The position numbers and the translations under genes were made by a program. This document shows positions 1 through 64,000 of a stretch of DNA of 64,000 bases, one piece after another (within the stretch, counting starts at the first letter, position 1; each line of letters starts with the position of its first letter). This DNA is from Ectocarpus siliculosus. Taxonomy: Eukaryota > Sar > Phaeophyceae > Ectocarpales > Ectocarpaceae. Below the pieces are notes generated by a model, which had not been told where the DNA came from, searched no databases, and saw only the letters and a list, made by a program, of their open reading frames with translations. The stretch lies in contig FN649758.1 in the NCBI GenBank assembly GCA_000310025.1, positions 1,281,333 through 1,345,332 on the forward strand. Reading direction: 5' to 3'.

Positions 1-251
1 TAGGAAAAAAAAAGGGGGGGGAGGGGGGGGGTTAAATTGTTGGGGGGGGGGTTAAGGGGGGGGGGTTTTGGGGGAAAAAATTGGAAAAAGGGTGGGGAAA
101 AAGAGGAGGGGGGGGGGGGAAGAAAAAAGGTTTATTTAGAAATGGGGTGTGGGTTTGGGGGGGGGGGGGTTTGGGTGCAAAAAGGGGTTTTGGGGGGGGG
201 GGCGGGTTTTTTTAGAGGGGGAAGGAGGGGGGGGAAAAAGGGGGGGTTTTT

Positions 252-283
<32 letters not shown>

Positions 284-290
284 GGGCGCA
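1..290. other. G-homopolymer low-quality sequence
   Basis: Long runs of G (up to about 20) are separated by short A or T runs and almost no C is present. This composition is unlike the rest of the window and looks like poor base calling or an assembly edge rather than biology. Open frames here are Gly/Lys-rich and should not be read as proteins. Confidence 0.8.
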
Positions 291-2493
291 GCTGTTGAGG
301 CGGGATCAAATGGGTAGGTCTGTGGTGTGCATTTTGCCGAGGTGGCGCAGGTCTAGGCTCTTTTACTAATCGTGTTCGGACCGCTGCAGATAGATGCGTT
401 GGGCTGTGCACGGATTATTGCGAGGGCGTTATCGATATCTGACGTGACGGGCGTAGGGTAGGGGACGACGCGGTGCTCTTTCCCTTTGGAAACCCCTCGG
501 TCGATATGTAGTGTACCACATGTGACTGCTGGCGTGTCCGGTTGCTCTTGAAACGCTACGAAGCACCTTCGGAAATAAAACAAGTACTTGTAGAGAGTCA
601 CTTAAAGAGCAGCAGCGCGTGAAACGACATATAGCTAGAATCCCATCAAGTTGTGGGCTTGACGGACCGAACGCACGTCTGTCTTGGTTGCCGCCTGGCC
701 GCATTGTTGCACACACCACCCTGCCCGCGCTGGCAATCACGTATCATGACTAATGTGAGCGGTGGAGGCGGTTCGATAGACACTGCTGCTGTAAGCCAAG
801 AAATGGGTAAATAGACCGCCATGTGCTGCAAGACTGAGTACTCCACCAGCGCTTTCAAGATATACAGACAATGTGGCCCGGGCGCTGGTGTGTGGTAGAC
901 TGGCGTCGCGAGAGCTGCGTGGGCTCCTAGGTGGTGCCTTTTGTTTACATCACTGGTGTTTACAGAGCAGAGCTGCTGTTCTGCTGTAGTACTCGTGTAA
1001 CCACTGTCTTCGAGTTACAGCGTACCTTGCGGTTGCGATTGCTCTCCGGTGTCCTGACCGTATCAGCTGCAGGTTCTATATTCACCTCCTCGTTGTATTC
1101 CCATGCATTTCTCTTCCTTTTGGAGCTCATGTTGGTCCTCCAAGGAGAGTACTCGGGTGGGCGTAGGCCCGGACGCACCGAAAGAGGCTGCCTGGCTGGG
1201 GCTGGCGTGTAATGCGTCGTTGACCTTGCTTGCCTCGCCTTCTGGTTGAAAACCACGATTGGGTGGGCATGAAAAAAATTGCAACCGCAACAGCACCAAG
1301 CAGTCCGATGTATTGGCTTGTGTTTTGAGCACATCCCCACGGTAATGTGTCCAACGTTGAAAATACGGGTCATGCCAAATCACGAGGCTGTCGGGCAGGC
1401 ATGGCAAGGCGACGAGGGAGAGAGCAGAGCGCGACTCAAAGGCCTGGAAGAAGGGCGGGATACAGGACACCCAGATGGGAGTACTAGACACAACACCCAA
1501 AGGAGAATACGCTGTTCACCCAGTACATCTGTGACTGTACGACCCACGGCTAGCACTCACGTGTGTTGGACCCGACGCGTCACGCACTGAGTGTGGAGCA
1601 TGTACACAGCAGAGAGACACGTTGAAAGCACAGGCGCAAACAGCAGACCGGTGTTGCAAATTTGGGGGCTCCGCAGGTACGAACATTTTTGAAAAAATGG
1701 TTTTGTTAAATCTTGCGACGGAAACAAGGGAGGGGTCGAGCGGACCACGGCCAGGGTGCCAGCGGCTTGGCGGGTGGGCCGTGCGCGTACAGCAGAACAA
1801 GTGCTGTCCCTTGGTGGGCGGTTGCGGCTGTGGAGCTTACACGATTCTTCCTCGCCCTGTACCGCCGGTACGCGACTTATGACGTGATCTGATTTCCAAA
1901 TGTGCGGCGACGATGTCTGGAAACGAATTATCCCGCACTGCAACACTGCTGTATTGTGTAACTCTGCAACATTGCAACAACGAACCGTTTGTCATACCCG
2001 TCGAACCGCACTGCCGTATCTGGTTGTACATTCCTTCGCGGATGTCGTGATTGCGAGTGTGGCTGCCATTGCATCAGCGGAACAAGTTGAGGTCAAAGTT
2101 GATGTCAACATCTCCTCATGACCATGTATCTATGCTTGCATCGACAGCAGGACAGCGGCCGTAATGTACATAGGCAGTCTATGCTGTAGTCGACCACCAG
2201 AGGGTTGACTCTGAAGGTTTGCGATGCAACAACGGCGGTTTCCGAGCTAACGACAATCTCACGTCGCCCTCATTGATGGCCGTGGACACTTGGACTACGG
2301 CGCGGCCTCTTTATTTCCCACAAACACCCAGCTATCGGTTAGACCCCCCTTTACCCTTTTGCGACAAGTTTGTCACTTCGTGCTCAATGACAAACGGTTC
2401 AGTGAATCGCGAAGCTTTGTTGCCTTAATGTCCGCACGCGAACAGTTGAGAGTACCTCCGCGGCGTGGAGCGAGATACACGTACGGCACGATT
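291..2493. other. intergenic, no gene recognised
   Basis: Normal base composition resumes at about 290. Several short open frames occur on both strands, but none shows a recognisable motif or joins to a neighbour through plausible splice sites. The last part is the 5' flank of the aldo/keto reductase gene. No repeat or RNA gene was seen. Confidence 0.5.
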
Positions 2494-5465
2494 ATGCCAT
2501 CGAAGGTTCTGGCTAGAGCTGCTGCAACCTTTTGGTTGATGGCTGTGCTACTGGGTGGCCAGGCAAGCTCGGCGGCCGGTGCCCTAGATGCGGGTGGAGA
2601 GGAATGCAGGACCGTCCCGCAGCTGCCTTCGCACGTGCAGCTCAACAACGGGGTCAGCAGTGAGTCTCGTCCGTACACTCTGGTGTTGGTTTTCGGTGCA
2701 CGGCCATCGAAATCCCACTCGTGCCGTCTCCTTTTTTCCTATCTCCGCTATTTGAGCTCGTAGTACTTGTCACAGGCGACGTTCACACCGATAACTCCGA
2801 TTGCCGGGCATTTGCCGTATTTCGATCGTCTGTACGTGTTTGTCTCTTCTTTGTCGCTCCGTTAGTCCCGAGGATAGGTTTTGGCACCGCCGGGCTCGGG
2901 CAAGCGACAGAAGAGGCGGTCGCAGTGGCCCTGACGGCGGGCTATCGGCACATTGATACGGCACAGGTATTTTACATAGCCGTTACCTGCGTTCGTCTCC
3001 TCCTGCCTCTGTGGCTCTTGAATAGATTTTCTTTCCTCCAACTTCAAACTCAAGTAGCCAGCGCTAGGAAAGAGACACGCTGTACCAGAGATAGGTTGTA
3101 TTTGTGGGGTATTTCGTCATCCAGTCCACAAGAGATGTTGTGTCTAGCTCGCCGCGATCTGCGGGTTGGTACGTGAAAACTCTGTGCCCGGGCCACAACA
3201 TATATTTCGACAACTTTCGTGTGCTCTTTGAAAGCTGCTTCATGTGTACGGGTAGAGATTAGCCGCCATGCTGCTCTGCTGCCCTCTTGGGCATGGGGTC
3301 TTCCACATGCATGTATCAGGTTGATTTACCTTTGCTCCTGACTGATGGTTACCAGGTCATCTGACGTTTCCGCAGGCCCAGGAATGGTACAGAGAAGGGG
3401 CTGTTGGCAGGGCGCTCAAGCAGGCGACTTCGACGAAAACAGATTTGTCGCCAAGGGAAGAAAAAGGAGAATCGTTCACAGCGATGTCGGGGGCGACGCT
3501 TTTGCCTAGAGAGCACGTGTTTGTCACGACTAAGATACACCCGAGGGATTTCGGCGCCGAGCGGCTGGGTGCCATGGTGGAGGCCTCCAGCAGCAATTTG
3601 CAGGTGAGCAAAGCTTTCGTGTTGTGGCTGGATTTTCGGATTTTCCTTGCCCGGTTTTTCGTTCCTGCAAACTGCGAAACTGCGTCGTACCCGTCGTCGA
3701 AAGCTCACGTTCTTGGCTCGATTTTAAGGCCTGTCGGTGAACGACTGCTTCCGAAATTCGTCACCATCAAGACTACTCGCTTGTATTGTAGCGAGGTCGG
3801 AGAAATTTATTGCAGACCTCCGACTCCGGCTCCCTTCCCATCCGATCCTCACGTCCGGTTCCTCTTTTTTTGTTTTCGCTGAAAACCTTTCAGGGGGTTG
3901 ACCTGCTCCTGCTTCACGCCCCGTTTTGCTGGCCGGGGTCGTGCCCAGTCAAGTGAGTTCATACCAAGGCGTCATCACTGCGTTGAAACTATGCGAGTTG
4001 GAGCTAAAGACCGCCGAAGGTTGAAGATTGTCGGTTCGTTCCTTAATTTCGGCCATAGGTAAGGCTCGTGTTTGGCTTGGCCGGGTTCAAGTTTTGATGC
4101 TCATATACACGTACGCATAGTATCGACGTTCGATGGTGCTTAGAGATGGACCAGCTCGCCTCGCCCGGACCGGTTTGTCCTTGTTTTCCCAAACAACCAC
4201 CTTTATCCTGATTATTTCGGGGGGGCGAGTCCGAAGACTCTCCTCGCAACTACCGGTACCGTTCACCATCATTCTTGAAAACGGTCGCAGAAGGGTTGGC
4301 CAGCCAGATAATGTCAACTCAACGGGCGAACCCAAAACATTGTTTCTTGAATCAGCAATCGCGACTTGCCTTCGCCGTTGTTTGGGGCGGTGGTGACGGT
4401 ATGCTTCGACAGCCCGGCCCCGTGGCAAGATGCTTGGCGACAGCTGGAAGACCTATACTCCAAGGGAGCGGTAAGGGCTATCGGGGTTTCGAACTTCTCG
4501 GAAAGCTTGCTCCGAGAATTGCTAGGGATGGCGACTGTCGCCCCCGCGGCGGTGCAGAATTGGATGGACCCGTTTCACCAAGACAGGGCAGTGCGAGCGC
4601 TGTGTGCCGAACACGGTAAGCGGGCCATCCCGGTCGGTCTGTCGCGTTTGCCGATTTGCTTTGTACATCTGCATCTGCAGCGAGGTTAACAGGGTACCGG
4701 TCCAAGGTGGGGTGACTACTGTGATCGATACACGTGTTCTTTGCTCAGGTGGCACTCGGGGAAAGCAACGGGTCGAACTGTTGTCTCTTACACCGTGCTC
4801 CATAGTAACTCACTTACCCTGTACGCGTCTTATCATATGTCGGTGACTCAATTCGTGTGGGAGTGGGGAGTGGTACTGTAGTGGGGAGAAAATAGTACCC
4901 TTCTTCATGTAGCAAGTCTAAACCGCGGGGTGATAGGCCAACCTGTTCCCGCCTACTGCTTTGACAACGCCTTCGTTTTTTCTTCTCAACCTCTTACTTC
5001 ACGATCTACCCTTGATATCCACTCACCCCCTCGCGTGAAGGGATTGCTTACATCGCCTACAGCACCCTAGGTGGACAGTGGGCACACCGGCCGTCGTCTT
5101 CATCGTCCCCAAACCCGGTTTCTACCGACCCCACCCTCATCACGATCGCCTCGGCGCATGGCACATCAATACAGACGGTGGCGCTATCGTGGGCCCTACA
5201 GAGCGGGGCGATCATTCTCCCACGGTCGTCAAACCTAGACCGGATCAAAGGAAACCACCAAGCTTTCATGAAAGTTGATGGTGCCTTTTCCTCCTTGAGA
5301 GATAGAGGTGACCGGCAGTCGGGGGATGTCGGCGATGGTGGTGACAGTGCGAAGCAACGGTGCGGCACAGCAGGAGAGTCCAATAATGGGGTAGTGGTTG
5401 AAGTATTTTTGACAGTTGATGACATGCGTGCGGTGGATCGTTTGGATGGCAGCATCGGAAACTGA
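2494..5465 (+). CDS. aldo/keto reductase, six exons, with N-terminal signal peptide
   Basis: NAD(P)H-dependent carbonyl reductase of the AKR superfamily. My model joins 2494-2659, 2866-2966, 3376-3603, 3894-3952, 4413-4615 and 5041-5465; all introns are GT-AG, phases agree, and the product is 393 aa. The start is the first ATG before the hydrophobic N-terminus. Residues 1 to about 31 look like a signal peptide (WLMAVLLGGQASSAAG). The mature part opens with the classical LNNGVSIPRIGFGTAGLG. The catalytic tetrad is visible: Asp86 (HIDTAQ), Tyr94 (EWYREG), Lys142 (VTTKIHP), His173 (LLLLHAP). GAVRAIGVSNF and GIAYIAYSTLGGQW are also family motifs. The Asp-Tyr spacing is eight residues, three more than in textbook AKRs. 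About 80 C-terminal residues are Gly/Asp-rich and unlike the family. It converges with the NRPS-like gene downstream. Substrate cannot be inferred; the signal peptide suggests entry to the secretory or plastid route. Family call is firm, exact junctions good. Confidence 0.88.
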
Positions 5466-6376
5466 GACGATATTTTGGCGACGTCGATTGTTTCAGAAGT
5501 GGGTGCCCTCCATCACCACTAAGGTGGAGAAAATCCTCGAAAACGATAGAGACGAAGAGCGTGTGATGTATCTAGACCTCAACGACGTTGGTCAGCTCTC
5601 GGGCGTCTTTTATCGGGAGGAAACGACCGCCCACAATTACGATTCAAAGCCTTTCCTGTCAGCCGGGGCGAACGGCTAAGTGGCCGTATTCCTTGGTGCC
5701 GGCATGTGCCGATATGGCTGGCGCCCTTGCCCCTCCAGCAACTCTGTGCATCAAGGGCTTGAAATGTGTAGAAGGAATTGTTCAAGTTCAGGCGGTAGGA
5801 TTTTTATTTCGGTGCCTTCGCTGAAGCCGGCACCTACCATACCGGTTAAGAAAGATTTGGTGTGGGCAAGAAAGCGAAGAACTGTTCGAACTAAAATGAT
5901 CGGTTCCTGTGGGTGGTCGAAGTGGCGCTATAGAACAACACTTCACCAACTCCATGCCCGGGTCGGGAAAAAACATATTGAGCACGTTCTTTGCTCTGGA
6001 CGGTACACGCTGAGGTGTTTCGCGCTCCGTCTTGCTTCGAGCTGGGCCACAACAAGCACCCATTCGTCCTGTGCGCTCACCCTTCAAGCTATGTAGTTGT
6101 ACTAGAAATCTCGACCTGCGGCATTCAAGACAATATTCCGCCGTTTTTTTCTGTGGGGTGCGCACCAGCCTATAACTGGGCAGCATAGCAACCGGTGCAA
6201 CGTTCGCATGCATACGTCGGCCGCTAACTTCGTTTTCTGCACATGCTGACATATGTGCTGAATATAGGACATGGGTTAGATATGTGCACGCGTCCAACCT
6301 TTTCACACCACCCAACAACCGCAATCGTGGGGATTATATCTCCTCTATAAAAACCAACCACAGTCGACCCTCGTAT
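5466..6376. other. intergenic between two convergent genes
   Basis: This stretch separates the stop codons of the aldo/keto reductase (+) and the NRPS-like gene (-), so it should hold both 3' UTRs. Short open frames on both strands, for example 5416-5679 (+), have no recognisable motif. No repeat was recognised. Confidence 0.5.
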
Positions 6377-9300
6377 CTACCGCGAATAACGGTGAAGTAC
6401 CTGCCCAAGGTCATGAACCAATAAACACTCCCCGTCACTACCTCGCACCGACCCTTCCAAATCTTTTCCCGCCCTGAAACATCCTTCATCGTCTACGGCC
6501 CGAAACCCATGCCGCTCGTAGAAACCCACACTTTCTGAAAGTGCGCGGACACGCACGTGAGAGTCTCCAACCTCGCGGGCCTCTGCTAGTACACGTGCAA
6601 CCAGCGCCGCTCCCAGCCCTCGGTACCGCCAGCGGCTTTCAACAGCTAAAACCAACAATTCTCGCGAAGGGGCTGGCATGACGCTTTTCGCTGGTGGTTC
6701 TTCGTTCTCAATCCTCCGTTCTATGGACACGACGTCTCCGGCACCCCTCTCTACCGGCTCCTGCAAGTTGTCCCCGCCGCGTGGGTTCGTGTACCGACGC
6801 CAAGACATGCACGCCGCAACCGTCCACGCTGGATCTTCATCAGCGCGTGCTGCACCATCGGGAGCGTCAACCTGCCCTGGTTCTTCTAGTGCTGTTTTCG
6901 TCGACGAAGCCACTACTGCTGTTGCTTCTTCGGGCGTTCCTGATCCACAGGCCGTCGCTGGAGCAGTCAAGAGAAGGAAGGCGGCCTGCCCTTTCTCTTC
7001 ATCCTCGATCATGTACCTTGTAGCCCGTCCAGATGAGGCTAGGCCGGGAAGACTACGTGCCAGCAACGCCAACATCTCGCTATAGTGCTGCCCAGTGCCC
7101 CGTCCAGCCTGCACCAACTGCCAACGCTCGCCCGCAGCGAAAGCGACAGCATGGATTCGAGGTGTGTCAGATCCATCGTCGGTGGCGGTGTCGGAGTGTG
7201 CGGTGAGCGAAGCCGCAGAATGTTTGGCGATTATCCCTGCCTGTTGCCGCCGGCACCCTAAGAGCATTCCCGGCGGCACACCTGGCGCAAGAACTTTCTC
7301 AAACAAAATGACGTCGGCATGCTCTTCCGCCACCCGTGCGAAGGGTCCCGGTTGTGTGCTGCGCTCTCGCCCGTGCGCAGTGGCAGAGTGTTCACCCGCT
7401 GAAAACAACGCCGGCGCTTTTCTTCGCGAAAGACACCGCCAAGGCGAACCCTCCGAAGTTTGGTCATCGAGAGGGTGGTACGTCTGGACGGGAGATATCC
7501 GGGCTACTTCTCTGAACCCTAGCTCGCGAGCAACATGTGCGGTGACCGCATTTGTGCAGATGGTCACGGCGCGGAGAAACCCCCCGGCGGATGCATCGCG
7601 TAGAAGTTGCCGTTCTAGCATCTCCGCCATGAGAGCAGTTTGCACCCCGCCGTTGCCTGTATTGCTTGTTTTACCTCCAGCCACCCTCTCTACCCGGTGC
7701 TGGCTCGTTCCCTTGCCCATCTCTCGTTGGCCCGGGCGACACCCTGTCTCTGATATATACATGACATCGCCCGGCGCATAAGCCCACCCTCTCTCGTACT
7801 GGTATATGCTTAGGAGCTCCATGACCAGGGCGGAAACCGGTCGCAGCATTGGCTGGAGTGGCAATCCCAACAGGAATTCTGTACTCTTCTGCCACGGCGT
7901 CGTGCCGGTGCGACGGCGAAAACTCGTGGGCCCACTTCTTCCTGCCCCCGTTTCTCCCCATGGATTCCCTGCTTCAGCAACGCTGCTCGCGAGGAAACCT
8001 GAGCCCTGGGCGGATTCAGTCAGCTCTGTTCCGATGGTGAAGCCAAGGACTTGCCCGCTGGTATTGTCGGTCGCAACCAACACTCGCCCCCCACCCCGCC
8101 GGAGCGAATCAATGCTGCGGCCAACCAACTGCTTGTGGCATTGCCGAACAACCGCGGCTCCCACCGGACCCAGAGTAGCACGGTAACGGGCGAACCTCGA
8201 CGAGAGAAGGGGCTCGTTGTTCAGAAAGACGCTGCTGACGAGGGCCCGCGTCTCCATCAGTACGGTCTCGGTGATTGGCCGAATGGTAAAGGTTGCGCCC
8301 GTATCGCTAGCGCTGTCTAAAGCTCCGCGTTCGTCACCACCCTCTTTATCGTTGCTCGTGCCAATGCTGCCACCTTTGACACGCGCACACCCGGCGACGC
8401 CGAAGGTCTGCAGCCGTTCCTCTCCGGCTACAACGTCACCACACTGCTGTGTCTTGTCATCCTCAGCTTCGGCGCCAACAGTCAGTGCCAGCCACTGAGC
8501 CAGCGCTCGGGCGCTCGGGTGCGAGTACAAGTCCATCAGGCCTACATTGCACGAAAAAATGCGTCGGAGCTCGTGCACAAGGCGTACTGCTTGAACAGAA
8601 GAAAGACCCACTTCCACAAACAGGTTGCTGTCGTCGCCAATCTGGTTTCGCTCGGCAAGCATATCCAGACGGTCGTAGGACTGAATCGTGCGTACCACGG
8701 CCTCGTTGATGAGACTCATCCCCTTTTCGACACTGATGTCACGGACGCTTGTCGATCCTTGGCGGGTGCCAGATACCACCTGGTCGGAACCATCGCTGCT
8801 GGCAATTCCGCGATGATGATGCCAATGTTTGGAAACCATCCTCCGTACCTCCCGACGATCCACTTTCCCGCTACCCAGGAGGGTTGGCATGGTCGAGACT
8901 GCAACGACGATCTGCGGTACTGCAAAACTCGGCAGGCAGCGTCGGCACTCGGCCAGGACAAGATCGGTGTCCACTGTCTCGGGTGAAACTACCACGCCGA
9001 CTACGTCTCCAACCCCCGAATCGGAGCCTTCCTTACCGCCGCCACCGTGCTGTTCGGTTAGAGCGACGGCTGTTCCCAGGGTGACGCCCCCGGACTGAAT
9101 AAGGCAAGCCTCCACCTCTGACAAGTCGAACCTGCGACCATTGATCTTGATCTGTTGGTCAAGGCGTCCCCGGCACACAAGACTCCACCCTCCGCCTTTT
9201 TGGCTTCTTTCGAACGATGCCAGGTCACCTGTACAGAAAAATCGAACTTTCTGCCCGTGTTGACACCCAGATTTGATGTCTTCACCATCACCACGCGCGT

Positions 9301-10731
9301 CTCCGTCACCATGTGGTTGTAACGTCGGGGTGTTCACATGCAAGGGCAAGGCCTCCGTAGGATCGCTTGAACAAAGTTCGTAACACGAAGACGCCGAGTC
9401 CCACGTGTAAGAGGGGAAGCATTCTCGCGTCGCCGTCGGTCTCCCCCAGTACCCACGCGCTAGCCCAGCCCCCGACACGTACAGCATGCCCACACGCCCC
9501 TGTTCTTCGGGACCGATCCTGAGCAGGCTTTGCGGCGGGCTTTCGTCGCGCGTGGGTATTTCATCCCGTCGCTTGTGATGTTGCGCCACCTCCAATAGCT
9601 CCACGCCACAGTTAGAGATAGGTCGACCGATGGGAACGCTAGGCGGGTTCCTGACCCGTTCCTCTGCGCCTTGTTTGCCGTCGCTCGTGGCCAAGGCATC
9701 ACTTTGACAGCTCAAACTGAAAAAAGTAATGTCTGCCGCCACCTCAGTAGATCCGTAGAGGTTCAGCAGAGTTGAATTAGGCATGGAGAGCCGTGCTAGG
9801 CTGCGGGCCACGGCCCACGGCAGCGCTTCCCCAGAGAGTATCCAAAGCCGAACGTTCTTGAAAAACGCAAGTCCTCCCGTCGTCGTAGAACCGTGGTTTT
9901 CGTCGTTCATCTTCGCCGAGATGCTACGTTCGGAGGCCATCCCGAAGTTGGAAGGCACCATAAGTGCTGCTTCGGCAACACGTCTTGCCAGCGTCGGGAC
10001 CAACGTTATCCGTGTAACGCCGTGGTTGATGATAAAACTTTTCAACAGCACTGGGTTCTTCCGCACCGCGGACGGCACGACGATAATCGGAATGCCACAC
10101 GACAGTGGGCCAAAAACCTCCGCGACGAAGTCGATGAAAACGTGTTCCACCCGTTGGCAGCATACTTCGTCCTCTGCGAATGGCCACCGCTCTCGCATCC
10201 AGCGGAGGCGATTCACCATGGGGCCGTGACCAGAGGAAACCCCCTTTGGTTCTCCCGAAGAACCCGACGTGTAGTAGAGGTACGCGTCTCCATTGCTGGC
10301 GGCTGGCTTCTCGAAGTTATCGAAAGAGGTTGACACATCATCCTCACTGTCGCAGAGCACGGGGCCGTCGTCCGCTGCTGTTGCTTCCAACCTTCGGATA
10401 TCCAAAATCGAAATGTTTTGGCAACTTGCCTTCATCGCGACGACAGCGCTTTCTTCGTCGGTCACGAGCACTACCCTCACCATGGCATCCGCAAGGATGC
10501 TATCGATCCGGTGTACCGGAGCCTCGGCGCTTAAAGGAACGACTGTGCGACCCTCCCACAGAATCGCAAGCCAAGCCGCGCACAGCGAATGTCCGCCGCT
10601 CGCTGCGAGAATGCCAATGTTGTGCGCCGGTGCATCATTTGACCCGACTCGTTCCAATTGCGAAAGGGCGCGCCTGATTGCCCGCGCAAATGCCCGCAGC
10701 TCAGCAAATGTGTGACCACACTTTTCATCCT
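6377..10731 (-). CDS. Ebony-like NRPS: adenylation - carrier - GNAT - GNAT
   Basis: A 4.3-kb uninterrupted frame (numbering from a TTG at 10741, 1454 residues). No in-frame ATG precedes it, so the 5' end is probably an unseen exon spliced to an AG at 10732-10733. Adenylation domain, residues 1 to about 640: A1-like HTFAEL, A3 TSGSSGEPKG (158-167), A5 YGSTE (329-333), A7 TGDL (504-507), A8 GRLDQQIKINGRRFDL (525-540), A10 Lys626 in GSGKVD. Carrier domain about 675-755, with Ser715 in VGLSSVQAVRL as the phosphopantetheine site. First GNAT about 817-1095: NNEPL (841-845) and TNAVTAHVARELGF match arylalkylamine N-acetyltransferases, but the CoA loop near 1000-1010 is degenerate and followed by an insert. 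Second GNAT about 1195-1420: RYRGLGAAL (1372-1380) and GFYERHGF are typical. In Drosophila Ebony, adenylation-carrier-GNAT couples beta-alanine to amines. I infer a similar amine-acylating enzyme; the substrate is unknown. The lack of introns contrasts with its neighbours. Confidence 0.85.
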
Positions 10732-10741
10732 GACGGGTCAA

Positions 10742-11005
10742 GAGCGCGCAGCAAGCGTTGGGTGAAAGTGGGGAGGGTGATCAGGTGGATCAAGAACACA
10801 GAACGATGAGCACAGAAGTTACGCGTAACTTGAATAGCGGCACTGAGTTGAACAGGAGGAAAAATGAAGAGAGTTCGGGTAGCACCCTGGGTAACGAGAG
10901 AAACTAACGACCTCATCCGCACCTACAGTTTTATCATGTCCCCTGCTGTCCAATTCATTCGCATCGCAGAAACGGTACACTTGACATCCGGAGAAAATAA
11001 AGCCC
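10742..11005. other. 5' flank of the NRPS-like gene; first exon unresolved
   Basis: The missing N-terminus of the NRPS-like protein should be encoded here or further upstream on the minus strand. A short minus-strand ATG frame near 10958-10930 ends at a GT and could be a first exon, but I cannot support it by homology. No other feature was seen. Confidence 0.4.
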
Positions 11006-11013
11006 GTTTCGGG

Positions 11014-11510
11014 TAGAGATGGGCACCGTTTAGAAAAAACGGATACACCCGGTTGACTGGAAACCCAGTAGGCGTCTATCGGTTACGGTTCTAAAAAAAC
11101 GAAACTGGAGAAATTCGACAAGGAGGGTTTTCAACCGGTTATACCCGGTTAACCGGTTAACTGGCGCTAAGAAAACCGCTTGTATTGTACACCGTTTCTT
11201 ATTAGAGTAGCGCCTCCTAGCCAGTCTTTCCCATTCTTGTTGTTCCCTTCCGGTGCCCATCTCTTCTCTGGTACTACGACAATTATGGTGCACGTGAATC
11301 TCTGCACAAACACCGGCAGGGTGGTTGAAATACGGGCATGCATGCTACGAAGCCACCAGACCCAGTTTTGAAATATTGCGGAGGCGTGTCCTTTTTTGAA
11401 CCGGTTAACCGGGACTGAAAAAACCCGGATATGTCGGAGTTTTATTTTGAGAACAACGCCTCCTAGCAGGTTATCGGTTATTGTTTTTTCACGTCCGGTG
11501 CCCATCTCTA
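11014..11510. mobile_element. hAT-type MITE, 497 bp, with 8-bp target site duplication
   Basis: Perfect 15-bp terminal inverted repeats, TAGAGATGGGCACCG at the left end and its complement at the right end, are flanked on both sides by GTTTCGGG (11006-11013 and 11511-11518). The 8-bp duplication and the TAGAG start are the established hallmarks of hAT elements. There is no transposase frame, so it is non-autonomous. The interior is rich in AACCGGTTAA-like palindromes. A block near the right end (CGCCTCCTAGC ... GGTGCCCATCTCT, about 11457-11510) also occurs internally at about 11210-11270, so the right half appears duplicated inside the element. Confidence 0.85.
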
Positions 11511-11518
11511 GTTTCGGG

Positions 11519-14430
11519 TCGAGGCTCCTCTTGTTACTTCGTTGCCACCGTCGAGCATAGGATATTTGTAGTAGAGAACTAGGAGCAAGGATTGGCACCA
11601 CGCCCCCCAATGGGTTGGCGGCCAGAATGTGACGGATGGTTGTGGAGACGAAGAAGTAAGGATGAGGTGCAAATTCCACGGGTGTTTCGAGCTGGTTTGG
11701 TGCTCTTAAAGAGGGCGAAGAGGGTGGGCCACTTGCTGCCCAACAGCGAAAATGAGAAGAAATGGACAATAAATAGTAACAGACGAATATAAGGAAGTTG
11801 ATTTCGAATGATTCAACAAGACGTTTTTGTGCAAGCGTGCAAAATTCCCGCCGGCACACCCTCCGTAGGAAGTACATACTCGAACATGAAGGAACGTCTT
11901 ATGGGAAAAGCTGAGAAGATAGCTAATTTGTTTTGGTGATGAAACACCGAAAACTCCACAATATCAGTGATCACCAACCATGTCGCCGAAACAAGGCCAG
12001 AGAAAGAGGGAAATAAGTCCCTGCCTGTAGGTGTGTTCAAGCGCCAAAGAGAAAAAAGGCCATTCCATCGTGTTGTTAGAAACGCTGGGTGGGGTAACTT
12101 TCACGAAGAACAGCCGCAATGTCGGAGCACATCTACTGTGTATACTCCTAGGCGCCATTGGTGAAAAAGAATAAAGCGCCCCCGCAACAGATAGGAAAAA
12201 AGAAAACAACGGTGTAATGAAGGTGTCCCAACAAAAGAAGGATCACCAATGTCGTGTATATCGTGGACAGTGTTTCTCTTTCGCCAGAGGGCGGACGATG
12301 TCGAAATACAGCGCTGAATATGTCGAATCGACCAAGCACACATACCATTATGTCATCAAGATGATTTATTTATTTGTAGGAAGTCACCGTACGTCGTTTC
12401 ACTAGAAAATAGCGAGGGATTTTCTACACAATTTTCTGAGTGATTTTGGGTTATCATTGAAGGTAAGTATATACCATAATCGAGGTTTGTTTGCGGTGAT
12501 GCTAGAACAGCGACTACGAGCAGTCAAGCGCCCTTCTAACTGTGTCATTGCAGGTAACGGCTAATATCCCCACAACAAAGGTTGTCTTATAAGCTCCCAT
12601 GTGGTGTGCACAAATCACAAACAAGATCGGCGTCTGGGGTAAGGCAACGGAACGCACGATACACGCTGCTGTGTGATACACGCAGCCTCCAGCTGTGCAG
12701 CAAACAGGTATTGCGTCCTCATACGTGGGAGTCACTGCAGGTCACGGTGACATATGGACCGTGAAAACAGAACTCGTTGACGTGCACGGCCGCAAGACAT
12801 GAAGTATATGCACTGCTGTCCCAAGCACATCGGCGTCAGGGGTTTCCACAGCTAACACCGCCTGCGGCGCGATACACGCAGCCTACGCTTCTGTATGATG
12901 CACCGTACTTCCGAACGCAGATTGTTATCTCACATGTTAGGTACTTCTACGCAATATCACTCAATGGACCGCCGTCTTGGAACTCCAGGTGAAAAATGGA
13001 AGTTACGTTACGTACGTGAACTGCATGCGTGCGAACCCTAGCTGGCGGACTACATACTAAGTACCTTTATTTCGTAACTTTTCCTGCATTCCTCCAGCCC
13101 ACTCGCTCATCGTACTATTTTTCGTTTCCACCTCTTTTCTTGCGTGATTCTCTTTCGACTACGTTTTCAGTGTTCTACCACGTGCTGTTCCGTACGCGTA
13201 CATTGTGGCGTTGCAAAAGCTCTTCTGCCTGATGTAAGGGTAGCAGCTGCAAATGTAGGTCCCGAAAATCCTCCCTGTCCACACAAGAGGTGTCTTGTGC
13301 CATAGGGCATGATACTCTAGTACCTTTTTAACCGCGAAAGCCCAGACGTCAGGTTTCTCGAACCGCACACACTGCCGTTTTCTGTCTCGGTCGTGCATAC
13401 TTCCACCTTACAAACAGTCGACAAGCTCCTCCATGAAACTGTTGGTCTACTCTTTCTACAAGCCTACCCGCCGCTTTCGCCTTGCGATTCGGGCCCCGCC
13501 GTCCACTGGGGGCGGAGGGGCCCTTAATGCCCTAGTTATTATATCCAAGCGAAGAAGAACACCAACGAACAATAACAACGAACGGAAGAAGAACGCGATC
13601 ATACCTTAGAAAACGCTGAAGAAAAATTGAGAGGCATGCGTCGCAGAAAGGTTGGAAACCACATATTAGAGTTGTATCTCTTACATGAAGCATGGTAACA
13701 TCACAGAAAGACTGCTAGTGAAAAAACTGTTGTTGTGGTGTCTACATGCAAGCGACAATACATGCGAAGCTCAACTTCGGGAACGACGCAGGCAATAGGA
13801 AGGTTGACCAGAAAGGGTTATCCATGGTCTCGGCCTTATGCATGCCGTTTCCGCACCGCTTGGATGGAAAATCAGCGTCGGATATATTTGTAGACATATG
13901 AATAGCAAATACACACTACTTTCCGTGCTCTACTGATGGTGTTTACCAACACCAAACATAACAAGAAACAAGCTAACATGATACAAACTGACTGCTATGC
14001 CCTACCTACCATGCACCAGGTGTACCATTCTCATCTACTGCTGTAAACATCACTGATACGTTACCCCAAAGGATCAAATACGTTTTGCAAAATTAAAAAA
14101 AACGGCGGGAAACACCTGCTGTCCGTGAAATTAAAAAATCTGTAGATTTGAAAAACGAGGGATGTACTGCTGCTGTAGACTTCGTCCCATCTTCCATGAT
14201 TCTTACAATATTATTCCTAATATGCTCAACAAACCAGCAAGCTGTCAATAGACACTGCGCCGTGTCCCCTGTGAAGGTTACATTTTACAATACACGACAC
14301 AACGGAGGGATTCTCCCCGATACTTTGTCGTTGACCCAGTAGAGAACTACAGGGGATGTATTGTAAAATGTATGTTACCTATACAGATGTTTTTGTACTT
14401 AGCACCAGCTGGCATCACTGGTATAAATCA
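11519..14430. other. intergenic, no gene recognised
   Basis: Mostly AT-richer sequence with scattered short open frames. Between about 12480 and 12990 short diverged segments recur (for example a GATACACGCAGCCT motif), suggesting decayed tandem repeats. The 236-codon minus-strand frame at 11167-11877 overlaps the MITE and is judged to be chance. No protein-coding motif, tRNA or rRNA was seen. Confidence 0.45.
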
Positions 14431-14572
14431 TCAGTGTATAGACTTGAAAAGACTTGAAATAAGTCCAGTACCCAGCCGGTTTCCCTCCACTCACTGAAAA
14501 GACTCCACCACATCCCGTTCGACTGTGGCTATATCTCGAATGGGTAGTCTTTCTGTGTGTGTTTTTATTATT
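14431..14572 (+). repeat. dispersed ~140-bp repeat, copy 1
   Basis: Matches 21361-21505 in the same orientation over about 140 bp with moderate divergence. Shared landmarks are a TCAGTGT start, CATCCCGTTCGACTGTGG and GGGTAGTCTTT. The second half can fold as a short hairpin. No open frame is conserved, so it is probably a non-coding mobile element or its remnant. Confidence 0.65.
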
Positions 14573-14891
14573 CCTTAAAACTACACCGTCCTGTCTATGC
14601 AATCAAGGGGAAGGGCCGAGCGAGGAGAAAACAAGATACCCTCAAATCGATCATCACCTGCAAAACGCGTAATATACCATGGGCTTGCCACGGGAAGGAA
14701 CGGGATGCAACAGAAAAATATCAAAATATTCCTTCTGGCTAAATAGAATATATAAGATCATGTTGTATATGTACTCACAGGATGGTCGTCGTGACGTGAT
14801 ACATTTCTTGTTAATAGTACTGTATGGGGAAAAAAAAAAACAGATGGCTCGATTTTTGTATTTCTACAGCAGTATGGACCAGACGCCGACT

Positions 14892-15030
14892 GTACATCGA
14901 AGTCGTACGAGTATCGACTTAGTTGTGCTGTCACAGCATCTTCCACGCACTTCTGCCGGTGCTGGTTGTTGATTGGAGTCTTCTAGATCGAGATACAGCA
15001 GTGGAATTCTCGGGTTGTGGAGGCAAAAGT
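14892..15030 (+). repeat. diverged direct repeat, copy 1
   Basis: This segment is repeated at 15554-15695. Shared landmarks in order are GTACAT, TTGTGCTGTCAC, a CACGCA-containing block, CCGGTGCT, TTGATTG followed by GTCTT, and CGGGTTGTGG. No coding function is visible. A related fragment (ACAGCAGTATGGACTAGACGC) also occurs at about 15086. Confidence 0.55.
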
Positions 15031-15327
15031 GAACCGAAGCAAAAAACAATTGCATGCATAGCTTGATTACTGCTGTGTTTTTGCAACAGCAGTATGGACT
15101 AGACGCCGAACGACGTCCGCGTACTATGTCGAATTGTAGTGTGTGGGCGTGTAGTTCAGTTGTGAGCACGCAAACGTGCTGCAGGGATTGTAGGTGTACC
15201 TCCTTGGGCTTGTGTACCCTTTTCTTGCTAATAGTGTGCGTGTTCTTTAGATCTTCTGATGGCTTTAGCATTTTTGTGACCACGGGCCGAGTCTTTGCTA
15301 GATTTTGGGATTAGTAACTGACACGAG

Positions 15328-15362
15328 TTTAATGTGAAGAAAAACAACAACAACAACAACTA
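15328..15362 (+). repeat. LINE-tail-like sequence with CAA microsatellite
   Basis: TTTAATGTGAAGA followed by ACAAC repeats resembles the 3' terminus of the LINE ending at 49513. Only the last dozen bases and the tail are shared, so this may be the end of a related, strongly truncated insertion. Confidence 0.4.
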
Positions 15363-15553
15363 TGGCAACGACCTAACTGGATGGGATACTTCCTGCCACG
15401 GCGAACCATAGCACAATGCGATGCAAACATCCGTTCGTGTGTCGTGCGGCTGCCACATGTAGGTACACGTAGAGCTCTCGCCATGTTGTCGTTACCGCGC
15501 AGGAGGACTCCTCGGAGATCTTCCACATGGTGCTACAACGACACCAGTACTAC

Positions 15554-15695
15554 TGTACATAGATGTCGTAGGAGAGTGGAGTTGTGCTGTCACGGATTCT
15601 TTCACGCATTCTCCTACCGGTGCTTGCGTTGATTGTAGTCTTGTAGGCCGAAATACAAGAGTGGGTTGGGTTCCCGGGTTGTGGGAGCAAACCTG
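15554..15695 (+). repeat. diverged direct repeat, copy 2
   Basis: Second copy of the 14892-15030 segment, with the same order of landmark blocks and scattered substitutions. The two copies flank about 500 bp that include the LINE-tail-like tract. Confidence 0.55.
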
Positions 15696-15875
15696 CCTGC
15701 AACAACAGAGAAGGCGGTGTTCAATTAACTACAGTATCCCGCTCAACTTTTATTTTTTTTGCGACATGTGGTTGCATATTTCTGTGCCACTGCCGAAAAA
15801 GACCGCTGGATCTTTACGCAGTCCATCTTTCGCATTTATCACTTTACACCGAACGACGCAGGACGGGTCGGCCTT

Positions 15876-16310
15876 CATCATTGTTGTTGTTGTTGTTGTT
15901 GTCTTCACATTAAAAACCGTTCCGATCTCTCTCTACCCAGTACCTTCATATGTCCGTACTGATCCAACACTTGACGCGGTCGATTCCCGTGGTCACAGGG
16001 TAACTTACCCTAAAAAGGTACGCTCAAACAAACTGGACCCGAGGGGTCCGCAAGTCAATAGAAATCAACGACAGATACTCTGGAGTCCTCCGCTCCCTCT
16101 GCGCGCTATGCGAGGTAACAACTGAGACTAGGAGTCAGCATCACGGGCCAGAGAGAAAGAGGTACACCCCCTTGGTTCAATCTTGGTGCTTCACACGCAA
16201 GCAGAGACAAGGCCATCTGATCAGAAAAAGCGAGAAAAAAGAGCGACAAAGAGAAAAATGAGAAAAAGAGAAAAAATAAAAGGAAACAGGAAGAAAAGAG
16301 AAAATATGTT
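15876..16310 (-). mobile_element. 5'-truncated LINE copy (3' end only)
   Basis: On the minus strand this matches the 3' UTR and tail of the LINE at 46043-49513. It includes the AG-rich tract, the block around TTGAACCAAGG, the block ending in CCTTTTTAGGGTAAG, and the terminal TTTTTAATGTGAAGAC followed by (CAA)n. No coding sequence remains. Substitutions and small indels show it is a separate insertion of the same family. Confidence 0.85.
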
Positions 16311-19300
16311 ACGAGGCTATGACTTTTCTTTTTTTGGTAAGCACTTTTCTTCTTGTGAAGTTTTGACGTTGCGCTTGCCATCGTCGCTTAAGGGTTTGTG
16401 TCTTCAAACCTTCTCAGCCGGCCTTCAAACTTCTTGTTGATAAGTCTCCGTGGTAACTTCTCCGCGCATGGGTCATATGCAGTTATGACCTGCGCTTTGA
16501 CTTTCACGATGGGTATTTTACCTCCCCGTCTTGCATTGGTGAGTACCTGCGTTATACGGAAGGATCGTTCCACGACGCAAACGTCGACGTCTCCGTTTTT
16601 TGTTCGTTCCCTTCGCACTCCTTCCTTCCGGCGGTTTTCACACCGACTTCGAACGTGGGGTGCAGTTTCCTCTCTTCGTACCTTCCTCGTCGGCCTTCTC
16701 CATCGTTATGTACATAATGTATACCTCGATTTTTCGGCTTTTCGATCCGATAGACAAGGCTACGCGGACTGACTTGTCCCTTTCGCCCCCGACGGAACCG
16801 CGCGCTCGTCGAGTGCCGAAATTCTTCACCACTTCCTTGCCTCTCCCAACACCGTCCCTTCTTCCCGCCCCTACAAATCCTCTCCCCCTTTTCTTCTTCT
16901 TTCCTTCCTCCCGGACACTCACCACCATCCGTCCTGGATGTTGGCCCCCAGCCCCATTGGGGGGCGGGGAGCCAATCCTTAACCCTAGTTTTATATTACG
17001 TACGGGTAGCAAGTTCACCTGTGCGTCGGACTTGCCAATGGTAGAGGATGGCGTACGGGGCTGTTTACAATGGTTATGCGTTACTACACAAAACCTTATG
17101 TAGCTGGGTGGTGATAGGCTACTACGAGACCCTGCGTTCCGAAGCAGCCATGTCGCATGTGTGAGTACGGATGGCGTGTTACCGGAAGGTATCCTGTGCG
17201 TGTGAAGGACAAGCGCTTAATCTGATTTGTTCTCTGTGCGCTGCATACAGGTACAAACTGTAGGTTGTTCTGTTCTCCGAAAAAATGGAGCCTGGATATT
17301 GGTATGAGAGAGACGATGGTCTGTGTAACCGTGGAACGTGTACAGCAGTGTTGCGCGATGGAAAGTTCTCCGCGTAGACCCTTCACATATGAACGACACT
17401 GACAGGTCGTGCCAAGCACATGACAAGGGTGAATGGCCGTGGATGTTCAATCAGCGGCAACGCTGTCTGTGTTGTAGCGGGCGAGTTCCGCAGTGTTCAG
17501 CGTTGCCGGTTGGTCGTATGCACGACACAAAGGTTGCGCAGACATAGACTGCCAGCATGAGGATTGCAAGCTTTTCCCCGATAAATTAATAACCTACAGC
17601 TCACATGTCATTAGCCCATTTTGCCGGTCCATCTTACAGTCGGTTGTCGGTGTTTGTTTGTGTTCTGAGGCGGAATCAGAGGACTAGGAGATCCGCCGCT
17701 CCCAAAACACTTGGGCCACAGCCATATGTGCACTCTCGTATTGGACAACACCGACAAAACGCACATCGCAGCTCCATGCGGACCTCACATAGGACGCAAA
17801 TAGGCCGGGTTGTCGCGACAGGAAACTGACGTGCGACACGTTGCCCCGATGTGTGGGAAAAATAATTTGTCGACCTCAAGTGTTTCCATACAACATACCA
17901 TACCAGTAAACACTTGGTTCGCGACCGGACATGCTGTAGATATATTTCGTTGATAGGACGATGGCCCACTCGCCGACCGATGTCATTATCATGTTCTTAG
18001 GCTACCCATAGCTTGATGGCCGCAAAAAAATGGAAGATTGACAGGACAAAACCCTTGGCAACGTACATGCGCTTACCCTCGAGTCTACATCGAACACAGC
18101 AGTGCCTCCGGGGTTTCGCACCGCTTGCTGCAAGATGAGATGATGAAGGAGAGGGGAGGAAGTGGAAGGGTCACTCCTGGCGCTGCTTATGCCCTTTTGC
18201 ATGTCGGGTAAAGGTGTCAGGTGTGGTTTGGGTTGATTCGGACAGAGACGAGGCACCCCGCCCTCTCGTGATGGCCGCTCGCTGCTGCTGCCTAGGACAC
18301 CGGGCGGATGAGAGGGGCTGGCCAGATGGGCCGAAAAAAAATGGTGAATGGCGTTTATCCCTCCGTATGCTACGCCGACAGTCCGGCGAAAATTCCGGAC
18401 CCAAGGAAAATGGCGTTACGCCAGCGTATCTACCATTCAGAGCTGTGAAGTTGTGACCCTTGGTTGTGACAACGCCCGGTGCCCGCACCTCTTCCACCTG
18501 CAGCAAGGAGACGGCAGGCAAGAGTGGTAAGATTCGTGTAGGCTATAGTTGAGCGTAGCACCGGAATGAGTACAAGTGTACGTATTGACCAGCAGAGCGC
18601 GGCGTGTGTTCATCGGCCGGGTTCCATTGCTCTCACGCGGCTGCCATATACTTACTGCTGCTGCTGTAGTGCTTGGTTCTTGGCGAGACCTGACATTGCT
18701 CGCATCTGCCCTCGTGCAGCGGTGAGCCCGTTATAGAGAGGTGGCCGCAGTAGCGGGCGGGCTTCCAATGAGCAGCTTCTCCTCCCACCAAAAGGTCAAA
18801 AGGCGCAGCGCCCGTAGCACCAATCCACGGCGCACGGATCTCACATCAACCGGTGATGTTTTGACGCCACAGACCTTTTTCGTCGAGATTATGACGGATC
18901 CTTGCCGAGTGAGCTGTTGGATGTTGTCTGTCTGCTCATTGAGGGTTTGTGATAAAGACCGGTCTCGACTTGTTCACTGCTTTCGAAAAACAACCCACTA
19001 CATACACGTAGACACGTAAGCATACAACAGCAGTTTTCGGTTTTCAGGTGCTGCACGTACATTTTTCAACACAGCTGCGGTTGTTTTTATACAAGTAGTC
19101 TAGAAGCAAAACACGCCAACATTCAGAACAGAAACGTAGGTGCATGCATTTGAAGAGAGCAGGACGGAAATGGCTGGACGGGTTGAGAGATATGTCCCGG
19201 ACTGATGATCGAGGAGGTGGCAGGATTTCCAGCCGGACATATCCCTCTACTACGTCGTATCGCTACCCCCCCCTCCCCCCTCGCAGTGCCCCCGATATGA

Positions 19301-19900
19301 TATTGTAGTGTTGTCGTCTGAGTCATTGTGTGCGTGTCTCCATTTGACTAGTGGGAAGTATTGCCCCCCCCCCCAATGGGGCGGGTGGCCAGACTTCGGT
19401 TGAAGGGCGCCGGCATTCCTTCCTGACATGGTCGTGTGGGTTTGTCGATGTACAGAATTAGGTGATGATAATCAGAGGCTTAGGGTATGCGAAGACTGTG
19501 TACGTAGTCAAGAACAGTTCCGTGGTGGTGTTGCTTGTGCTAGATTCCTCGGGGTGTTCTTTTCAGCGAACGTCAGATCTGCTGAGCAGAGGTCTCACTA
19601 CAAATCAGATTATAGGATGATCACGCAAGTCTATCTGTTCAAGTGACCTGTGCTACGGCGGTAGCAGCCGTGAGGAGCAAGGCAACAGAAGTGTGTGCCA
19701 CACCTTTTTGACAGGTGTTCGGGGGTGCACTGCTGTAGACATGAGTGTACAACCAAATGTGGAATTTGATCCAAAGAGAAATGAGAGCAAGATGCCGCAA
19801 TTTTGTTGTATTGTTGAGCTGGGCAGGAAACATAGTGAACTCTGGTGGGGGGCGTGTGCGCTCTACCTGGTCAGCCGCTCTGTCAATTACCGACGAAATA
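16311..19900. other. intergenic, no gene recognised
   Basis: Short open frames occur on both strands without motifs or supporting splice sites. Short segments around CCCCATTGGGG (about 16945, 19365) recur elsewhere in the window (about 11600, 54745, 54840) and seem to be a dispersed non-coding repeat. Poly-C stretches occur at about 19265 and 19362. Confidence 0.45.
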
Positions 19901-19914
19901 TGAAGAACCTTAGT

Positions 19915-20075
19915 ACCAGTCCGGAAACGTTCCGGAAACGTTCCTGGAACCAAATACAGCTCTATAAGACTACGGCTGTTCCGCAAACGTCCCGGGAACC
20001 TTTATAATCTTATTCTGGACTTTCTTGAGAACGTTCCTAAGAACATTCCTGAGAACCGTTCTAGGGATGTGTCCC
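19915..20075. repeat. degenerate short repeats around GAACGTTCC
   Basis: The words CGGAAACGTTC, GGAACC, GAACGTTCC and GAACATTCC recur many times over about 160 bp. Many are self-complementary, so the tract is a cluster of imperfect palindromes. A similar word group appears at 23262-23300. No function is evident. Confidence 0.5.
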
Positions 20076-20297
20076 CGATCTAGGAAGCATTCTACGAACC
20101 GCTTCGGAATCTACCGCATCCATCAGTGGATCGTTCTTGATACCTTTCCTGAAATATTGTTCTGCAAGTTGAATTTCCTTCAATTAGAGCTTGTTTTTCC
20201 GCGTTTAGTCCTATACTGAAACCGGTATTGTTTTGTGCGACTGAAATCGCTCATGATGCATGTGACATCGTACACTGGGTTGTATTCAAGAGAATTC

Positions 20298-20499
20298 TCA
20301 CAGGTGGAGGTCGACCCCCTTTCCCCCTTGATAAGGTCGAACACCTTGGAGAAGACAACCAAGGCCTAAAAAAAAACTCAATTTCTCCCATTTCAAGGCC
20401 TTGGTTGTCTTCTCCAAGGTGTTCGACCTTGTCAAGGCCTCCACAAGAGGGCGAGGGCATCCGACATTGTGGGGAAGGGGGGTGGACGTCCACCTGTGA
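20298..20499. mobile_element. foldback/MITE element with perfect 35-bp stem
   Basis: Outer 11-bp inverted repeats TCACAGGTGGA (20298-20308) and TCCACCTGTGA (20489-20499) enclose a perfect 35-bp inverted repeat (20333-20367 with 20396-20430) separated by a 28-base loop. There is no open frame and no clear target duplication. The transcript would fold into a long hairpin on either strand. Most likely a short foldback transposon; a small-RNA precursor is possible. Confidence 0.7.
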
Positions 20500-21360
20500 A
20501 TACCTGTAGCGGCGGTCTTCGTCGTTGATACTGATATTTATAACAGTAGGTTGGCGTAAACATGTTGACTGGTGGCTGCCCGGTGTGAAGCGGGAGTGTT
20601 CTCGTTGTAAATCGAATCATCATTTCACCGCAGCACCCGGCAGCCGGTAGGAGCCGGCCACAGCGCCACAGCCATACGTACACCATCCGCAAGAGCACAC
20701 ATCGCAGGCCATGAGCACCACACGCAGGACGTCAGTACGCCTCATTGTCGCAGCACGAAACTTGATGCAGACGTGTGGTGACGACAAGGGATGGCATGCT
20801 GTCGCAACACGTGCTGCGTGGGGAAAAAAAACTGTCCCCATGTAGAGGGGCACTCTATAATCAAGTCTTAATGTCAGGCGACGACGACATCCTGTGATAT
20901 TTATTTAATACGATAGCTTCGGGTGGATCGACCCTTGAATGACCCACCACACGAACTGCTTTTGGATAGCCGTGTGAGGATTGGCTTCGCCGTTGCAACC
21001 CCAAGGCGGCGCATGCACTCCACCCCCCCCTTCTCTCCCTGTTCGACTTGTTTTGCTCGTTGGATGGGACCTTTCTGCTTCCTGTTTCCTGTTTCCTGCG
21101 TTACTTTTTATTTTCTTTGTCTTTTCGATTCCTTCTCGGCCGGGTTTGATGGTCTCCCGGTCAGATTTTGTTAGCTACTGCTGTACCGCGTTCGGAGGAT
21201 TTTTTCGGGTCTCCATACAATATATATATATATTCATCCTAGGGAAGTGTAACCCTATTTGGGCAGTTGGCTTGTGACCATGGACTATATCAGCTGCACC
21301 AGAACGCATATTTGAAGATACTGATCAGAGACCGAAATCTCCATCTCCGTCAAAAAGAAA
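20500..21360. other. intergenic, no gene recognised
   Basis: Short motif-free open frames and a short TA microsatellite at about 21221-21232. Nothing else was recognised. Confidence 0.45.
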
Positions 21361-21505
21361 TCAGTGTTTAGGCTTAAAAGGGCTCAAAATATGCCCGGTA
21401 CATCCGGCCGGTTGTTCTCCCACCCACCGTCAAGACTTTAAACCCATCCCGTTCGACTGTGGTTTATCCCGAACGGGTAGTCTTTTATTCATGTTTATTT
21501 TACAG
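21361..21505 (+). repeat. dispersed ~140-bp repeat, copy 2
   Basis: Direct copy of 14431-14572. Here the hairpin is clear: CCCGTTCG at 21448-21455 pairs with CGAACGGG at 21470-21477 around a 14-base loop. The sequence after the hairpin is T-rich. Confidence 0.65.
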
Positions 21506-21569
21506 AAAAGTTCTTCCAGCAGTAGGTACAGTATTGGTTACAGAGAGAAGCGGTTGGGATTTCTTTTCT

Positions 21570-21935
21570 AGCATATCATGCAGTCTGCAGTACCTCCACA
21601 TACCTTACGAATGCAGAACAAAATAATCCACACGGCGGCTCTCTGCGATAAAAACAACGAAACATGTTGGACGGAAAACCAGTTGAGGACATACAACGGG
21701 CACCGGCATTCCCCAGATCTGTTGCTGGGGCCATGTCGTCGAACGTTGAAGTTGCGGCCGGAATCGTCCGCAAATCTAGGTCCATACCATCCACGACCCG
21801 CCGCTGTGCGTGCCACCACAAACGCAAACCCCCGAACTGTTTGCGGTCCAAGGCAAGAAAGACTGGTGTAAACCCGCAGTTAGAAGAGATTGCGAGTTCT
21901 GCGGTGGAGTATGCATGGTTTGGACGTAGGTTCAC
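21570..21935 (-). pseudogene. possible retroelement polyprotein fragment
   Basis: A minus-strand frame contains AYSTAELAISSNCGFTPVFL. It resembles the region of LTR-retrotransposon integrases where an Ala-Tyr-Asn motif is followed by a G(F/Y)(T/S)P(F/V) block. Sequence before and after is not recognisable as pol, and there are no LTRs. The resemblance is short and could be accidental, so treat as a weak relic call. Confidence 0.25.
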
Positions 21936-23073
21936 CGACTTTTCGGGCCGCAGCTGCAGCCTTCCACGGGCACGGCCTCAGCGAAAAATCTGAACGCGCT
22001 ACCACGTGTGTGGCTGCCCAGTGGTGCCCTCTGGTAAAGTCTATTTTTGTGAGCACGTATCGAAAGTCATGGGTTCGGCGTGTCACCTGCTTGTCTTGAA
22101 ATCAGAGTTTTGGGTTATTTTATCTTGGTTTGAGAGAAGGTGTGTTGAGGTTGCATCGAATGCATGTTGCGCTGGTAGAGGAGACAAATCTCCACCGCTG
22201 GTGTGCGCGACGACCAACGGTTATTGTTGACCTGGGCCACAGATCGACGGCAGCAGGAGCGCGTCAAGGCCTTGCTTGTAGCGACATGATACCGTTTCGC
22301 GAATCGAACCACGCACGCGAACGAAACTATTGTAAACGCGAACAACCGGGTGGTTGTGGGCTAGTTTTTCCAGTCAACCAAGCCATTAAACACACAACAC
22401 ATAGCATACCGCTGTGACGTCGACCACTTCGTTCATTGCGATCGTTTTCCCCATATAGTGGGGGGGACCCCACAATATAGGATTGCGACTTGAGGTCACC
22501 CCACCCGAGACTCGACGGCTTTCGGCACTGCCATATGAACTGTTTTCTCCACGCTCCGGAAGGCAGCAGACACACAGCCTCCGTTCCCCTCCCTTCTCCG
22601 CAAACGTCAGCACTAGTTAAGAAAACACACGAGGAAGCAGACACAAAGAGGCTGGCGGCTGGCGGACGCTGCTCCCCATGACTGGCATCACTGCACCCTG
22701 CACTTGCTCTGTCGACGGAGTGTCAGGCTTGGCAGATACAAGGTGAGCAACCCAACGCGCAAGGGCTCTTCCACCAGGGTTAACCTCGGGTTTAACTATT
22801 GCTAGAGTGCGGAAGAGACAGTTGGATGAAACGCACGGAAAGTACGAATGCCGATACTTGACGCGTGTCTGACATTTTCCGCCGAGATGTACGCCAGGGT
22901 CACCTTATTAGAGGCACGCTTACCGATTCACGTTGGGAACCAACAAATATCGGTCTCGTCAAGGCGTCCCCGAGTACCAACCCCTTGAACAAATCGGCGA
23001 GCATTTCCGGCCGTAACCGTGCGTTGATCCGCTACTGCTGCTGTTGCTATCGTTTCCTTCCCTGCGTGGACAG
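21936..23073. other. intergenic, possible 5' exons of the PAN-like gene unresolved
   Basis: No convincing exon was found. The signal-peptide exon expected upstream of the membrane-protein gene starting at 23074 could lie here but I could not identify it. Confidence 0.4.
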
Positions 23074-26000
23074 ATACCAGGGATACTCTTTCACTGGGTG
23101 TGGTGCGCACGTTGACTACACTCTGAACACCTTCGAGGGTGGAGGCTACGAGAGGACTTGGTGCTACGTGAGTACCACAGGCGAAGAACGATATTACACC
23201 CCCTGGACTAGTTACCAAAACTTGCGTAATCCTCCACGACGAAGAGGATAATAAATATAGAGGAACGTTTTCGGAAAGTTCTCCACGGGACGGTTCTGTA
23301 GCGCCGCCATTTTGGGCACCGCCACATTCCTACTGTGAAGTAGTGCAGGTTTATCGCTCGGTCCAGGGGGTATGGTATCTTGTGTCACCTACGATAGGGC
23401 GTTCAGTTTAACGTTTGGTTCTACAATGGTTAGCGCCCTGTAGTGTTAGAAACAAGGACTACGGACAAGCGGGACGCCCTGAAGACGTCTATGTATGAAG
23501 AGCCGTGCTGGTCGGTGTGTAGGGATGGTGTTTTTGGCAGAGGCTTGCATGTTTGTATTAAGGCGAGTGTGAAGCATTCATTGCCGTTATTTGTTTGCTG
23601 AAGTGCTTGGAATTTGACGGCCAGACAGACGTTCCCTTGTCCAACATTCGATGGCCCAAGAAGGGCAAGCAAACCGAACATTTAGTGGCACTCCAGGATG
23701 GCCTGAATTTCTCTTATTACGCCACCCCGTAAACGTTCCTGCCTATACATTGACTCTGCATGCTACCGTACGGGCCCACATTCATGAAATTCCAGGTATC
23801 CACCAAGAATCTGAGACTTTCACGGAAAATTGGAGTTTTCGGTTATTGACCATACTGTAGCAGCGGTGGACTCTACCCTAGACTCTGGTATATAGCATAG
23901 TATCCTGTGCTTGACGGCGCGACGAAATACGAAACTAGCCTGCACCAGCCGACATTGAAGCGTTTAAATCGCGGGCTCGTTCCGTAGGTCACCTCGCCGC
24001 CAGACTGCCCAGGAGAAAGCCCATACATCCCCGAGGGCTTCAAGACAGACAACACCCTTCCGGAATGGGAAGCCTTAGGTGCCGCCTGGAAAGAGTGCTA
24101 CGATGGCTACCGCTGTGAGGCTTGGTGGGGCGGCCTCGAGGGCTCGCCCGACGGAGAGCCCGTGGTGCTGGACGCCCCGCTGGATTGGCCGGATTGCTGC
24201 GCTCTTTGCAGCGGCAGCGGCAGCGACGACGGTGATGGATCGGGCACCACCTCTACCTGCGTGGCGTGGAGCTTTGACCCCTCCACAGGATCATGCCAAC
24301 GAATGTCGACGGTGGCGGAACCGTCCTACGACTACTCTTGGGGTGCCTGGAACAGCAACAACACCATCAGCGGGTACCCCGGCTACTTCGAGGCTCCGCT
24401 CACCGACTGCTGGGGCCGGTCGCAGTACGACCTCTGCGTGAACACAAACGCGGCGTTTATCATTCCGGGCGTGATCGTGGCCTTTATCAGCCTCTGTTGC
24501 ATGTGGGCCTCGGGGTTTTGCGCCCCGTCGGCGAGGGCTGGTCTCCTGCGGGAACTTGCAATAGAACAACCGCAGTCCTCAAGGCTCGTGAAGGTCGCTT
24601 GCGCAGAGGTGAGAGTACATGAAACCGCGCTTGTGCTAATGGCTTTTTTGGATATGTTCAACTCGTCGACACAACTTCCGGTTAGTATGGACGATGGCAT
24701 GCGTTTTCGGCTTTGATGGTCTGGTATGTTGGGTTTGGGGGGTTAAACTGATAGTTTTTATTCTCCAAAGTCTGACATTGGCGTTTTTCTGTTCGTCGAA
24801 GCGGGTGGACGATCTCGCCAATCAAACCTAACCGACGCGCGTTTGGGGTGCTGCCATGACAACGGCAGCTAACATGTGGACACGTGGTGCACAGTCCGAC
24901 AAGCCTCTTCCGCGCTTACCCATCGCAACACATGTGCCACACATAGGTTGCGTGTACAAAGACCGTCAAGAGCACCGGCAAAGGAGGCACCAAGATCACT
25001 TACACCTACAACGGCACCTTCGTCACCCGTGACGGCGCTGTGTTCAACCTTCCTCCGCCGACTAGGCGTCCGAAGATGCACGAAGCAAGCCGCAGGATCG
25101 AGAAAAGAATGCTCAGCGTCCTGCACAACACCAAGCGCAACCCTAGGGCCGATCCGTCCCTCGCCCGCCGGTTTGTGGGCATTTTGTGTGCGAGATCTGA
25201 GCCATGTGGGCTAGGCACGGATACTACAGTGCGGGCCCACAATCAAGGAGTGTCGGGTCCAGGCCTAATTTCATATTCTTCACCACCGTCGAGCACATAT
25301 AGACGTGTAGAGTTTAGCATTTGGTCCACCGCTGAGCTGTGTTCCGTAAAATGTAAAGCTCCTTGGAAACTAGAGTTGAGTCTCTGTTCCTTAGCAGGGT
25401 ATTCCTAAAACTCGGGCCCGTCTTGTACGGTTCTGACCGCTTGTTGGATCCTGTGCCCGGCTCTAACTCCGCCGCTTCCCTTCCGATGCGACCGGTATCC
25501 TCCGCATGAAGCTGCGAGACGCCGGACGGGTTAAGGGCCGAGTTTTCGAAGATGGTGAGAGCCGTGCCGAGGAAACCTGAGGCAAGTAGAAGCGGTGGGA
25601 GCTTCTATCGCAGCCACGTACTGGGTCATCCCAATGTGCCGGTCGAACGGGATGCTGCAGTTGATCATCGCTTCGATTGCATCCTCCTCGTGGGAACGGA
25701 AGAGCCAGGTCGCACGCCTACGAAGGTGAAGAGCAGGTTGAGATGGTTGCACTACATAAGGAGGCAATATTGGTTTTCAACTCATCACGCAGACAACGAG
25801 TGCCAAGACGGTGTAGGGCGAGAAGACCGTTTCATGTCTGTCACAGCGGTGCTCGGGTAGATGTTCGAACGCGTGCTCCATAGGATTTGGCCAAGCCTCA
25901 ACCTAGCCGAACGCGCCGTGAGGCGAGCCATGTGCAGCACCTAGAGACGTCCAGACACAAACTGTGAAGCCATGAAGGGCACTCCGCGAGTGCGCACAAA

Positions 26001-26427
26001 GGCGTGAACAAAACGAAACGCCCAGATCAATACGCCTGCTCCTTGATTCATCAACCGTGTACCACACGACCCATAGGTACTGTTGGTGGGAATCCTTGGC
26101 GAGGACCGCATCACGTGCGTCGGCGAAGATGTGTTGGGGGCTTCCGTTGCAGATTTCTGCTGCGCTTCCTTCTGCTTCGTCCTGGCCGCCGCACTCCTGT
26201 TCATCATGTGTATCACTCTCCTGACTAACGAGGCCGCCCAGAACATGGCGGCTTGGACGTTCGAGGGGGACCATCGCGTCGGGGCAATTATCGGCCTGGT
26301 GTTGTGCACCTGCGTCCCGCTATCTCTCTTCGTGTGGAAGTGCCGCAAGAGCGGCAAACTGCTACGTTCGATCAGGGAGTGTCCGCTGGTGGCTGAATCG
26401 GATCGGGTCATCAATAGCCGCACGTAG
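23074..26427 (+). CDS. putative PAN/Apple-like multi-exon membrane protein (partial model)
   Basis: Likely exons are 23074-23167 (ends WCY before GTGAGT), 23988-24608, one starting at 24947 or 24962 (contains ITYTYNGTF), a region at about 25540-25740 and a last exon 26077-26427. The second exon encodes a Cys-rich extracellular segment with the PAN-like pattern DWPDCCALC ... TCVAWSFDPSTGSC, then a hydrophobic helix (FIIPGVIVAFISLCCMW). The last exon holds two more helices (FVLAAALLFIMCITLL and VGAIIGLVLCTCVPLSLFVW) and a short basic tail. So it is probably a surface or endomembrane protein; I do not recognise the family. Exons around 25000-25750 are uncertain because both strands are open. Conservation of the 25530-25740 and 26077-26427 segments in the broken copy at 29580-30660 supports their being coding. 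The start codon was not found. Confidence 0.5.
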
Positions 26428-28849
26428 TCAGGTGTCGTCACGAGTGTCGTTTCAGATATGGCATGGTCTTGAATTTTATGTACCATGGAGGCTTGATGGC
26501 GCGCAGCTGACTACTTGTTTTGCCCAGTTTGTGTGGGGCTCTGATGCAATTCCAAGTCCAAACCTCCAGCCGCTCTGTTCATAGAGACACTCGGTGAACC
26601 AGACGTGTAATACGTCACGACCCAGAAATCCCGTTTTTGTTGTCGAAGAACGCAAATCCGCACAGAAAAGGAAGGGCAGGTTTGTTTAAGGTGTAGACAA
26701 AGGCGTAGACAAAACAAACCGAGGTTGATTGAAACAACTCGAATTGCCATACTGTTTATATTGGGGTACCCGGAACGCATTGCGTACTGCGGGGCCCCCT
26801 CGGTCGAGAGAAGGAGTCGCATGTGTTACCATTCTGTTCAAGCCTTGTGTTCACAGAGTCTTAGCGTGCCAGAGAGAGAGTATCGCAGAGACAACTAGCG
26901 AGGTGGTCACATAGAAGGCTTCTAGTGGTGTGCCAGCCTCTGGAGCCGACAGGAAGTGGAGTCTTTTCCCACCCACCCACCCCTTTTCTTTCGAAGGTGG
27001 GGGAAAGGAGAGGACGGATTTAAGATTCCGGTAGAACTTGTAGCTGTATGTATGTGGGGCGAAGAAAATGGTAGGGTACCATTTAAGGGACTTGGTCATC
27101 TGAGACTACTGTGTGCAGTAAGATTGGTTCCCTCCACCGCAGGAGAGAGCACTCTCAGTTGCTGTTTGGAGGGAAGAGAGAGACAGTATTTTTGGGACAT
27201 GTCGGCGGGAAACGTGCTCTCTGCCAGTTTGGTATCTCTCTCTTCCCTCGGGCGGTAGAAAATATTAAAAAATGCAAATCGAAAGAAAACAATAAACAAC
27301 CAATTTGACTTAAAGTATGACAGAACAAGATCCCCGCGTTTCAGCGTCGAGTGGGAGAACGAATTTCCATGTAGGAACCTCGTGGACGCTGCTTGCAGTG
27401 CAAGCTCACAGAGGCATTCAAATATTATTTTCTTTCCTAGATCCTCGTGAACAGATTCCGTGACTTCCGCGATATTCCATTATTTCCCACTGCATGTTCC
27501 TCACGACATTGTAGCGACGTGGATATATCCATCTGCAATTGTCAGATTGGAAACGAAGTACTTCCAACACGTATGACCCTCGGTTGAACGCCTCTCCCGC
27601 ACTCCCCTCTGCGCGGAAAAAATGGTGAGCGCGTTGTGACTGATGCTACCATAGGGGAGTGCACGTTTGGGGTGAAATCTGGCACTCTTGGAGAAAGCGT
27701 GTAGTCCCGTTTCGATGATCGCATGGCTGTTATAACTCAGATTCGTGGAACACGAGAGTCTTGTCGAAGGGTCCAATCTTAGATCTGGGATGGCAGCTGC
27801 AGGGAATGGTCCTGTCATATCGAGGCGGGGCGAAAAGCCTGAATGCCGCAATTTTGCTAGCCTCGTCTGGGGGGGTGGTCGATGTGTCGGCTGCGTTCGA
27901 CAGTTTTGCTCCGGACGAGGTGCAAAGACTTGTAGTATCTGTTCTTGCGTCAAGAGTTAAATCACCGTTCAAACTTTGGTTGAGTCATCATATATTTCAG
28001 ACTCCCGGTATTCCTGAGCGATTCCTACGTACATGCCCTTCTCGCGCGACTGGCTGGTTATCTTGCTTTCGGAAGGACCCGTGAAGATTTTCGGAAAGGA
28101 ATCGTGTTTATTGAAGGTTGGAATACGCTTGGGACGAGTCGCGAAATAGCTGTGGCGGGGTACACATGCATCCTTTGAAGCGCACAATCTTGCGCAGTCT
28201 TCCAACAGACAACGATTTCTTCGTCGGTGTGATCCAAAAATAAATATTCCGACGATGTAGAGTCAACGAAGAAAGGGGTACTGTAGCTGAACCCTCGTCG
28301 CAATGAACATTTCAGACGTGCATCGCAGAAGGAAATGTGGCAATGAACGACAATTGAAGCAAGCGTGGGAGATCAAGCAAGCATTACAATGTTTATCGAC
28401 TGACGCCAGAGTAGGGACTGACGCTAGAGTAGGTGGGTGAACATCCACACAAAACTACCCTGCGCGCTTTATTTCATTGCCACACTATCAGCACCAGCTT
28501 GCGGAAGGTGTCTGCCCTACGTAGTAGTGTATTGGTTTACGTATTGTATCTTGCACTCTTGTTTTCTTTCGTGGTGTGTAAGCATGTGCAGTGCGGGTGA
28601 AATCATCATTCAATGGTTGCGCTCAGTGCCGAATTCATACCACGAGCTATCGACCTACGCCTGATAGTTGGAATGTACGCAATGTGTACATTATGATGTA
28701 TGTATTTCGGACACATCCGCAATTCAGACACGCGTTTGGTTTCCCGAACCATAAAATTACGAGAGGTAGGGGATTCACCTCATCTCACACTTTCGGGCAA
28801 GGAGACACACTCTACGTAAATCTATTGGCCGCGTCACATGCATATTTCG
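26428..28849. other. intergenic with candidate unassigned exons
   Basis: Mostly unremarkable. At about 27761-28000 (+) an open frame with protein-like composition (LNAAILLASSGGVVDVSAAF) precedes a good acceptor (TATATTTCAG) at about 28000. After it a frame reads SYVHALLARLAGYLAFG and stops near 28170. Reading phases between the two do not join simply, and I recognise no family. Treat as a possible small gene or relic. Confidence 0.25.
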
Positions 28850-29460
28850 GCCGTTATGCGGGGAGCCGTGAGCTGCAACGCCCTTCGGTTGCCGTCTCGG
28901 AGTTGACCTCCGGAAACAGGCGCCCAGCCTGTAGGTCCCATCCCACCTCGTGGGCGGCCGCAATGTACTCTGTGACGACGAGAACCGCACGATTCGTGCG
29001 ATTCGCGGTGTCGGGAGGGACGACTACTGCGTCAGTGGACGATCGCAAGCACTTGCTAACAAGAAGTTAACGACCAAGCCCGCTGGCGCGGCAGCCGCAT
29101 TGCCTGGGCGCCCTTGGCGAACGACAAGTCGAAACCGCACCGCAGGGTGTGGACCGCCAGACCGTAGAGCGCGATGTCTCGCGTGATAGCGATAGACGCT
29201 CCCGGCGAACCGTCGAGTTCCACTCGCATTCGCATACTCTGCAGAAGCTGCTCCAGCATGTGCACAACTTTGGCACCGCCTGTTTCATGGGCACCCCAAC
29301 CTTGTGCTGTTCCTCAGTGACGAACGCAATATATGAAGAGACCAAGGGACTAACACAAGGACTGCCCATGTTTCTAGCCGGGTCGTACGCCTCCACTTTC
29401 CCCAACTGCTCCCGCATTCCGTCGCCGCAGCCGAGCAGGAATAGACGTGTAGAGTTTCCG
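28850..29460 (-). pseudogene. decayed tyrosine-recombinase-like gene
   Basis: Minus-strand fragments occur in successive frames. They are YDPARNMGSPCVSPLVSSYI, then LLQSMRMRVELDG with ITRDIALYGLAVHTLRCGFD and LSFAKGAQAMRLP, then GLVVNFLL, then EYIAAAHEVGWDLQAGRLFP. The order and wording match the phage-integrase-like (Crypton/DIRS-type) tyrosine recombinases that are abundant in algal and invertebrate genomes, including the conserved Arg-Asp/Phe-Asp-Leu region. At least two frameshifts and a stop break it. The catalytic C-terminal R-x-x-Y part is not visible. Assignment rests on recall of family features; a profile search would settle it. Confidence 0.55.
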
Positions 29461-29579
29461 TGCAGCACCCACCGCTGAGCTGTGTCTGTTAACGGTAACT
29501 TTCTTTATTTTTCGTTGAAGTTCAGGTCTCTGTTTCCAGAAAAAACAGTTTTCATTTGCGGGGCCGTGCAGTACTATTT

Positions 29580-30660
29580 TGCTCGCTTTTGGCTTTCGTG
29601 GCCGGCTCAAATCCCGCCCTTTCCTCTCCGATGCGACCGCCGTACTCCTTGTCGAACTGCCAGACGCCGGACGGGCGAAGGGCCAAGTTTTCGAAGATGG
29701 TCAACGCCGTCCCGAAGAAACCTCCGCAAGGTACACATGCCGTGCGGGCGTATCGCTACCACAGAGAGGGCGCGGCGGATCCACCCTTCGAACAAGGTGC
29801 AGTCGGTGTTCGCTTCGATTGCATCCTCCTTTTGGGCGAGAACACAGCCGACGAGACAAACCGCAAGCCCACGAAGGTGTGAAGCAGGCTCAGGATACTG
29901 TACGTGAAAGCACTCATATTGTACTCGGGATGGAGAGACGACGAGTGTCAAGAGGTTGGCGGGCTAGAGAGCAGTCACGTGTCTGTCACACTGTTCGGGT
30001 GGATGTTCAAAGGCGTTCCGTACCAGAGAAAGCAAGCGCCCAACTTCAACCCACCCAAACAATACCTGACACGAAGCATGTGGCTAGACGCGTCGAGATA
30101 TGTATGTCGTGTTCTTCCTTTTTACGTATTTAGGAGGCTGAGTACATGGTGGCGATTCGTGCCTTGGTTGTTGCAAACCCGGCCGATCGGAAAAAGAAAC
30201 GAGGTCTGATGAAGGGCACGCCGCGAGCGTGAAGAAAGGGAGGAACGGCATCAGTGAGGACCCACATCAACACACGAGTGCAGTCAACGTACTTATTCAA
30301 CTCTGGGCGTTTAAACCCTGTACCACACGACCCATAGGTACTGTTGGTGGGAATCCTTGGCGAGGACCGCATCATGTGCATCGGCCGCGAGATGTTGGGG
30401 TCTCCCTTGAACCAGCTGTGGGGATTTTCCATCTGCTTCGTCCTGGCCGCCGTACTCCTGTTCGTCTTGTGTGTCACTCTCCTGACTAGCGAGGCCGCGC
30501 AGATCGTGGCGGCTTCGACGTTCGAGGGGGACTATCGCGTCGGGGCAGCAATCGGCCTGGTGTTGTACACTTGCATCCCGCTATCTATAGCCACGTGGAG
30601 TATTGTAAGAGCCGCAAGCTGTTACGTTCGATCAGGGAGAATCCGCTCGTGGTCTAACCG
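29580..30660 (+). pseudogene. broken paralogue of the 23074-26427 membrane-protein gene
   Basis: Two blocks match the upstream gene. At about 29680-29880 the shared wording is FSKMV-AVP-KP and RFDCILL-G, as in 25545-25740. At 30330-30600 a nearly identical acceptor region is followed by VGILGEDRI and the two membrane helices FVLAAVLLFVLCVTLL and VGAAIGLVLYTCIPLS. After the second helix the reading frame shifts: the expected basic tail (SRKLLRSIRENPL) continues in another frame and meets a stop. The PAN-like exon is absent; a decayed recombinase occupies the upstream position. It is therefore an incomplete, degenerating tandem duplicate. Confidence 0.6.
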
Positions 30661-31302
30661 GATCGGGTGTTCGATGGTCATGGTCGTGCCGAGAGTGAGT
30701 TTCGTCATCGTTTTGTTTTCTTATTTTGCGTATGGTAAGATTCAGGTTTCCGCGGCGCGTAGCTGGCTACGCTCTTACTGGTTTTTACAGGGTTGGCCGT
30801 TCTGGTTCCCAGCCCAGCGGGGTGGAGAGGCATCACGAACAAACGCGGGGCCTTAGCGTGTGCTCTTCTGTCTTTCGGAACATCTACCGGCGCCGCAATG
30901 AGCGCGGGTTGTGATTTTCTTGATCGTTGTCGCCTTCTTCGTATCCGGTGCGGGGCCCCACTATCAACCACCTCAAAAGAACATCGATCGGTGGTGCACC
31001 ACGAGCCGTCGGACATCGCCCTACACTCAAAACAAGGAACACAAGAATCCAACGCGTGGGGCTCGAACAGAAGACCGTCAACGGCAACGTGTTTTAAGTC
31101 TACTACGGGCAGTTTTTGCCCAACAATGGATACCCGCCTCTACGCATATCTTGCCACTCATTGCTCCGACTATATGGTCGGAAACAATACACCAAACACG
31201 CTCGTGCCCCCAAAAGTATCCATGCGCGTCTGGCTCCCGTGTAGTAGCTTCAGCCGCCAAGCTGGATGCTTCTTTTGTGTAGTCTCAATGGGCGAGTGTG
31301 CT
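30661..31302. other. intergenic, no gene recognised
   Basis: Overlapping short frames on both strands without motifs. It lies between the broken membrane-protein copy and the 3' end of the ciliary-like gene. Confidence 0.45.
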
Positions 31303-32154
31303 TCACATGAACTGGGGGTTCAGATCGTCGTGGATGTTAGATCGCGTGACGTTCGTGTTCAGCCCCATGTCTCTGAACTTCAGGCCGTTGAAAGAGTTGC
31401 TGATTTCGGAAGCAAAGAACGTACAACAAAAAGCGCATTGTGGGAGTAAGTTCGTGGTACGGACCAAAGCGGGAATCACCCACGATGACAAGTACCATCA
31501 AGTGCATGGCCGGGTACTATTCAAGTATTGTGATACATTGTTCGTTGTAAATAATCTCCAGGTTGCTGCGCAGCAAGCGGGCAGCAGTCCTCTGCGCATC
31601 ACACAGGTCTTCTTTCAGGCGCAAGAACTGACGGCCCTGAAGAGAAGCACCCGCACGGAATTCGTAGCCCGTTTGGGATGCGCAACTACAGTCACGAAAC
31701 ATGGGGATCACCACAATACCCACGGTTGTCGCCGGTACCGTATTTTTGGGCTGACACAGGCAGTACGGCGGTAGTTTTTCGGGGGTAAGCGGCTTTTGTA
31801 TTTAGACGGTACTACATACCATATACTCCGAGTATGCCGGAATTTACCGCCAGTACCGGGGCCGCCCACCAAGGCGGGAAAACGAATGTCGGAAAGATCT
31901 CGACGGCGATCCTGATAATAACGAGCGGCGACGCACCTGAACCCTTGCTGTCGTGCACGTCTTTCGAAGGTGAAGGTCGCCCCGGTCGGCCGCTTGATGC
32001 CAATATCGTTGTTCGTCGTGGAATACAGGGGGTTCTCCTTCTTGCTGGTGTGCTTGAAGTTCTTGAGAAGTTCGTCACGAGCGTCCTTGTCCTCGGGGAC
32101 ACGGTTCTTATTTTGAGAGGGGCGACGGGCAATGCGGTTGCGCAAAGAGGCCAG
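31303..32154 (-). CDS. PIERCE/UPF0691-like small ciliary protein (5' end missing)
   Basis: Two minus-strand exons join perfectly. The upstream exon 32154-31937 ends in QGF plus AG before GTGCGT; the downstream exon 31399-31303 begins with C after ATCAG, giving Ser, and runs to a TGA. The intron is 537 bp. The 104-residue product has a basic, charged N-terminal part (RNRIARRPSQNKN), then NPLYSTTNNDIGIKRPTG, ERRARQQGFSNSFN, and FRDMGLNTNVTRSNIHDDLN. The pattern 'PLY-TT-N--G--(R)P', 'F(S/T)', 'R--GLNT--T-S' is what I recall of PIERCE1/2-type microtubule inner proteins of cilia. That fits a flagellated life stage. No ATG precedes the upstream exon in frame, so at least one 5' exon is missing. Exon join is well supported; the family name is tentative. 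Confidence 0.6.
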
Positions 32155-32611
32155 CTGTCATGTCTGGTGTTGCCCAGATGTGATTGCTCGGGCACATCAA
32201 TGGTAACTTCCTTGGAGTAAATCGCGAGGGCCAGGTTCCCGAACAGCCCGTACCATCGGCATACAAGGTTCATGGCAAGGGAACACGATGAGTAGACCAA
32301 GAGGGGCGCTCCGGGCGTGCCGCCTCGTTCATCAAAATAGGTGCATCCTAATTGGCAGCGCGGGATGAGGGTTGCTGGAGTTCTCCGCTGTTGAACGATT
32401 GTTGCTTACTTTCAAGTCAAAACATGTCGCGTCACGTAGAGGGACCCCGGTTTCCTCCTCTCTCTCGTACATGACGGGGTGCTTCCCGAGTCCCTTTTCT
32501 CTAGCCCTTTGACCCAGCGACTCGCGGCGGCCCACGACTGCCCCCAACTTGCTGTCGCTCGGGGGAACGCCCGTGCCGATCCTGTCGCTCTCCTGCAGAT
32601 CATTTTGGTTG
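32155..32611. other. 5' flank of the ciliary-like gene, no further exon resolved
   Basis: The minus-strand frame starting with an ATG near 32271 (reading MNLVCRWYGLFGN) could contain a first exon, but no GT donor in the right phase could be chosen with confidence. Nothing else was recognised. Confidence 0.35.
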
Positions 32612-32842
32612 CGGTACCAAGGTAAACGGGCTGGTGGTGCTGCTCCGTTGCAGCAATGGGTACGAACTGCGGTGGAGTTCTTGCATCGTGTGTGGTTGCT
32701 GAGCTAGTTCAGTAGACAAAATCTGTTCGGTACCAAGGTAAACGGGCTGGTGGTGCTGCGACTCCGTTGCAGCAAAGGGTACGAATTCGGTGGAGTTCTT
32801 GCATCGTGTACGGTTGCGGAGCTAGTTCAGTAGACAAAATCT
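32612..32842 (+). repeat. tandem duplication, two ~116-bp units
   Basis: CGGTACCAAGGTAAACGGGC starts at 32612 and again at 32728. Each unit ends with GAGCTAGTTCAGTAGACAAA. The units differ by a few substitutions and small indels, so the duplication is fairly recent. A further GAGCTAGTTC piece follows at about 32850. No coding content. Confidence 0.9.
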
Positions 32843-33146
32843 AATTCTGAGCTAGTTCTCTTCGGAGAGCTGATGGAATGCCGCGGCGGGGTAACCCCTC
32901 TTGGGACATGTTTGGCCCTCTCGCTTGAAGTAACGACGAAGGCTTGGAGTATTTTCTTGCACTACGCAACCAACATAGGCAGACAGGCTTTCGTGTTGGG
33001 AGACAATGTAGTTTGGCGGCCTTGCCCAGCTTTCTGGAATAGCCAGAGTGAGGCTGGTCCTCAAGACCGATTCGTCGAGTAAAAATCGGTGGCTGGGAGC
33101 CCGCGACATGGAGATGATTTCGGGAGCTATTGGAAGCAGGGGTTTC

Positions 33147-33990
33147 CCGCGTTGTCCCTAGATCGGGATCATGTTTCGCGCATCCAAACCTGGTGTATCA
33201 AAGATACGTTGGAGTTCTTGTCGCAGTGGTTTTGAGAGGAGGCTCGTAGATGGAACGAGTACAAAGTACCAAAGAACGGATACATATCGGGCCGGTCTTC
33301 AGATGGCTCTTCCTTCAAGAGGCTTCCGACGTTCGCTCACCCTAGTGTACATGAAACTCCAGTCGATGCCAGCGGCCACTCGGTCGACCTTTGGGACTTT
33401 CCGGAAAACCTGCCATTTAGAGAGTTTTTTTCGACATAGACGCGGCCGGTGCAAATGGCGACAGAATTGAAAAATTACACCAGAAGGCTTCAGGCTGCCA
33501 AAGTCAACGGATACAATACCACTGCATTAGTTGAAATGCCTGCGCATGGTAAAACATGTACTGATACATAGGTTGCGAAGCTTCAACGAAGCACCTGTAG
33601 ACTAAGACACGGGATAGTACGACATAATGTTTCAAGCAATCTCACCGGTGGTGCATCGTATTCGTGCTTTTGGCAGGCCGAATTGCCAATCCTAGAGTTC
33701 GTGGTAGTGAAGAACGGGTTGGACGAGTCTCGAATCTGCGCAGGCATGTTGTGTCACATGAAAGACGCGTCCGAATCATATTTGGAGGTACAATGAGAAA
33801 CACGAAGGCGTACAAAGTACCAGCTCGGATGCCGATGAGTGTTAAGCGAAAGAGAAACTCCTCAGAAATTGGTTTCGAAATTGGTTTCCGAAAGTAATTT
33901 GCCGATTTCGGGAAGGCTGGCGATGCGAACGTATATTTTCTCCAAGGAGGGCGTGGTGTACTGCAAGGAACCAGCAGCAAAAGCCTACTC
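33147..33990 (+). pseudogene. decayed coding region of unknown family
   Basis: One frame from 33147 reads as a credible protein interrupted by only two stops. LDRDHVSRIQTWCIKDTLEF is followed by a TGA, then WNEYKVPKNGYISG, FKRLPTFAHPSVHETPVDAS and VDLWDFPENLPFREFF, a TAG, then MATELKNYTRRLQAAKVNGY to about 33568. Further protein-like pieces (ILEFVVVKNGLDESRICAGM; SGRLAMRTYIFSKEGVVYC) occur at 33690-33980 with more stops. The composition and length point to a former gene, perhaps of a mobile element, but I do not recognise it. Confidence 0.4.
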
Positions 33991-34147
33991 GTTTTATGTT
34001 ATCTTTTGAAATTCGAGGACGTGGGTACCTCGCGCCATGAGTTTCTCTTCCGAGAGTTTATGTGGAGATGCGGTACTGTTCCGATCTAGGCAGGCCTACT
34101 CGCGTACTGCAGGCCACAGAAATCACTACAATACTAAGTGAACAAAA

Positions 34148-34384
34148 CAGTAGAGGTCCCTGTTTAGTGCCGGTGTGTGCCCCGAATTGAACATTCACAG
34201 GCACTTTGCCGGACCCGGCACTACTCGAAGTATTGAGAATGACTTGGACATTCAGTGTGTGTTCGTCGAAAACACCGGCACTTACGGGGCACCGGCACTA
34301 AACAGGGACCTCTACCCGGCATTCAACAGGGACCTCTACTGCTAGGGACCTCTACCCGGCACTAAACAGGGAACTTTACTACTG
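34148..34384. mobile_element. MITE with 25-bp perfect TIRs and repeated right end
   Basis: TAGAGGTCCCTGTTTAGTGC (34151 onward) and its complement ending at 34314 form perfect 25-bp terminal inverted repeats around about 114 bp. Three more partial copies of the right end follow in tandem (34315-34338, 34339-34354, 34355-34384). The outermost copy ends CTACTG, complementary to CAGTAG at 34148. No coding sequence and no clear target duplication. A diverged relative may lie at 60533-60630. Confidence 0.75.
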
Positions 34385-34799
34385 CTGTACACTGATGTAC
34401 TATAGTCTGCTGTGCCGAACATTTTCAAAGAACGCCCGAGCAAGATGCGCCAGCTTTTTCTCTCTTCTCTTTCAAAAACACCGTTCCAAGCCTTGTTTCG
34501 CTTACTTCTAAGCATCCTCGCCCTCTTTGAGCCATCTCGCCAGCCCAATTAGTCTCTCTTGCTTGACGGGCGTAGAGCGTGTTCGTCGTATTGGTCGGGT
34601 TGTCGTATGACATGCCACACGTTCAGTTACATGTACCGCCTCCCTGTTCCAAACTCCCCAATGATTCAGCCGGGCATCGCGTGCTGGGGCAGGTATCCGC
34701 GGATATTTCCATTCTGCGGGCACCCTTCGTGAACATGTCCGGTCCTAGGTCTCTCGCGCAGCACCCAGCACCGTGCAGTGCGCGGTCGCCTTCGCACAG
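34385..34799. other. 5' flank of the gatB gene
   Basis: No repeat or gene was recognised. The presumed promoter and 5' UTR of the gatB gene lie here. Confidence 0.4.
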
Positions 34800-37700
34800 A
34801 TGTCTCCCATGGTGAAGGTGCTGGTGCTCATGTGCGTGTTTGTTGGAGGGAGGGACACGTCAGCGTTCTTGCACAACGCGCTTGCGGCGAGATCTGCGCG
34901 AGATGTGACAGAGTTCTGCTCTCGTGAGGTGGGTAAAGAGCAACGCTCGCGGGTGTGTCGCATGATAAACATGAGCCAAGGCGCAGCGACACCGAGCTTG
35001 GAGTGTTATTGCTGCGCAGTAGTGCAACCGAAGATTCGAGCACAATTGACACTTTTACCCCATCACTCCCGTAATTTTAGCTTGCGGGAGGGCTTCCTCG
35101 AGCGGCGTGGATGCTGCAATCCGCTTGCTGTGCACGCGCAGCGTCAACATCGCGGTGTACGTGTACCAGCATCTACCACACATGTCCTGCCAGCAACCAG
35201 CACTAGGAGCAACAGTCTAGTAGACATATACATAAACAGAAGATACCTATTGGTGAAGTCGAAGCACAGATACTGATTACAAGGCACAATCGCACATTTT
35301 GTAGCCTGGAGCTTGCAGTACCTCCTTGGCGAATGCTGCGGCGTGTCTACAGATAAGGTCTGTACGCCCAGCACGGGCGCTCCAACTTACTCCTGTTGGG
35401 TAGTTTCTCGCGTTGAGCCTATAGATGCATAGAAGCAAACGACAGCAGTTGGCCAATCTCTACTTCTGGTGTTGGTGTTGGTGTTGGTATCAACGACGCT
35501 TTCGATCCTCCCTAACTACCCTGTACCTTCTCAATACTCTCTCTCCGTCTCTCTCCCGACTCCACGTTTCCCACTCGCCGCCTGCCGGTCTTGATCTGTC
35601 TGTGCAGCGGTTAACCTCCTCTATTTTCCGCTTCACTTGAACTTTTCACGTCCTAACAGGGCGCTGCGGTAAGACAAAGCGGTACGAGCCAGTCATCAGC
35701 AAAAGAAGGGCAGCTCTGCATGAAGGGAGGTGGCGGTGGACGCAAGTCCAAAGGGAACAAAAAGGGCAGGGGAAAAGTGAACCCCGCTCTGCAGGCTGCA
35801 CTAGAGAAGTGGGAGCCTGTCATCGGAATCGAGATACACGCGCAGATCTCGTCGAGCACGAAGGTACACCTCCTTCCTTGCTTTCTACTTCATTGTTTTA
35901 TTCGGCTGCCATCATCACTGCCTTTTTTTTTTAGGCGTCCAGGATAGGCGCAGCATTGCCACCAGACGCTCCTCTCTCGACGGTTTGGATCATACCCACA
36001 GAAGCCCGTCAGACTCATGCAGCATTGTCCCGGCGCCTACCTCGTTCTCCCCCGACCCCTTTTCTCTCCGTCCCTCTCCACCCCCCGCTTTCCCTTCCCT
36101 CGCAGGCGTACTGCTCCTGCAGCACCCTGTACAGCCCCGACAGCCCCAACACGAACGTCTGTCCCGTCTGCCTCGGCGAGCCGGGCTCCCTGCCGGTGCC
36201 GAATGCGCGAGTCGTGGAGCTATCCGCGAAGGCCGGCATGGCTCTCGGTTGCACCATCGCCGCAGAAACCAAGTGGGATCGCAAGGTCCGCGCTCAAAGC
36301 CGGCGTTGTGCCAGCGGATGTCTCGTGCCGTGACCCCAGAAACATGGTAGAAACGCTTGCCGCATTGCTGCCTCTCGTACGGAACCGTTCGGGGCGTTTA
36401 AAAGAGACCCCATTTTCCCCAAATGTTTGGAAGTTTCAAGCTTACGGAAATTTTGTGAAGCGAGTTCGGACGCGAAAGAATTTGAAACTTTCCAACAACG
36501 TGTGCAAGCGACCTTTCCAGTTTTTCTGGGCCTTACTGGCTTCCACATTTTTTTATGACTTCCAAATATTTTGAAGTAAATAGAGCGGAAAAAACGCCTC
36601 CGTGTTTTAACCTCCCGTTACCTCCTTACCCTTCGCCACGCCCCGTCCCATATCGTCCCTCCCCGCCTCAGAACTATTTCTATCCCGACACCCCGAAGAA
36701 CTACCAGATCACCCAGTACGACAGGCCGATCGCCGAGCACGGGGAGATCGTGCTGCCTTCTGGAAAGAAGGTGTGGAAGGACACGTGCCAAAGACTTGGA
36801 TGGAGTTTGTGCTTCGAAGCGGACCAGGATTACACGCTTGCGCCGGCAGTGAAGTGCATGGGTAACGGTAACCACAGCAGTCAGTCAACAAGCAGTGGAT
36901 ACCAGTATTCCTAGTTGTGACGCTCAAAGTGATGGCATTTCGTTCTTTTGCTTCATCCCGACACAAAGGTGGGCGTCACGCGTCTGCACATGGAGGAAGA
37001 CTCGGCGAAGATGAACCACCAGGGGGCAGAAAGCCTCGCAGGCTCCACGCACTCCCTCGTCGACTTCAACCGCGCCGGCACCCCTCTCGCCGAGATCGTG
37101 AGCGAGCCCGACATGAGGTCCGGGATCGAGGCCGCCGAATACGGGCGAGAGCTTCAGAGGGTGAGCCCCCCTATGTACCTAGACTTGGAGTTATGTCGTC
37201 GTCTAGACGCGGGAAACCCTGGCGGTGTTTCATACACGCCAACTTTGCGTGCATGGAAATTTGGTTGGAATGCTCACTTTGGATTGGATTGTGTTTGTCA
37301 GTCTCGCACTCGGATGTGGAAGTGCTCCCAGTGTACGTTACGGACTACGATAGGTCGTGTAGGTTAACCCTCCAGCCTCGGAATCAGCCCTACCGCACCA
37401 CCGTATATGACCTCCAACTAACGAGAAAACACGATTAGTTGCTCCCGTTGCCTACATCACGGTGAGGGTGCAGGTGCTTCAGTACCTCATGATACCCACC
37501 AGTATCACTGCAGATGTGTCAACCGGTATCACTGCAGATGTCTCCAAACTTCCTGCTGAGCCTGTGCTCGTTTGCTCCTCCAACTTGTCTCTTCGACGTT
37601 ATACTGCGCCAGGTGCTGCGGTATCTGGGCGTGTCGGACGGAAACATGGCGGAGGGGTCCATGCGGCTCGACGTGAACGTTAGCCTCAGGCCCAAGGGCG

Positions 37701-40700
37701 AAAAATGCCTCAATACCAAGGTAACTTGTTCCCGTGCAATAGAACGCAGAGCATGCACGCGCGTCTTGCGATATGGTGTGTGCACATTCGTCGGAGGGCC
37801 TCAGCGAGCAAGCTGCTGTTGGAAGCGATTACCACAGCAATGCTGCGAAAAACGGAATTCCCTCTGTCGGCAAGGGAGGGATGGGGGCGGTGGGTTGGGT
37901 GGGATAGTTCGAAGGGAAGTTGAGACGCCGTAGCTCCGTAGCAGCAGTGGTTGTTGACGCCATTCAGTTCTTGTGGAGGAAATCGCGCTTTCAGGCAACT
38001 CAAGCAAGCTCGTAGATGGGACGCAGCGGAAGTGGGAAGGGCTTTGGCATTGTGGCGAAGCTGACTTTCGTTGGTCGTTGTTTGGCTTGCTTGCTGCACC
38101 ACGTGCGCGTGTTGGAGATATATTTCGCGATCGCTACCACCCCGTGTTCGTTGTTGTGCAGGTGGAGCTCAAGAACCTCAACTCCTTCCGAGCGGTGCAA
38201 GAGTCGGTGGACTTTGAGATCGTGAGGCAGTCCAGGTACCTATGTCTGTTTCGGCTCCGCATAGATGGTGACGACAATATTTTTACTCTCGATACCACTC
38301 CGCAAAAGACATGCCGGCCTGTATCCGCTCTCGCCTCCGCATTGTTTTCCCGCGTTTCCGTTGCTGTCTTGAGCTAGCGAGCTGAGCGTTTTTTAGCGGG
38401 TGCTGCCCAACTTCGAAGAGCTCCGTTGTGATGGGTCAGCCTGACATAGTCTCGACTACAAGCTGCTCTCCTTTTGCACTACTGTAGCTGTTCGATATAC
38501 AGCGTGCTCAGCGTAGGGGTGTCAAGCTTGAGGCAGCCGTTGCTAGTTCTTCGTACCATGGTGTAAAGCGGCTTACGTTCGTGGAGATGTAAACTCCTAG
38601 GTTGAGTCTGGCTATACAACCTGCGCTCTTGTTTCCCCCTCGGTACTAACTTTTTTTTTGTCACAGGTGTTACGAGACAGATGAGGTCATCCGGCAGGAG
38701 ACGAGACTGTGGGACGAGAAGAAGAAGGCAACCCAGATCATGCGCGTCAAGGAAGGTAAGCCAGCCTGACACTTTGCTGCAGCAAGCATCACCGACAGTA
38801 CTCAAGAGTGCTCGTTGTGAGCCTTGGTGAGAAAACCTGTTGCATATTTTCGGCAAGCGTCATAGACCACCTTATGCCATGTAATACAATATCCAAAGGC
38901 CACATAAGTTTCTAGGTCGAAAGCAGTAGACCAGACTTTTAGTGGCCTTCTTATTCGCGCTGGTGTCGCTCCGCACAAGTATCGTCTCGGAAACTGTCAC
39001 CAATGCCGTCTCGTGCAATATGATAGCCTCTTAAAGCTGAGCCTTCGCCTGCTAGCGTTTGCGCGCACGATTGAACGACTCCAAGAGCTGTGGAACAACC
39101 ACTGCAGCCGCTCACGAACGTTGACGCTCTACAGTCGAGACACGAGTACCGACGTTCGGTACTTCGAACAGCGCCATCCCCCCACCCCGTACGCACCCCC
39201 CCCTCCACACGGAACCCACGCCCCTTCGTGTGGGTCAACTTGTGGTCCTCCAGGCGAAGCGGACTACCGCTACTTCCCCGAGCCAGACATCCCACCGCTT
39301 GCACTGCCGGCGGAGTTGCTACAGAGATGGCGTTCCGAGCTGTGCGAGTTGCCCGGTACGTCCTTTTCCTAGCCTCACACAAGCGTAGCAACGGGTGTTG
39401 AGCGGGCGCGTTCATGGGAAAACGGGGCCAGATGGGCGTGGCCACATGGGCGTTGTCTTCATAGTTTTGAGGTCTATGCCGGTCTGTACGGTGGTTCAAG
39501 CGTCGTGCCTGTGTGGACTCGAATCTTCAACACTGCACCCCCCCCTCACTCCTCCGTTTGTTTTGCGCACCGAGTGGTAGGAAGGGAAGGGAATTAGGTC
39601 TGGTAGACACAAGTGTATCCATGCCGGAACGGGCGGATGGCATGTTTTGTTTGATTTTGCACGGAGTGTGGCAAACGTGAAGTGTGAAAGGGGTCCCATG
39701 ACAATGGGAGTGTTCTCAAGATGGCCCTGTGTCGGTACGGCCAAACGGGACGCGTGATCCATTGTGCAAGGTGATAAAGAGGTAAATGCAAACAACGGAA
39801 GAGTTCGGCCGCCCACCCACCCAACCCACAACGCTCCACTCCCTGTTCGCTACCACACCCATGCTCGCCATGTCCGATATGCGGGTATTTTGGGGGTGCG
39901 GGACATGTGCTCTCCAACCACTTCTCGACAGCCGGAAAGAGGGAACGGTACCAGTCGGAGCTCGGACTGTCGGAAGAAGACGCTTCTGCTCTATCGGACG
40001 ACCAGTCCGTGGCGCTGTACTTCGAGGAGGCGGTGGGGGCGGGGTCCGACCCCGGGGAGGCGTGCAAGTGGCTCATCGGTGACATCGCCGGGTACCTCAA
40101 CAGGTGGAGAGATGTTTCCTCGATATGGCGTGGGGTGGCTGCAGCAGTTCTGTACCGTTGTGCTTGAGCTATCCTTTGTCTTGTGTTCCGCAAAAGTACG
40201 GACGAACGCACCAGGTGTGCGAAAAACGTTTTATGGTCGCCTCGCTGCACATCCAACAGGGTCAGAGGGTGCTATCTAGATCCGACAAGCGCAGGGAAAT
40301 CTACCTCTCGACGAGATCTTTTACAAACCACCTTGTTTGGTATTGGCGAGAATTGAGTCGGGCTTGTTTGTGCATGTCCGTCCCTTGTAGACTTTGTTTA
40401 AGGGACATGTTCAGGATTCCAGCCGATATTCGCCAACGTTTGTGTTTTGCTCATGTCACGAATCCCTCCCCCCCCCCCCGTGCTTCCTCACGGCCACCTC
40501 CGTGACGTAGAATATCTTGGCCCTCTCCGACAAAGCAGCACTCATTTAATGACATTTTGGAGGTTTTGCGCTACGTTCTTCTCTCCCTCACATTGTTGTG
40601 CCACCTACATGCCATGTCAGCTCGAGACCTACCTTGACTCACACACCTTTACGCGTCCACCCTTTCTTGCTGACCTTTGCGTCGTTTTGTTTGGGTTTGT

Positions 40701-41573
40701 CTCCCCGTACCTCAGCAAAAAGAAAGGAATCAGGGAGATCGGGCTGACACCGTCCGGCCTCGCCGAGCTGGTGGGTCTCATCAGGGAGAGAAAAATCTCG
40801 GGCCGCATCGCCAAGGAGTTGCTGCCAGAGCTGCTGGGAGGCGAGTGGGAGGGGGGCGTGGAGGAGCTTGTGGAGGAGAGGGGGATGCAAGCCATCAATG
40901 ATCCTGCTGAGATCGAGGGTTTCGTGCGGTGAGAGACGAAAGGCGTGTTTTTTTTCGTGTGTGTTGCTTTTGGCTCGCCAGCAAAGCTGAGTTACAAGCA
41001 CTCTTTGGACGAATGGTGGGGGCATGTGTCGTGTAGTCAACGGTCCTGCCACATCAGCATCATGCATGCGACAATAGAGAGGCGTTTGTTTGGACTTTCG
41101 GCGCGTTTCTTTTCCGTCAGATCCTCTTTTGAAGCGGATCGCCAAGTGTTTCACGTGTTCAGGGGGCACATTACCTCGTGGATGTACGCTCCCTGCTCCG
41201 CCATGGCACGAGAGCTACATACCGTGCTTTACCGGTTCCCCGTGCATTTGTGCGGGCATCCCGTGTGGTGTGGCTGTGAGACGTCGTACACAACCCCGCG
41301 TGGGATTCGGTGCATGACTCGATTTCTGCAGCACATGACCTGTACGAACACGTTTCGCTTCCTCGACTTTTCGGTTTGCTTTTATCTGACAGTGATGTGA
41401 TGAAGGCCAACGCGGACAAGGTGGAACAGTTCCGCTCGGGCAAGACCAAGCTGCAGGGTTTCTTCGTGGGACAGGCGGTAGCCTTGTCTGGGGGCAAGGC
41501 GGACCCCGAGCTAACGGGAGAGGTTGCGCGAAGATTGCTTGAGGACGTTGGGGTTGAGGCTGGGGCTTCATGA
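34800..41573 (+). CDS. gatB: glutamyl-tRNA(Gln) amidotransferase subunit B, organellar
   Basis: GatB recognises the tRNA in GatCAB, which converts Glu-tRNA(Gln) to Gln-tRNA(Gln) in bacteria and organelles. Exons: 34800-34928 (tentative), 35660-35863, 36106-36285, 36672-36770, 36969-37160, 37613-37720, 38162-38235, 38667-38755, 39254-39355, 39932-40103, 40716-40928, 41393-41573. All phases agree; the product is 580 aa, close to eukaryotic GatB. Diagnostic motifs: [47 protein letters not shown] (spanning a splice), [74 protein letters not shown], and a C-terminal YqeY-like tail with [19 protein letters not shown]. The first exon encodes a hydrophobic stretch ending in TSAF, like the ASAF-type plastid presequence of heterokonts. 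Another start (ATG at 35720) is possible but would omit any targeting signal. Introns hold only short simple repeats. Confidence 0.9.
37499..37546 (+). repeat. 24-bp tandem duplication inside a gatB intron
   Basis: The word GTATCACTGCAGATGTGTC occurs twice in a row with one or two differences, within the intron before the exon at 37613. It has no visible role in splicing. Confidence 0.7.
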
Positions 41574-42476
41574 CCCCGTTGAAGCTGTTAGTATAGATAT
41601 AGCATAGGCAGAATCGAACATACCTGTTGTTTGGGGAAAATGGAACTATTGCCATTTATGAGATTGCGGTCTAAGCGGTCCATATTCGCTCTTCTGTTGA
41701 AGGGTGTGTTGGCGGTTTCTTCGATGCGGATGTAACACGTGGCCGGAAATTGGAGTGCCGATGTTTTTACGAGAGAGATAGTGGATGGAGACTCTGCATC
41801 ATCAACCTGATGTCCTCTGGTTGGTGCTCGCCCGACCCTCCCAATGACCCGACGAGGTGTCTAATGATCGGCTCTTGGGACGCCTCGTGGTGTTTCTTAC
41901 CTCACTCCGTACCCCACTCCCCATGCGCACGCCCGCACACCCAGTTTATTGCCTTGGGCCAAACGTTGTCCAACCGCCCCAAACGAGACGACGGTATTGC
42001 AGTATCTCGCTTGGAGGTGATTTGAGTCTTTCTTGAAGGCTTGAATGCCAACCAACGACTTCGACGACGGACGAAAGATGCAACCGATTTCAGGATTGTA
42101 TTTGCAACTAGGGGGGAGAGAGCTCAAGACTCTTTCAGGAGGAAAACGGACGTCTTGTCGGATACCATTTTGGGATAGACAGGGGACCTCTTTCCTGTGG
42201 AAACTTGCTTTAGTCACCTCGATTCTGGTCGTCAGTCTACACCTTTCGGTACACTGCAGTATGCAGGAATTCTCCACCTTCCTCCTGTGCGGTGCTTGCA
42301 GAAAACGGTTACAATGCTGGGTGTGGTCACGGTATTTTCGCTCTCACTCCTGAAAAACTGTCGCTCTGGACAGATTCGGACGCCACAACGAGCCCGTAGC
42401 GTGTTCGAGGCTTCGAGTATACTTCTATGAAGCTCTGCCACTGTCATTGCTTTTGTGTGACCGAGCTCACCATTAC
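41574..42476. other. intergenic between gatB and the palindromic element
   Basis: Contains the presumed gatB 3' UTR and short motif-free frames. No repeat was recognised up to the element boundary at 42477. Confidence 0.45.
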
Positions 42477-44247
42477 CACGCACCTAAAAATCAGGGCTGA
42501 GAAATTATCGCGAAAAAGATAAAAAAAAAAAGAAAAAGAACCGCCCTCTGATTGGGCAATGATGGACAGTCCGTGGCCGGTGTGCAAGGGAGAGAACAGC
42601 GCCCGCCGGAGCCGACTCAAGTCTAAAAGCCCTATCAAATGTCCCCGAATATCGAGGGGACATTTGATGGCGCTTTTAGACAACAACTGGCCCAAGCGTG
42701 GTAAACGGGGCACGAAAAGGAGGAAAATGAGGCATTCAAGATATTCCTCTAGAGGGAACGCGAGACCTTCAAACCAAAGCCCTACGTTGCACGGAGCCTC
42801 CTTTCATCGGTGGGCAAGGTGCTTCTTCGAGTCGGGCCCTGGTAGCGCTTTCTGACCAAGCGCCGATCGACGCGGCGCACCTTCGCTGTCGAACCTGCTG
42901 GGCTGCAGCGAGCACCTGCCGCACATCGCGCCGATATCCTCTTCCGCTTCCACTCCTCCTGTCCAACGCCACACTACGATAGCCCATGGCAGCAAACGCA
43001 TACCCCAGCACTCCCCTCGTTGAGGAGTTCACGGGTGGAGACAGCCATGACATTCTTGTCCAGGTCAAGGAGGCGTACGAGCATGATATCGCGCGCGTCC
43101 GAGAATTTGTCTTCGATGCTGCCGTTGCGGTCGGAACGGCGTCATGTAATCACGACGAGCCGCCAGCGGCCTTACCAACAGGATTGACGCGCGATCAGCG
43201 CGCCCAAGCCGCCAAGGAGCACCCTGGACTCTGTGGAGTCTACCATGCGGTGGCGATTGCTGGCGTCACCTACGCGGATGTGGCCGCTACTGCGGAGAGG
43301 CGTGGTGTTGGCGTCACGTCCAATGTCTTCCGCAATCAGGTAAGCATACATAGCAGCAAACGCGGATACGGGCATCACTGCTGATGCATAGGGCACGATA
43401 CTGCTACGTCTTCTAGTCCATACTGGTATGGGTCAGGTTTGGGTTGTAAAGTGTAGACAGCCCTCGGTGCCCGTAGACGTGCCCAATTGGATGCGTTTAC
43501 CATTGAGCGAAGCCCTACAACAGCAGTGACTTTACGTACACACAACATGCATGCACCTCTCTCTGCTTGCCTCGAAACTCAACCCACTCATCACTAGACT
43601 ACTGCTGTACGCATTATTATACATACGTGTAGTCGAACAATCAGTCGCCGCGAACTGAGTGAGGGTTCGGGAGCAGAATGCAAGCACGCATCCTTACATC
43701 ATCTTTCACACATCATGAGTAAACCATGCCATGCCCAAGAAAATCTTTGATTGCCGTGAAAGAGCGGCTGCTGTGTATTTTCTTGGAGGCGCCGTTATTC
43801 TGTAGTTTTTCTTGTGACAATACGACGTTACCGTGTTTTGCGGTAGGCGGGATGGTGCGCACTAACTTCCTCGCACCCCCGTTCCTCGTAACCACTCACG
43901 CCCCCAGTGTTGCTTCGACGCAGCAAAGAAGCTTGGTGCGGCTGGGATGGGCGTCCAACTCGCTCGCAAGGAGTGCTTTACACAAGCATGCAGGGCTGTT
44001 TTTCCAGGGAATGGCACGCCGGAGCCATGGGTTGAAACAGCATTCAGCACTGAAAATGCGTAGGGGTCGAAGCTTTCTTGCGCGAAAGGAGTGGTGCCTA
44101 ACGTGCATAAAAAAGAATGTGTAGCAGGATAAGTTTGTGCAGTTGAATTAGAGATGCACCGGATAGGCCTGCCTCGCTTTTTGTCCCGTGCGGCTGGGAG
44201 TGGGGAGTGGGAGTGTCTACTCTCCTGGCGTTGCATAAGATTTTGGG
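42477..44247. repeat. left arm of a 3.5-kb near-perfect palindrome
   Basis: Bases 42548-44247 are the reverse complement of 44343-46042, with position sums constant at 88590 and only a few mismatches (for example near 42562, 42606 and 44211). The outer 42477-42547 segment continues the symmetry with 49514-49598, beyond a LINE that splits the right arm. That outer part is more diverged and includes an extra ~12 bp on the right. A nested hairpin (42621-42681) begins GTCTAAAAG and ends CTTTTAGAC. The arm carries one copy of a two-exon gene. Confidence 0.93.
42986..44063 (+). CDS. unknown protein, two exons, copy 1 (left arm)
   Basis: I do not recognise the family. Exon 1 (42986-43339) starts at an ATG in a good context (GCCCATGG) and ends at a CAG before GTAAGC, phase 0. 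Exon 2 (43908-44063) follows CCCCCAG and ends at TAG, phase 0. The product is 169 aa, mainly soluble and helical in look: DILVQVKEAYEHDIARVREF, then a Pro-rich linker, then YHAVAIAGVTYADVAATAER, and FDAAKKLGAAGMGVQLARKE in exon 2. The matched phases and protein-like second exon support the join. It lies inside a palindrome arm, so an identical copy faces it. It could be a host gene captured by the duplication or a gene of a mobile element. Confidence 0.6.
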
Positions 44248-44441
44248 AGAGGGCAATTTTTAGATTGAACCACGTTTGTCATCGGCAGTTTCTTCGCCTT
44301 CGAACACCCCCCTTTCCTCCAATTTATCGATCGCCTCCTTCACCCAAAATCTTATGCAACGCCAGGAGATTAGACACTCCCACTCCCCACTCCCAGCCGC
44401 ACGGGACAAAAAGCGAGGCAGGCCTATCCGGTGCATCTCTA
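44149..44441. mobile_element. hAT-like TIR pair at the centre of the palindrome
   Basis: TAGAGATGCACCGG starts at 44149 and its complement ends at 44441, resembling the TAGAGATGGGCACCG termini of the MITE at 11014. The enclosed ~290 bp include the unpaired spacer 44248-44342. The flanks are inverted complements of each other (part of the palindrome), not a direct 8-bp duplication. It is therefore not a simple insertion; it may be the hAT element around which the inverted duplication formed. Confidence 0.5.
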
Positions 44442-46042
44442 ATTCAACTGCACAAACTTATCCTGCTACACATTCTTTTTTATGCACGTTAGGCACCACT
44501 CCTTTCGCGCAAGAAAGCTTCGACCCCTACGCATTTTCAGTGCTGAATGCTGTTTCAACCCATGGCTCCGGCGTGCCATTCCCTGGAAAAACAGCCCTGC
44601 ATGCTTGTGTAAAGCACTCCTTGCGAGCGAGTTGGACGCCCATCCCAGCCGCACCAAGCTTCTTTGCTGCGTCGAAGCAACACTGGGGGCGTGAGTGGTT
44701 ACGAGGAACGGGGGTGCGAGGAAGTTAGTGCGCACCATCCCGCCTACCGCAAAACACGGTAACGTCGTATTGTCACAAGAAAAACTACAGAATAACGGCG
44801 CCTCCAAGAAAATACACAGCAGCCGCTCTTTCACGGCAATCAAAGATTTTCTTGGGCATGGCATGGTTTACTCATGATGTGTGAAAGATGATGTAAGGAT
44901 GCGTGCTTGCATTCTGCTCCCGAACCCTCACTCAGTTCGCGGCGACTGATTGTTCGACTACACGTATGTATAATAATGCGTACAGCAGTAGTCTAGTGAT
45001 GAGTGGGTTGAGTTTCGAGGCAAGCAGAGAGAGGTGCATGCATGTTGTGTGTACGTAAAGTCACTGCTGTTGTAGGGCTTCGCTCAATGGTAAACGCATC
45101 CAATTGGGCACGTCTACGGGCACCGAGGGCTGTCTACACTTTACAACCCAAACCTGACCCATACCAGTATGGACTAGAAGACGTAGCAGTATCGTGCCCT
45201 ATGCATCAGCAGTGATGCCCGTATCCGCGTTTGCTGCTATGTATGCTTACCTGATTGCGGAAGACATTGGACGTGACGCCAACACCACGCCTCTCCGCAG
45301 TAGCGGCCACATCCGCGTAGGTGACGCCAGCAATCGCCACCGCATGGTAGACTCCACAGAGTCCAGGGTGCTCCTTGGCGGCTTGGGCGCGCTGATCGCG
45401 CGTCAATCCTGTTGGTAAGGCCGCTGGCGGCTCGTCGTGATTACATGACGCCGTTCCGACCGCAACGGCAGCATCGAAGACAAATTCTCGGACGCGCGCG
45501 ATATCATGCTCGTACGCCTCCTTGACCTGGACAAGAATGTCATGGCTGTCTCCACCCGTGAACTCCTCAACGAGGGGAGTGCTGGGGTATGCGTTTGCTG
45601 CCATGGGCTATCGTAGTGTGGCGTTGGACAGGAGGAGTGGAAGCGGAAGAGGATATCGGCGCGATGTGCGGCAGGTGCTCGCTGCAGCCCAGCAGGTTCG
45701 ACAGCGAAGGTGCGCCGCGTCGATCGGCGCTTGGTCAGAAAGCGCTACCAGGGCCCGACTCGAAGAAGCACCTTGCCCACCGATGAAAGGAGGCTCCGTG
45801 CAACGTAGGGCTTTGGTTTGAAGGTCTCGCGTTCCCTCTAGAGGAATATCTTGAATGCCTCATTTTCCTCCTTTTCGTGCCCCGTTTACCACGCTTGGGC
45901 CAGTTGTTGTCTAAAAGCGCCATCAAATGTCCCCTCGATATTCGGGGACATTTGATAGGGCTTTTAGACTTGAGTCGGCTCCGGCGGGTGCTGTTCTCTC
46001 CCTTGCACACCGGCCACGGACTGTCCACCATTGCCCAATCAG
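44343..46042. repeat. right arm of the palindrome (inner part)
   Basis: Reverse complement of 42548-44247, almost base for base. It ends in CCCAATCAG at 46042, where a LINE begins. The remaining outer part of the arm resumes at 49514. Confidence 0.93.
44527..45604 (-). CDS. unknown protein, two exons, copy 2 (right arm)
   Basis: Mirror copy of the gene at 42986-44063: exon 1 is 45604-45251 and exon 2 is 44682-44527. The predicted 169-residue protein is the same as far as I compared it. The two copies converge, with stop codons about 460 bp apart on either side of the palindrome centre. Whether both are transcribed is unknown; convergent transcription through the centre could give double-stranded RNA. 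Confidence 0.6.
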
Positions 46043-48829
46043 TTCTTCGAGACACGCAAGGGCGGAATATGGCACACATACAACGGTGTGTCGGGAAACG
46101 ATTGCAAGCGACTTGACTACATCCTGACAAGGCAGGCACATCACGGCCGAGTTTCTAACGTGGTTGTCACCCCCCAGCCGGTTCGCCCAGTCAAAGCAGA
46201 CTCAGACCACAACATGGTAGTAGCCACCGTCAACCTCGGTGGCAGGCTTGCCCACAACCGTGCAGTCCGGACTAAACCGAAACAGCAGCAATTCAACCGA
46301 CGGGAATTGCAGTTCGAAACAGCACGAGGTGCGGTGACTGATCGGTTCCTCCTCAACCTCGACACACGACTGGACGAACGAACAACCACCGCCGCGGAAT
46401 TGGTGACCGACTTTACCAATGCTCTCCTCGAAGCAGCACGGACGACCCTAGGGGAGGAACCGCGGAGACGTCGCACGCAGGGGTGGTGTGAGACCCCAGA
46501 GACGAGAGCAGCGCTGGAGGAGGCCCTTACCACACGGCGGGAAGCGCGCCGGGCGATGAGGGGCAACTGGAACTCAGCAACGTGGAGAACTCTCAAAGCA
46601 GCGTGTAAGGGAGTGGCTACAGCAGTCGAAACGGGCATTTATGCCCACCTGGACGGATATGTGACTGAACTCGAAGCAATCTACAAAGATCGCGACATGA
46701 GAGGACTGTACCAACACCTCAAGAGATCAGTGGGCCTCAGCGGGAGACAAGCGGGGGGACAGCAGTTCGTCGCGGATGAGAACGGCGTGTTGCTCCTGAA
46801 CAGGGACGACATCCTCCAACGGTGGGCGAGATTCTTCAGCACCCTACTCAACACCAAATCCCCCACCCTGAACCCAGACATCATCGAACGAGTGACGCAG
46901 CGGCCAGCGACACGTGACAGTCAACGGTTGGGAGAGGTGCCAGATCTCGAGGAGGTGGCACGGGCAGCGAAAGGCCTCAAGAACTGGAAGGCACCCGGCC
47001 ATGACTCCCTCCCTGCCGAATTGCTCAAGATCGATGACGACGAACCCGTTGTCCTGAGACACCTCCATACCATCCTCGTCAAGGTGTGGAACGGAGGAGA
47101 TATCCCCCAAGAGTGGAAGGACGCAACCATCAAGGTACTGTACAAGAAGGGTGACCGGTCCAACTGTAACAACTACAGAGGGATTTCGCTACTATCTCAC
47201 GTAGGCAAGGTTCCCATCAAGATCATCACCAACCGTCTAAGCGCCTTCTGCGAAGCCAACAACATCCTCCCGGAGGAACAGTGCGGATTCCGACCGGGGC
47301 GATCCACCGTCGACATGCTGTTTGTCGTGCGTCGCCTCCAGGAGCTGGGGCGGAGAAAGAAAATACCGCTCTACATGTGCTTCGTCGACTTGAAGAAGGC
47401 GTATGATTCGGTGGACCGAGAGATGCTATGGAAGGTGCTGGCCAGGGCCGGGATTCCCGCGAAGCTAATCAAAGTCATCCGCCAATTCCACGATGGAATG
47501 CGGGCCCGGGTGCGCATGGACGACGGAGAACTATCGGACTGGTTCTTCGTCACACAGGGTGTGCGACAAGGATGTGTGCTATCCCCACTGCTGTTCAACA
47601 TCTTCTTCGCCGAGGTCCTCGAGGTCGTCGTTATCCGGTTCAGCGAGGATGATGTTGTTCTGCGGAATCTGGTGTGCTTGGAGGAGGGGAAGACGGAAGC
47701 GGGGGGGGGGGAGGAGACACCCCTTGACCGAGTACGGAGGGCAGTATGGGGGATGCTGTATGCCGATGATACCGGCGTCGTATCGAGGTCTGCAGAAGGA
47801 CTGGCGAGAATGATGACCATCATCGTTGAGGTGTTCGGAGAGTTCGGGCTAACGGTGTCGGAGAAGAAGACGGAGACGCTCCTGATGCGCGCGAAGGACA
47901 AGCCGACTGCAACATCACAGTCCCCCCCGCCTCCTCCTCCACCACTGACTATCGAAGCCGCGGGACAGAAATACGCCCAGACGACCGAGTTCCGGTACCT
48001 CGGTGGCCTCGTCAACGAACATGGCGACCTCACCCGGGAGATCAGCTACAGGAGCAGAGGAGCGTGGGCGTGCCTCAGGCGATATGGCCAGGAGCTCTTC
48101 GACAGACCGAAAGCGCCATTCCGACTCAAGATCCGCCTCCTCCAGGCGGAGGCGATGGAGGCACTGCTGTACGGCTGCATGACATGGTCACCACTCAGCG
48201 GCCACTATCAGACGCTGCGGTCGACACACCACCGACTGCTCCTTCGAGTTATCGGGTACAAGCGCAAGAAAGACACCTACCGGCAGCTCTCGTACGCCCG
48301 GACGCTGAAGAGGGTCGAATGCCAGAGCGTTGAAGCCACGATCCGACAACGACGCCTACTGTTCGTGGGAGCACTGGCAAGGCAGCCGGACGGGCGACTC
48401 CCGAAACGACTGATGCTCGGCGAGCTGGCGGGGGGGGAGAAGCCACGTAGGGGGGGACAGGAACAGAACTGGCCGAAGTGTGTGCTCGACGACCTGAAGG
48501 CCTTCGGGGCCGACCACGGATCTACGAAAACCGACCCAAGTTGTCTCGGAATTCCCGTACCGAAAGACACGGCACCGAAGTCAAGGTGGACGGAAGCCGC
48601 GAAGGTGGAGGGGGGAGTACCCTGGCATGCGGCGGTGCTGCAGGGAGCTGAGAGGTTCATGACCTCCTGGCACGAGAAGGAAGAAGAGGCCAGCCGACAA
48701 CGAGCGCTCAAACGAAACCACAAGCCAACAACCAATGGGGCGGGAGGGGGGCAGGAGACGGACGAGACGGCGAGGGAAGAAAGCAAACGAGAAGAGACGG
48801 ACCGAGTGGCACGACACGTGCCGGATTGA
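46043..48829 (+). CDS. LINE polyprotein: endonuclease remnant and reverse transcriptase
   Basis: An open frame of 928 codons from the insertion junction to a TGA; no native start remains. Residues 1-70 are the end of an APE-type endonuclease (RLDYILTR and SDH at about 54-56, the last catalytic block). The reverse transcriptase spans about 350-660: [40 protein letters not shown] with Asp449, [14 protein letters not shown] and the active-site YADD at 573-576. The C-terminal part has [24 protein letters not shown] and [20 protein letters not shown], common in RTE/CR1-like elements, followed by a charged tail. The frame is intact although the element lacks its 5' end, so the insertion is young. 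Exact clade is uncertain. Confidence 0.93.
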
Positions 48830-49513
48830 TTTTCTTTTCGCCAATTCCCCCCCCCGCAACGCTGCACCATTGCACCAACCCCGTAGTAGTGATTTCGTAC
48901 CACTACAATGTATCGCTGGTTGGTGGCCATGTTTGCGTGTTTGCTTGTTCGTTAGTGGTCTCTCCACCGTGTGCCTTGTTCTGCCTCATACTTCCTGTTA
49001 TTTTCGGCCTGGTCCCTCTTTGTCCTCGCCCTTGTTTTCATTTTTTCATTTTATTTTCATTTATTTTCTCTTCTCCTTACGGTTTCCATTTTTATTTTTT
49101 TCTCCTTTTTTTTCTCTTTGTCCTTTTTTTTCTCTCTTTTTTTCTCTCTTTTTTTCTCTCTTTTTCTGTGCCAGATGGACTTGTCTCTGCTTGCGTTGTG
49201 AAGTACCAAGATTGAACCAAGGGAGTGTGCCTCTTTCTCTCCGGCCCATGATAGATAGTGACTGCTAATCTCAGTTGATACCCCGCATAGCGTGAAGAGG
49301 GAGCGGAGGATCCCAGAATATCTGTCGTTGATTTCTATTGACTTGCGGACCCCTCGGGGCCAGTTTATTTGAGTGTACCTTTTTAGGGTAAGTTAACCTG
49401 TGACCACGGGAATCGACCGCGTCGAGTGTTGGATCAGTACGGACATACGAAGGTACTGGGTAGAGAGAGATCGGAACGGTTTTTAATGTGAAGACAACAA
49501 CAACAACAACAAC
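46043..49513 (+). mobile_element. 5'-truncated non-LTR retrotransposon (LINE), CAA tail, 6-bp TSD
   Basis: A 3.47-kb LINE sits in the right palindrome arm between two copies of AATCAG (46037-46042 and 49514-49519). It starts abruptly within the endonuclease coding region, which is typical of 5' truncation during target-primed reverse transcription. It ends in a T/C-rich 3' UTR, TTTTTAATGTGAAGAC and a (CAA)n tail of about 21 bp. The tail makes the exact 3' boundary and the TSD length (6 or 7 bp) ambiguous. Confidence 0.92.
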
Positions 49514-49598
49514 AATCAGAGGGCGATTATTTTTCTTTTTTTTATCTTTTTCGCGATAATTTTCTGATAATCTCTCAGCCCTGATTTTTAGGTGCGTG
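49514..49598. repeat. outer end of the right palindrome arm
   Basis: Reverse-complementary to 42477-42547: AATCAGAGGGCG, a T-rich tract, TTTTTCGCGATAATTT and CCTGATTTTTAGGTGCGTG. It proves that the LINE inserted into a pre-existing arm. It is more diverged from its partner than the inner arms are, with a ~12-bp extra piece and variable A/T runs. Confidence 0.85.
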
Positions 49599-49768
49599 TT
49601 GTTGTTGTTGTTGTTGTTTTTGTTGTTGTCTTCACATTAAAAACCGTTCCGATCTCTCTCTACCCAGTACCTTCGTATGTCCGTACTGATCCAACACTCG
49701 ACGCGGTCGATTCCCGTGGTCACAGGTTAACTTACCCTAAAAAGGTACACTCAAATAAACTGGCCCCG
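49599..49768 (-). mobile_element. short 5'-truncated LINE copy abutting the palindrome
   Basis: Immediately after the arm end a (GTT)n tract and the reverse complement of the LINE 3' terminus follow, up to about GGCCCCGAG at 49768. It is an independent, reverse-oriented insertion of the same LINE family, only about 170 bp long, at the very boundary of the palindromic unit. Confidence 0.85.
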
Positions 49769-50094
49769 AGGGTGTATTTACGCGCAAACCACAGACCTCG
49801 TTTCAAACGAAACAGCTACTGTAAATCAGGTCGATATTATCAGCCCTGATAACACCCCAAGGTGCGAGCAGCAACGCCTATTTTTTCTGTCAGCTACGGG
49901 GAATAGCTGCTTCATTCAGTGGGTCCTTTCGGGGTGGTGCATCAAAATCGTGAAGATGACCTCGATATCGCTGCAGAAAACTGGTGCACACACAGCAACC
50001 GGAACCGCCAGGGTAGCAACTGGACTTCATGCACCCCACCTGAAGGAAACCCCCATCCCTAAAACAAACAAAAACAAAATCAGCCTTCCACCTT
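49769..50094. other. intergenic, no gene recognised
   Basis: No motif-bearing open frame or repeat was seen between the LINE fragment and the ankyrin-gene fragment. Confidence 0.4.
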
Positions 50095-50300
50095 TACAGG
50101 AAGCCAACGATCGTCCGGAAAATATCGTCATCGTCCAGCTCCACCACCCGTGCCATCAACCCCTCAAACCCGCCCCTGCGCCCACACTAACACCCCCGCG
50201 CCCACGACCGGCATGCGTCCGGGCTCTAGCCCTGCCGCCTCTTCCCCTCCGACTTGTGCTCTTCACTTTCCCGGGCAAAGTGCGGCACATGACGACGTGG
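50095..50300 (-). pseudogene. 3' fragment of an ankyrin-family gene
   Basis: On the minus strand this matches the last part of the ankyrin gene at 52878-54350. It encodes a tail like VVELDDDDIFRTIVGFL preceded by the Gly/Arg-rich linker, now out of frame in places. Nucleotide similarity runs about 200 bp. No ankyrin repeats remain. It lies in the same orientation as the intact gene 2.6 kb away, so it may be the remnant of a tandem duplication. Confidence 0.7.
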
Positions 50301-52877
50301 GGTACGTGGTCGCTCTTGCAAGAGACTGGGTGTTCATCATGTACCTATCCGGCGTGTGGTTGTTGGCGACGTTGTTATTGATATTGATGCGGAAAATATG
50401 TCGTGAACATTGGCTCGAGAAGCTCCAACTTGCGGTCATGAAGCGGTGCAGGAACACCTGCGCCTGTCCTGCGCTTACGGTTCGAAATGATGCTGTGCGC
50501 TGTGACGTGTTGTTGCATGCGCGCGATAATATGTTGCTTGTAGGCCAAACGTTCCGAATCGACCTGGTCAGCAACTAACTTCACACACAACGTGTTGGCA
50601 TTGTCCTGTGTCCAGAGCTACAACGAGTAGCTAGTTCCATGTTTGGGATACGTTTGCGCATCAACGACGGGTACTGATGATGATGGCATGCACTGTATAT
50701 GTAGTTGTCGTGTGCTGTCCGCAGAGTCTGGAACCCGCGGTAGCGGGCGACAAAAAAAAAAGCCGAAAACCTGCAACTAACTTGTCATCGTGCGCGAATG
50801 GAGTTTTTTACGTTTCGCAGAGTCTGAAGGCCGTTCCTCTCCCCCCTTCTCGCCACGAGACAGAAGAGAAAAATACTATTAATAGAGCCTTGTTGCTTCC
50901 GCATGCTTGCCTACCATGCCGCTGATGATGACCTACCGCATTGTCCTCGCTGGCGTGAACCATCAGGGTGAGGGAGACGACGGAAAAGACGCCTGCTGAT
51001 GGGTGGCAAAAAAGTACCTTCCTTGTGAGGGCAGTGGGAGAAAGAAATGTTAGGTTACTACTGTTGTTGGCCACGAACCAAAGGAAACCTTCGTGTCAGT
51101 TTCCGGGAGGCACAAGGATGTTATAGGCTGGCTACGGTGGTTTATACCTTTGCTTTTCCCCGTTGGCTGTTGGGGCTCATGTTGTTGTTGCTACGGCTGC
51201 TGCTGCTGCTGCAGTATAGTGTCTTCCTTCTTACAATCCATTCCGACCTATCTACGCTCAGATTTACTCCAATGTATCCGTCATCATGTCTAAAAGGCTA
51301 ACTACCAAAAAAGGGACATGAAGAAAGAGACCCAACAAGCGAAGGCGGCACCCCCCATGTACATTCCGAGTCACCGTGCTCACCAAACCTCTCCATGTCG
51401 GAAGAGGTTCATAAAAAAAAAAGTATTATTAAATAGGTCCCCTGTCCAGTCTCGAGTCTCCCTTCATTTACAATACCCCGAATGCCAAAAGCCAAACAAC
51501 CCCTCACCAATAACAGGTACGTGCTAATACGTGTCCTCTCTACAATGATTAAGTGCAAGACCAGAGTAATCTAGGTGGAGGATGAGCAGCAAGCGAACAC
51601 AAAGCAACCTTCATAGCTGTGTAACCCAGGCATTCCCCCGTGCAAGTGGTAACTGCGGCCACCAAACCAATTGTCACGTCCGTGACTCTAGTGAAGCGCT
51701 TGCCTTCTTTTCTTTTTTCCCGGGCTAACTCGATGGCATTGTTTTCTCCGCGTGTAGTACAATATAATCGAAGGTTGACCACGTACCACTTTGGGTGATT
51801 CGACAGACAGCAAAAATCAAGGCGAGACCGCTCTGTCACTAAAAACACATTTGCCCAGGCACCCAGGCTTGGACTCGCATGTTTACTCAAATGTCAAGTA
51901 CCCTAGTTGGTGCTGTGTAGCTTACGCGCCACTAGCTCGAGCCGATGGACACCCTTCAGGGTCTAGGTCAGCCAACCAACAACGATTGAAAGAAAAGTTA
52001 AAAATACCAAACCCGTTGTCACCAAAGAAACAGACACGTCAGCAATTCGTCCAATCAACTTCCCTCGGCAACATATTTCGACGGGAACGTTTACAACCAC
52101 GTCATTAGCAACGGGTGACGGAATATTTTCCCACCCCTATTGGTCCAACAACAGGCTCTGTAGTCCAGGATTGAACATCTGAACGATTGCAGCGTTTGCC
52201 CGGACTCTTGGATAACTATTTCCCCGATTTCTGGACGTAAAAACGACGTAGACGCTGAGACGTGACCATCAAACGCCGTGAACTGGACAACTCTAGTTTT
52301 TCCCAAAAACGACCGTTGCGTTACTATCCAGCCCAATCTCCCGTTGGGGTACTCAAACTCTTCACTTCTACCCTCCACAACAACTCTTTGAGGCCAAACG
52401 GCACCAAATCTACCACAAGAAGTATTGTGAGGAGGATATCGAACAACATGCCTCGCATCTTGGGAGGGCGTAACAAGACATACTCTGGTCAGAGCGAACT
52501 GCCAAAAGCAGGCGCCTTCGAACAGCAGAGCTCCCTCATCTTCCGTGGCTCGCTCCCCTGAAAGCATGTGCTCGTCTCGATGTAGCGGTAGAAAGGGGTG
52601 AAACGGCGGCAATTGACGTGTCTAAACACGCTCCCCGCATTCCCCCTGTTACATCGCAGAACACATGCCCCGCCTGTGACAAGAAAAAAGACGGTAATCA
52701 AACCAAGGCAAAGGATACGTATCGTGGTCGCGCTTTCAACCGAGGTGATGGAAGAGGGTCCACACGCCACGAGTCGATGGCGGCTTTCAACCACGATGAA
52801 TCCTGAAAATATGTCGTGGCCATCATCGTTGTCGTTTCGCGGCTGCTGTCCCTACCAAGAAACAAGCCTCTCACCTT
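50301..52877. other. intergenic, only unsupported frames
   Basis: Two minus-strand frames (51549-51890 and 52091-52612) have somewhat protein-like composition, but no motif, start context or splice junction supports them. Frames of this length also occur by chance here. CTG/TTG triplet tracts lie at about 51180-51215. Confidence 0.4.
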
Positions 52878-54350
52878 TCACAGGAATGTGACGATCGCCC
52901 GGAAAACTTCATCATCCTCCAGCTCCACCACGCGCGCCAGTAAATTGCCGTTCCTGCCACCTCGGCTCGCACTACGACCTCCACGCCCACGGCCGGCACC
53001 GGTCCGGGCTCTAGCCCTGCCACCTCTTCCCCCCCGACCTGTGCCTGCCATCTTCTGAGGGAAAGCCCGACACATGACCAACATGCCTCGGGAACGCCAT
53101 GACCTGTCTGCTGGAGCGTTGGCCAGCTTTTGCCGCACCCGCCGGCTCAAGGACGAACGCCCAGAAACTAGGGCTTTGGGAGTGCGGCCATCGTGGTCGG
53201 TGGTCGTTTCGTCCGCGTCCCATCTCAGCAAAAGGTCGGCTGCTTCCACCGATCCGAAGGAAAAGGAGGTCTTGCCCACCATGTGTAGGGGAGTCAGGCC
53301 GTTGTCAGATTCTGCGTCGACGTTAGCTCCGTTACGTAGCAGTGCGGCCATAGCAACACAATTGTGGAAGTAGGCGGCGACATGAAGAAGCGTGATTCCG
53401 ACGAAAGAGTTAATGCCACCGATCTTGTCCTTCAAGTGAACGCTCGAACTGCTCGCTTCAAGATCCGCCCCGGCCTCAACAAGAACATCGATCTCCGCCG
53501 ATGCGTCGAAGTCGGCAGCCCAGTGCAGTGCTGTGAAGCCAAGATCATCGGGCGAATTGACGTTTGCGCCATGCTGAAGCAGAACCCTCATCGTCGCCAG
53601 ACTGCGCCCTACTGCCAAGAACAGCGGTGAGTATATTTTGGATTTGCCGAATCGGACGTTTGGGTCAGCACCCGCCGTCAAAAGAGCCTCTGCAACGGTG
53701 AGTCGATCACACTCCACCGCCACGTGGAGCGGATACTTTCCTTCGCGGTTGGGCCGGTCGACACGAGCCCCCGTGCGCAAGATCGTGGACACGAACTTGT
53801 CGTCGTCATGAGCGGCAGCAAAGTGGAGGGGGGTGTCACCGATGACATCCTTCGCTTTGAGGTTGGCTCCCCCAATAATTGCATCTCCGGCGAGCTGCAG
53901 GTGCCCCCCTCGAATTGCGTAGTGTAGGGCGCTGCGCTTCTCGGTATCGAGCAAACTTGTGTCTGAGCCGGCGACCATCAGCGCCCTTGCCGCGCCAGTG
54001 TGGCCCCCAATAAGCGCCCGGTGGAGTGCAGTCCTGTCTTGATCGCCAGAGGCAACGTCTATTTCCTCCAGGCCTCCTTTCCCCAACAAAGTCGACACCA
54101 CCTCCTCGTTACCTCCCTCGGCCGCCGCCTGAAGCAGAGTACGGTCGTTACAACCCTCCCAGCCTGACCCACCGTTCGCCCCGGCTTTCAGCAGGGTCAA
54201 GGCGAGATCCTTGTCGCCCTCGGCCACAGCGTGCTCCAGCGGGGCTCGAAGCCATTCCGACCATTGCGCCGACGTCGCCTTCTCCGATACCAGCTTGAAC
54301 AACCTCTTCTCCAGACCCTTCAAGGCTGTGCGGTCCTCTTTGGCTGCCAT
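52878..54350 (-). CDS. ankyrin repeat protein with RG-rich C-terminal linker
   Basis: Single-exon gene of 490 residues from the ATG at 54350 (a GTG nine codons upstream is not a likely eukaryotic start). Residues 1-60 are an N-terminal helical region (LFKLVSEKATSAQWSEWL). About nine ankyrin repeats follow to residue 385 or so, with the usual cores DRTALHRALIGGH, RSALHYAIRGGH, GDTPLHFAAAH, GKYPLHVAVE, GFTALHWAADF and GLTPLHMV. Then comes a conserved-looking module (RRVRQKLANAPADRSWRSRG), a Gly/Arg-rich linker of about 40 residues and the terminal LARVVELEDDEVFRAIVTFL. No signal peptide or membrane segment, so it is probably cytosolic or nuclear and binds protein partners. Two broken relatives occur at 50095 and 62324. 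The terminal module recalls multi-copy ankyrin families of brown algae; that is from memory and should be checked. Confidence 0.88.
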   Translation of the reverse strand: MAAKEDRTALKGLEKRLFKLVSEKATSAQWSEWLRAPLEHAVAEGDKDLALTLLKAGANGGSGWEGCNDRTLLQAAAEGGNEEVVSTLLGKGGLEEIDVASGDQDRTALHRALIGGHTGAARALMVAGSDTSLLDTEKRSALHYAIRGGHLQLAGDAIIGGANLKAKDVIGDTPLHFAAAHDDDKFVSTILRTGARVDRPNREGKYPLHVAVECDRLTVAEALLTAGADPNVRFGKSKIYSPLFLAVGRSLATMRVLLQHGANVNSPDDLGFTALHWAADFDASAEIDVLVEAGADLEASSSSVHLKDKIGGINSFVGITLLHVAAYFHNCVAMAALLRNGANVDAESDNGLTPLHMVGKTSFSFGSVEAADLLLRWDADETTTDHDGRTPKALVSGRSSLSRRVRQKLANAPADRSWRSRGMLVMCRAFPQKMAGTGRGGRGGRARARTGAGRGRGGRSASRGGRNGNLLARVVELEDDEVFRAIVTFL

Positions 54351-54723
54351 GGATCCAACACAAGCAGTTTTCCCCACAGTGGTATCGCTCCGCGAACGCT
54401 TCGAAACAAGTCACCTCTTGCTGGCCGTGCTGCCGTCATTGCCGTCGCGGAGCCTTCGTTGCCGTCGAGGATCTGCCACAAATATGGAGCACGCAGCAGC
54501 ATGGAGCCAATCACTATGCACGAAACCTGCTTATATGTCGCTGCATTACGTTTTCATGTACCTAAGACAAGCACACGCATGAGCCGCCTAGCAAGCAGGA
54601 CAGATTCAGTCAAGCAAAAGAACGTCGACACACTCGTGTTGTCACCAGTGCCTGGTTCACAATGCCGAGACTCCGCCAGGTGCAACGAATGGTTGTTAAA
54701 TTAGCTGGCTGTCAGTATATCTA

Positions 54724-54906
54724 AGTAGGGGAAACGATTGGCTCCCAATGGGGCGGGCGGCTAGCATGCATGATATAGGTGCGACGGTTTGATAGGCAGA
54801 GAAAGCAGAGGCTAGGGGGAACAATTGGCCCCCCGCCCCCCAATGGGGCGGGCGGACAGCATGCATGATATGGGTGCGGCGGTTTGATAGGCAGAGGAAG
54901 CAGAGG
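54724..54906. repeat. tandem duplication, two ~95-bp units
   Basis: CCAATGGGGCGGGCGG followed by AGCATGCATGATAT occurs at 54745 and 54840, and the units run to GCAGAGG. The CCAATGGGG core is shared with short segments elsewhere in the window. Non-coding. Confidence 0.85.
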
Positions 54907-55506
54907 TGATGATGACATCGGGAAGAAGGGTAAACGAAGTCGGCTTAGACGGTGTGAGGTCCACGCGTCTGTTCCGAAGATGATCAGTGGTCTCAAAAAA
55001 AAAGAGTGACATCGAAAGGAATTTTCGTGGAAAGGTATATATGCCCGATCACCGAATGTAAAGCGGACCGAAGACGGGGGTGGGAAATGTTGTGACGAGG
55101 GAACGGGGAAAAGACGGCGCCGTATGGAAGCGAGATAAGGTAAGGTGCCGTTGTCACCGGCTTCCCTGTCGACGTGGTGTAATTGGCAGTGGTGTACCCG
55201 CCCGTGCGTGTGGTGGCTGTGGGGCCGCCGGCAGCGAAGTCCGGCAGAATCGAAGTCTGTATGCACCGCAACATATGGTAGTGTTTAGAATAGAATGTCT
55301 TAGGTGCAACAGGTATACGCGCATTCGCTAGTGCACAGCACGCCGAAGTGTTGCAGTGGTTCTTAGTGAACGTAGAGGAAGTACACACATGTGTGCACCG
55401 TCCTGGCAAGCGTACTTGCATGGCGTCCATTTGTTTGAAAGTGACTGATGCACATAGCAGATGAAAAAAGGCAGCCTGGACGGTCTGCATTATATGTAGG
55501 GACGGG
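54907..55506. other. intergenic, no gene recognised
   Basis: No supported frame or repeat before the LTR-like sequence at 55507. Confidence 0.4.
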
Positions 55507-55713
55507 TGTGTCCATTGGTAGGTTTGGATACTCCGATGGGACTGTACTAGAGGGTATCGCAGATAGGAACTGACAGCACCCTTGTTTGGGTTTATTGTTG
55601 ATTCACGGGGCCCGGGTCTGTTGGGGTGCTTGCTGCGTGCTCACTTTCTCTTCCGCCGCCTTGCCTCAGAGTCTTGATCTCGTCTGCTGTCCTATTTGCA
55701 TCTTCAACACACA
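55507..55713 (+). repeat. LTR-like direct repeat, 5' copy
   Basis: A 207-bp segment starting TGTGTCCATT and ending CAACACACA is repeated at 58510-58728. The TG...CA termini and the gag-like sequence between the copies suggest LTRs. Neither a primer-binding site nor a clean target duplication could be recognised. Confidence 0.65.
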
Positions 55714-55763
55714 AGGTAAGAACACTCTGTAGAGTGTATCTCTCCAGGGAACCCGTGCTGGAG

Positions 55764-57178
55764 ATGAGTGGCGCCGATGCTGCAGGCCAGCTTGCCGACG
55801 TCACCACGAGTGTGCAGGACATGGCCGACGACTTGGAGGGGACAGTTTCAAGCCTTCCGGGCCAAGTACAGGAGCTGGCCGACCTGCTCCGAGCCGCCCT
55901 AGCAAAGGGTGAAGGAGGGGGAGTCCGGCGGCGCTGGGGTGGGCGCCGTCGTTACGGGCGCTTCGTCCACCCGCGGCACCCAGGAGGGGGGGGCGCGAAA
56001 CGAGGGAATCGCGCCGCCCTCAACACAGCAGCAAGAAATGGGGAGACGCTCCAGACCGGGAAACAACCCGGTGGTGTCAAGAATCCCTGCTGGAGTAGGT
56101 CCGGTGTTTGGACCGGGTGAGACAACAGCGACGTACGGTGGTGGTCTTGGTGGCATCAGTGGACAAGGAGACGGTTTTTCCCAGCCATACAAAAAAACGC
56201 GCGTGTCGGTAATCGCGCCGCGTCTCGAAGGCGACCACGCGTACTATACGTGGAGGAGGGCGTTTCTCCAACCAGCTATTTAAGACGATTGGCATGGATG
56301 GTCAATTTGTAGGGGACACAGAACGCCAGGCGCCCGTTGGGGACATGGAGAAACCGAAGCTGCGTTGCTGACGGAAGGGTACCCAGAGGCAGAAATCCAC
56401 CGCTTCCAAATCCTGTCTTCAGCCCTTGTGAGGGAATTAGACAAGGCAATCTTCGTCGGATGCGTGACGTCCAAACAGGCCCTGGGTGAACCAGACAACG
56501 TGCACAACCCGGAGTCGCAGGTCGCCACACAGGAGCAGCTCAACAAGTTGCAAAACTTCGCAATGCCGACCGACAAACACTCAACTGAATCGCTCATCGC
56601 CATGGAGCAACTCCCAAGTCGCCTGAACGACAAGGGGGGCGGAGTTGAGACCCCTTACGTTCTGTCGCTCTTCCTCACGGACCTACCAGCCAAGTTCAAC
56701 CACACCAAACTGACCCTGCAGTCCGCCCCGACTCTGGGTCGGGGCAAGATCATCCACGTGGTGGACTCGCAGCACTCCAGCATCAGGCAGGGGAAGAGCC
56801 ATCGGATCTGCAACCGCAAACATCACAATTCGGTCGAGCAGGCATTCATCGCGAGCGACAGCAATGGCGGTGGCGGAAGAGCTGGTCGTAACCGCGGCCG
56901 CGGCCGCGCGGTGACGCCGTGGCGACGGCAACCGCGGCGGCGGCGGTGACGACGGCAACGGCAGGGGCCGGTGATACCGGTGCTTGCCAGTCGTTCTCGT
57001 GCACTACTAGCCGAATTCATGCCCCAGTGCATTAACTGCGACGGATTTGGACACGACAAGAGCAAGGACCCGTCGGCGAAGGACGAGGAGGCAGTCCTGG
57101 CGATCATGGTGGCAAGCGATGACGAGGAGCTGGATGTGGCACGAGAGGCCTTGCAAGAAGGGGAGGGGGAAAGACACT
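55764..57178 (+). pseudogene. copia-like gag relic, no pol
   Basis: A gag-like reading begins at ATG 55764 and changes frame at least twice (near 55910 and 56285) with stops. The N-terminal piece contains VTTSVQDMADDLEGTVSSL. The middle has APRLEGDHAYYTWRRAF. The main piece, 56350-56950, reads LSSALVRELDKAIFVGC and PYVLSLFLTDLPAKFNHTKL, the region of copia-type Gag (UBN2-like). A zinc knuckle follows at about 57020 (CINCDGFGHDK) whose last Cys is replaced by Asp. No protease, integrase or reverse transcriptase is found before the 3' LTR-like repeat. It is a decayed or non-autonomous element. Confidence 0.6.
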
Positions 57179-57299
57179 AAAGCCACGCGGGTCACCGCGC
57201 GCGCTCCATCTACACACAGCACCAGCAGGAGGAGATGGTGGAGATGGCCACCATAGCAGCAGCGTGGGACGGTCGAGTCACAGAAAACGGCCGAAAGGC

Positions 57300-57650
57300 C
57301 GTGTGCCAATAGCCAAGACGGAAGGGGTGTGGGGGGAGAGAATTCAGAGGACACGGCGGGATGGCCACGGCGGGACGGCCGTGTGCCCATAGCCGCGACG
57401 GGAGGGGCGCGGGAGGGCCACAATCAATGCAGCCCCATGGCGCTTCCGAAGGGGCGTGGGGGGGAGGCAAATGTTAGCCCCTTGGCGCATCGAATAGGGC
57501 GTGAGGGGGAGAAAAACAAAGCAGCCCCGTGGTGCGTCGGAAGGGGCGTGGGGTGGGGCAACATGCATCGTGGCGCTAAAACGGGAACTCCCTTCCTGGC
57601 GAGGCTACACGCCGGAAGGAGCGCTTGGAGGGGAGCAACATACATCATAG
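57300..57650. repeat. GC-rich degenerate minisatellite
   Basis: A unit of roughly 60-66 bp recurs four to five times, marked by (G)AAGGGGCGTGGGG and a CAGCCCC-GTGGCGC half. Copies are diverged. It lies between the gag relic and the 3' LTR-like repeat, where pol would be expected. Open frames across it are Pro/Ala-rich artefacts. Confidence 0.65.
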
Positions 57651-58509
57651 TGCTCACAATGGCACTTCTGTCTTGACGGTGTTTGGTGTTTGACGGTATT
57701 CGTAGCGAAGTTGGTACACCTCGTTGTTTGTCTTGAGTGCATTTTGGGTGAAAAAACAGGGAGGGTGTTCCGTGTTTCTCTGAGATGTTCCTTGTCTACT
57801 GTCCAATACTTACTGCTCGCTCGTCAGTTGAGACCATCAATGATTGCGGCTACGTTCGTGCCGTTCTCTAGGTTTGCGAAACGTGTAGGAAGATGGGATA
57901 GTGCTGGAATCGCTTAAGGAATATATGAGAAAACATGAGGCACCGCCGTTGTCGTACTTCCTTGCAGTTGAGTTGCTCGCAAAATACATGCAGGTATTTC
58001 GTTACGCAAAATGTTGCATAATTGACCCTTGTCCCGGTGCGCTGTGTTACGCCAGCGAGGGGGGGGCGTTTCGATGTTTGTCTGATGTTTGTTTGGAGTA
58101 CAGACAGCAGTGCAGCCGCATGGTAGTTGTTTGGACCAACTCCTCAGGATAGTCTCATGCTATTGCTTACCAATAATTGGCATAGTCCGTCGTTGGAAAC
58201 AAGGTAATTATTTTCGTACGTTCTTGCAGGAAGACTATAGTAGCATGCCGCCAGAGTCCACATTTTAGAAGTAGATTTCGAGCGTGGCCTCTGGCGCGAC
58301 TGGTATTATGCATGTCTTGATCTTGCCCTTGCAACCGTTACAGTGTTTGGTTGAACGGTGAATATTTGTGGGGGGGTTGGTCTCGAGGTCGGGTTTCCCC
58401 TCATATATTGTTTTTCCGTGATGGGAATTTTCGCGCGTTCTTTCGGCTACATCCGGCGTGTACATGCCCACTAGTGGTTAGTTACTCGCGTAAAGAACCA
58501 AGGTGTCGG
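57651..58509. other. interior of the LTR-like element without coding sequence
   Basis: No pol-like frame, polypurine tract or other recognisable feature was seen before the second LTR-like repeat. Confidence 0.4.
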
Positions 58510-58728
58510 TGTGTCCATTCGTAGGTTTGGATATTCCGACGGGACTGTGTTAGGGTTCGCAGATAGGAACTGACAGCACCCTGGGTTGGGTTTGTTGTTG
58601 ATTCACGGGGCCCGGTCTCTGGGAGTACTTGCTGCGTGCCCACTCTCTCTTCTCCCGCCGCCTTGTCTCGGAGTCTTGATCTCGTCTGCTGTCCTGAATA
58701 CCAGTGATACAAGCATCTTCAACACACA
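58510..58728 (+). repeat. LTR-like direct repeat, 3' copy
   Basis: Second copy of 55507-55713, about 219 bp, sharing AGGTTTGGATA, GGGACTGT, GCAGATAGGAACTGACAGCA and the end CATCTTCAACACACA. It has an extra dozen bases near the end (AATACCAGTGATACAAG region). The divergence indicates an old insertion. Confidence 0.65.
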
Positions 58729-59523
58729 CGAGGGTATACGAACAACGATCGCTACACGACAAGACAATTTGAAATTGAGGTCAAGCCCCACTCCATGCAC
58801 AACAGCCTCCACTAGTGTGTGCACAACAACGCACAACTGCTGTAGTGCATTTGTCGTACACAGCAAACCTAGACGACACTCCACGAACACATATAACAAA
58901 CAGAAGATCCGAGGAAAAGAATACATGTAGCGGCTAAAAAGGAGCGACGCATCACCCCCACGAAACGAAATGAAGTGGAAACCGAAAGGTCAAGGTGAAA
59001 GAAAGTGTCACCAAAGAGAAGGGATCGAAAGCGAAGTCCGAAATGCAAAGAATGTAGTAGTCATTGAAACAACAAAGGAACTCCATTAGACACACATATT
59101 CGCCGCCATGGACATCAGCAACAGCAAGAAACGTACGCCACAGATTAACGCAAGGTGGTGCATCAAAAAGCAGAAACGGTGAAGAAATTGTTGCGAAAAA
59201 TAATACTGCCACTTCGGAGTACTTCTACTTGAAGAATGATTTAAATAGCATTTCGCTCGACGCGCGGAATGAGGGGTCAGAGAAAAGAAACAGGCGTAGA
59301 AATACTAATGTGGACGGGGACTAAGCCATCACACAGAGGTCAACACTGCCACTGCACACGCTCACACCTCACCCGACACCACGAGATAGTCAGATGTCTA
59401 CTGTCTAGCAGCCCGGGGATGAATCAGAGCGCTGTTTGGTGGACAAGCTCTCATCAGACCAGCTAGCTAAACAGCAGCAGCAGTTTTTTGCTGCTGTGCA
59501 AGGGTGTGCACCTGCTTTCCTCC
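58729..59523. other. intergenic, no gene recognised
   Basis: AT-richer sequence with short motif-free frames. No repeat was recognised. Confidence 0.4.
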
Positions 59524-60030
59524 CGTACGCTCCAAGCAGCGGGCAACGGGCTCCAAAAATCGGTCCCGACGCCCCCTACGATGTGTGTGTTTGGCCGCCG
59601 TTGGCCTATACACCATTAGGTACGTCTCACTCGCCTCTGTTTCGGGGGTGCGTCTGTTGTGGAAGCAAAGATCGGCCTGCAGACGAAGACAGACCGCAGA
59701 TAGATTTGACTTGTGTACACGCGCATTTCCCTCGCTTACGCTGCTAGCAGCAGGCGTCGAGCTCTAAACATCACTTCCGACGCCTGCCATGATGTCGGCC
59801 TTTGGTTGCCCTTGGCCTACAGCAGTGTGTACGTCGCATTGTCTCTGTTGTGGAGGTGCGTCTGTGTGGAAAGCTCCAAAGGTCGGTAGACAGATGATGA
59901 AGACAGACCGCAGATTGACATGCGTCGTCCCTCGCTTGTGCTGCCAACAGCAGGGAACGGGCTCTAAGAGTCACACCCAACCCCTCCTATTATGTGTGCC
60001 TTTGGTTGCCCTTGGCCTACAGCAGTCTCG
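59524..60030 (+). repeat. tandem repeat, two and a half ~200-230-bp units
   Basis: Units start near 59524, 59754 and 59954 (the third partial). Each has GGGCTC(C/T)AA or a variant, then a GTTGGCCTA block, a TCTGTTGTGGA block, GAAGACAGACCGCAGAT, and ends at CTGC...AGCAG. Identity between units is moderate. Short open frames differ between units, so there is no conserved coding function. Confidence 0.75.
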
Positions 60031-60532
60031 TGTGCTGCTGTGCTGATTGTCGCTTATGTTGTTTACTTGCGTGTGCTGCTGCTGTGCTGCGTCTGACTTC
60101 CAAGAATATTTTGGGGATTCTCCCCGAGCGTCGTGCCCATCGTCCAACATCTATCTCTATCTTACAAGATGTCTTACAGATGTCGACGTGTGATTAGTGG
60201 GAGACGGGTATCTACCCGGCTCTGCCCCTCCCTCTAAAACATGCATGAATTGCTGGAAGTTCTTCCCCGTGTCATGTACACAAAAATTACCCTGCGTGTG
60301 GGTCCGCTGCCAAGAAAACAACGATGCAACAAACAAGGTACCTGGTCGAGATAGTTTTGATTGACCAACGCATGTTTTCGACAGGCTAGGAGCCTCACGA
60401 AACGTGATGAAGCCCGCCCACGTCGCCCACCTCACAATTGATCCACATATACCGTTCGTTTCGCGCTCTGTCAGCCCCGCAAGCGTCAGCGCTGCACTCT
60501 GAGATGGAACACTCGTCAATTTGAGACGTTGA
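60031..60532. other. intergenic, no gene recognised
   Basis: CTG-rich triplet tracts at about 60040-60090, otherwise nothing recognised. Confidence 0.4.
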
Positions 60533-60630
60533 ATAGTGCCGGCTTGGCACTATGTACTCAGACACTATTCTGAATAGTGTCGGTGGCCGGTATAGTGCCG
60601 GTCAATGGTCTAGGCACACACCGGCACTAT
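60533..60630. repeat. short inverted-repeat element, possible MITE remnant
   Basis: ATAGTGCCGG (60533-60542) and CCGGCACTAT (60621-60630) are complementary ends, with more ATAGTG(C/T)CGG copies inside. The wording and the following GGGACACCTAC resemble the MITE at 34148-34384. Confidence 0.45.
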
Positions 60631-62323
60631 ATCGGGACACCTACAGCAGTACTGCATGCTGTATTGCACGTGAATAAACAAGTGGCCTAACTTACACATG
60701 ACAGCAGGGGGTTCACCAACCAGGTTGTCCCAAGCAGGTTTTCTGGCGCTGCGGACACCCCATGTGCAACTACCGCTCATTCGACGGGAGACATGGTCGT
60801 CTCGAATCCGTTCACACTACCTGTGATACCTCGGCCGGCTCATCAGCGCGCATAGCCGAACGTTGCAACCAGGGGGGGTCCGCAGACGAAAACATTTCCA
60901 GCAGCCTGTCGAGCGACTGCTTGCCACCACGACGTTGTTCTGTCTGTGTGTCACCCGCGACTTGGAGAACTTATTGGTAACATAGACCTACTTCGACCAA
61001 TAGGTTTCGATCCTCCATGTGTCTGGTGTTGGAACTATGTAATGGCCTGGCGTGTTGAGGCCACACGCCCTCGTCGTGGTCTGCGCGCGCAGCCGACACC
61101 TGTCACCTTGCCCATGTCCGAGGTCCATCTCATGATCTGTCGGTACTCGGTAGCATACGGTATTGGTCGAGCTTCTTCTTGGCACAAGGCAACAAATACG
61201 ATATAACGTCATGTTGTACATACGGACATACTAAATAGTGCTTGCGGTATCAAGATCATGGCAACAACCGCGCTGGCCAAGCAAAGAGACACGTACTCGA
61301 TCATGTGTCCTTTTAAAAAAATTCAAAAAGTGAGACAGACCGCAGAGAGACAGCAGTAGATCCCACGTGCCGTTCTACCCGTATCCCTTGAGGACCTCAC
61401 CTTGTGCTTGACTGCGTATCAATGGCCGTAGCAGCTATTGGTTTCACTGGCCAGTGTTGCGGCGTGCGTTTGAGGCGCCAGGGCGCGTGTCGTAAGTGCG
61501 ACAGGCTCTTTTCCTAGGCGCTGCTCGCTGCTGGCGGCCACCACGACTGCGTCCGCTAGCGCGGGCGGTTTAGGGGTGGGTCGGCCGCAAACGGCGGACC
61601 CCCCGGGAGTTTTAATGTTTTAATCCTGGAATATGGAGTTTTTTGCTCATCTCTGCTGCTGTTTCAGCACTCAAAACTCTTACACGACGGGGAGCAGTGA
61701 CAGAGACAAAGGTAGAGGATAGAGAGGTGGGCCCCGGCGACGACGATCAGGTGGTATATTTTTGGTAAGATCACAGATGCGACCGCCCGAATTTGACGGC
61801 GATTTTTTTTCGTCAAGAACAAGCTCATGTAAGCAAGCAGTGTGGATCTTGCTGGGTACAGCAGTAGTACACTTGCACGGCGGTACAAGTAGATCGAGCA
61901 ATCAACATGGATACTAATAGAAACTTGCATCCTGCCTCAGGCGAACCCCTGGTTTTCTGGCAGCATGACTGGTTGCGAAGACATGGTGACGGAGGGTAAT
62001 GTAGATCGGGTATAACCGCTTGGGAGTAAAGATACCACGGGGAAAAGCCGCAAGTACTGACCCCGTTGGATAATATCATACGAGTATAACTTCCACTGCA
62101 GCATCGACTGCACGCATTTGACGGCGTGCCGGAGATGTTATTTTGTAGAAAATACTCCATTTTAGAGGTGTACCTAACCCAAATCGTACAACTGGAGGGG
62201 GGGGGGGGAGGAGTCACACACATAACAACAAATTTGGTGGTAGAACTTTGGAACGAGTTGAAGAAAACAACGACAACAACACAGACTCACGTCCCATTTT
62301 TGACTTGCGCGCAGCTCTGATAG
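60631..62323. other. intergenic, no gene recognised
   Basis: Scattered short frames only. A G-rich run occurs at about 62197-62211 and a GC-rich palindromic area at about 61540-61605. No RNA gene or transposon was identified. Confidence 0.4.
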
Positions 62324-62866
62324 ACAAGACTGGTGAAGCTCGTGTCCGACAAGGCGACATCAGGACAGTGGGCCGAATGGCTCGGAGCCCCGCTGGAGCA
62401 TGCACTTGCCGACGGCGGCAAGGAACTTGCCTTGGGTCTCCTGAACGCCGCGGGGTAGACCGAGGAGCAGACTGAGAGGGCTGTGGCAGGCGCACAATGA
62501 TCCAGGCGGCTGCCGAATGCGGCGGCAAGGAGAGGCGGTGTTTAATATTCCGGAGGACAGTGGTTTGGAGGAGCTTCAACGCTAGCTCAGGGGAGAGGAC
62601 GCGATGGCCGCCCTCCAACGGGCGCGCCCATGCCGGTGCGACGCGTTTGCTGATGCTCGCCGCCGCCGACACGAGTCTCCTCGACGCCAAGTGCCGCAGC
62701 GCTCTGCACTACACGGTGGAGGGGGGACACCTGCAAGGACTAGCGCCGCCCGTGGGCGACGGGGTGGGGGGTGGGGGCGCGGGCAGAGGACTGGGCAAGA
62801 TGCTGGCGCAGGGTGGTGGAGCTGGAAGACGATGCAGTTTTCCGGACGATCGTGGGGTTCCTTTGA
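62324..62866 (+). pseudogene. frameshifted ankyrin-family pseudogene
   Basis: Three blocks match the ankyrin gene at 52878-54350 in order but in different frames. First comes LVKLVSDKATSGQWAEWLGA with LEHALADGGKELALGLL (62327-62455). Then HAGATRLLMLAAADTSLLDA and RSALHYTVEGGHLQ (about 62630-62740). Last is VVELEDDAVFRTIVGFL ending at a TGA at 62864-62866. Most repeats are deleted. The terminal block agrees better with the 50095 fragment than with the intact gene, so a third, lost family member may have been the source. Confidence 0.75.
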
Positions 62867-63769
62867 AATATGAGGAAGGCGTTCTTCTGCTCGGTGAAAA
62901 AGAACGCGTGTCGTTTTGCGGTGTAGTGGTGTACCTTCTTCGTCATCTCTGCCGGTGCTTTGTTACGGTTGGTTGTGTTTGTGCCGAGAGGCGAAACCGG
63001 TGTGTGTGAAGTTCAGTCCCCCGATCGATCGTCCTTAACATCTCGCCAGATGTTGTAGACCGTGCAGAAGAGATTTGAGGGGGGGGCAGAAAACACCGCC
63101 CAAGTCAACAACACAAAACACGATGGCCAGAAACCAACGGTGCTCTCACTAGCCAATCGTCGCAACGCCGCGCGCGCCTCGCTGAACGCCTTCTCAACAG
63201 TCCCGCCAGACCGAAGCGTTTCGCCTACGATACTCTTCTCCAGGTGGTAAAACCGGGGCCGCGATACTGCAACGAACGACGAATAAAGCAGGCCGCAACT
63301 CCGAGACTATTCCCTTGTCACTTGTGGGTGTGACCAGTAGAACCACAATGAAGGGTTTAAGAGATGAACCCTCCGCCAAACACGCTAGCTAGCAGCCCTG
63401 GGCCATGACTGCTGCGTTAGTGCCTGCTGGGACAAAACTGACTGACGAACTTTGCATCAACTGGCTGTTGCATCGCGTGCTTCGCGTCAGGCTACAGCAC
63501 TCGTGGGCCGATTGGTCGCGATCAACAGCACTGGTGAAAAGCTCTTGGCGCAGATCAAGGAATCAAGTCAATTTACACTTTGTGAAACTAATAGGGGACT
63601 GCTGGCCACAAATAGGGGGGGTGGATCGGCATGCCGCATACCCGCCCTACAGAAGGACCCCGGTTCTCAGTGCCAGAGGAGCAGATGAGAGACCACGCAT
63701 CACCCTCCCGTCACTCCGAAAGACCAGCGCTTCAAGCAACAGGTCGTGTCTACTGCTGCAGTATGTACC
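62867..63769. other. intergenic, 5' flank of the edge gene
   Basis: A frame at 63452-63688 (+) has fairly protein-like composition (LVAINSTGEKLLAQIKE) but no start ATG, motif or splice evidence. It could be a relic or an upstream exon. Confidence 0.35.
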
Positions 63770-64000
63770 ATGGCGAAGCCAAACGCCTTCGGAAACATGC
63801 TGCTTGACGCTGCTTCCTGGCTAGGACGGGGCCGATTTCCTGATCTGCCTCGAGTGCAGTCGAAGCTCTCCCTGCGGGGTCGAGTTCGGAAAGCAGCGCC
63901 AACGAGTAACGCGCAACAGAATGTTCAGGGGGCCAAGAGTCCGCGAGCGGCGCGGGGGGTGCTGAAAAAAGAGTTGGCCCAAACAGCAGGGTCGCGAAGC
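63770..64000 (+). CDS. unidentified gene, 5' end only, runs off the window
   Basis: An ATG in a strong context (ACCATGGCG) opens a frame with no stop through the window edge, at least 77 codons. It begins MAKPNAFGNMLLDAASWLGR and becomes basic and Ser/Ala/Lys-rich (KLSLRGRVRKAAPTSNAQQN). I do not recognise it. The start and open frame are visible; whether it is a gene depends on the sequence beyond 64000. Confidence 0.4.
   Translation, partial: MAKPNAFGNMLLDAASWLGRGRFPDLPRVQSKLSLRGRVRKAAPTSNAQQNVQGAKSPRAARGVLKKELAQTAGSRS

Follow-up and report, generated by a model that had tools for sequence, protein, structure and literature searches.

A candidate Ebony-like adenylation-carrier-GNAT synthetase with a second C-terminal GNAT domain in the brown alga Ectocarpus siliculosus

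Results

A long open reading frame encoding four domains

The window analysed here is a stretch of 64,000 nucleotides of the Ectocarpus siliculosus genome (contig FN649758.1). On its minus strand, a stop-to-stop frame of 1467 aa was found at positions 10780..6380, ending in a stop codon at 6379-6377. The main exon (6377..10729, minus strand) carries an adenylation (A) domain, a carrier (T) domain and two putative GNAT domains, GNAT1 and GNAT2, all in one frame. This 1454-codon open frame is real, as judged from its domain matches and its stop-free length; among 60 first-order Markov windows of equal size, the longest stop-free run was 371 aa. A genome search revealed a single copy of the gene in this 189-Mb brown-algal genome.

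The frame has no usable ATG, its first Met being residue 87, and the match to the AMP-binding model begins at model position 20 of 384. A likely splice acceptor lies at about position 10730 (cccgtcag/gat; tcag/gat), as judged by eye. Thus, one or more upstream exons must be missing. Up to window position 17000, neither inspection by eye nor a simple pattern revealed a convincing N-terminal A-domain stretch, and the exon with the start codon was not found. A sequence-only reading of this DNA had placed an Ebony-like protein in one exon; this is true of the four domains, whereas the gene as a whole has at least one further exon. The profile search that it proposed (AMP-binding, PP-binding, Acetyltransf_1) gave matches for the A domain, the carrier and the C-terminal GNAT (Acetyltransf_10), while residues 817-1095 gave no Pfam match.

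An adenylation domain with a shifted aspartate

The A domain (8822..10720, minus strand; residues 8-640) matches Pfam AMP-binding at residues 8-432 (E 5.3e-39) and NCBIfam AA-adenyl-dom (E 4.3e-59). It has the motifs YTSGSSGEPKG (residue 157), NLYGSTE (327), CTGDL (503), GRLDQQIKINGRRFDLSEVE (525) and GSGKVDRR (623), which I take to be A3, A5, A7, A8 and A10, respectively. The core of the substrate pocket, I203-D204-F-V-A207 (10121..10135, minus strand), was located by a gapless alignment with LgrA and a comparison of 42 domains; I203, D204 and A207 presumably correspond to GrsA positions 235, 236 and 239. The pocket lacks Asp235 and has an Asp one residue later (Asp236), giving the code I-D-A-T-I-S-L-A-D. 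Asp235 is present in 40 of the 42 sampled bacterial A domains, and the shifted Asp was found in two. For other domains, the alignment used to extract the pockets also returns well-known codes, among them DVWHISLVD and DLTKVGHVG, which I take to be the Ser and Asn codes.

One of the two shifted-Asp bacterial domains is the top plasmid match. It belongs to a cyanobacterial NRPS of Gloeocapsopsis dulcis (WP_323713224.1), which matches the A-T part with an E value of 3e-48 and has the pocket VDWVISLAD, presumably the beta-alanine code VDWVISLAD(K). In contrast to the window protein, this NRPS is a condensation-A-T module with a polyketide synthase gene in the same stretch and has no GNAT. In a phylogenetic tree, the window A domain forms a clade (100/97) with the VDWVISLAD domain and the second bacterial domain that has Asp236.

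The same genome contains an ACSF4/AASDH gene, here called C4, which has the propeller of the ACSF4 "beta-alanine-activating enzyme" (E 6.6e-59). When C4 was added to the tree (37 sequences), the clade remained (99/97) and the window domain paired with C4 (99/87). The two A domains are of the same class and have nearly identical pockets: that of C4, read across its exons, is V-D-A-T-I-S-L-G-D, against IDATISLAD in the window protein. Both proteins have a carrier, that of C4 being recognised by eye. They differ in their C-terminal parts, since ACSF4 ends in a beta-propeller (PF13570, present in C4), while the window protein has GNATs and no PF13570. From its sequence, the window A domain clearly appears akin to the beta-alanine-activating family (ACSF4/AASDH). 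At positions 239 and 278, both the window domain and C4 have A and T. The beta-alanine code presumably has W and V at these positions, and I count this difference against the reading favoured below, although C4 shares it.

A single carrier and no condensation domain

The A domain is followed by one carrier (T/PCP) domain at 8489..8647 on the minus strand (residues 699-751; Pfam PP-binding, E 2.4e-10). Its phosphopantetheine-attachment serine, Ser715 in the motif GLSSV (8597..8599, minus strand), was read from the sequence and lies inside the Pfam match, at the position proposed earlier. No condensation domain (PF00668) was found by Pfam in the frame, which lacks its upstream exon, or genome-wide at E <= 0.001. 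The frame does not show the condensation-A-T order of a canonical NRPS module. Two matches to phosphopantetheinyl transferases exist in the genome, one of which has a stop in its frame.

A canonical C-terminal GNAT

GNAT2 and its inserts occupy 6380..7159 on the minus strand (residues about 1195-1454); the core supported by Pfam is residues 1363-1422, and the N-terminal half was recognised by eye. The core matches Acetyltransf_10 with an E value of 1.9e-9, or 2.2e-10 when searched as a segment, which confirms the second canonical GNAT that had been noticed from its RYRGLGAAL motif. This motif (6602..6628, minus strand; residues 1372-1380), read from the sequence, corresponds to the acyl-CoA pyrophosphate-binding loop and is intact.

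A diverged GNAT between the carrier and GNAT2

GNAT1 (7457..8293, minus strand; residues about 817-1095) may be a diverged AANAT-type GNAT with insertions. The NNEPL motif reported for it is indeed present at residues 841-845. Within FLNNEPL, Glu843 (8213..8215, minus strand) corresponds to the Glu in the DEPLN motif of insect AANATs. FLNNEPL keeps the E-P-L of this motif, while the first Asp is replaced by Asn. The pattern F..[DN]EPL is common to GNAT1, the insect AANATs Dm-AANATA and Aedes AANAT2, and chlorovirus A654L, and the Glu is described as catalytic in the insect enzymes in the part of PMC6070697 drawn on here. A C-terminal CTN stretch is also common to A654L and GNAT1. These enzymes stand alone, whereas GNAT1 is part of a fusion with an A-T module, is heavily interrupted and lies below direct detection.

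Searches of residues 817-1095 against Pfam and PDB gave nothing at E values up to 10. The result was the same when two stretches (inserts) were left out, and the C-terminal part by itself gave no match. When 72,556 plasmid records were searched by tblastn with E values up to 10 allowed, the sole match was a Sarcina GNAT with an identical FLNNEPL (E 0.06; E 8e-8 in a pairwise comparison). In turn, the Sarcina GNAT matches AANAT2 of insects (E 4e-12) as well as A654L (E 2e-8). When GNAT1 was compared by hhalign with a profile of four AANAT sequences, the score was 42.9, which was reached by none of 200 shuffles. The four-sequence HMM gave 12.4 bits on GNAT1; among 1534 control pieces, the best one from outside this frame scored 4.1 bits. 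With a profile of three insect AANATs without the Sarcina sequence, GNAT1 scored 0.6 bits, a value reached by 20 of 2000 shuffles, and the piece holding the start of GNAT1 was absent from the 12 best control pieces; a whole-domain profile match to insect AANATs was not obtained. For residues 811-1100 and 1121-1454, AlphaFold2 models built from the single sequences had mean pLDDT values of 38 and 33, too poor for use. In summary, the bridge sequence and the profile comparisons partly support a strongly diverged AANAT-type GNAT, chiefly in its N-terminal 75-95 residues or so. The arylalkylamine-acetyltransferase-like domain proposed earlier is retained in this indirect sense, without a direct Pfam or PDB match.

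Searches for the same domain order

In short-pattern scans of bacteria, archaea and viruses, no other genome with the order A-T-GNAT-GNAT was found. Neither P0001 nor alignment A1 found relatives in viral contigs, and the same was true of the Sarcina protein and a fragment of A654L. In a first scan of genome contigs, 45 stretches fitted a pattern and none was confirmed. A second scan gave one locus among 39 stretches, which was rejected as an unrelated Ruminococcus protein with a chance RPITEKYLD stretch. Among the matches listed, the titles and opening lines of abstracts on Ebony, algal NRPSs and beta-alanine A domains describe no such architecture.

Discussion

In insect Ebony, an amine-selecting domain of the AANAT type and GNAT fold directly follows the carrier, and the protein ends after this one domain. 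The window protein similarly puts its putative AANAT-type GNAT1 after the carrier. It differs from Ebony in being brown-algal, in its long inserts and in the second, CoA-type GNAT (residues 1363-1422) behind the first. Ebony, the N-beta-alanyldopamine synthase, is characterised in the portions of PMC10531068 and PMC6070697 used here as a single-module NRPS without a normal condensation domain. The enzyme proposed here would share with it the activation of beta-alanine, the carrier serine, the subsequent attack on the thioester by an amine and the single module (PMC6070697, PMC10531068, as far as those portions go).

On balance, I lean towards reading the window protein as a brown-algal A-T-GNAT synthetase that is Ebony-like, stands alone and has gained a second GNAT, and the synthesis of beta-alanyl (beta-aminoacyl) amines is favoured. 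The domain order, the carrier serine, the shifted-Asp pocket, the kinship of the A domain and the intact CoA loop of GNAT2 can be read from the sequence as described, while I infer the substrate, which amine is used, the steps assigned below to the two GNATs and what GNAT2 does. The pocket appears to be of the beta-amino-acid type, which lends independent support to the Ebony-like reading. Together with the grouping with ACSF4/AASDH and the VDWVISLAD domain and the lack of a condensation match, it upholds in part the amine-conjugating enzyme of the sequence-only reading. The "added second acyltransferase" stands as far as the C-terminal GNAT is recognised by Pfam; the first GNAT, to which it would be added, has no direct match.

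In the proposed mechanism, the A domain would use ATP to activate beta-alanine or a close beta-amino acid, and the aminoacyl thioester would be loaded onto the phosphopantetheine arm at Ser715. A small amine bound by GNAT1 may then attack the carrier thioester with Glu843 as the base, and the beta-alanyl amine would be freed without a condensation or thioesterase domain. GNAT2, with its normal CoA loop, would most likely transfer an acyl group from acyl-CoA to the product or to the incoming amine. In the part of PMC6070697 that bears on it, five insect AANATs are discussed, and four of them lost nearly all activity when the DEPLN Glu was mutated. This Glu does not serve as the general base in Dm-AANATL2 (same portion of PMC6070697), which counts against the favoured reading. 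The genome has PLP-decarboxylase matches, which could supply amines. No homologue of PF03417, which I take to be the family of the Tan-type hydrolase, was found in the genome, and therefore an Ebony/Tan cycle is not suggested.

Does GNAT1 condense at all? The GNATs might instead use acyl-CoA to acylate the carrier-bound beta-amino acid at its amino group, giving in a loading-type reaction an N-acyl-beta-alanyl-S-carrier that some partner then releases. GNAT2 retains the CoA loop and has the stronger GNAT match, and a figure legend in PMC8072286 places carrier-protein-mediated chemistry among the known GNAT mechanisms. However, GNAT1 directly follows the carrier and has retained the Glu with which the AANAT motif handles amines, and no condensation-domain match was found in the genome to carry the product onward; I regard this alternative as unlikely, if worth keeping in mind. 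Residues 817-1095 might also form no domain but a long disordered linker in which an AANAT-like stretch occurs by chance; the order would then be A-T-GNAT with one GNAT (1195-1454). I find this rather improbable, and it would be compatible with the other readings. The segment has no Pfam or PDB match, its sole bridge has a database E value of 0.06, and part of the motif is matched by chance in the unrelated Ruminococcus protein. Against this, the only database match of the segment is an AANAT-type GNAT, its hhalign score was reached by none of the shuffles, and its four-sequence HMM score exceeded that of every control piece from outside the frame.

The pairing of the A domain with the ACSF4 gene of the same genome in the 37-sequence tree raises a further explanation, in which the A-T part charges beta-alanine for a protein or another large acceptor and the GNATs modify proteins or are regulatory. 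ACSF4 may function in post-translational modification, according to the portion of PMC10531068 used here. The window protein has no beta-propeller, however, and the AANAT-type N-terminal motif of GNAT1 points to small amines, which makes such a donor decidedly improbable. The long linkers could also mean that two adjacent genes, A-T(-GNAT1) and a separate GNAT2, are read as one because an in-frame intron or the end of a transcript between them went unrecognised. With 1454 codons stop-free in one frame against 371 at most in the random windows, I consider this very unlikely.

Returning to the Ebony-like synthetase, a more speculative extension is that one polypeptide makes doubly modified amines: GNAT1 would join the carrier-bound beta-alanine to a biogenic amine, and GNAT2 would cap it from CoA, giving N-acyl-beta-alanyl amines. 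This is a possibility to which I give clearly less credence than to the synthetase itself. If it were true, animals would not be the only organisms in which a GNAT fused to an A-T module performs condensation; this chemistry would have arisen either convergently, out of an ACSF4-type ancestor, or from an ancient origin shared with Ebony.

A survey of algal NRPSs required condensation domains, according to the part of PMC4661987 drawn on here, and would thus miss an A-T-GNAT-GNAT protein. If the protein is active as proposed, it would extend Ebony-type chemistry outside animals and suggest a route for its origin, from an ACSF4-type A-T part plus a GNAT. It would also predict that algae make beta-alanyl amines, a class of metabolites that can be looked for directly by mass spectrometry.

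Gene structure and domain make-up

As a single frame on the minus strand of the window, 1467 stop-free codons run from 10780 to 6380 and end at a stop codon at 6379-6377. The longest stop-free run among 60 first-order Markov windows of equal size was 371 codons. Residues are numbered in the 1454-residue frame of the sequence-only reading, which begins at 10741. In the Pfam search, the encoded protein matched AMP-binding at residues 8-432 (E 5.3e-39), PP-binding at residues 699-751 (E 2.4e-10), and Acetyltransf_10 at residues 1363-1422 (E 1.9e-9), all on the minus strand, while residues 817-1095 (GNAT1) had no Pfam match. Ser715, proposed as the carrier serine, lies in the PP-binding match and was borne out. 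The second, canonical GNAT (GNAT2) was likewise confirmed, and its CoA-binding loop RYRGLGAAL is intact at residues 1372-1380. Pfam found no Condensation domain (PF00668) in this frame, and searching the whole genome exon by exon gave none either at E <= 0.001.

The claim that the gene occupies one exon (6377-10731) holds for the adenylation (A), carrier (T), GNAT1, and GNAT2 domains, which share the stop-free frame, but not for the start codon. The true start codon is predicted to lie upstream in a separate exon, since the earliest Met is residue 87, the AMP-binding match begins at model position 20, and a probable splice acceptor (cccgtcag/gat) is present at about 10730 on the minus strand. 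No convincing upstream exon was found by eye and with a simple pattern up to window position 17000.

When the 189-Mb genome to which the window belongs was searched, the frame was recovered together with one weak hit in a different adenylation gene, on contig C4. The same genome has 150 scored matches (880 candidates) to the EsV-1-7 domain, a brown-algal hallmark, versus none in 14 control genomes, those named being prokaryotes; by this measure it looks brown-algal. Just past the 3′ end of the gene lie plus-strand exons of an aldo/keto reductase gene (2664-4689), with Aldo_ket_red matches at 4366-4689 (Pfam E 8e-13) and 2664-3173 (E 0.0012, under the cut-off). The window also has a retroelement-like long open frame with an RVT_1 reverse transcriptase domain (45974-48826, plus strand, E 2e-35) and, within a single long reading frame, an ankyrin-repeat protein (52881-54410, minus strand, Ank_2 E 8.5e-52).

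Probable identity of the first GNAT-like domain

GNAT1 had been read as an arylalkylamine-N-acetyltransferase (AANAT)-like domain with an NNEPL motif. It had no match among Pfam or PDB sequences at a limit of E 10, nor did a copy lacking two stretches. When 72,556 plasmid records were searched with tblastn at the same limit, the sole match was a Sarcina protein carrying a GNAT annotation (E 0.06). Its gene lies at 1498-2109 of the L004 locus, on the small plasmid p3 of a chimpanzee isolate. In a pairwise comparison, 28 of 95 columns are identical (E 8e-8), and FLNNEPL is common to both. The Sarcina protein in turn matches Aedes AANAT2 over residues 2-173 (E 4e-12) and the chlorovirus protein A654L best at residues 120-181 (E 2e-8).

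Against a profile built from three insect AANATs plus the Sarcina protein, GNAT1 scored 12.4 bits, which none of 2000 shuffles reached; the three insect AANATs alone gave 0.6 bits, with 20 of 2000 shuffles as high. Among 1534 control reading-frame pieces from the window and ten loci, only two exceeded 4.1 bits with the four-sequence profile, both from the frame of this gene: a piece containing the start of GNAT1 (9.9) and a piece inside GNAT2 (8.7). The 4.1-bit piece came from the L007 locus, picked originally for a partial motif match. With hhalign and the same profile, GNAT1 scored 42.9 (0/200 shuffles as high) and GNAT2 29.0, and two further parts of the protein scored below 12.

The alignment of GNAT1 to AANAT-type sequences is limited to its first 75-95 residues or so. 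In the C-terminal half, ICTNAVTAHVARELGF (1061-1076) resembles a GNAT end by eye, the HMM match has a weak second domain of 0.8 bits, and a two-sequence profile of Sarcina and GNAT1 reaches A654L via this region (3.9e-6). The structure prediction proposed earlier, run with AlphaFold2 without an alignment, gave no usable fold (mean pLDDT only 38 for residues 811-1100 and 33 for 1121-1454). In my judgement, GNAT1 is quite probably a diverged AANAT-type GNAT. Glu843 aligns with the Glu of the insect AANAT DEPLN motif. For several insect AANATs, mutation and pH profiles favour this Glu as the general base; Dm-AANATL2 is an exception (PMC6070697).

The adenylation pocket

In a gapless alignment with linear gramicidin synthetase, Ile203 falls at position 235 and Asp204 at position 236, in GrsA numbering. 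For comparison, 42 bacterial A domains were located by the A3 motif in seven plasmid loci, chosen from 30 of 892 matching plasmid records (L008 covering the first 34 kb only). The pocket columns yield known A-domain codes such as DVWHISLVD and DLTKVGHVG, so the mapping looks sound. Asp235, which grips the amino group in alpha-amino-acid A domains (PMC11355689), is present in 40 of the 42. The exceptions are the top plasmid match, from Gloeocapsopsis dulcis (L003, VDWVISLAD), and a Roseibium aggregatum module (IDTTVSFGD). The code of the present protein is IDATISLAD, and VDWVISLADK is the beta-alanine code. The Roseibium domain is possibly a beta-amino-acid module, judging from its code; it is the fourth A domain in one frame of L012, where a plasmid NRPS is annotated at 8838-21575. 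After 7 exact duplicates were dropped from 43 rows, a tree of the remaining 36 placed the window domain in a single clade with L003 and the Roseibium module (100/97), within which the window domain pairs with L003 (99/92).

The C4 gene is a multi-exon gene of the beta-alanine-activating ACSF4/AASDH family (contig C4, 921500-931400, minus strand). Across its exons it codes for an A domain (FVDFVAEVF, TLTPSL, ISGEA, LINLYGSTEV/SGDAT), a carrier-like stretch, and a propeller. The stretch, GELGGTSLLA, was recognized by eye and has no Pfam PP-binding match. The 'beta-alanine-activating enzyme' propeller PF13570 matches one exon at E 6.6e-59, over the cut-off, and a further exon at E 8.7e-17, under it. 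Its pocket, VDATISLGD, has the same shifted Asp. When its A3-A5 part, with exons joined by eye, was added to the tree, it paired with the window domain (99/87) within the same clade (99/97) as L003, flagged for unusual composition, and the Roseibium module. Ala and Thr at positions 239 and 278 differ from the beta-alanine code; both are present in the C4 pocket, and hence within a family recognised as beta-alanine-activating. The window domain is identical to L003 at 77/176 positions, to C4 at 66/168, to the Roseibium module at 60/173, and to two further domains, which do have Asp235, at 62/176 and 64/171. These identities are modest, so it is the tree and the pocket, rather than overall identity, that support the grouping.

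Comparison with Ebony and proposed function

In Ebony, an insect beta-alanyl-amine synthetase, the amine-selecting domain comes after the carrier, and the layout has one GNAT-like domain. The present protein is alike in design, with the probable GNAT1 after the carrier, but differs from that layout by its second GNAT. I liken it to Ebony in design without counting it as an established member of the Ebony family. Ebony and ACSF4 are described as animal NRPSs that use domains other than condensation domains (PMC10531068). One algal NRPS survey made condensation domains a requirement and so could not count this gene (PMC4661987). Another lists just one 'Other(A)' gene for Ectocarpus siliculosus, its available text giving no domain order (PMC7073580); this could be the present gene, the ACSF4 gene, or another. 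No description of an A-T-GNAT-GNAT protein was found among the literature matches listed, from a collection with few subscription papers.

The genome has two phosphopantetheinyl-transferase matches, one with an in-frame stop, and six PLP-decarboxylase exon matches, four above the cut-off. PF03417, the family containing Tan, has zero matches in this genome; therefore, an Ebony/Tan cycle is not proposed. In Ebony, beta-alanyl moves from AMP to the pantetheine arm, where dopamine or histamine attacks (PMC6070697). In the brown alga, the A domain would adenylate beta-alanine or a close beta-amino acid and load it on Ser715. GNAT1 may then steer an amine onto the carrier thioester, and GNAT2 may cap the product or the amine from acyl-CoA.
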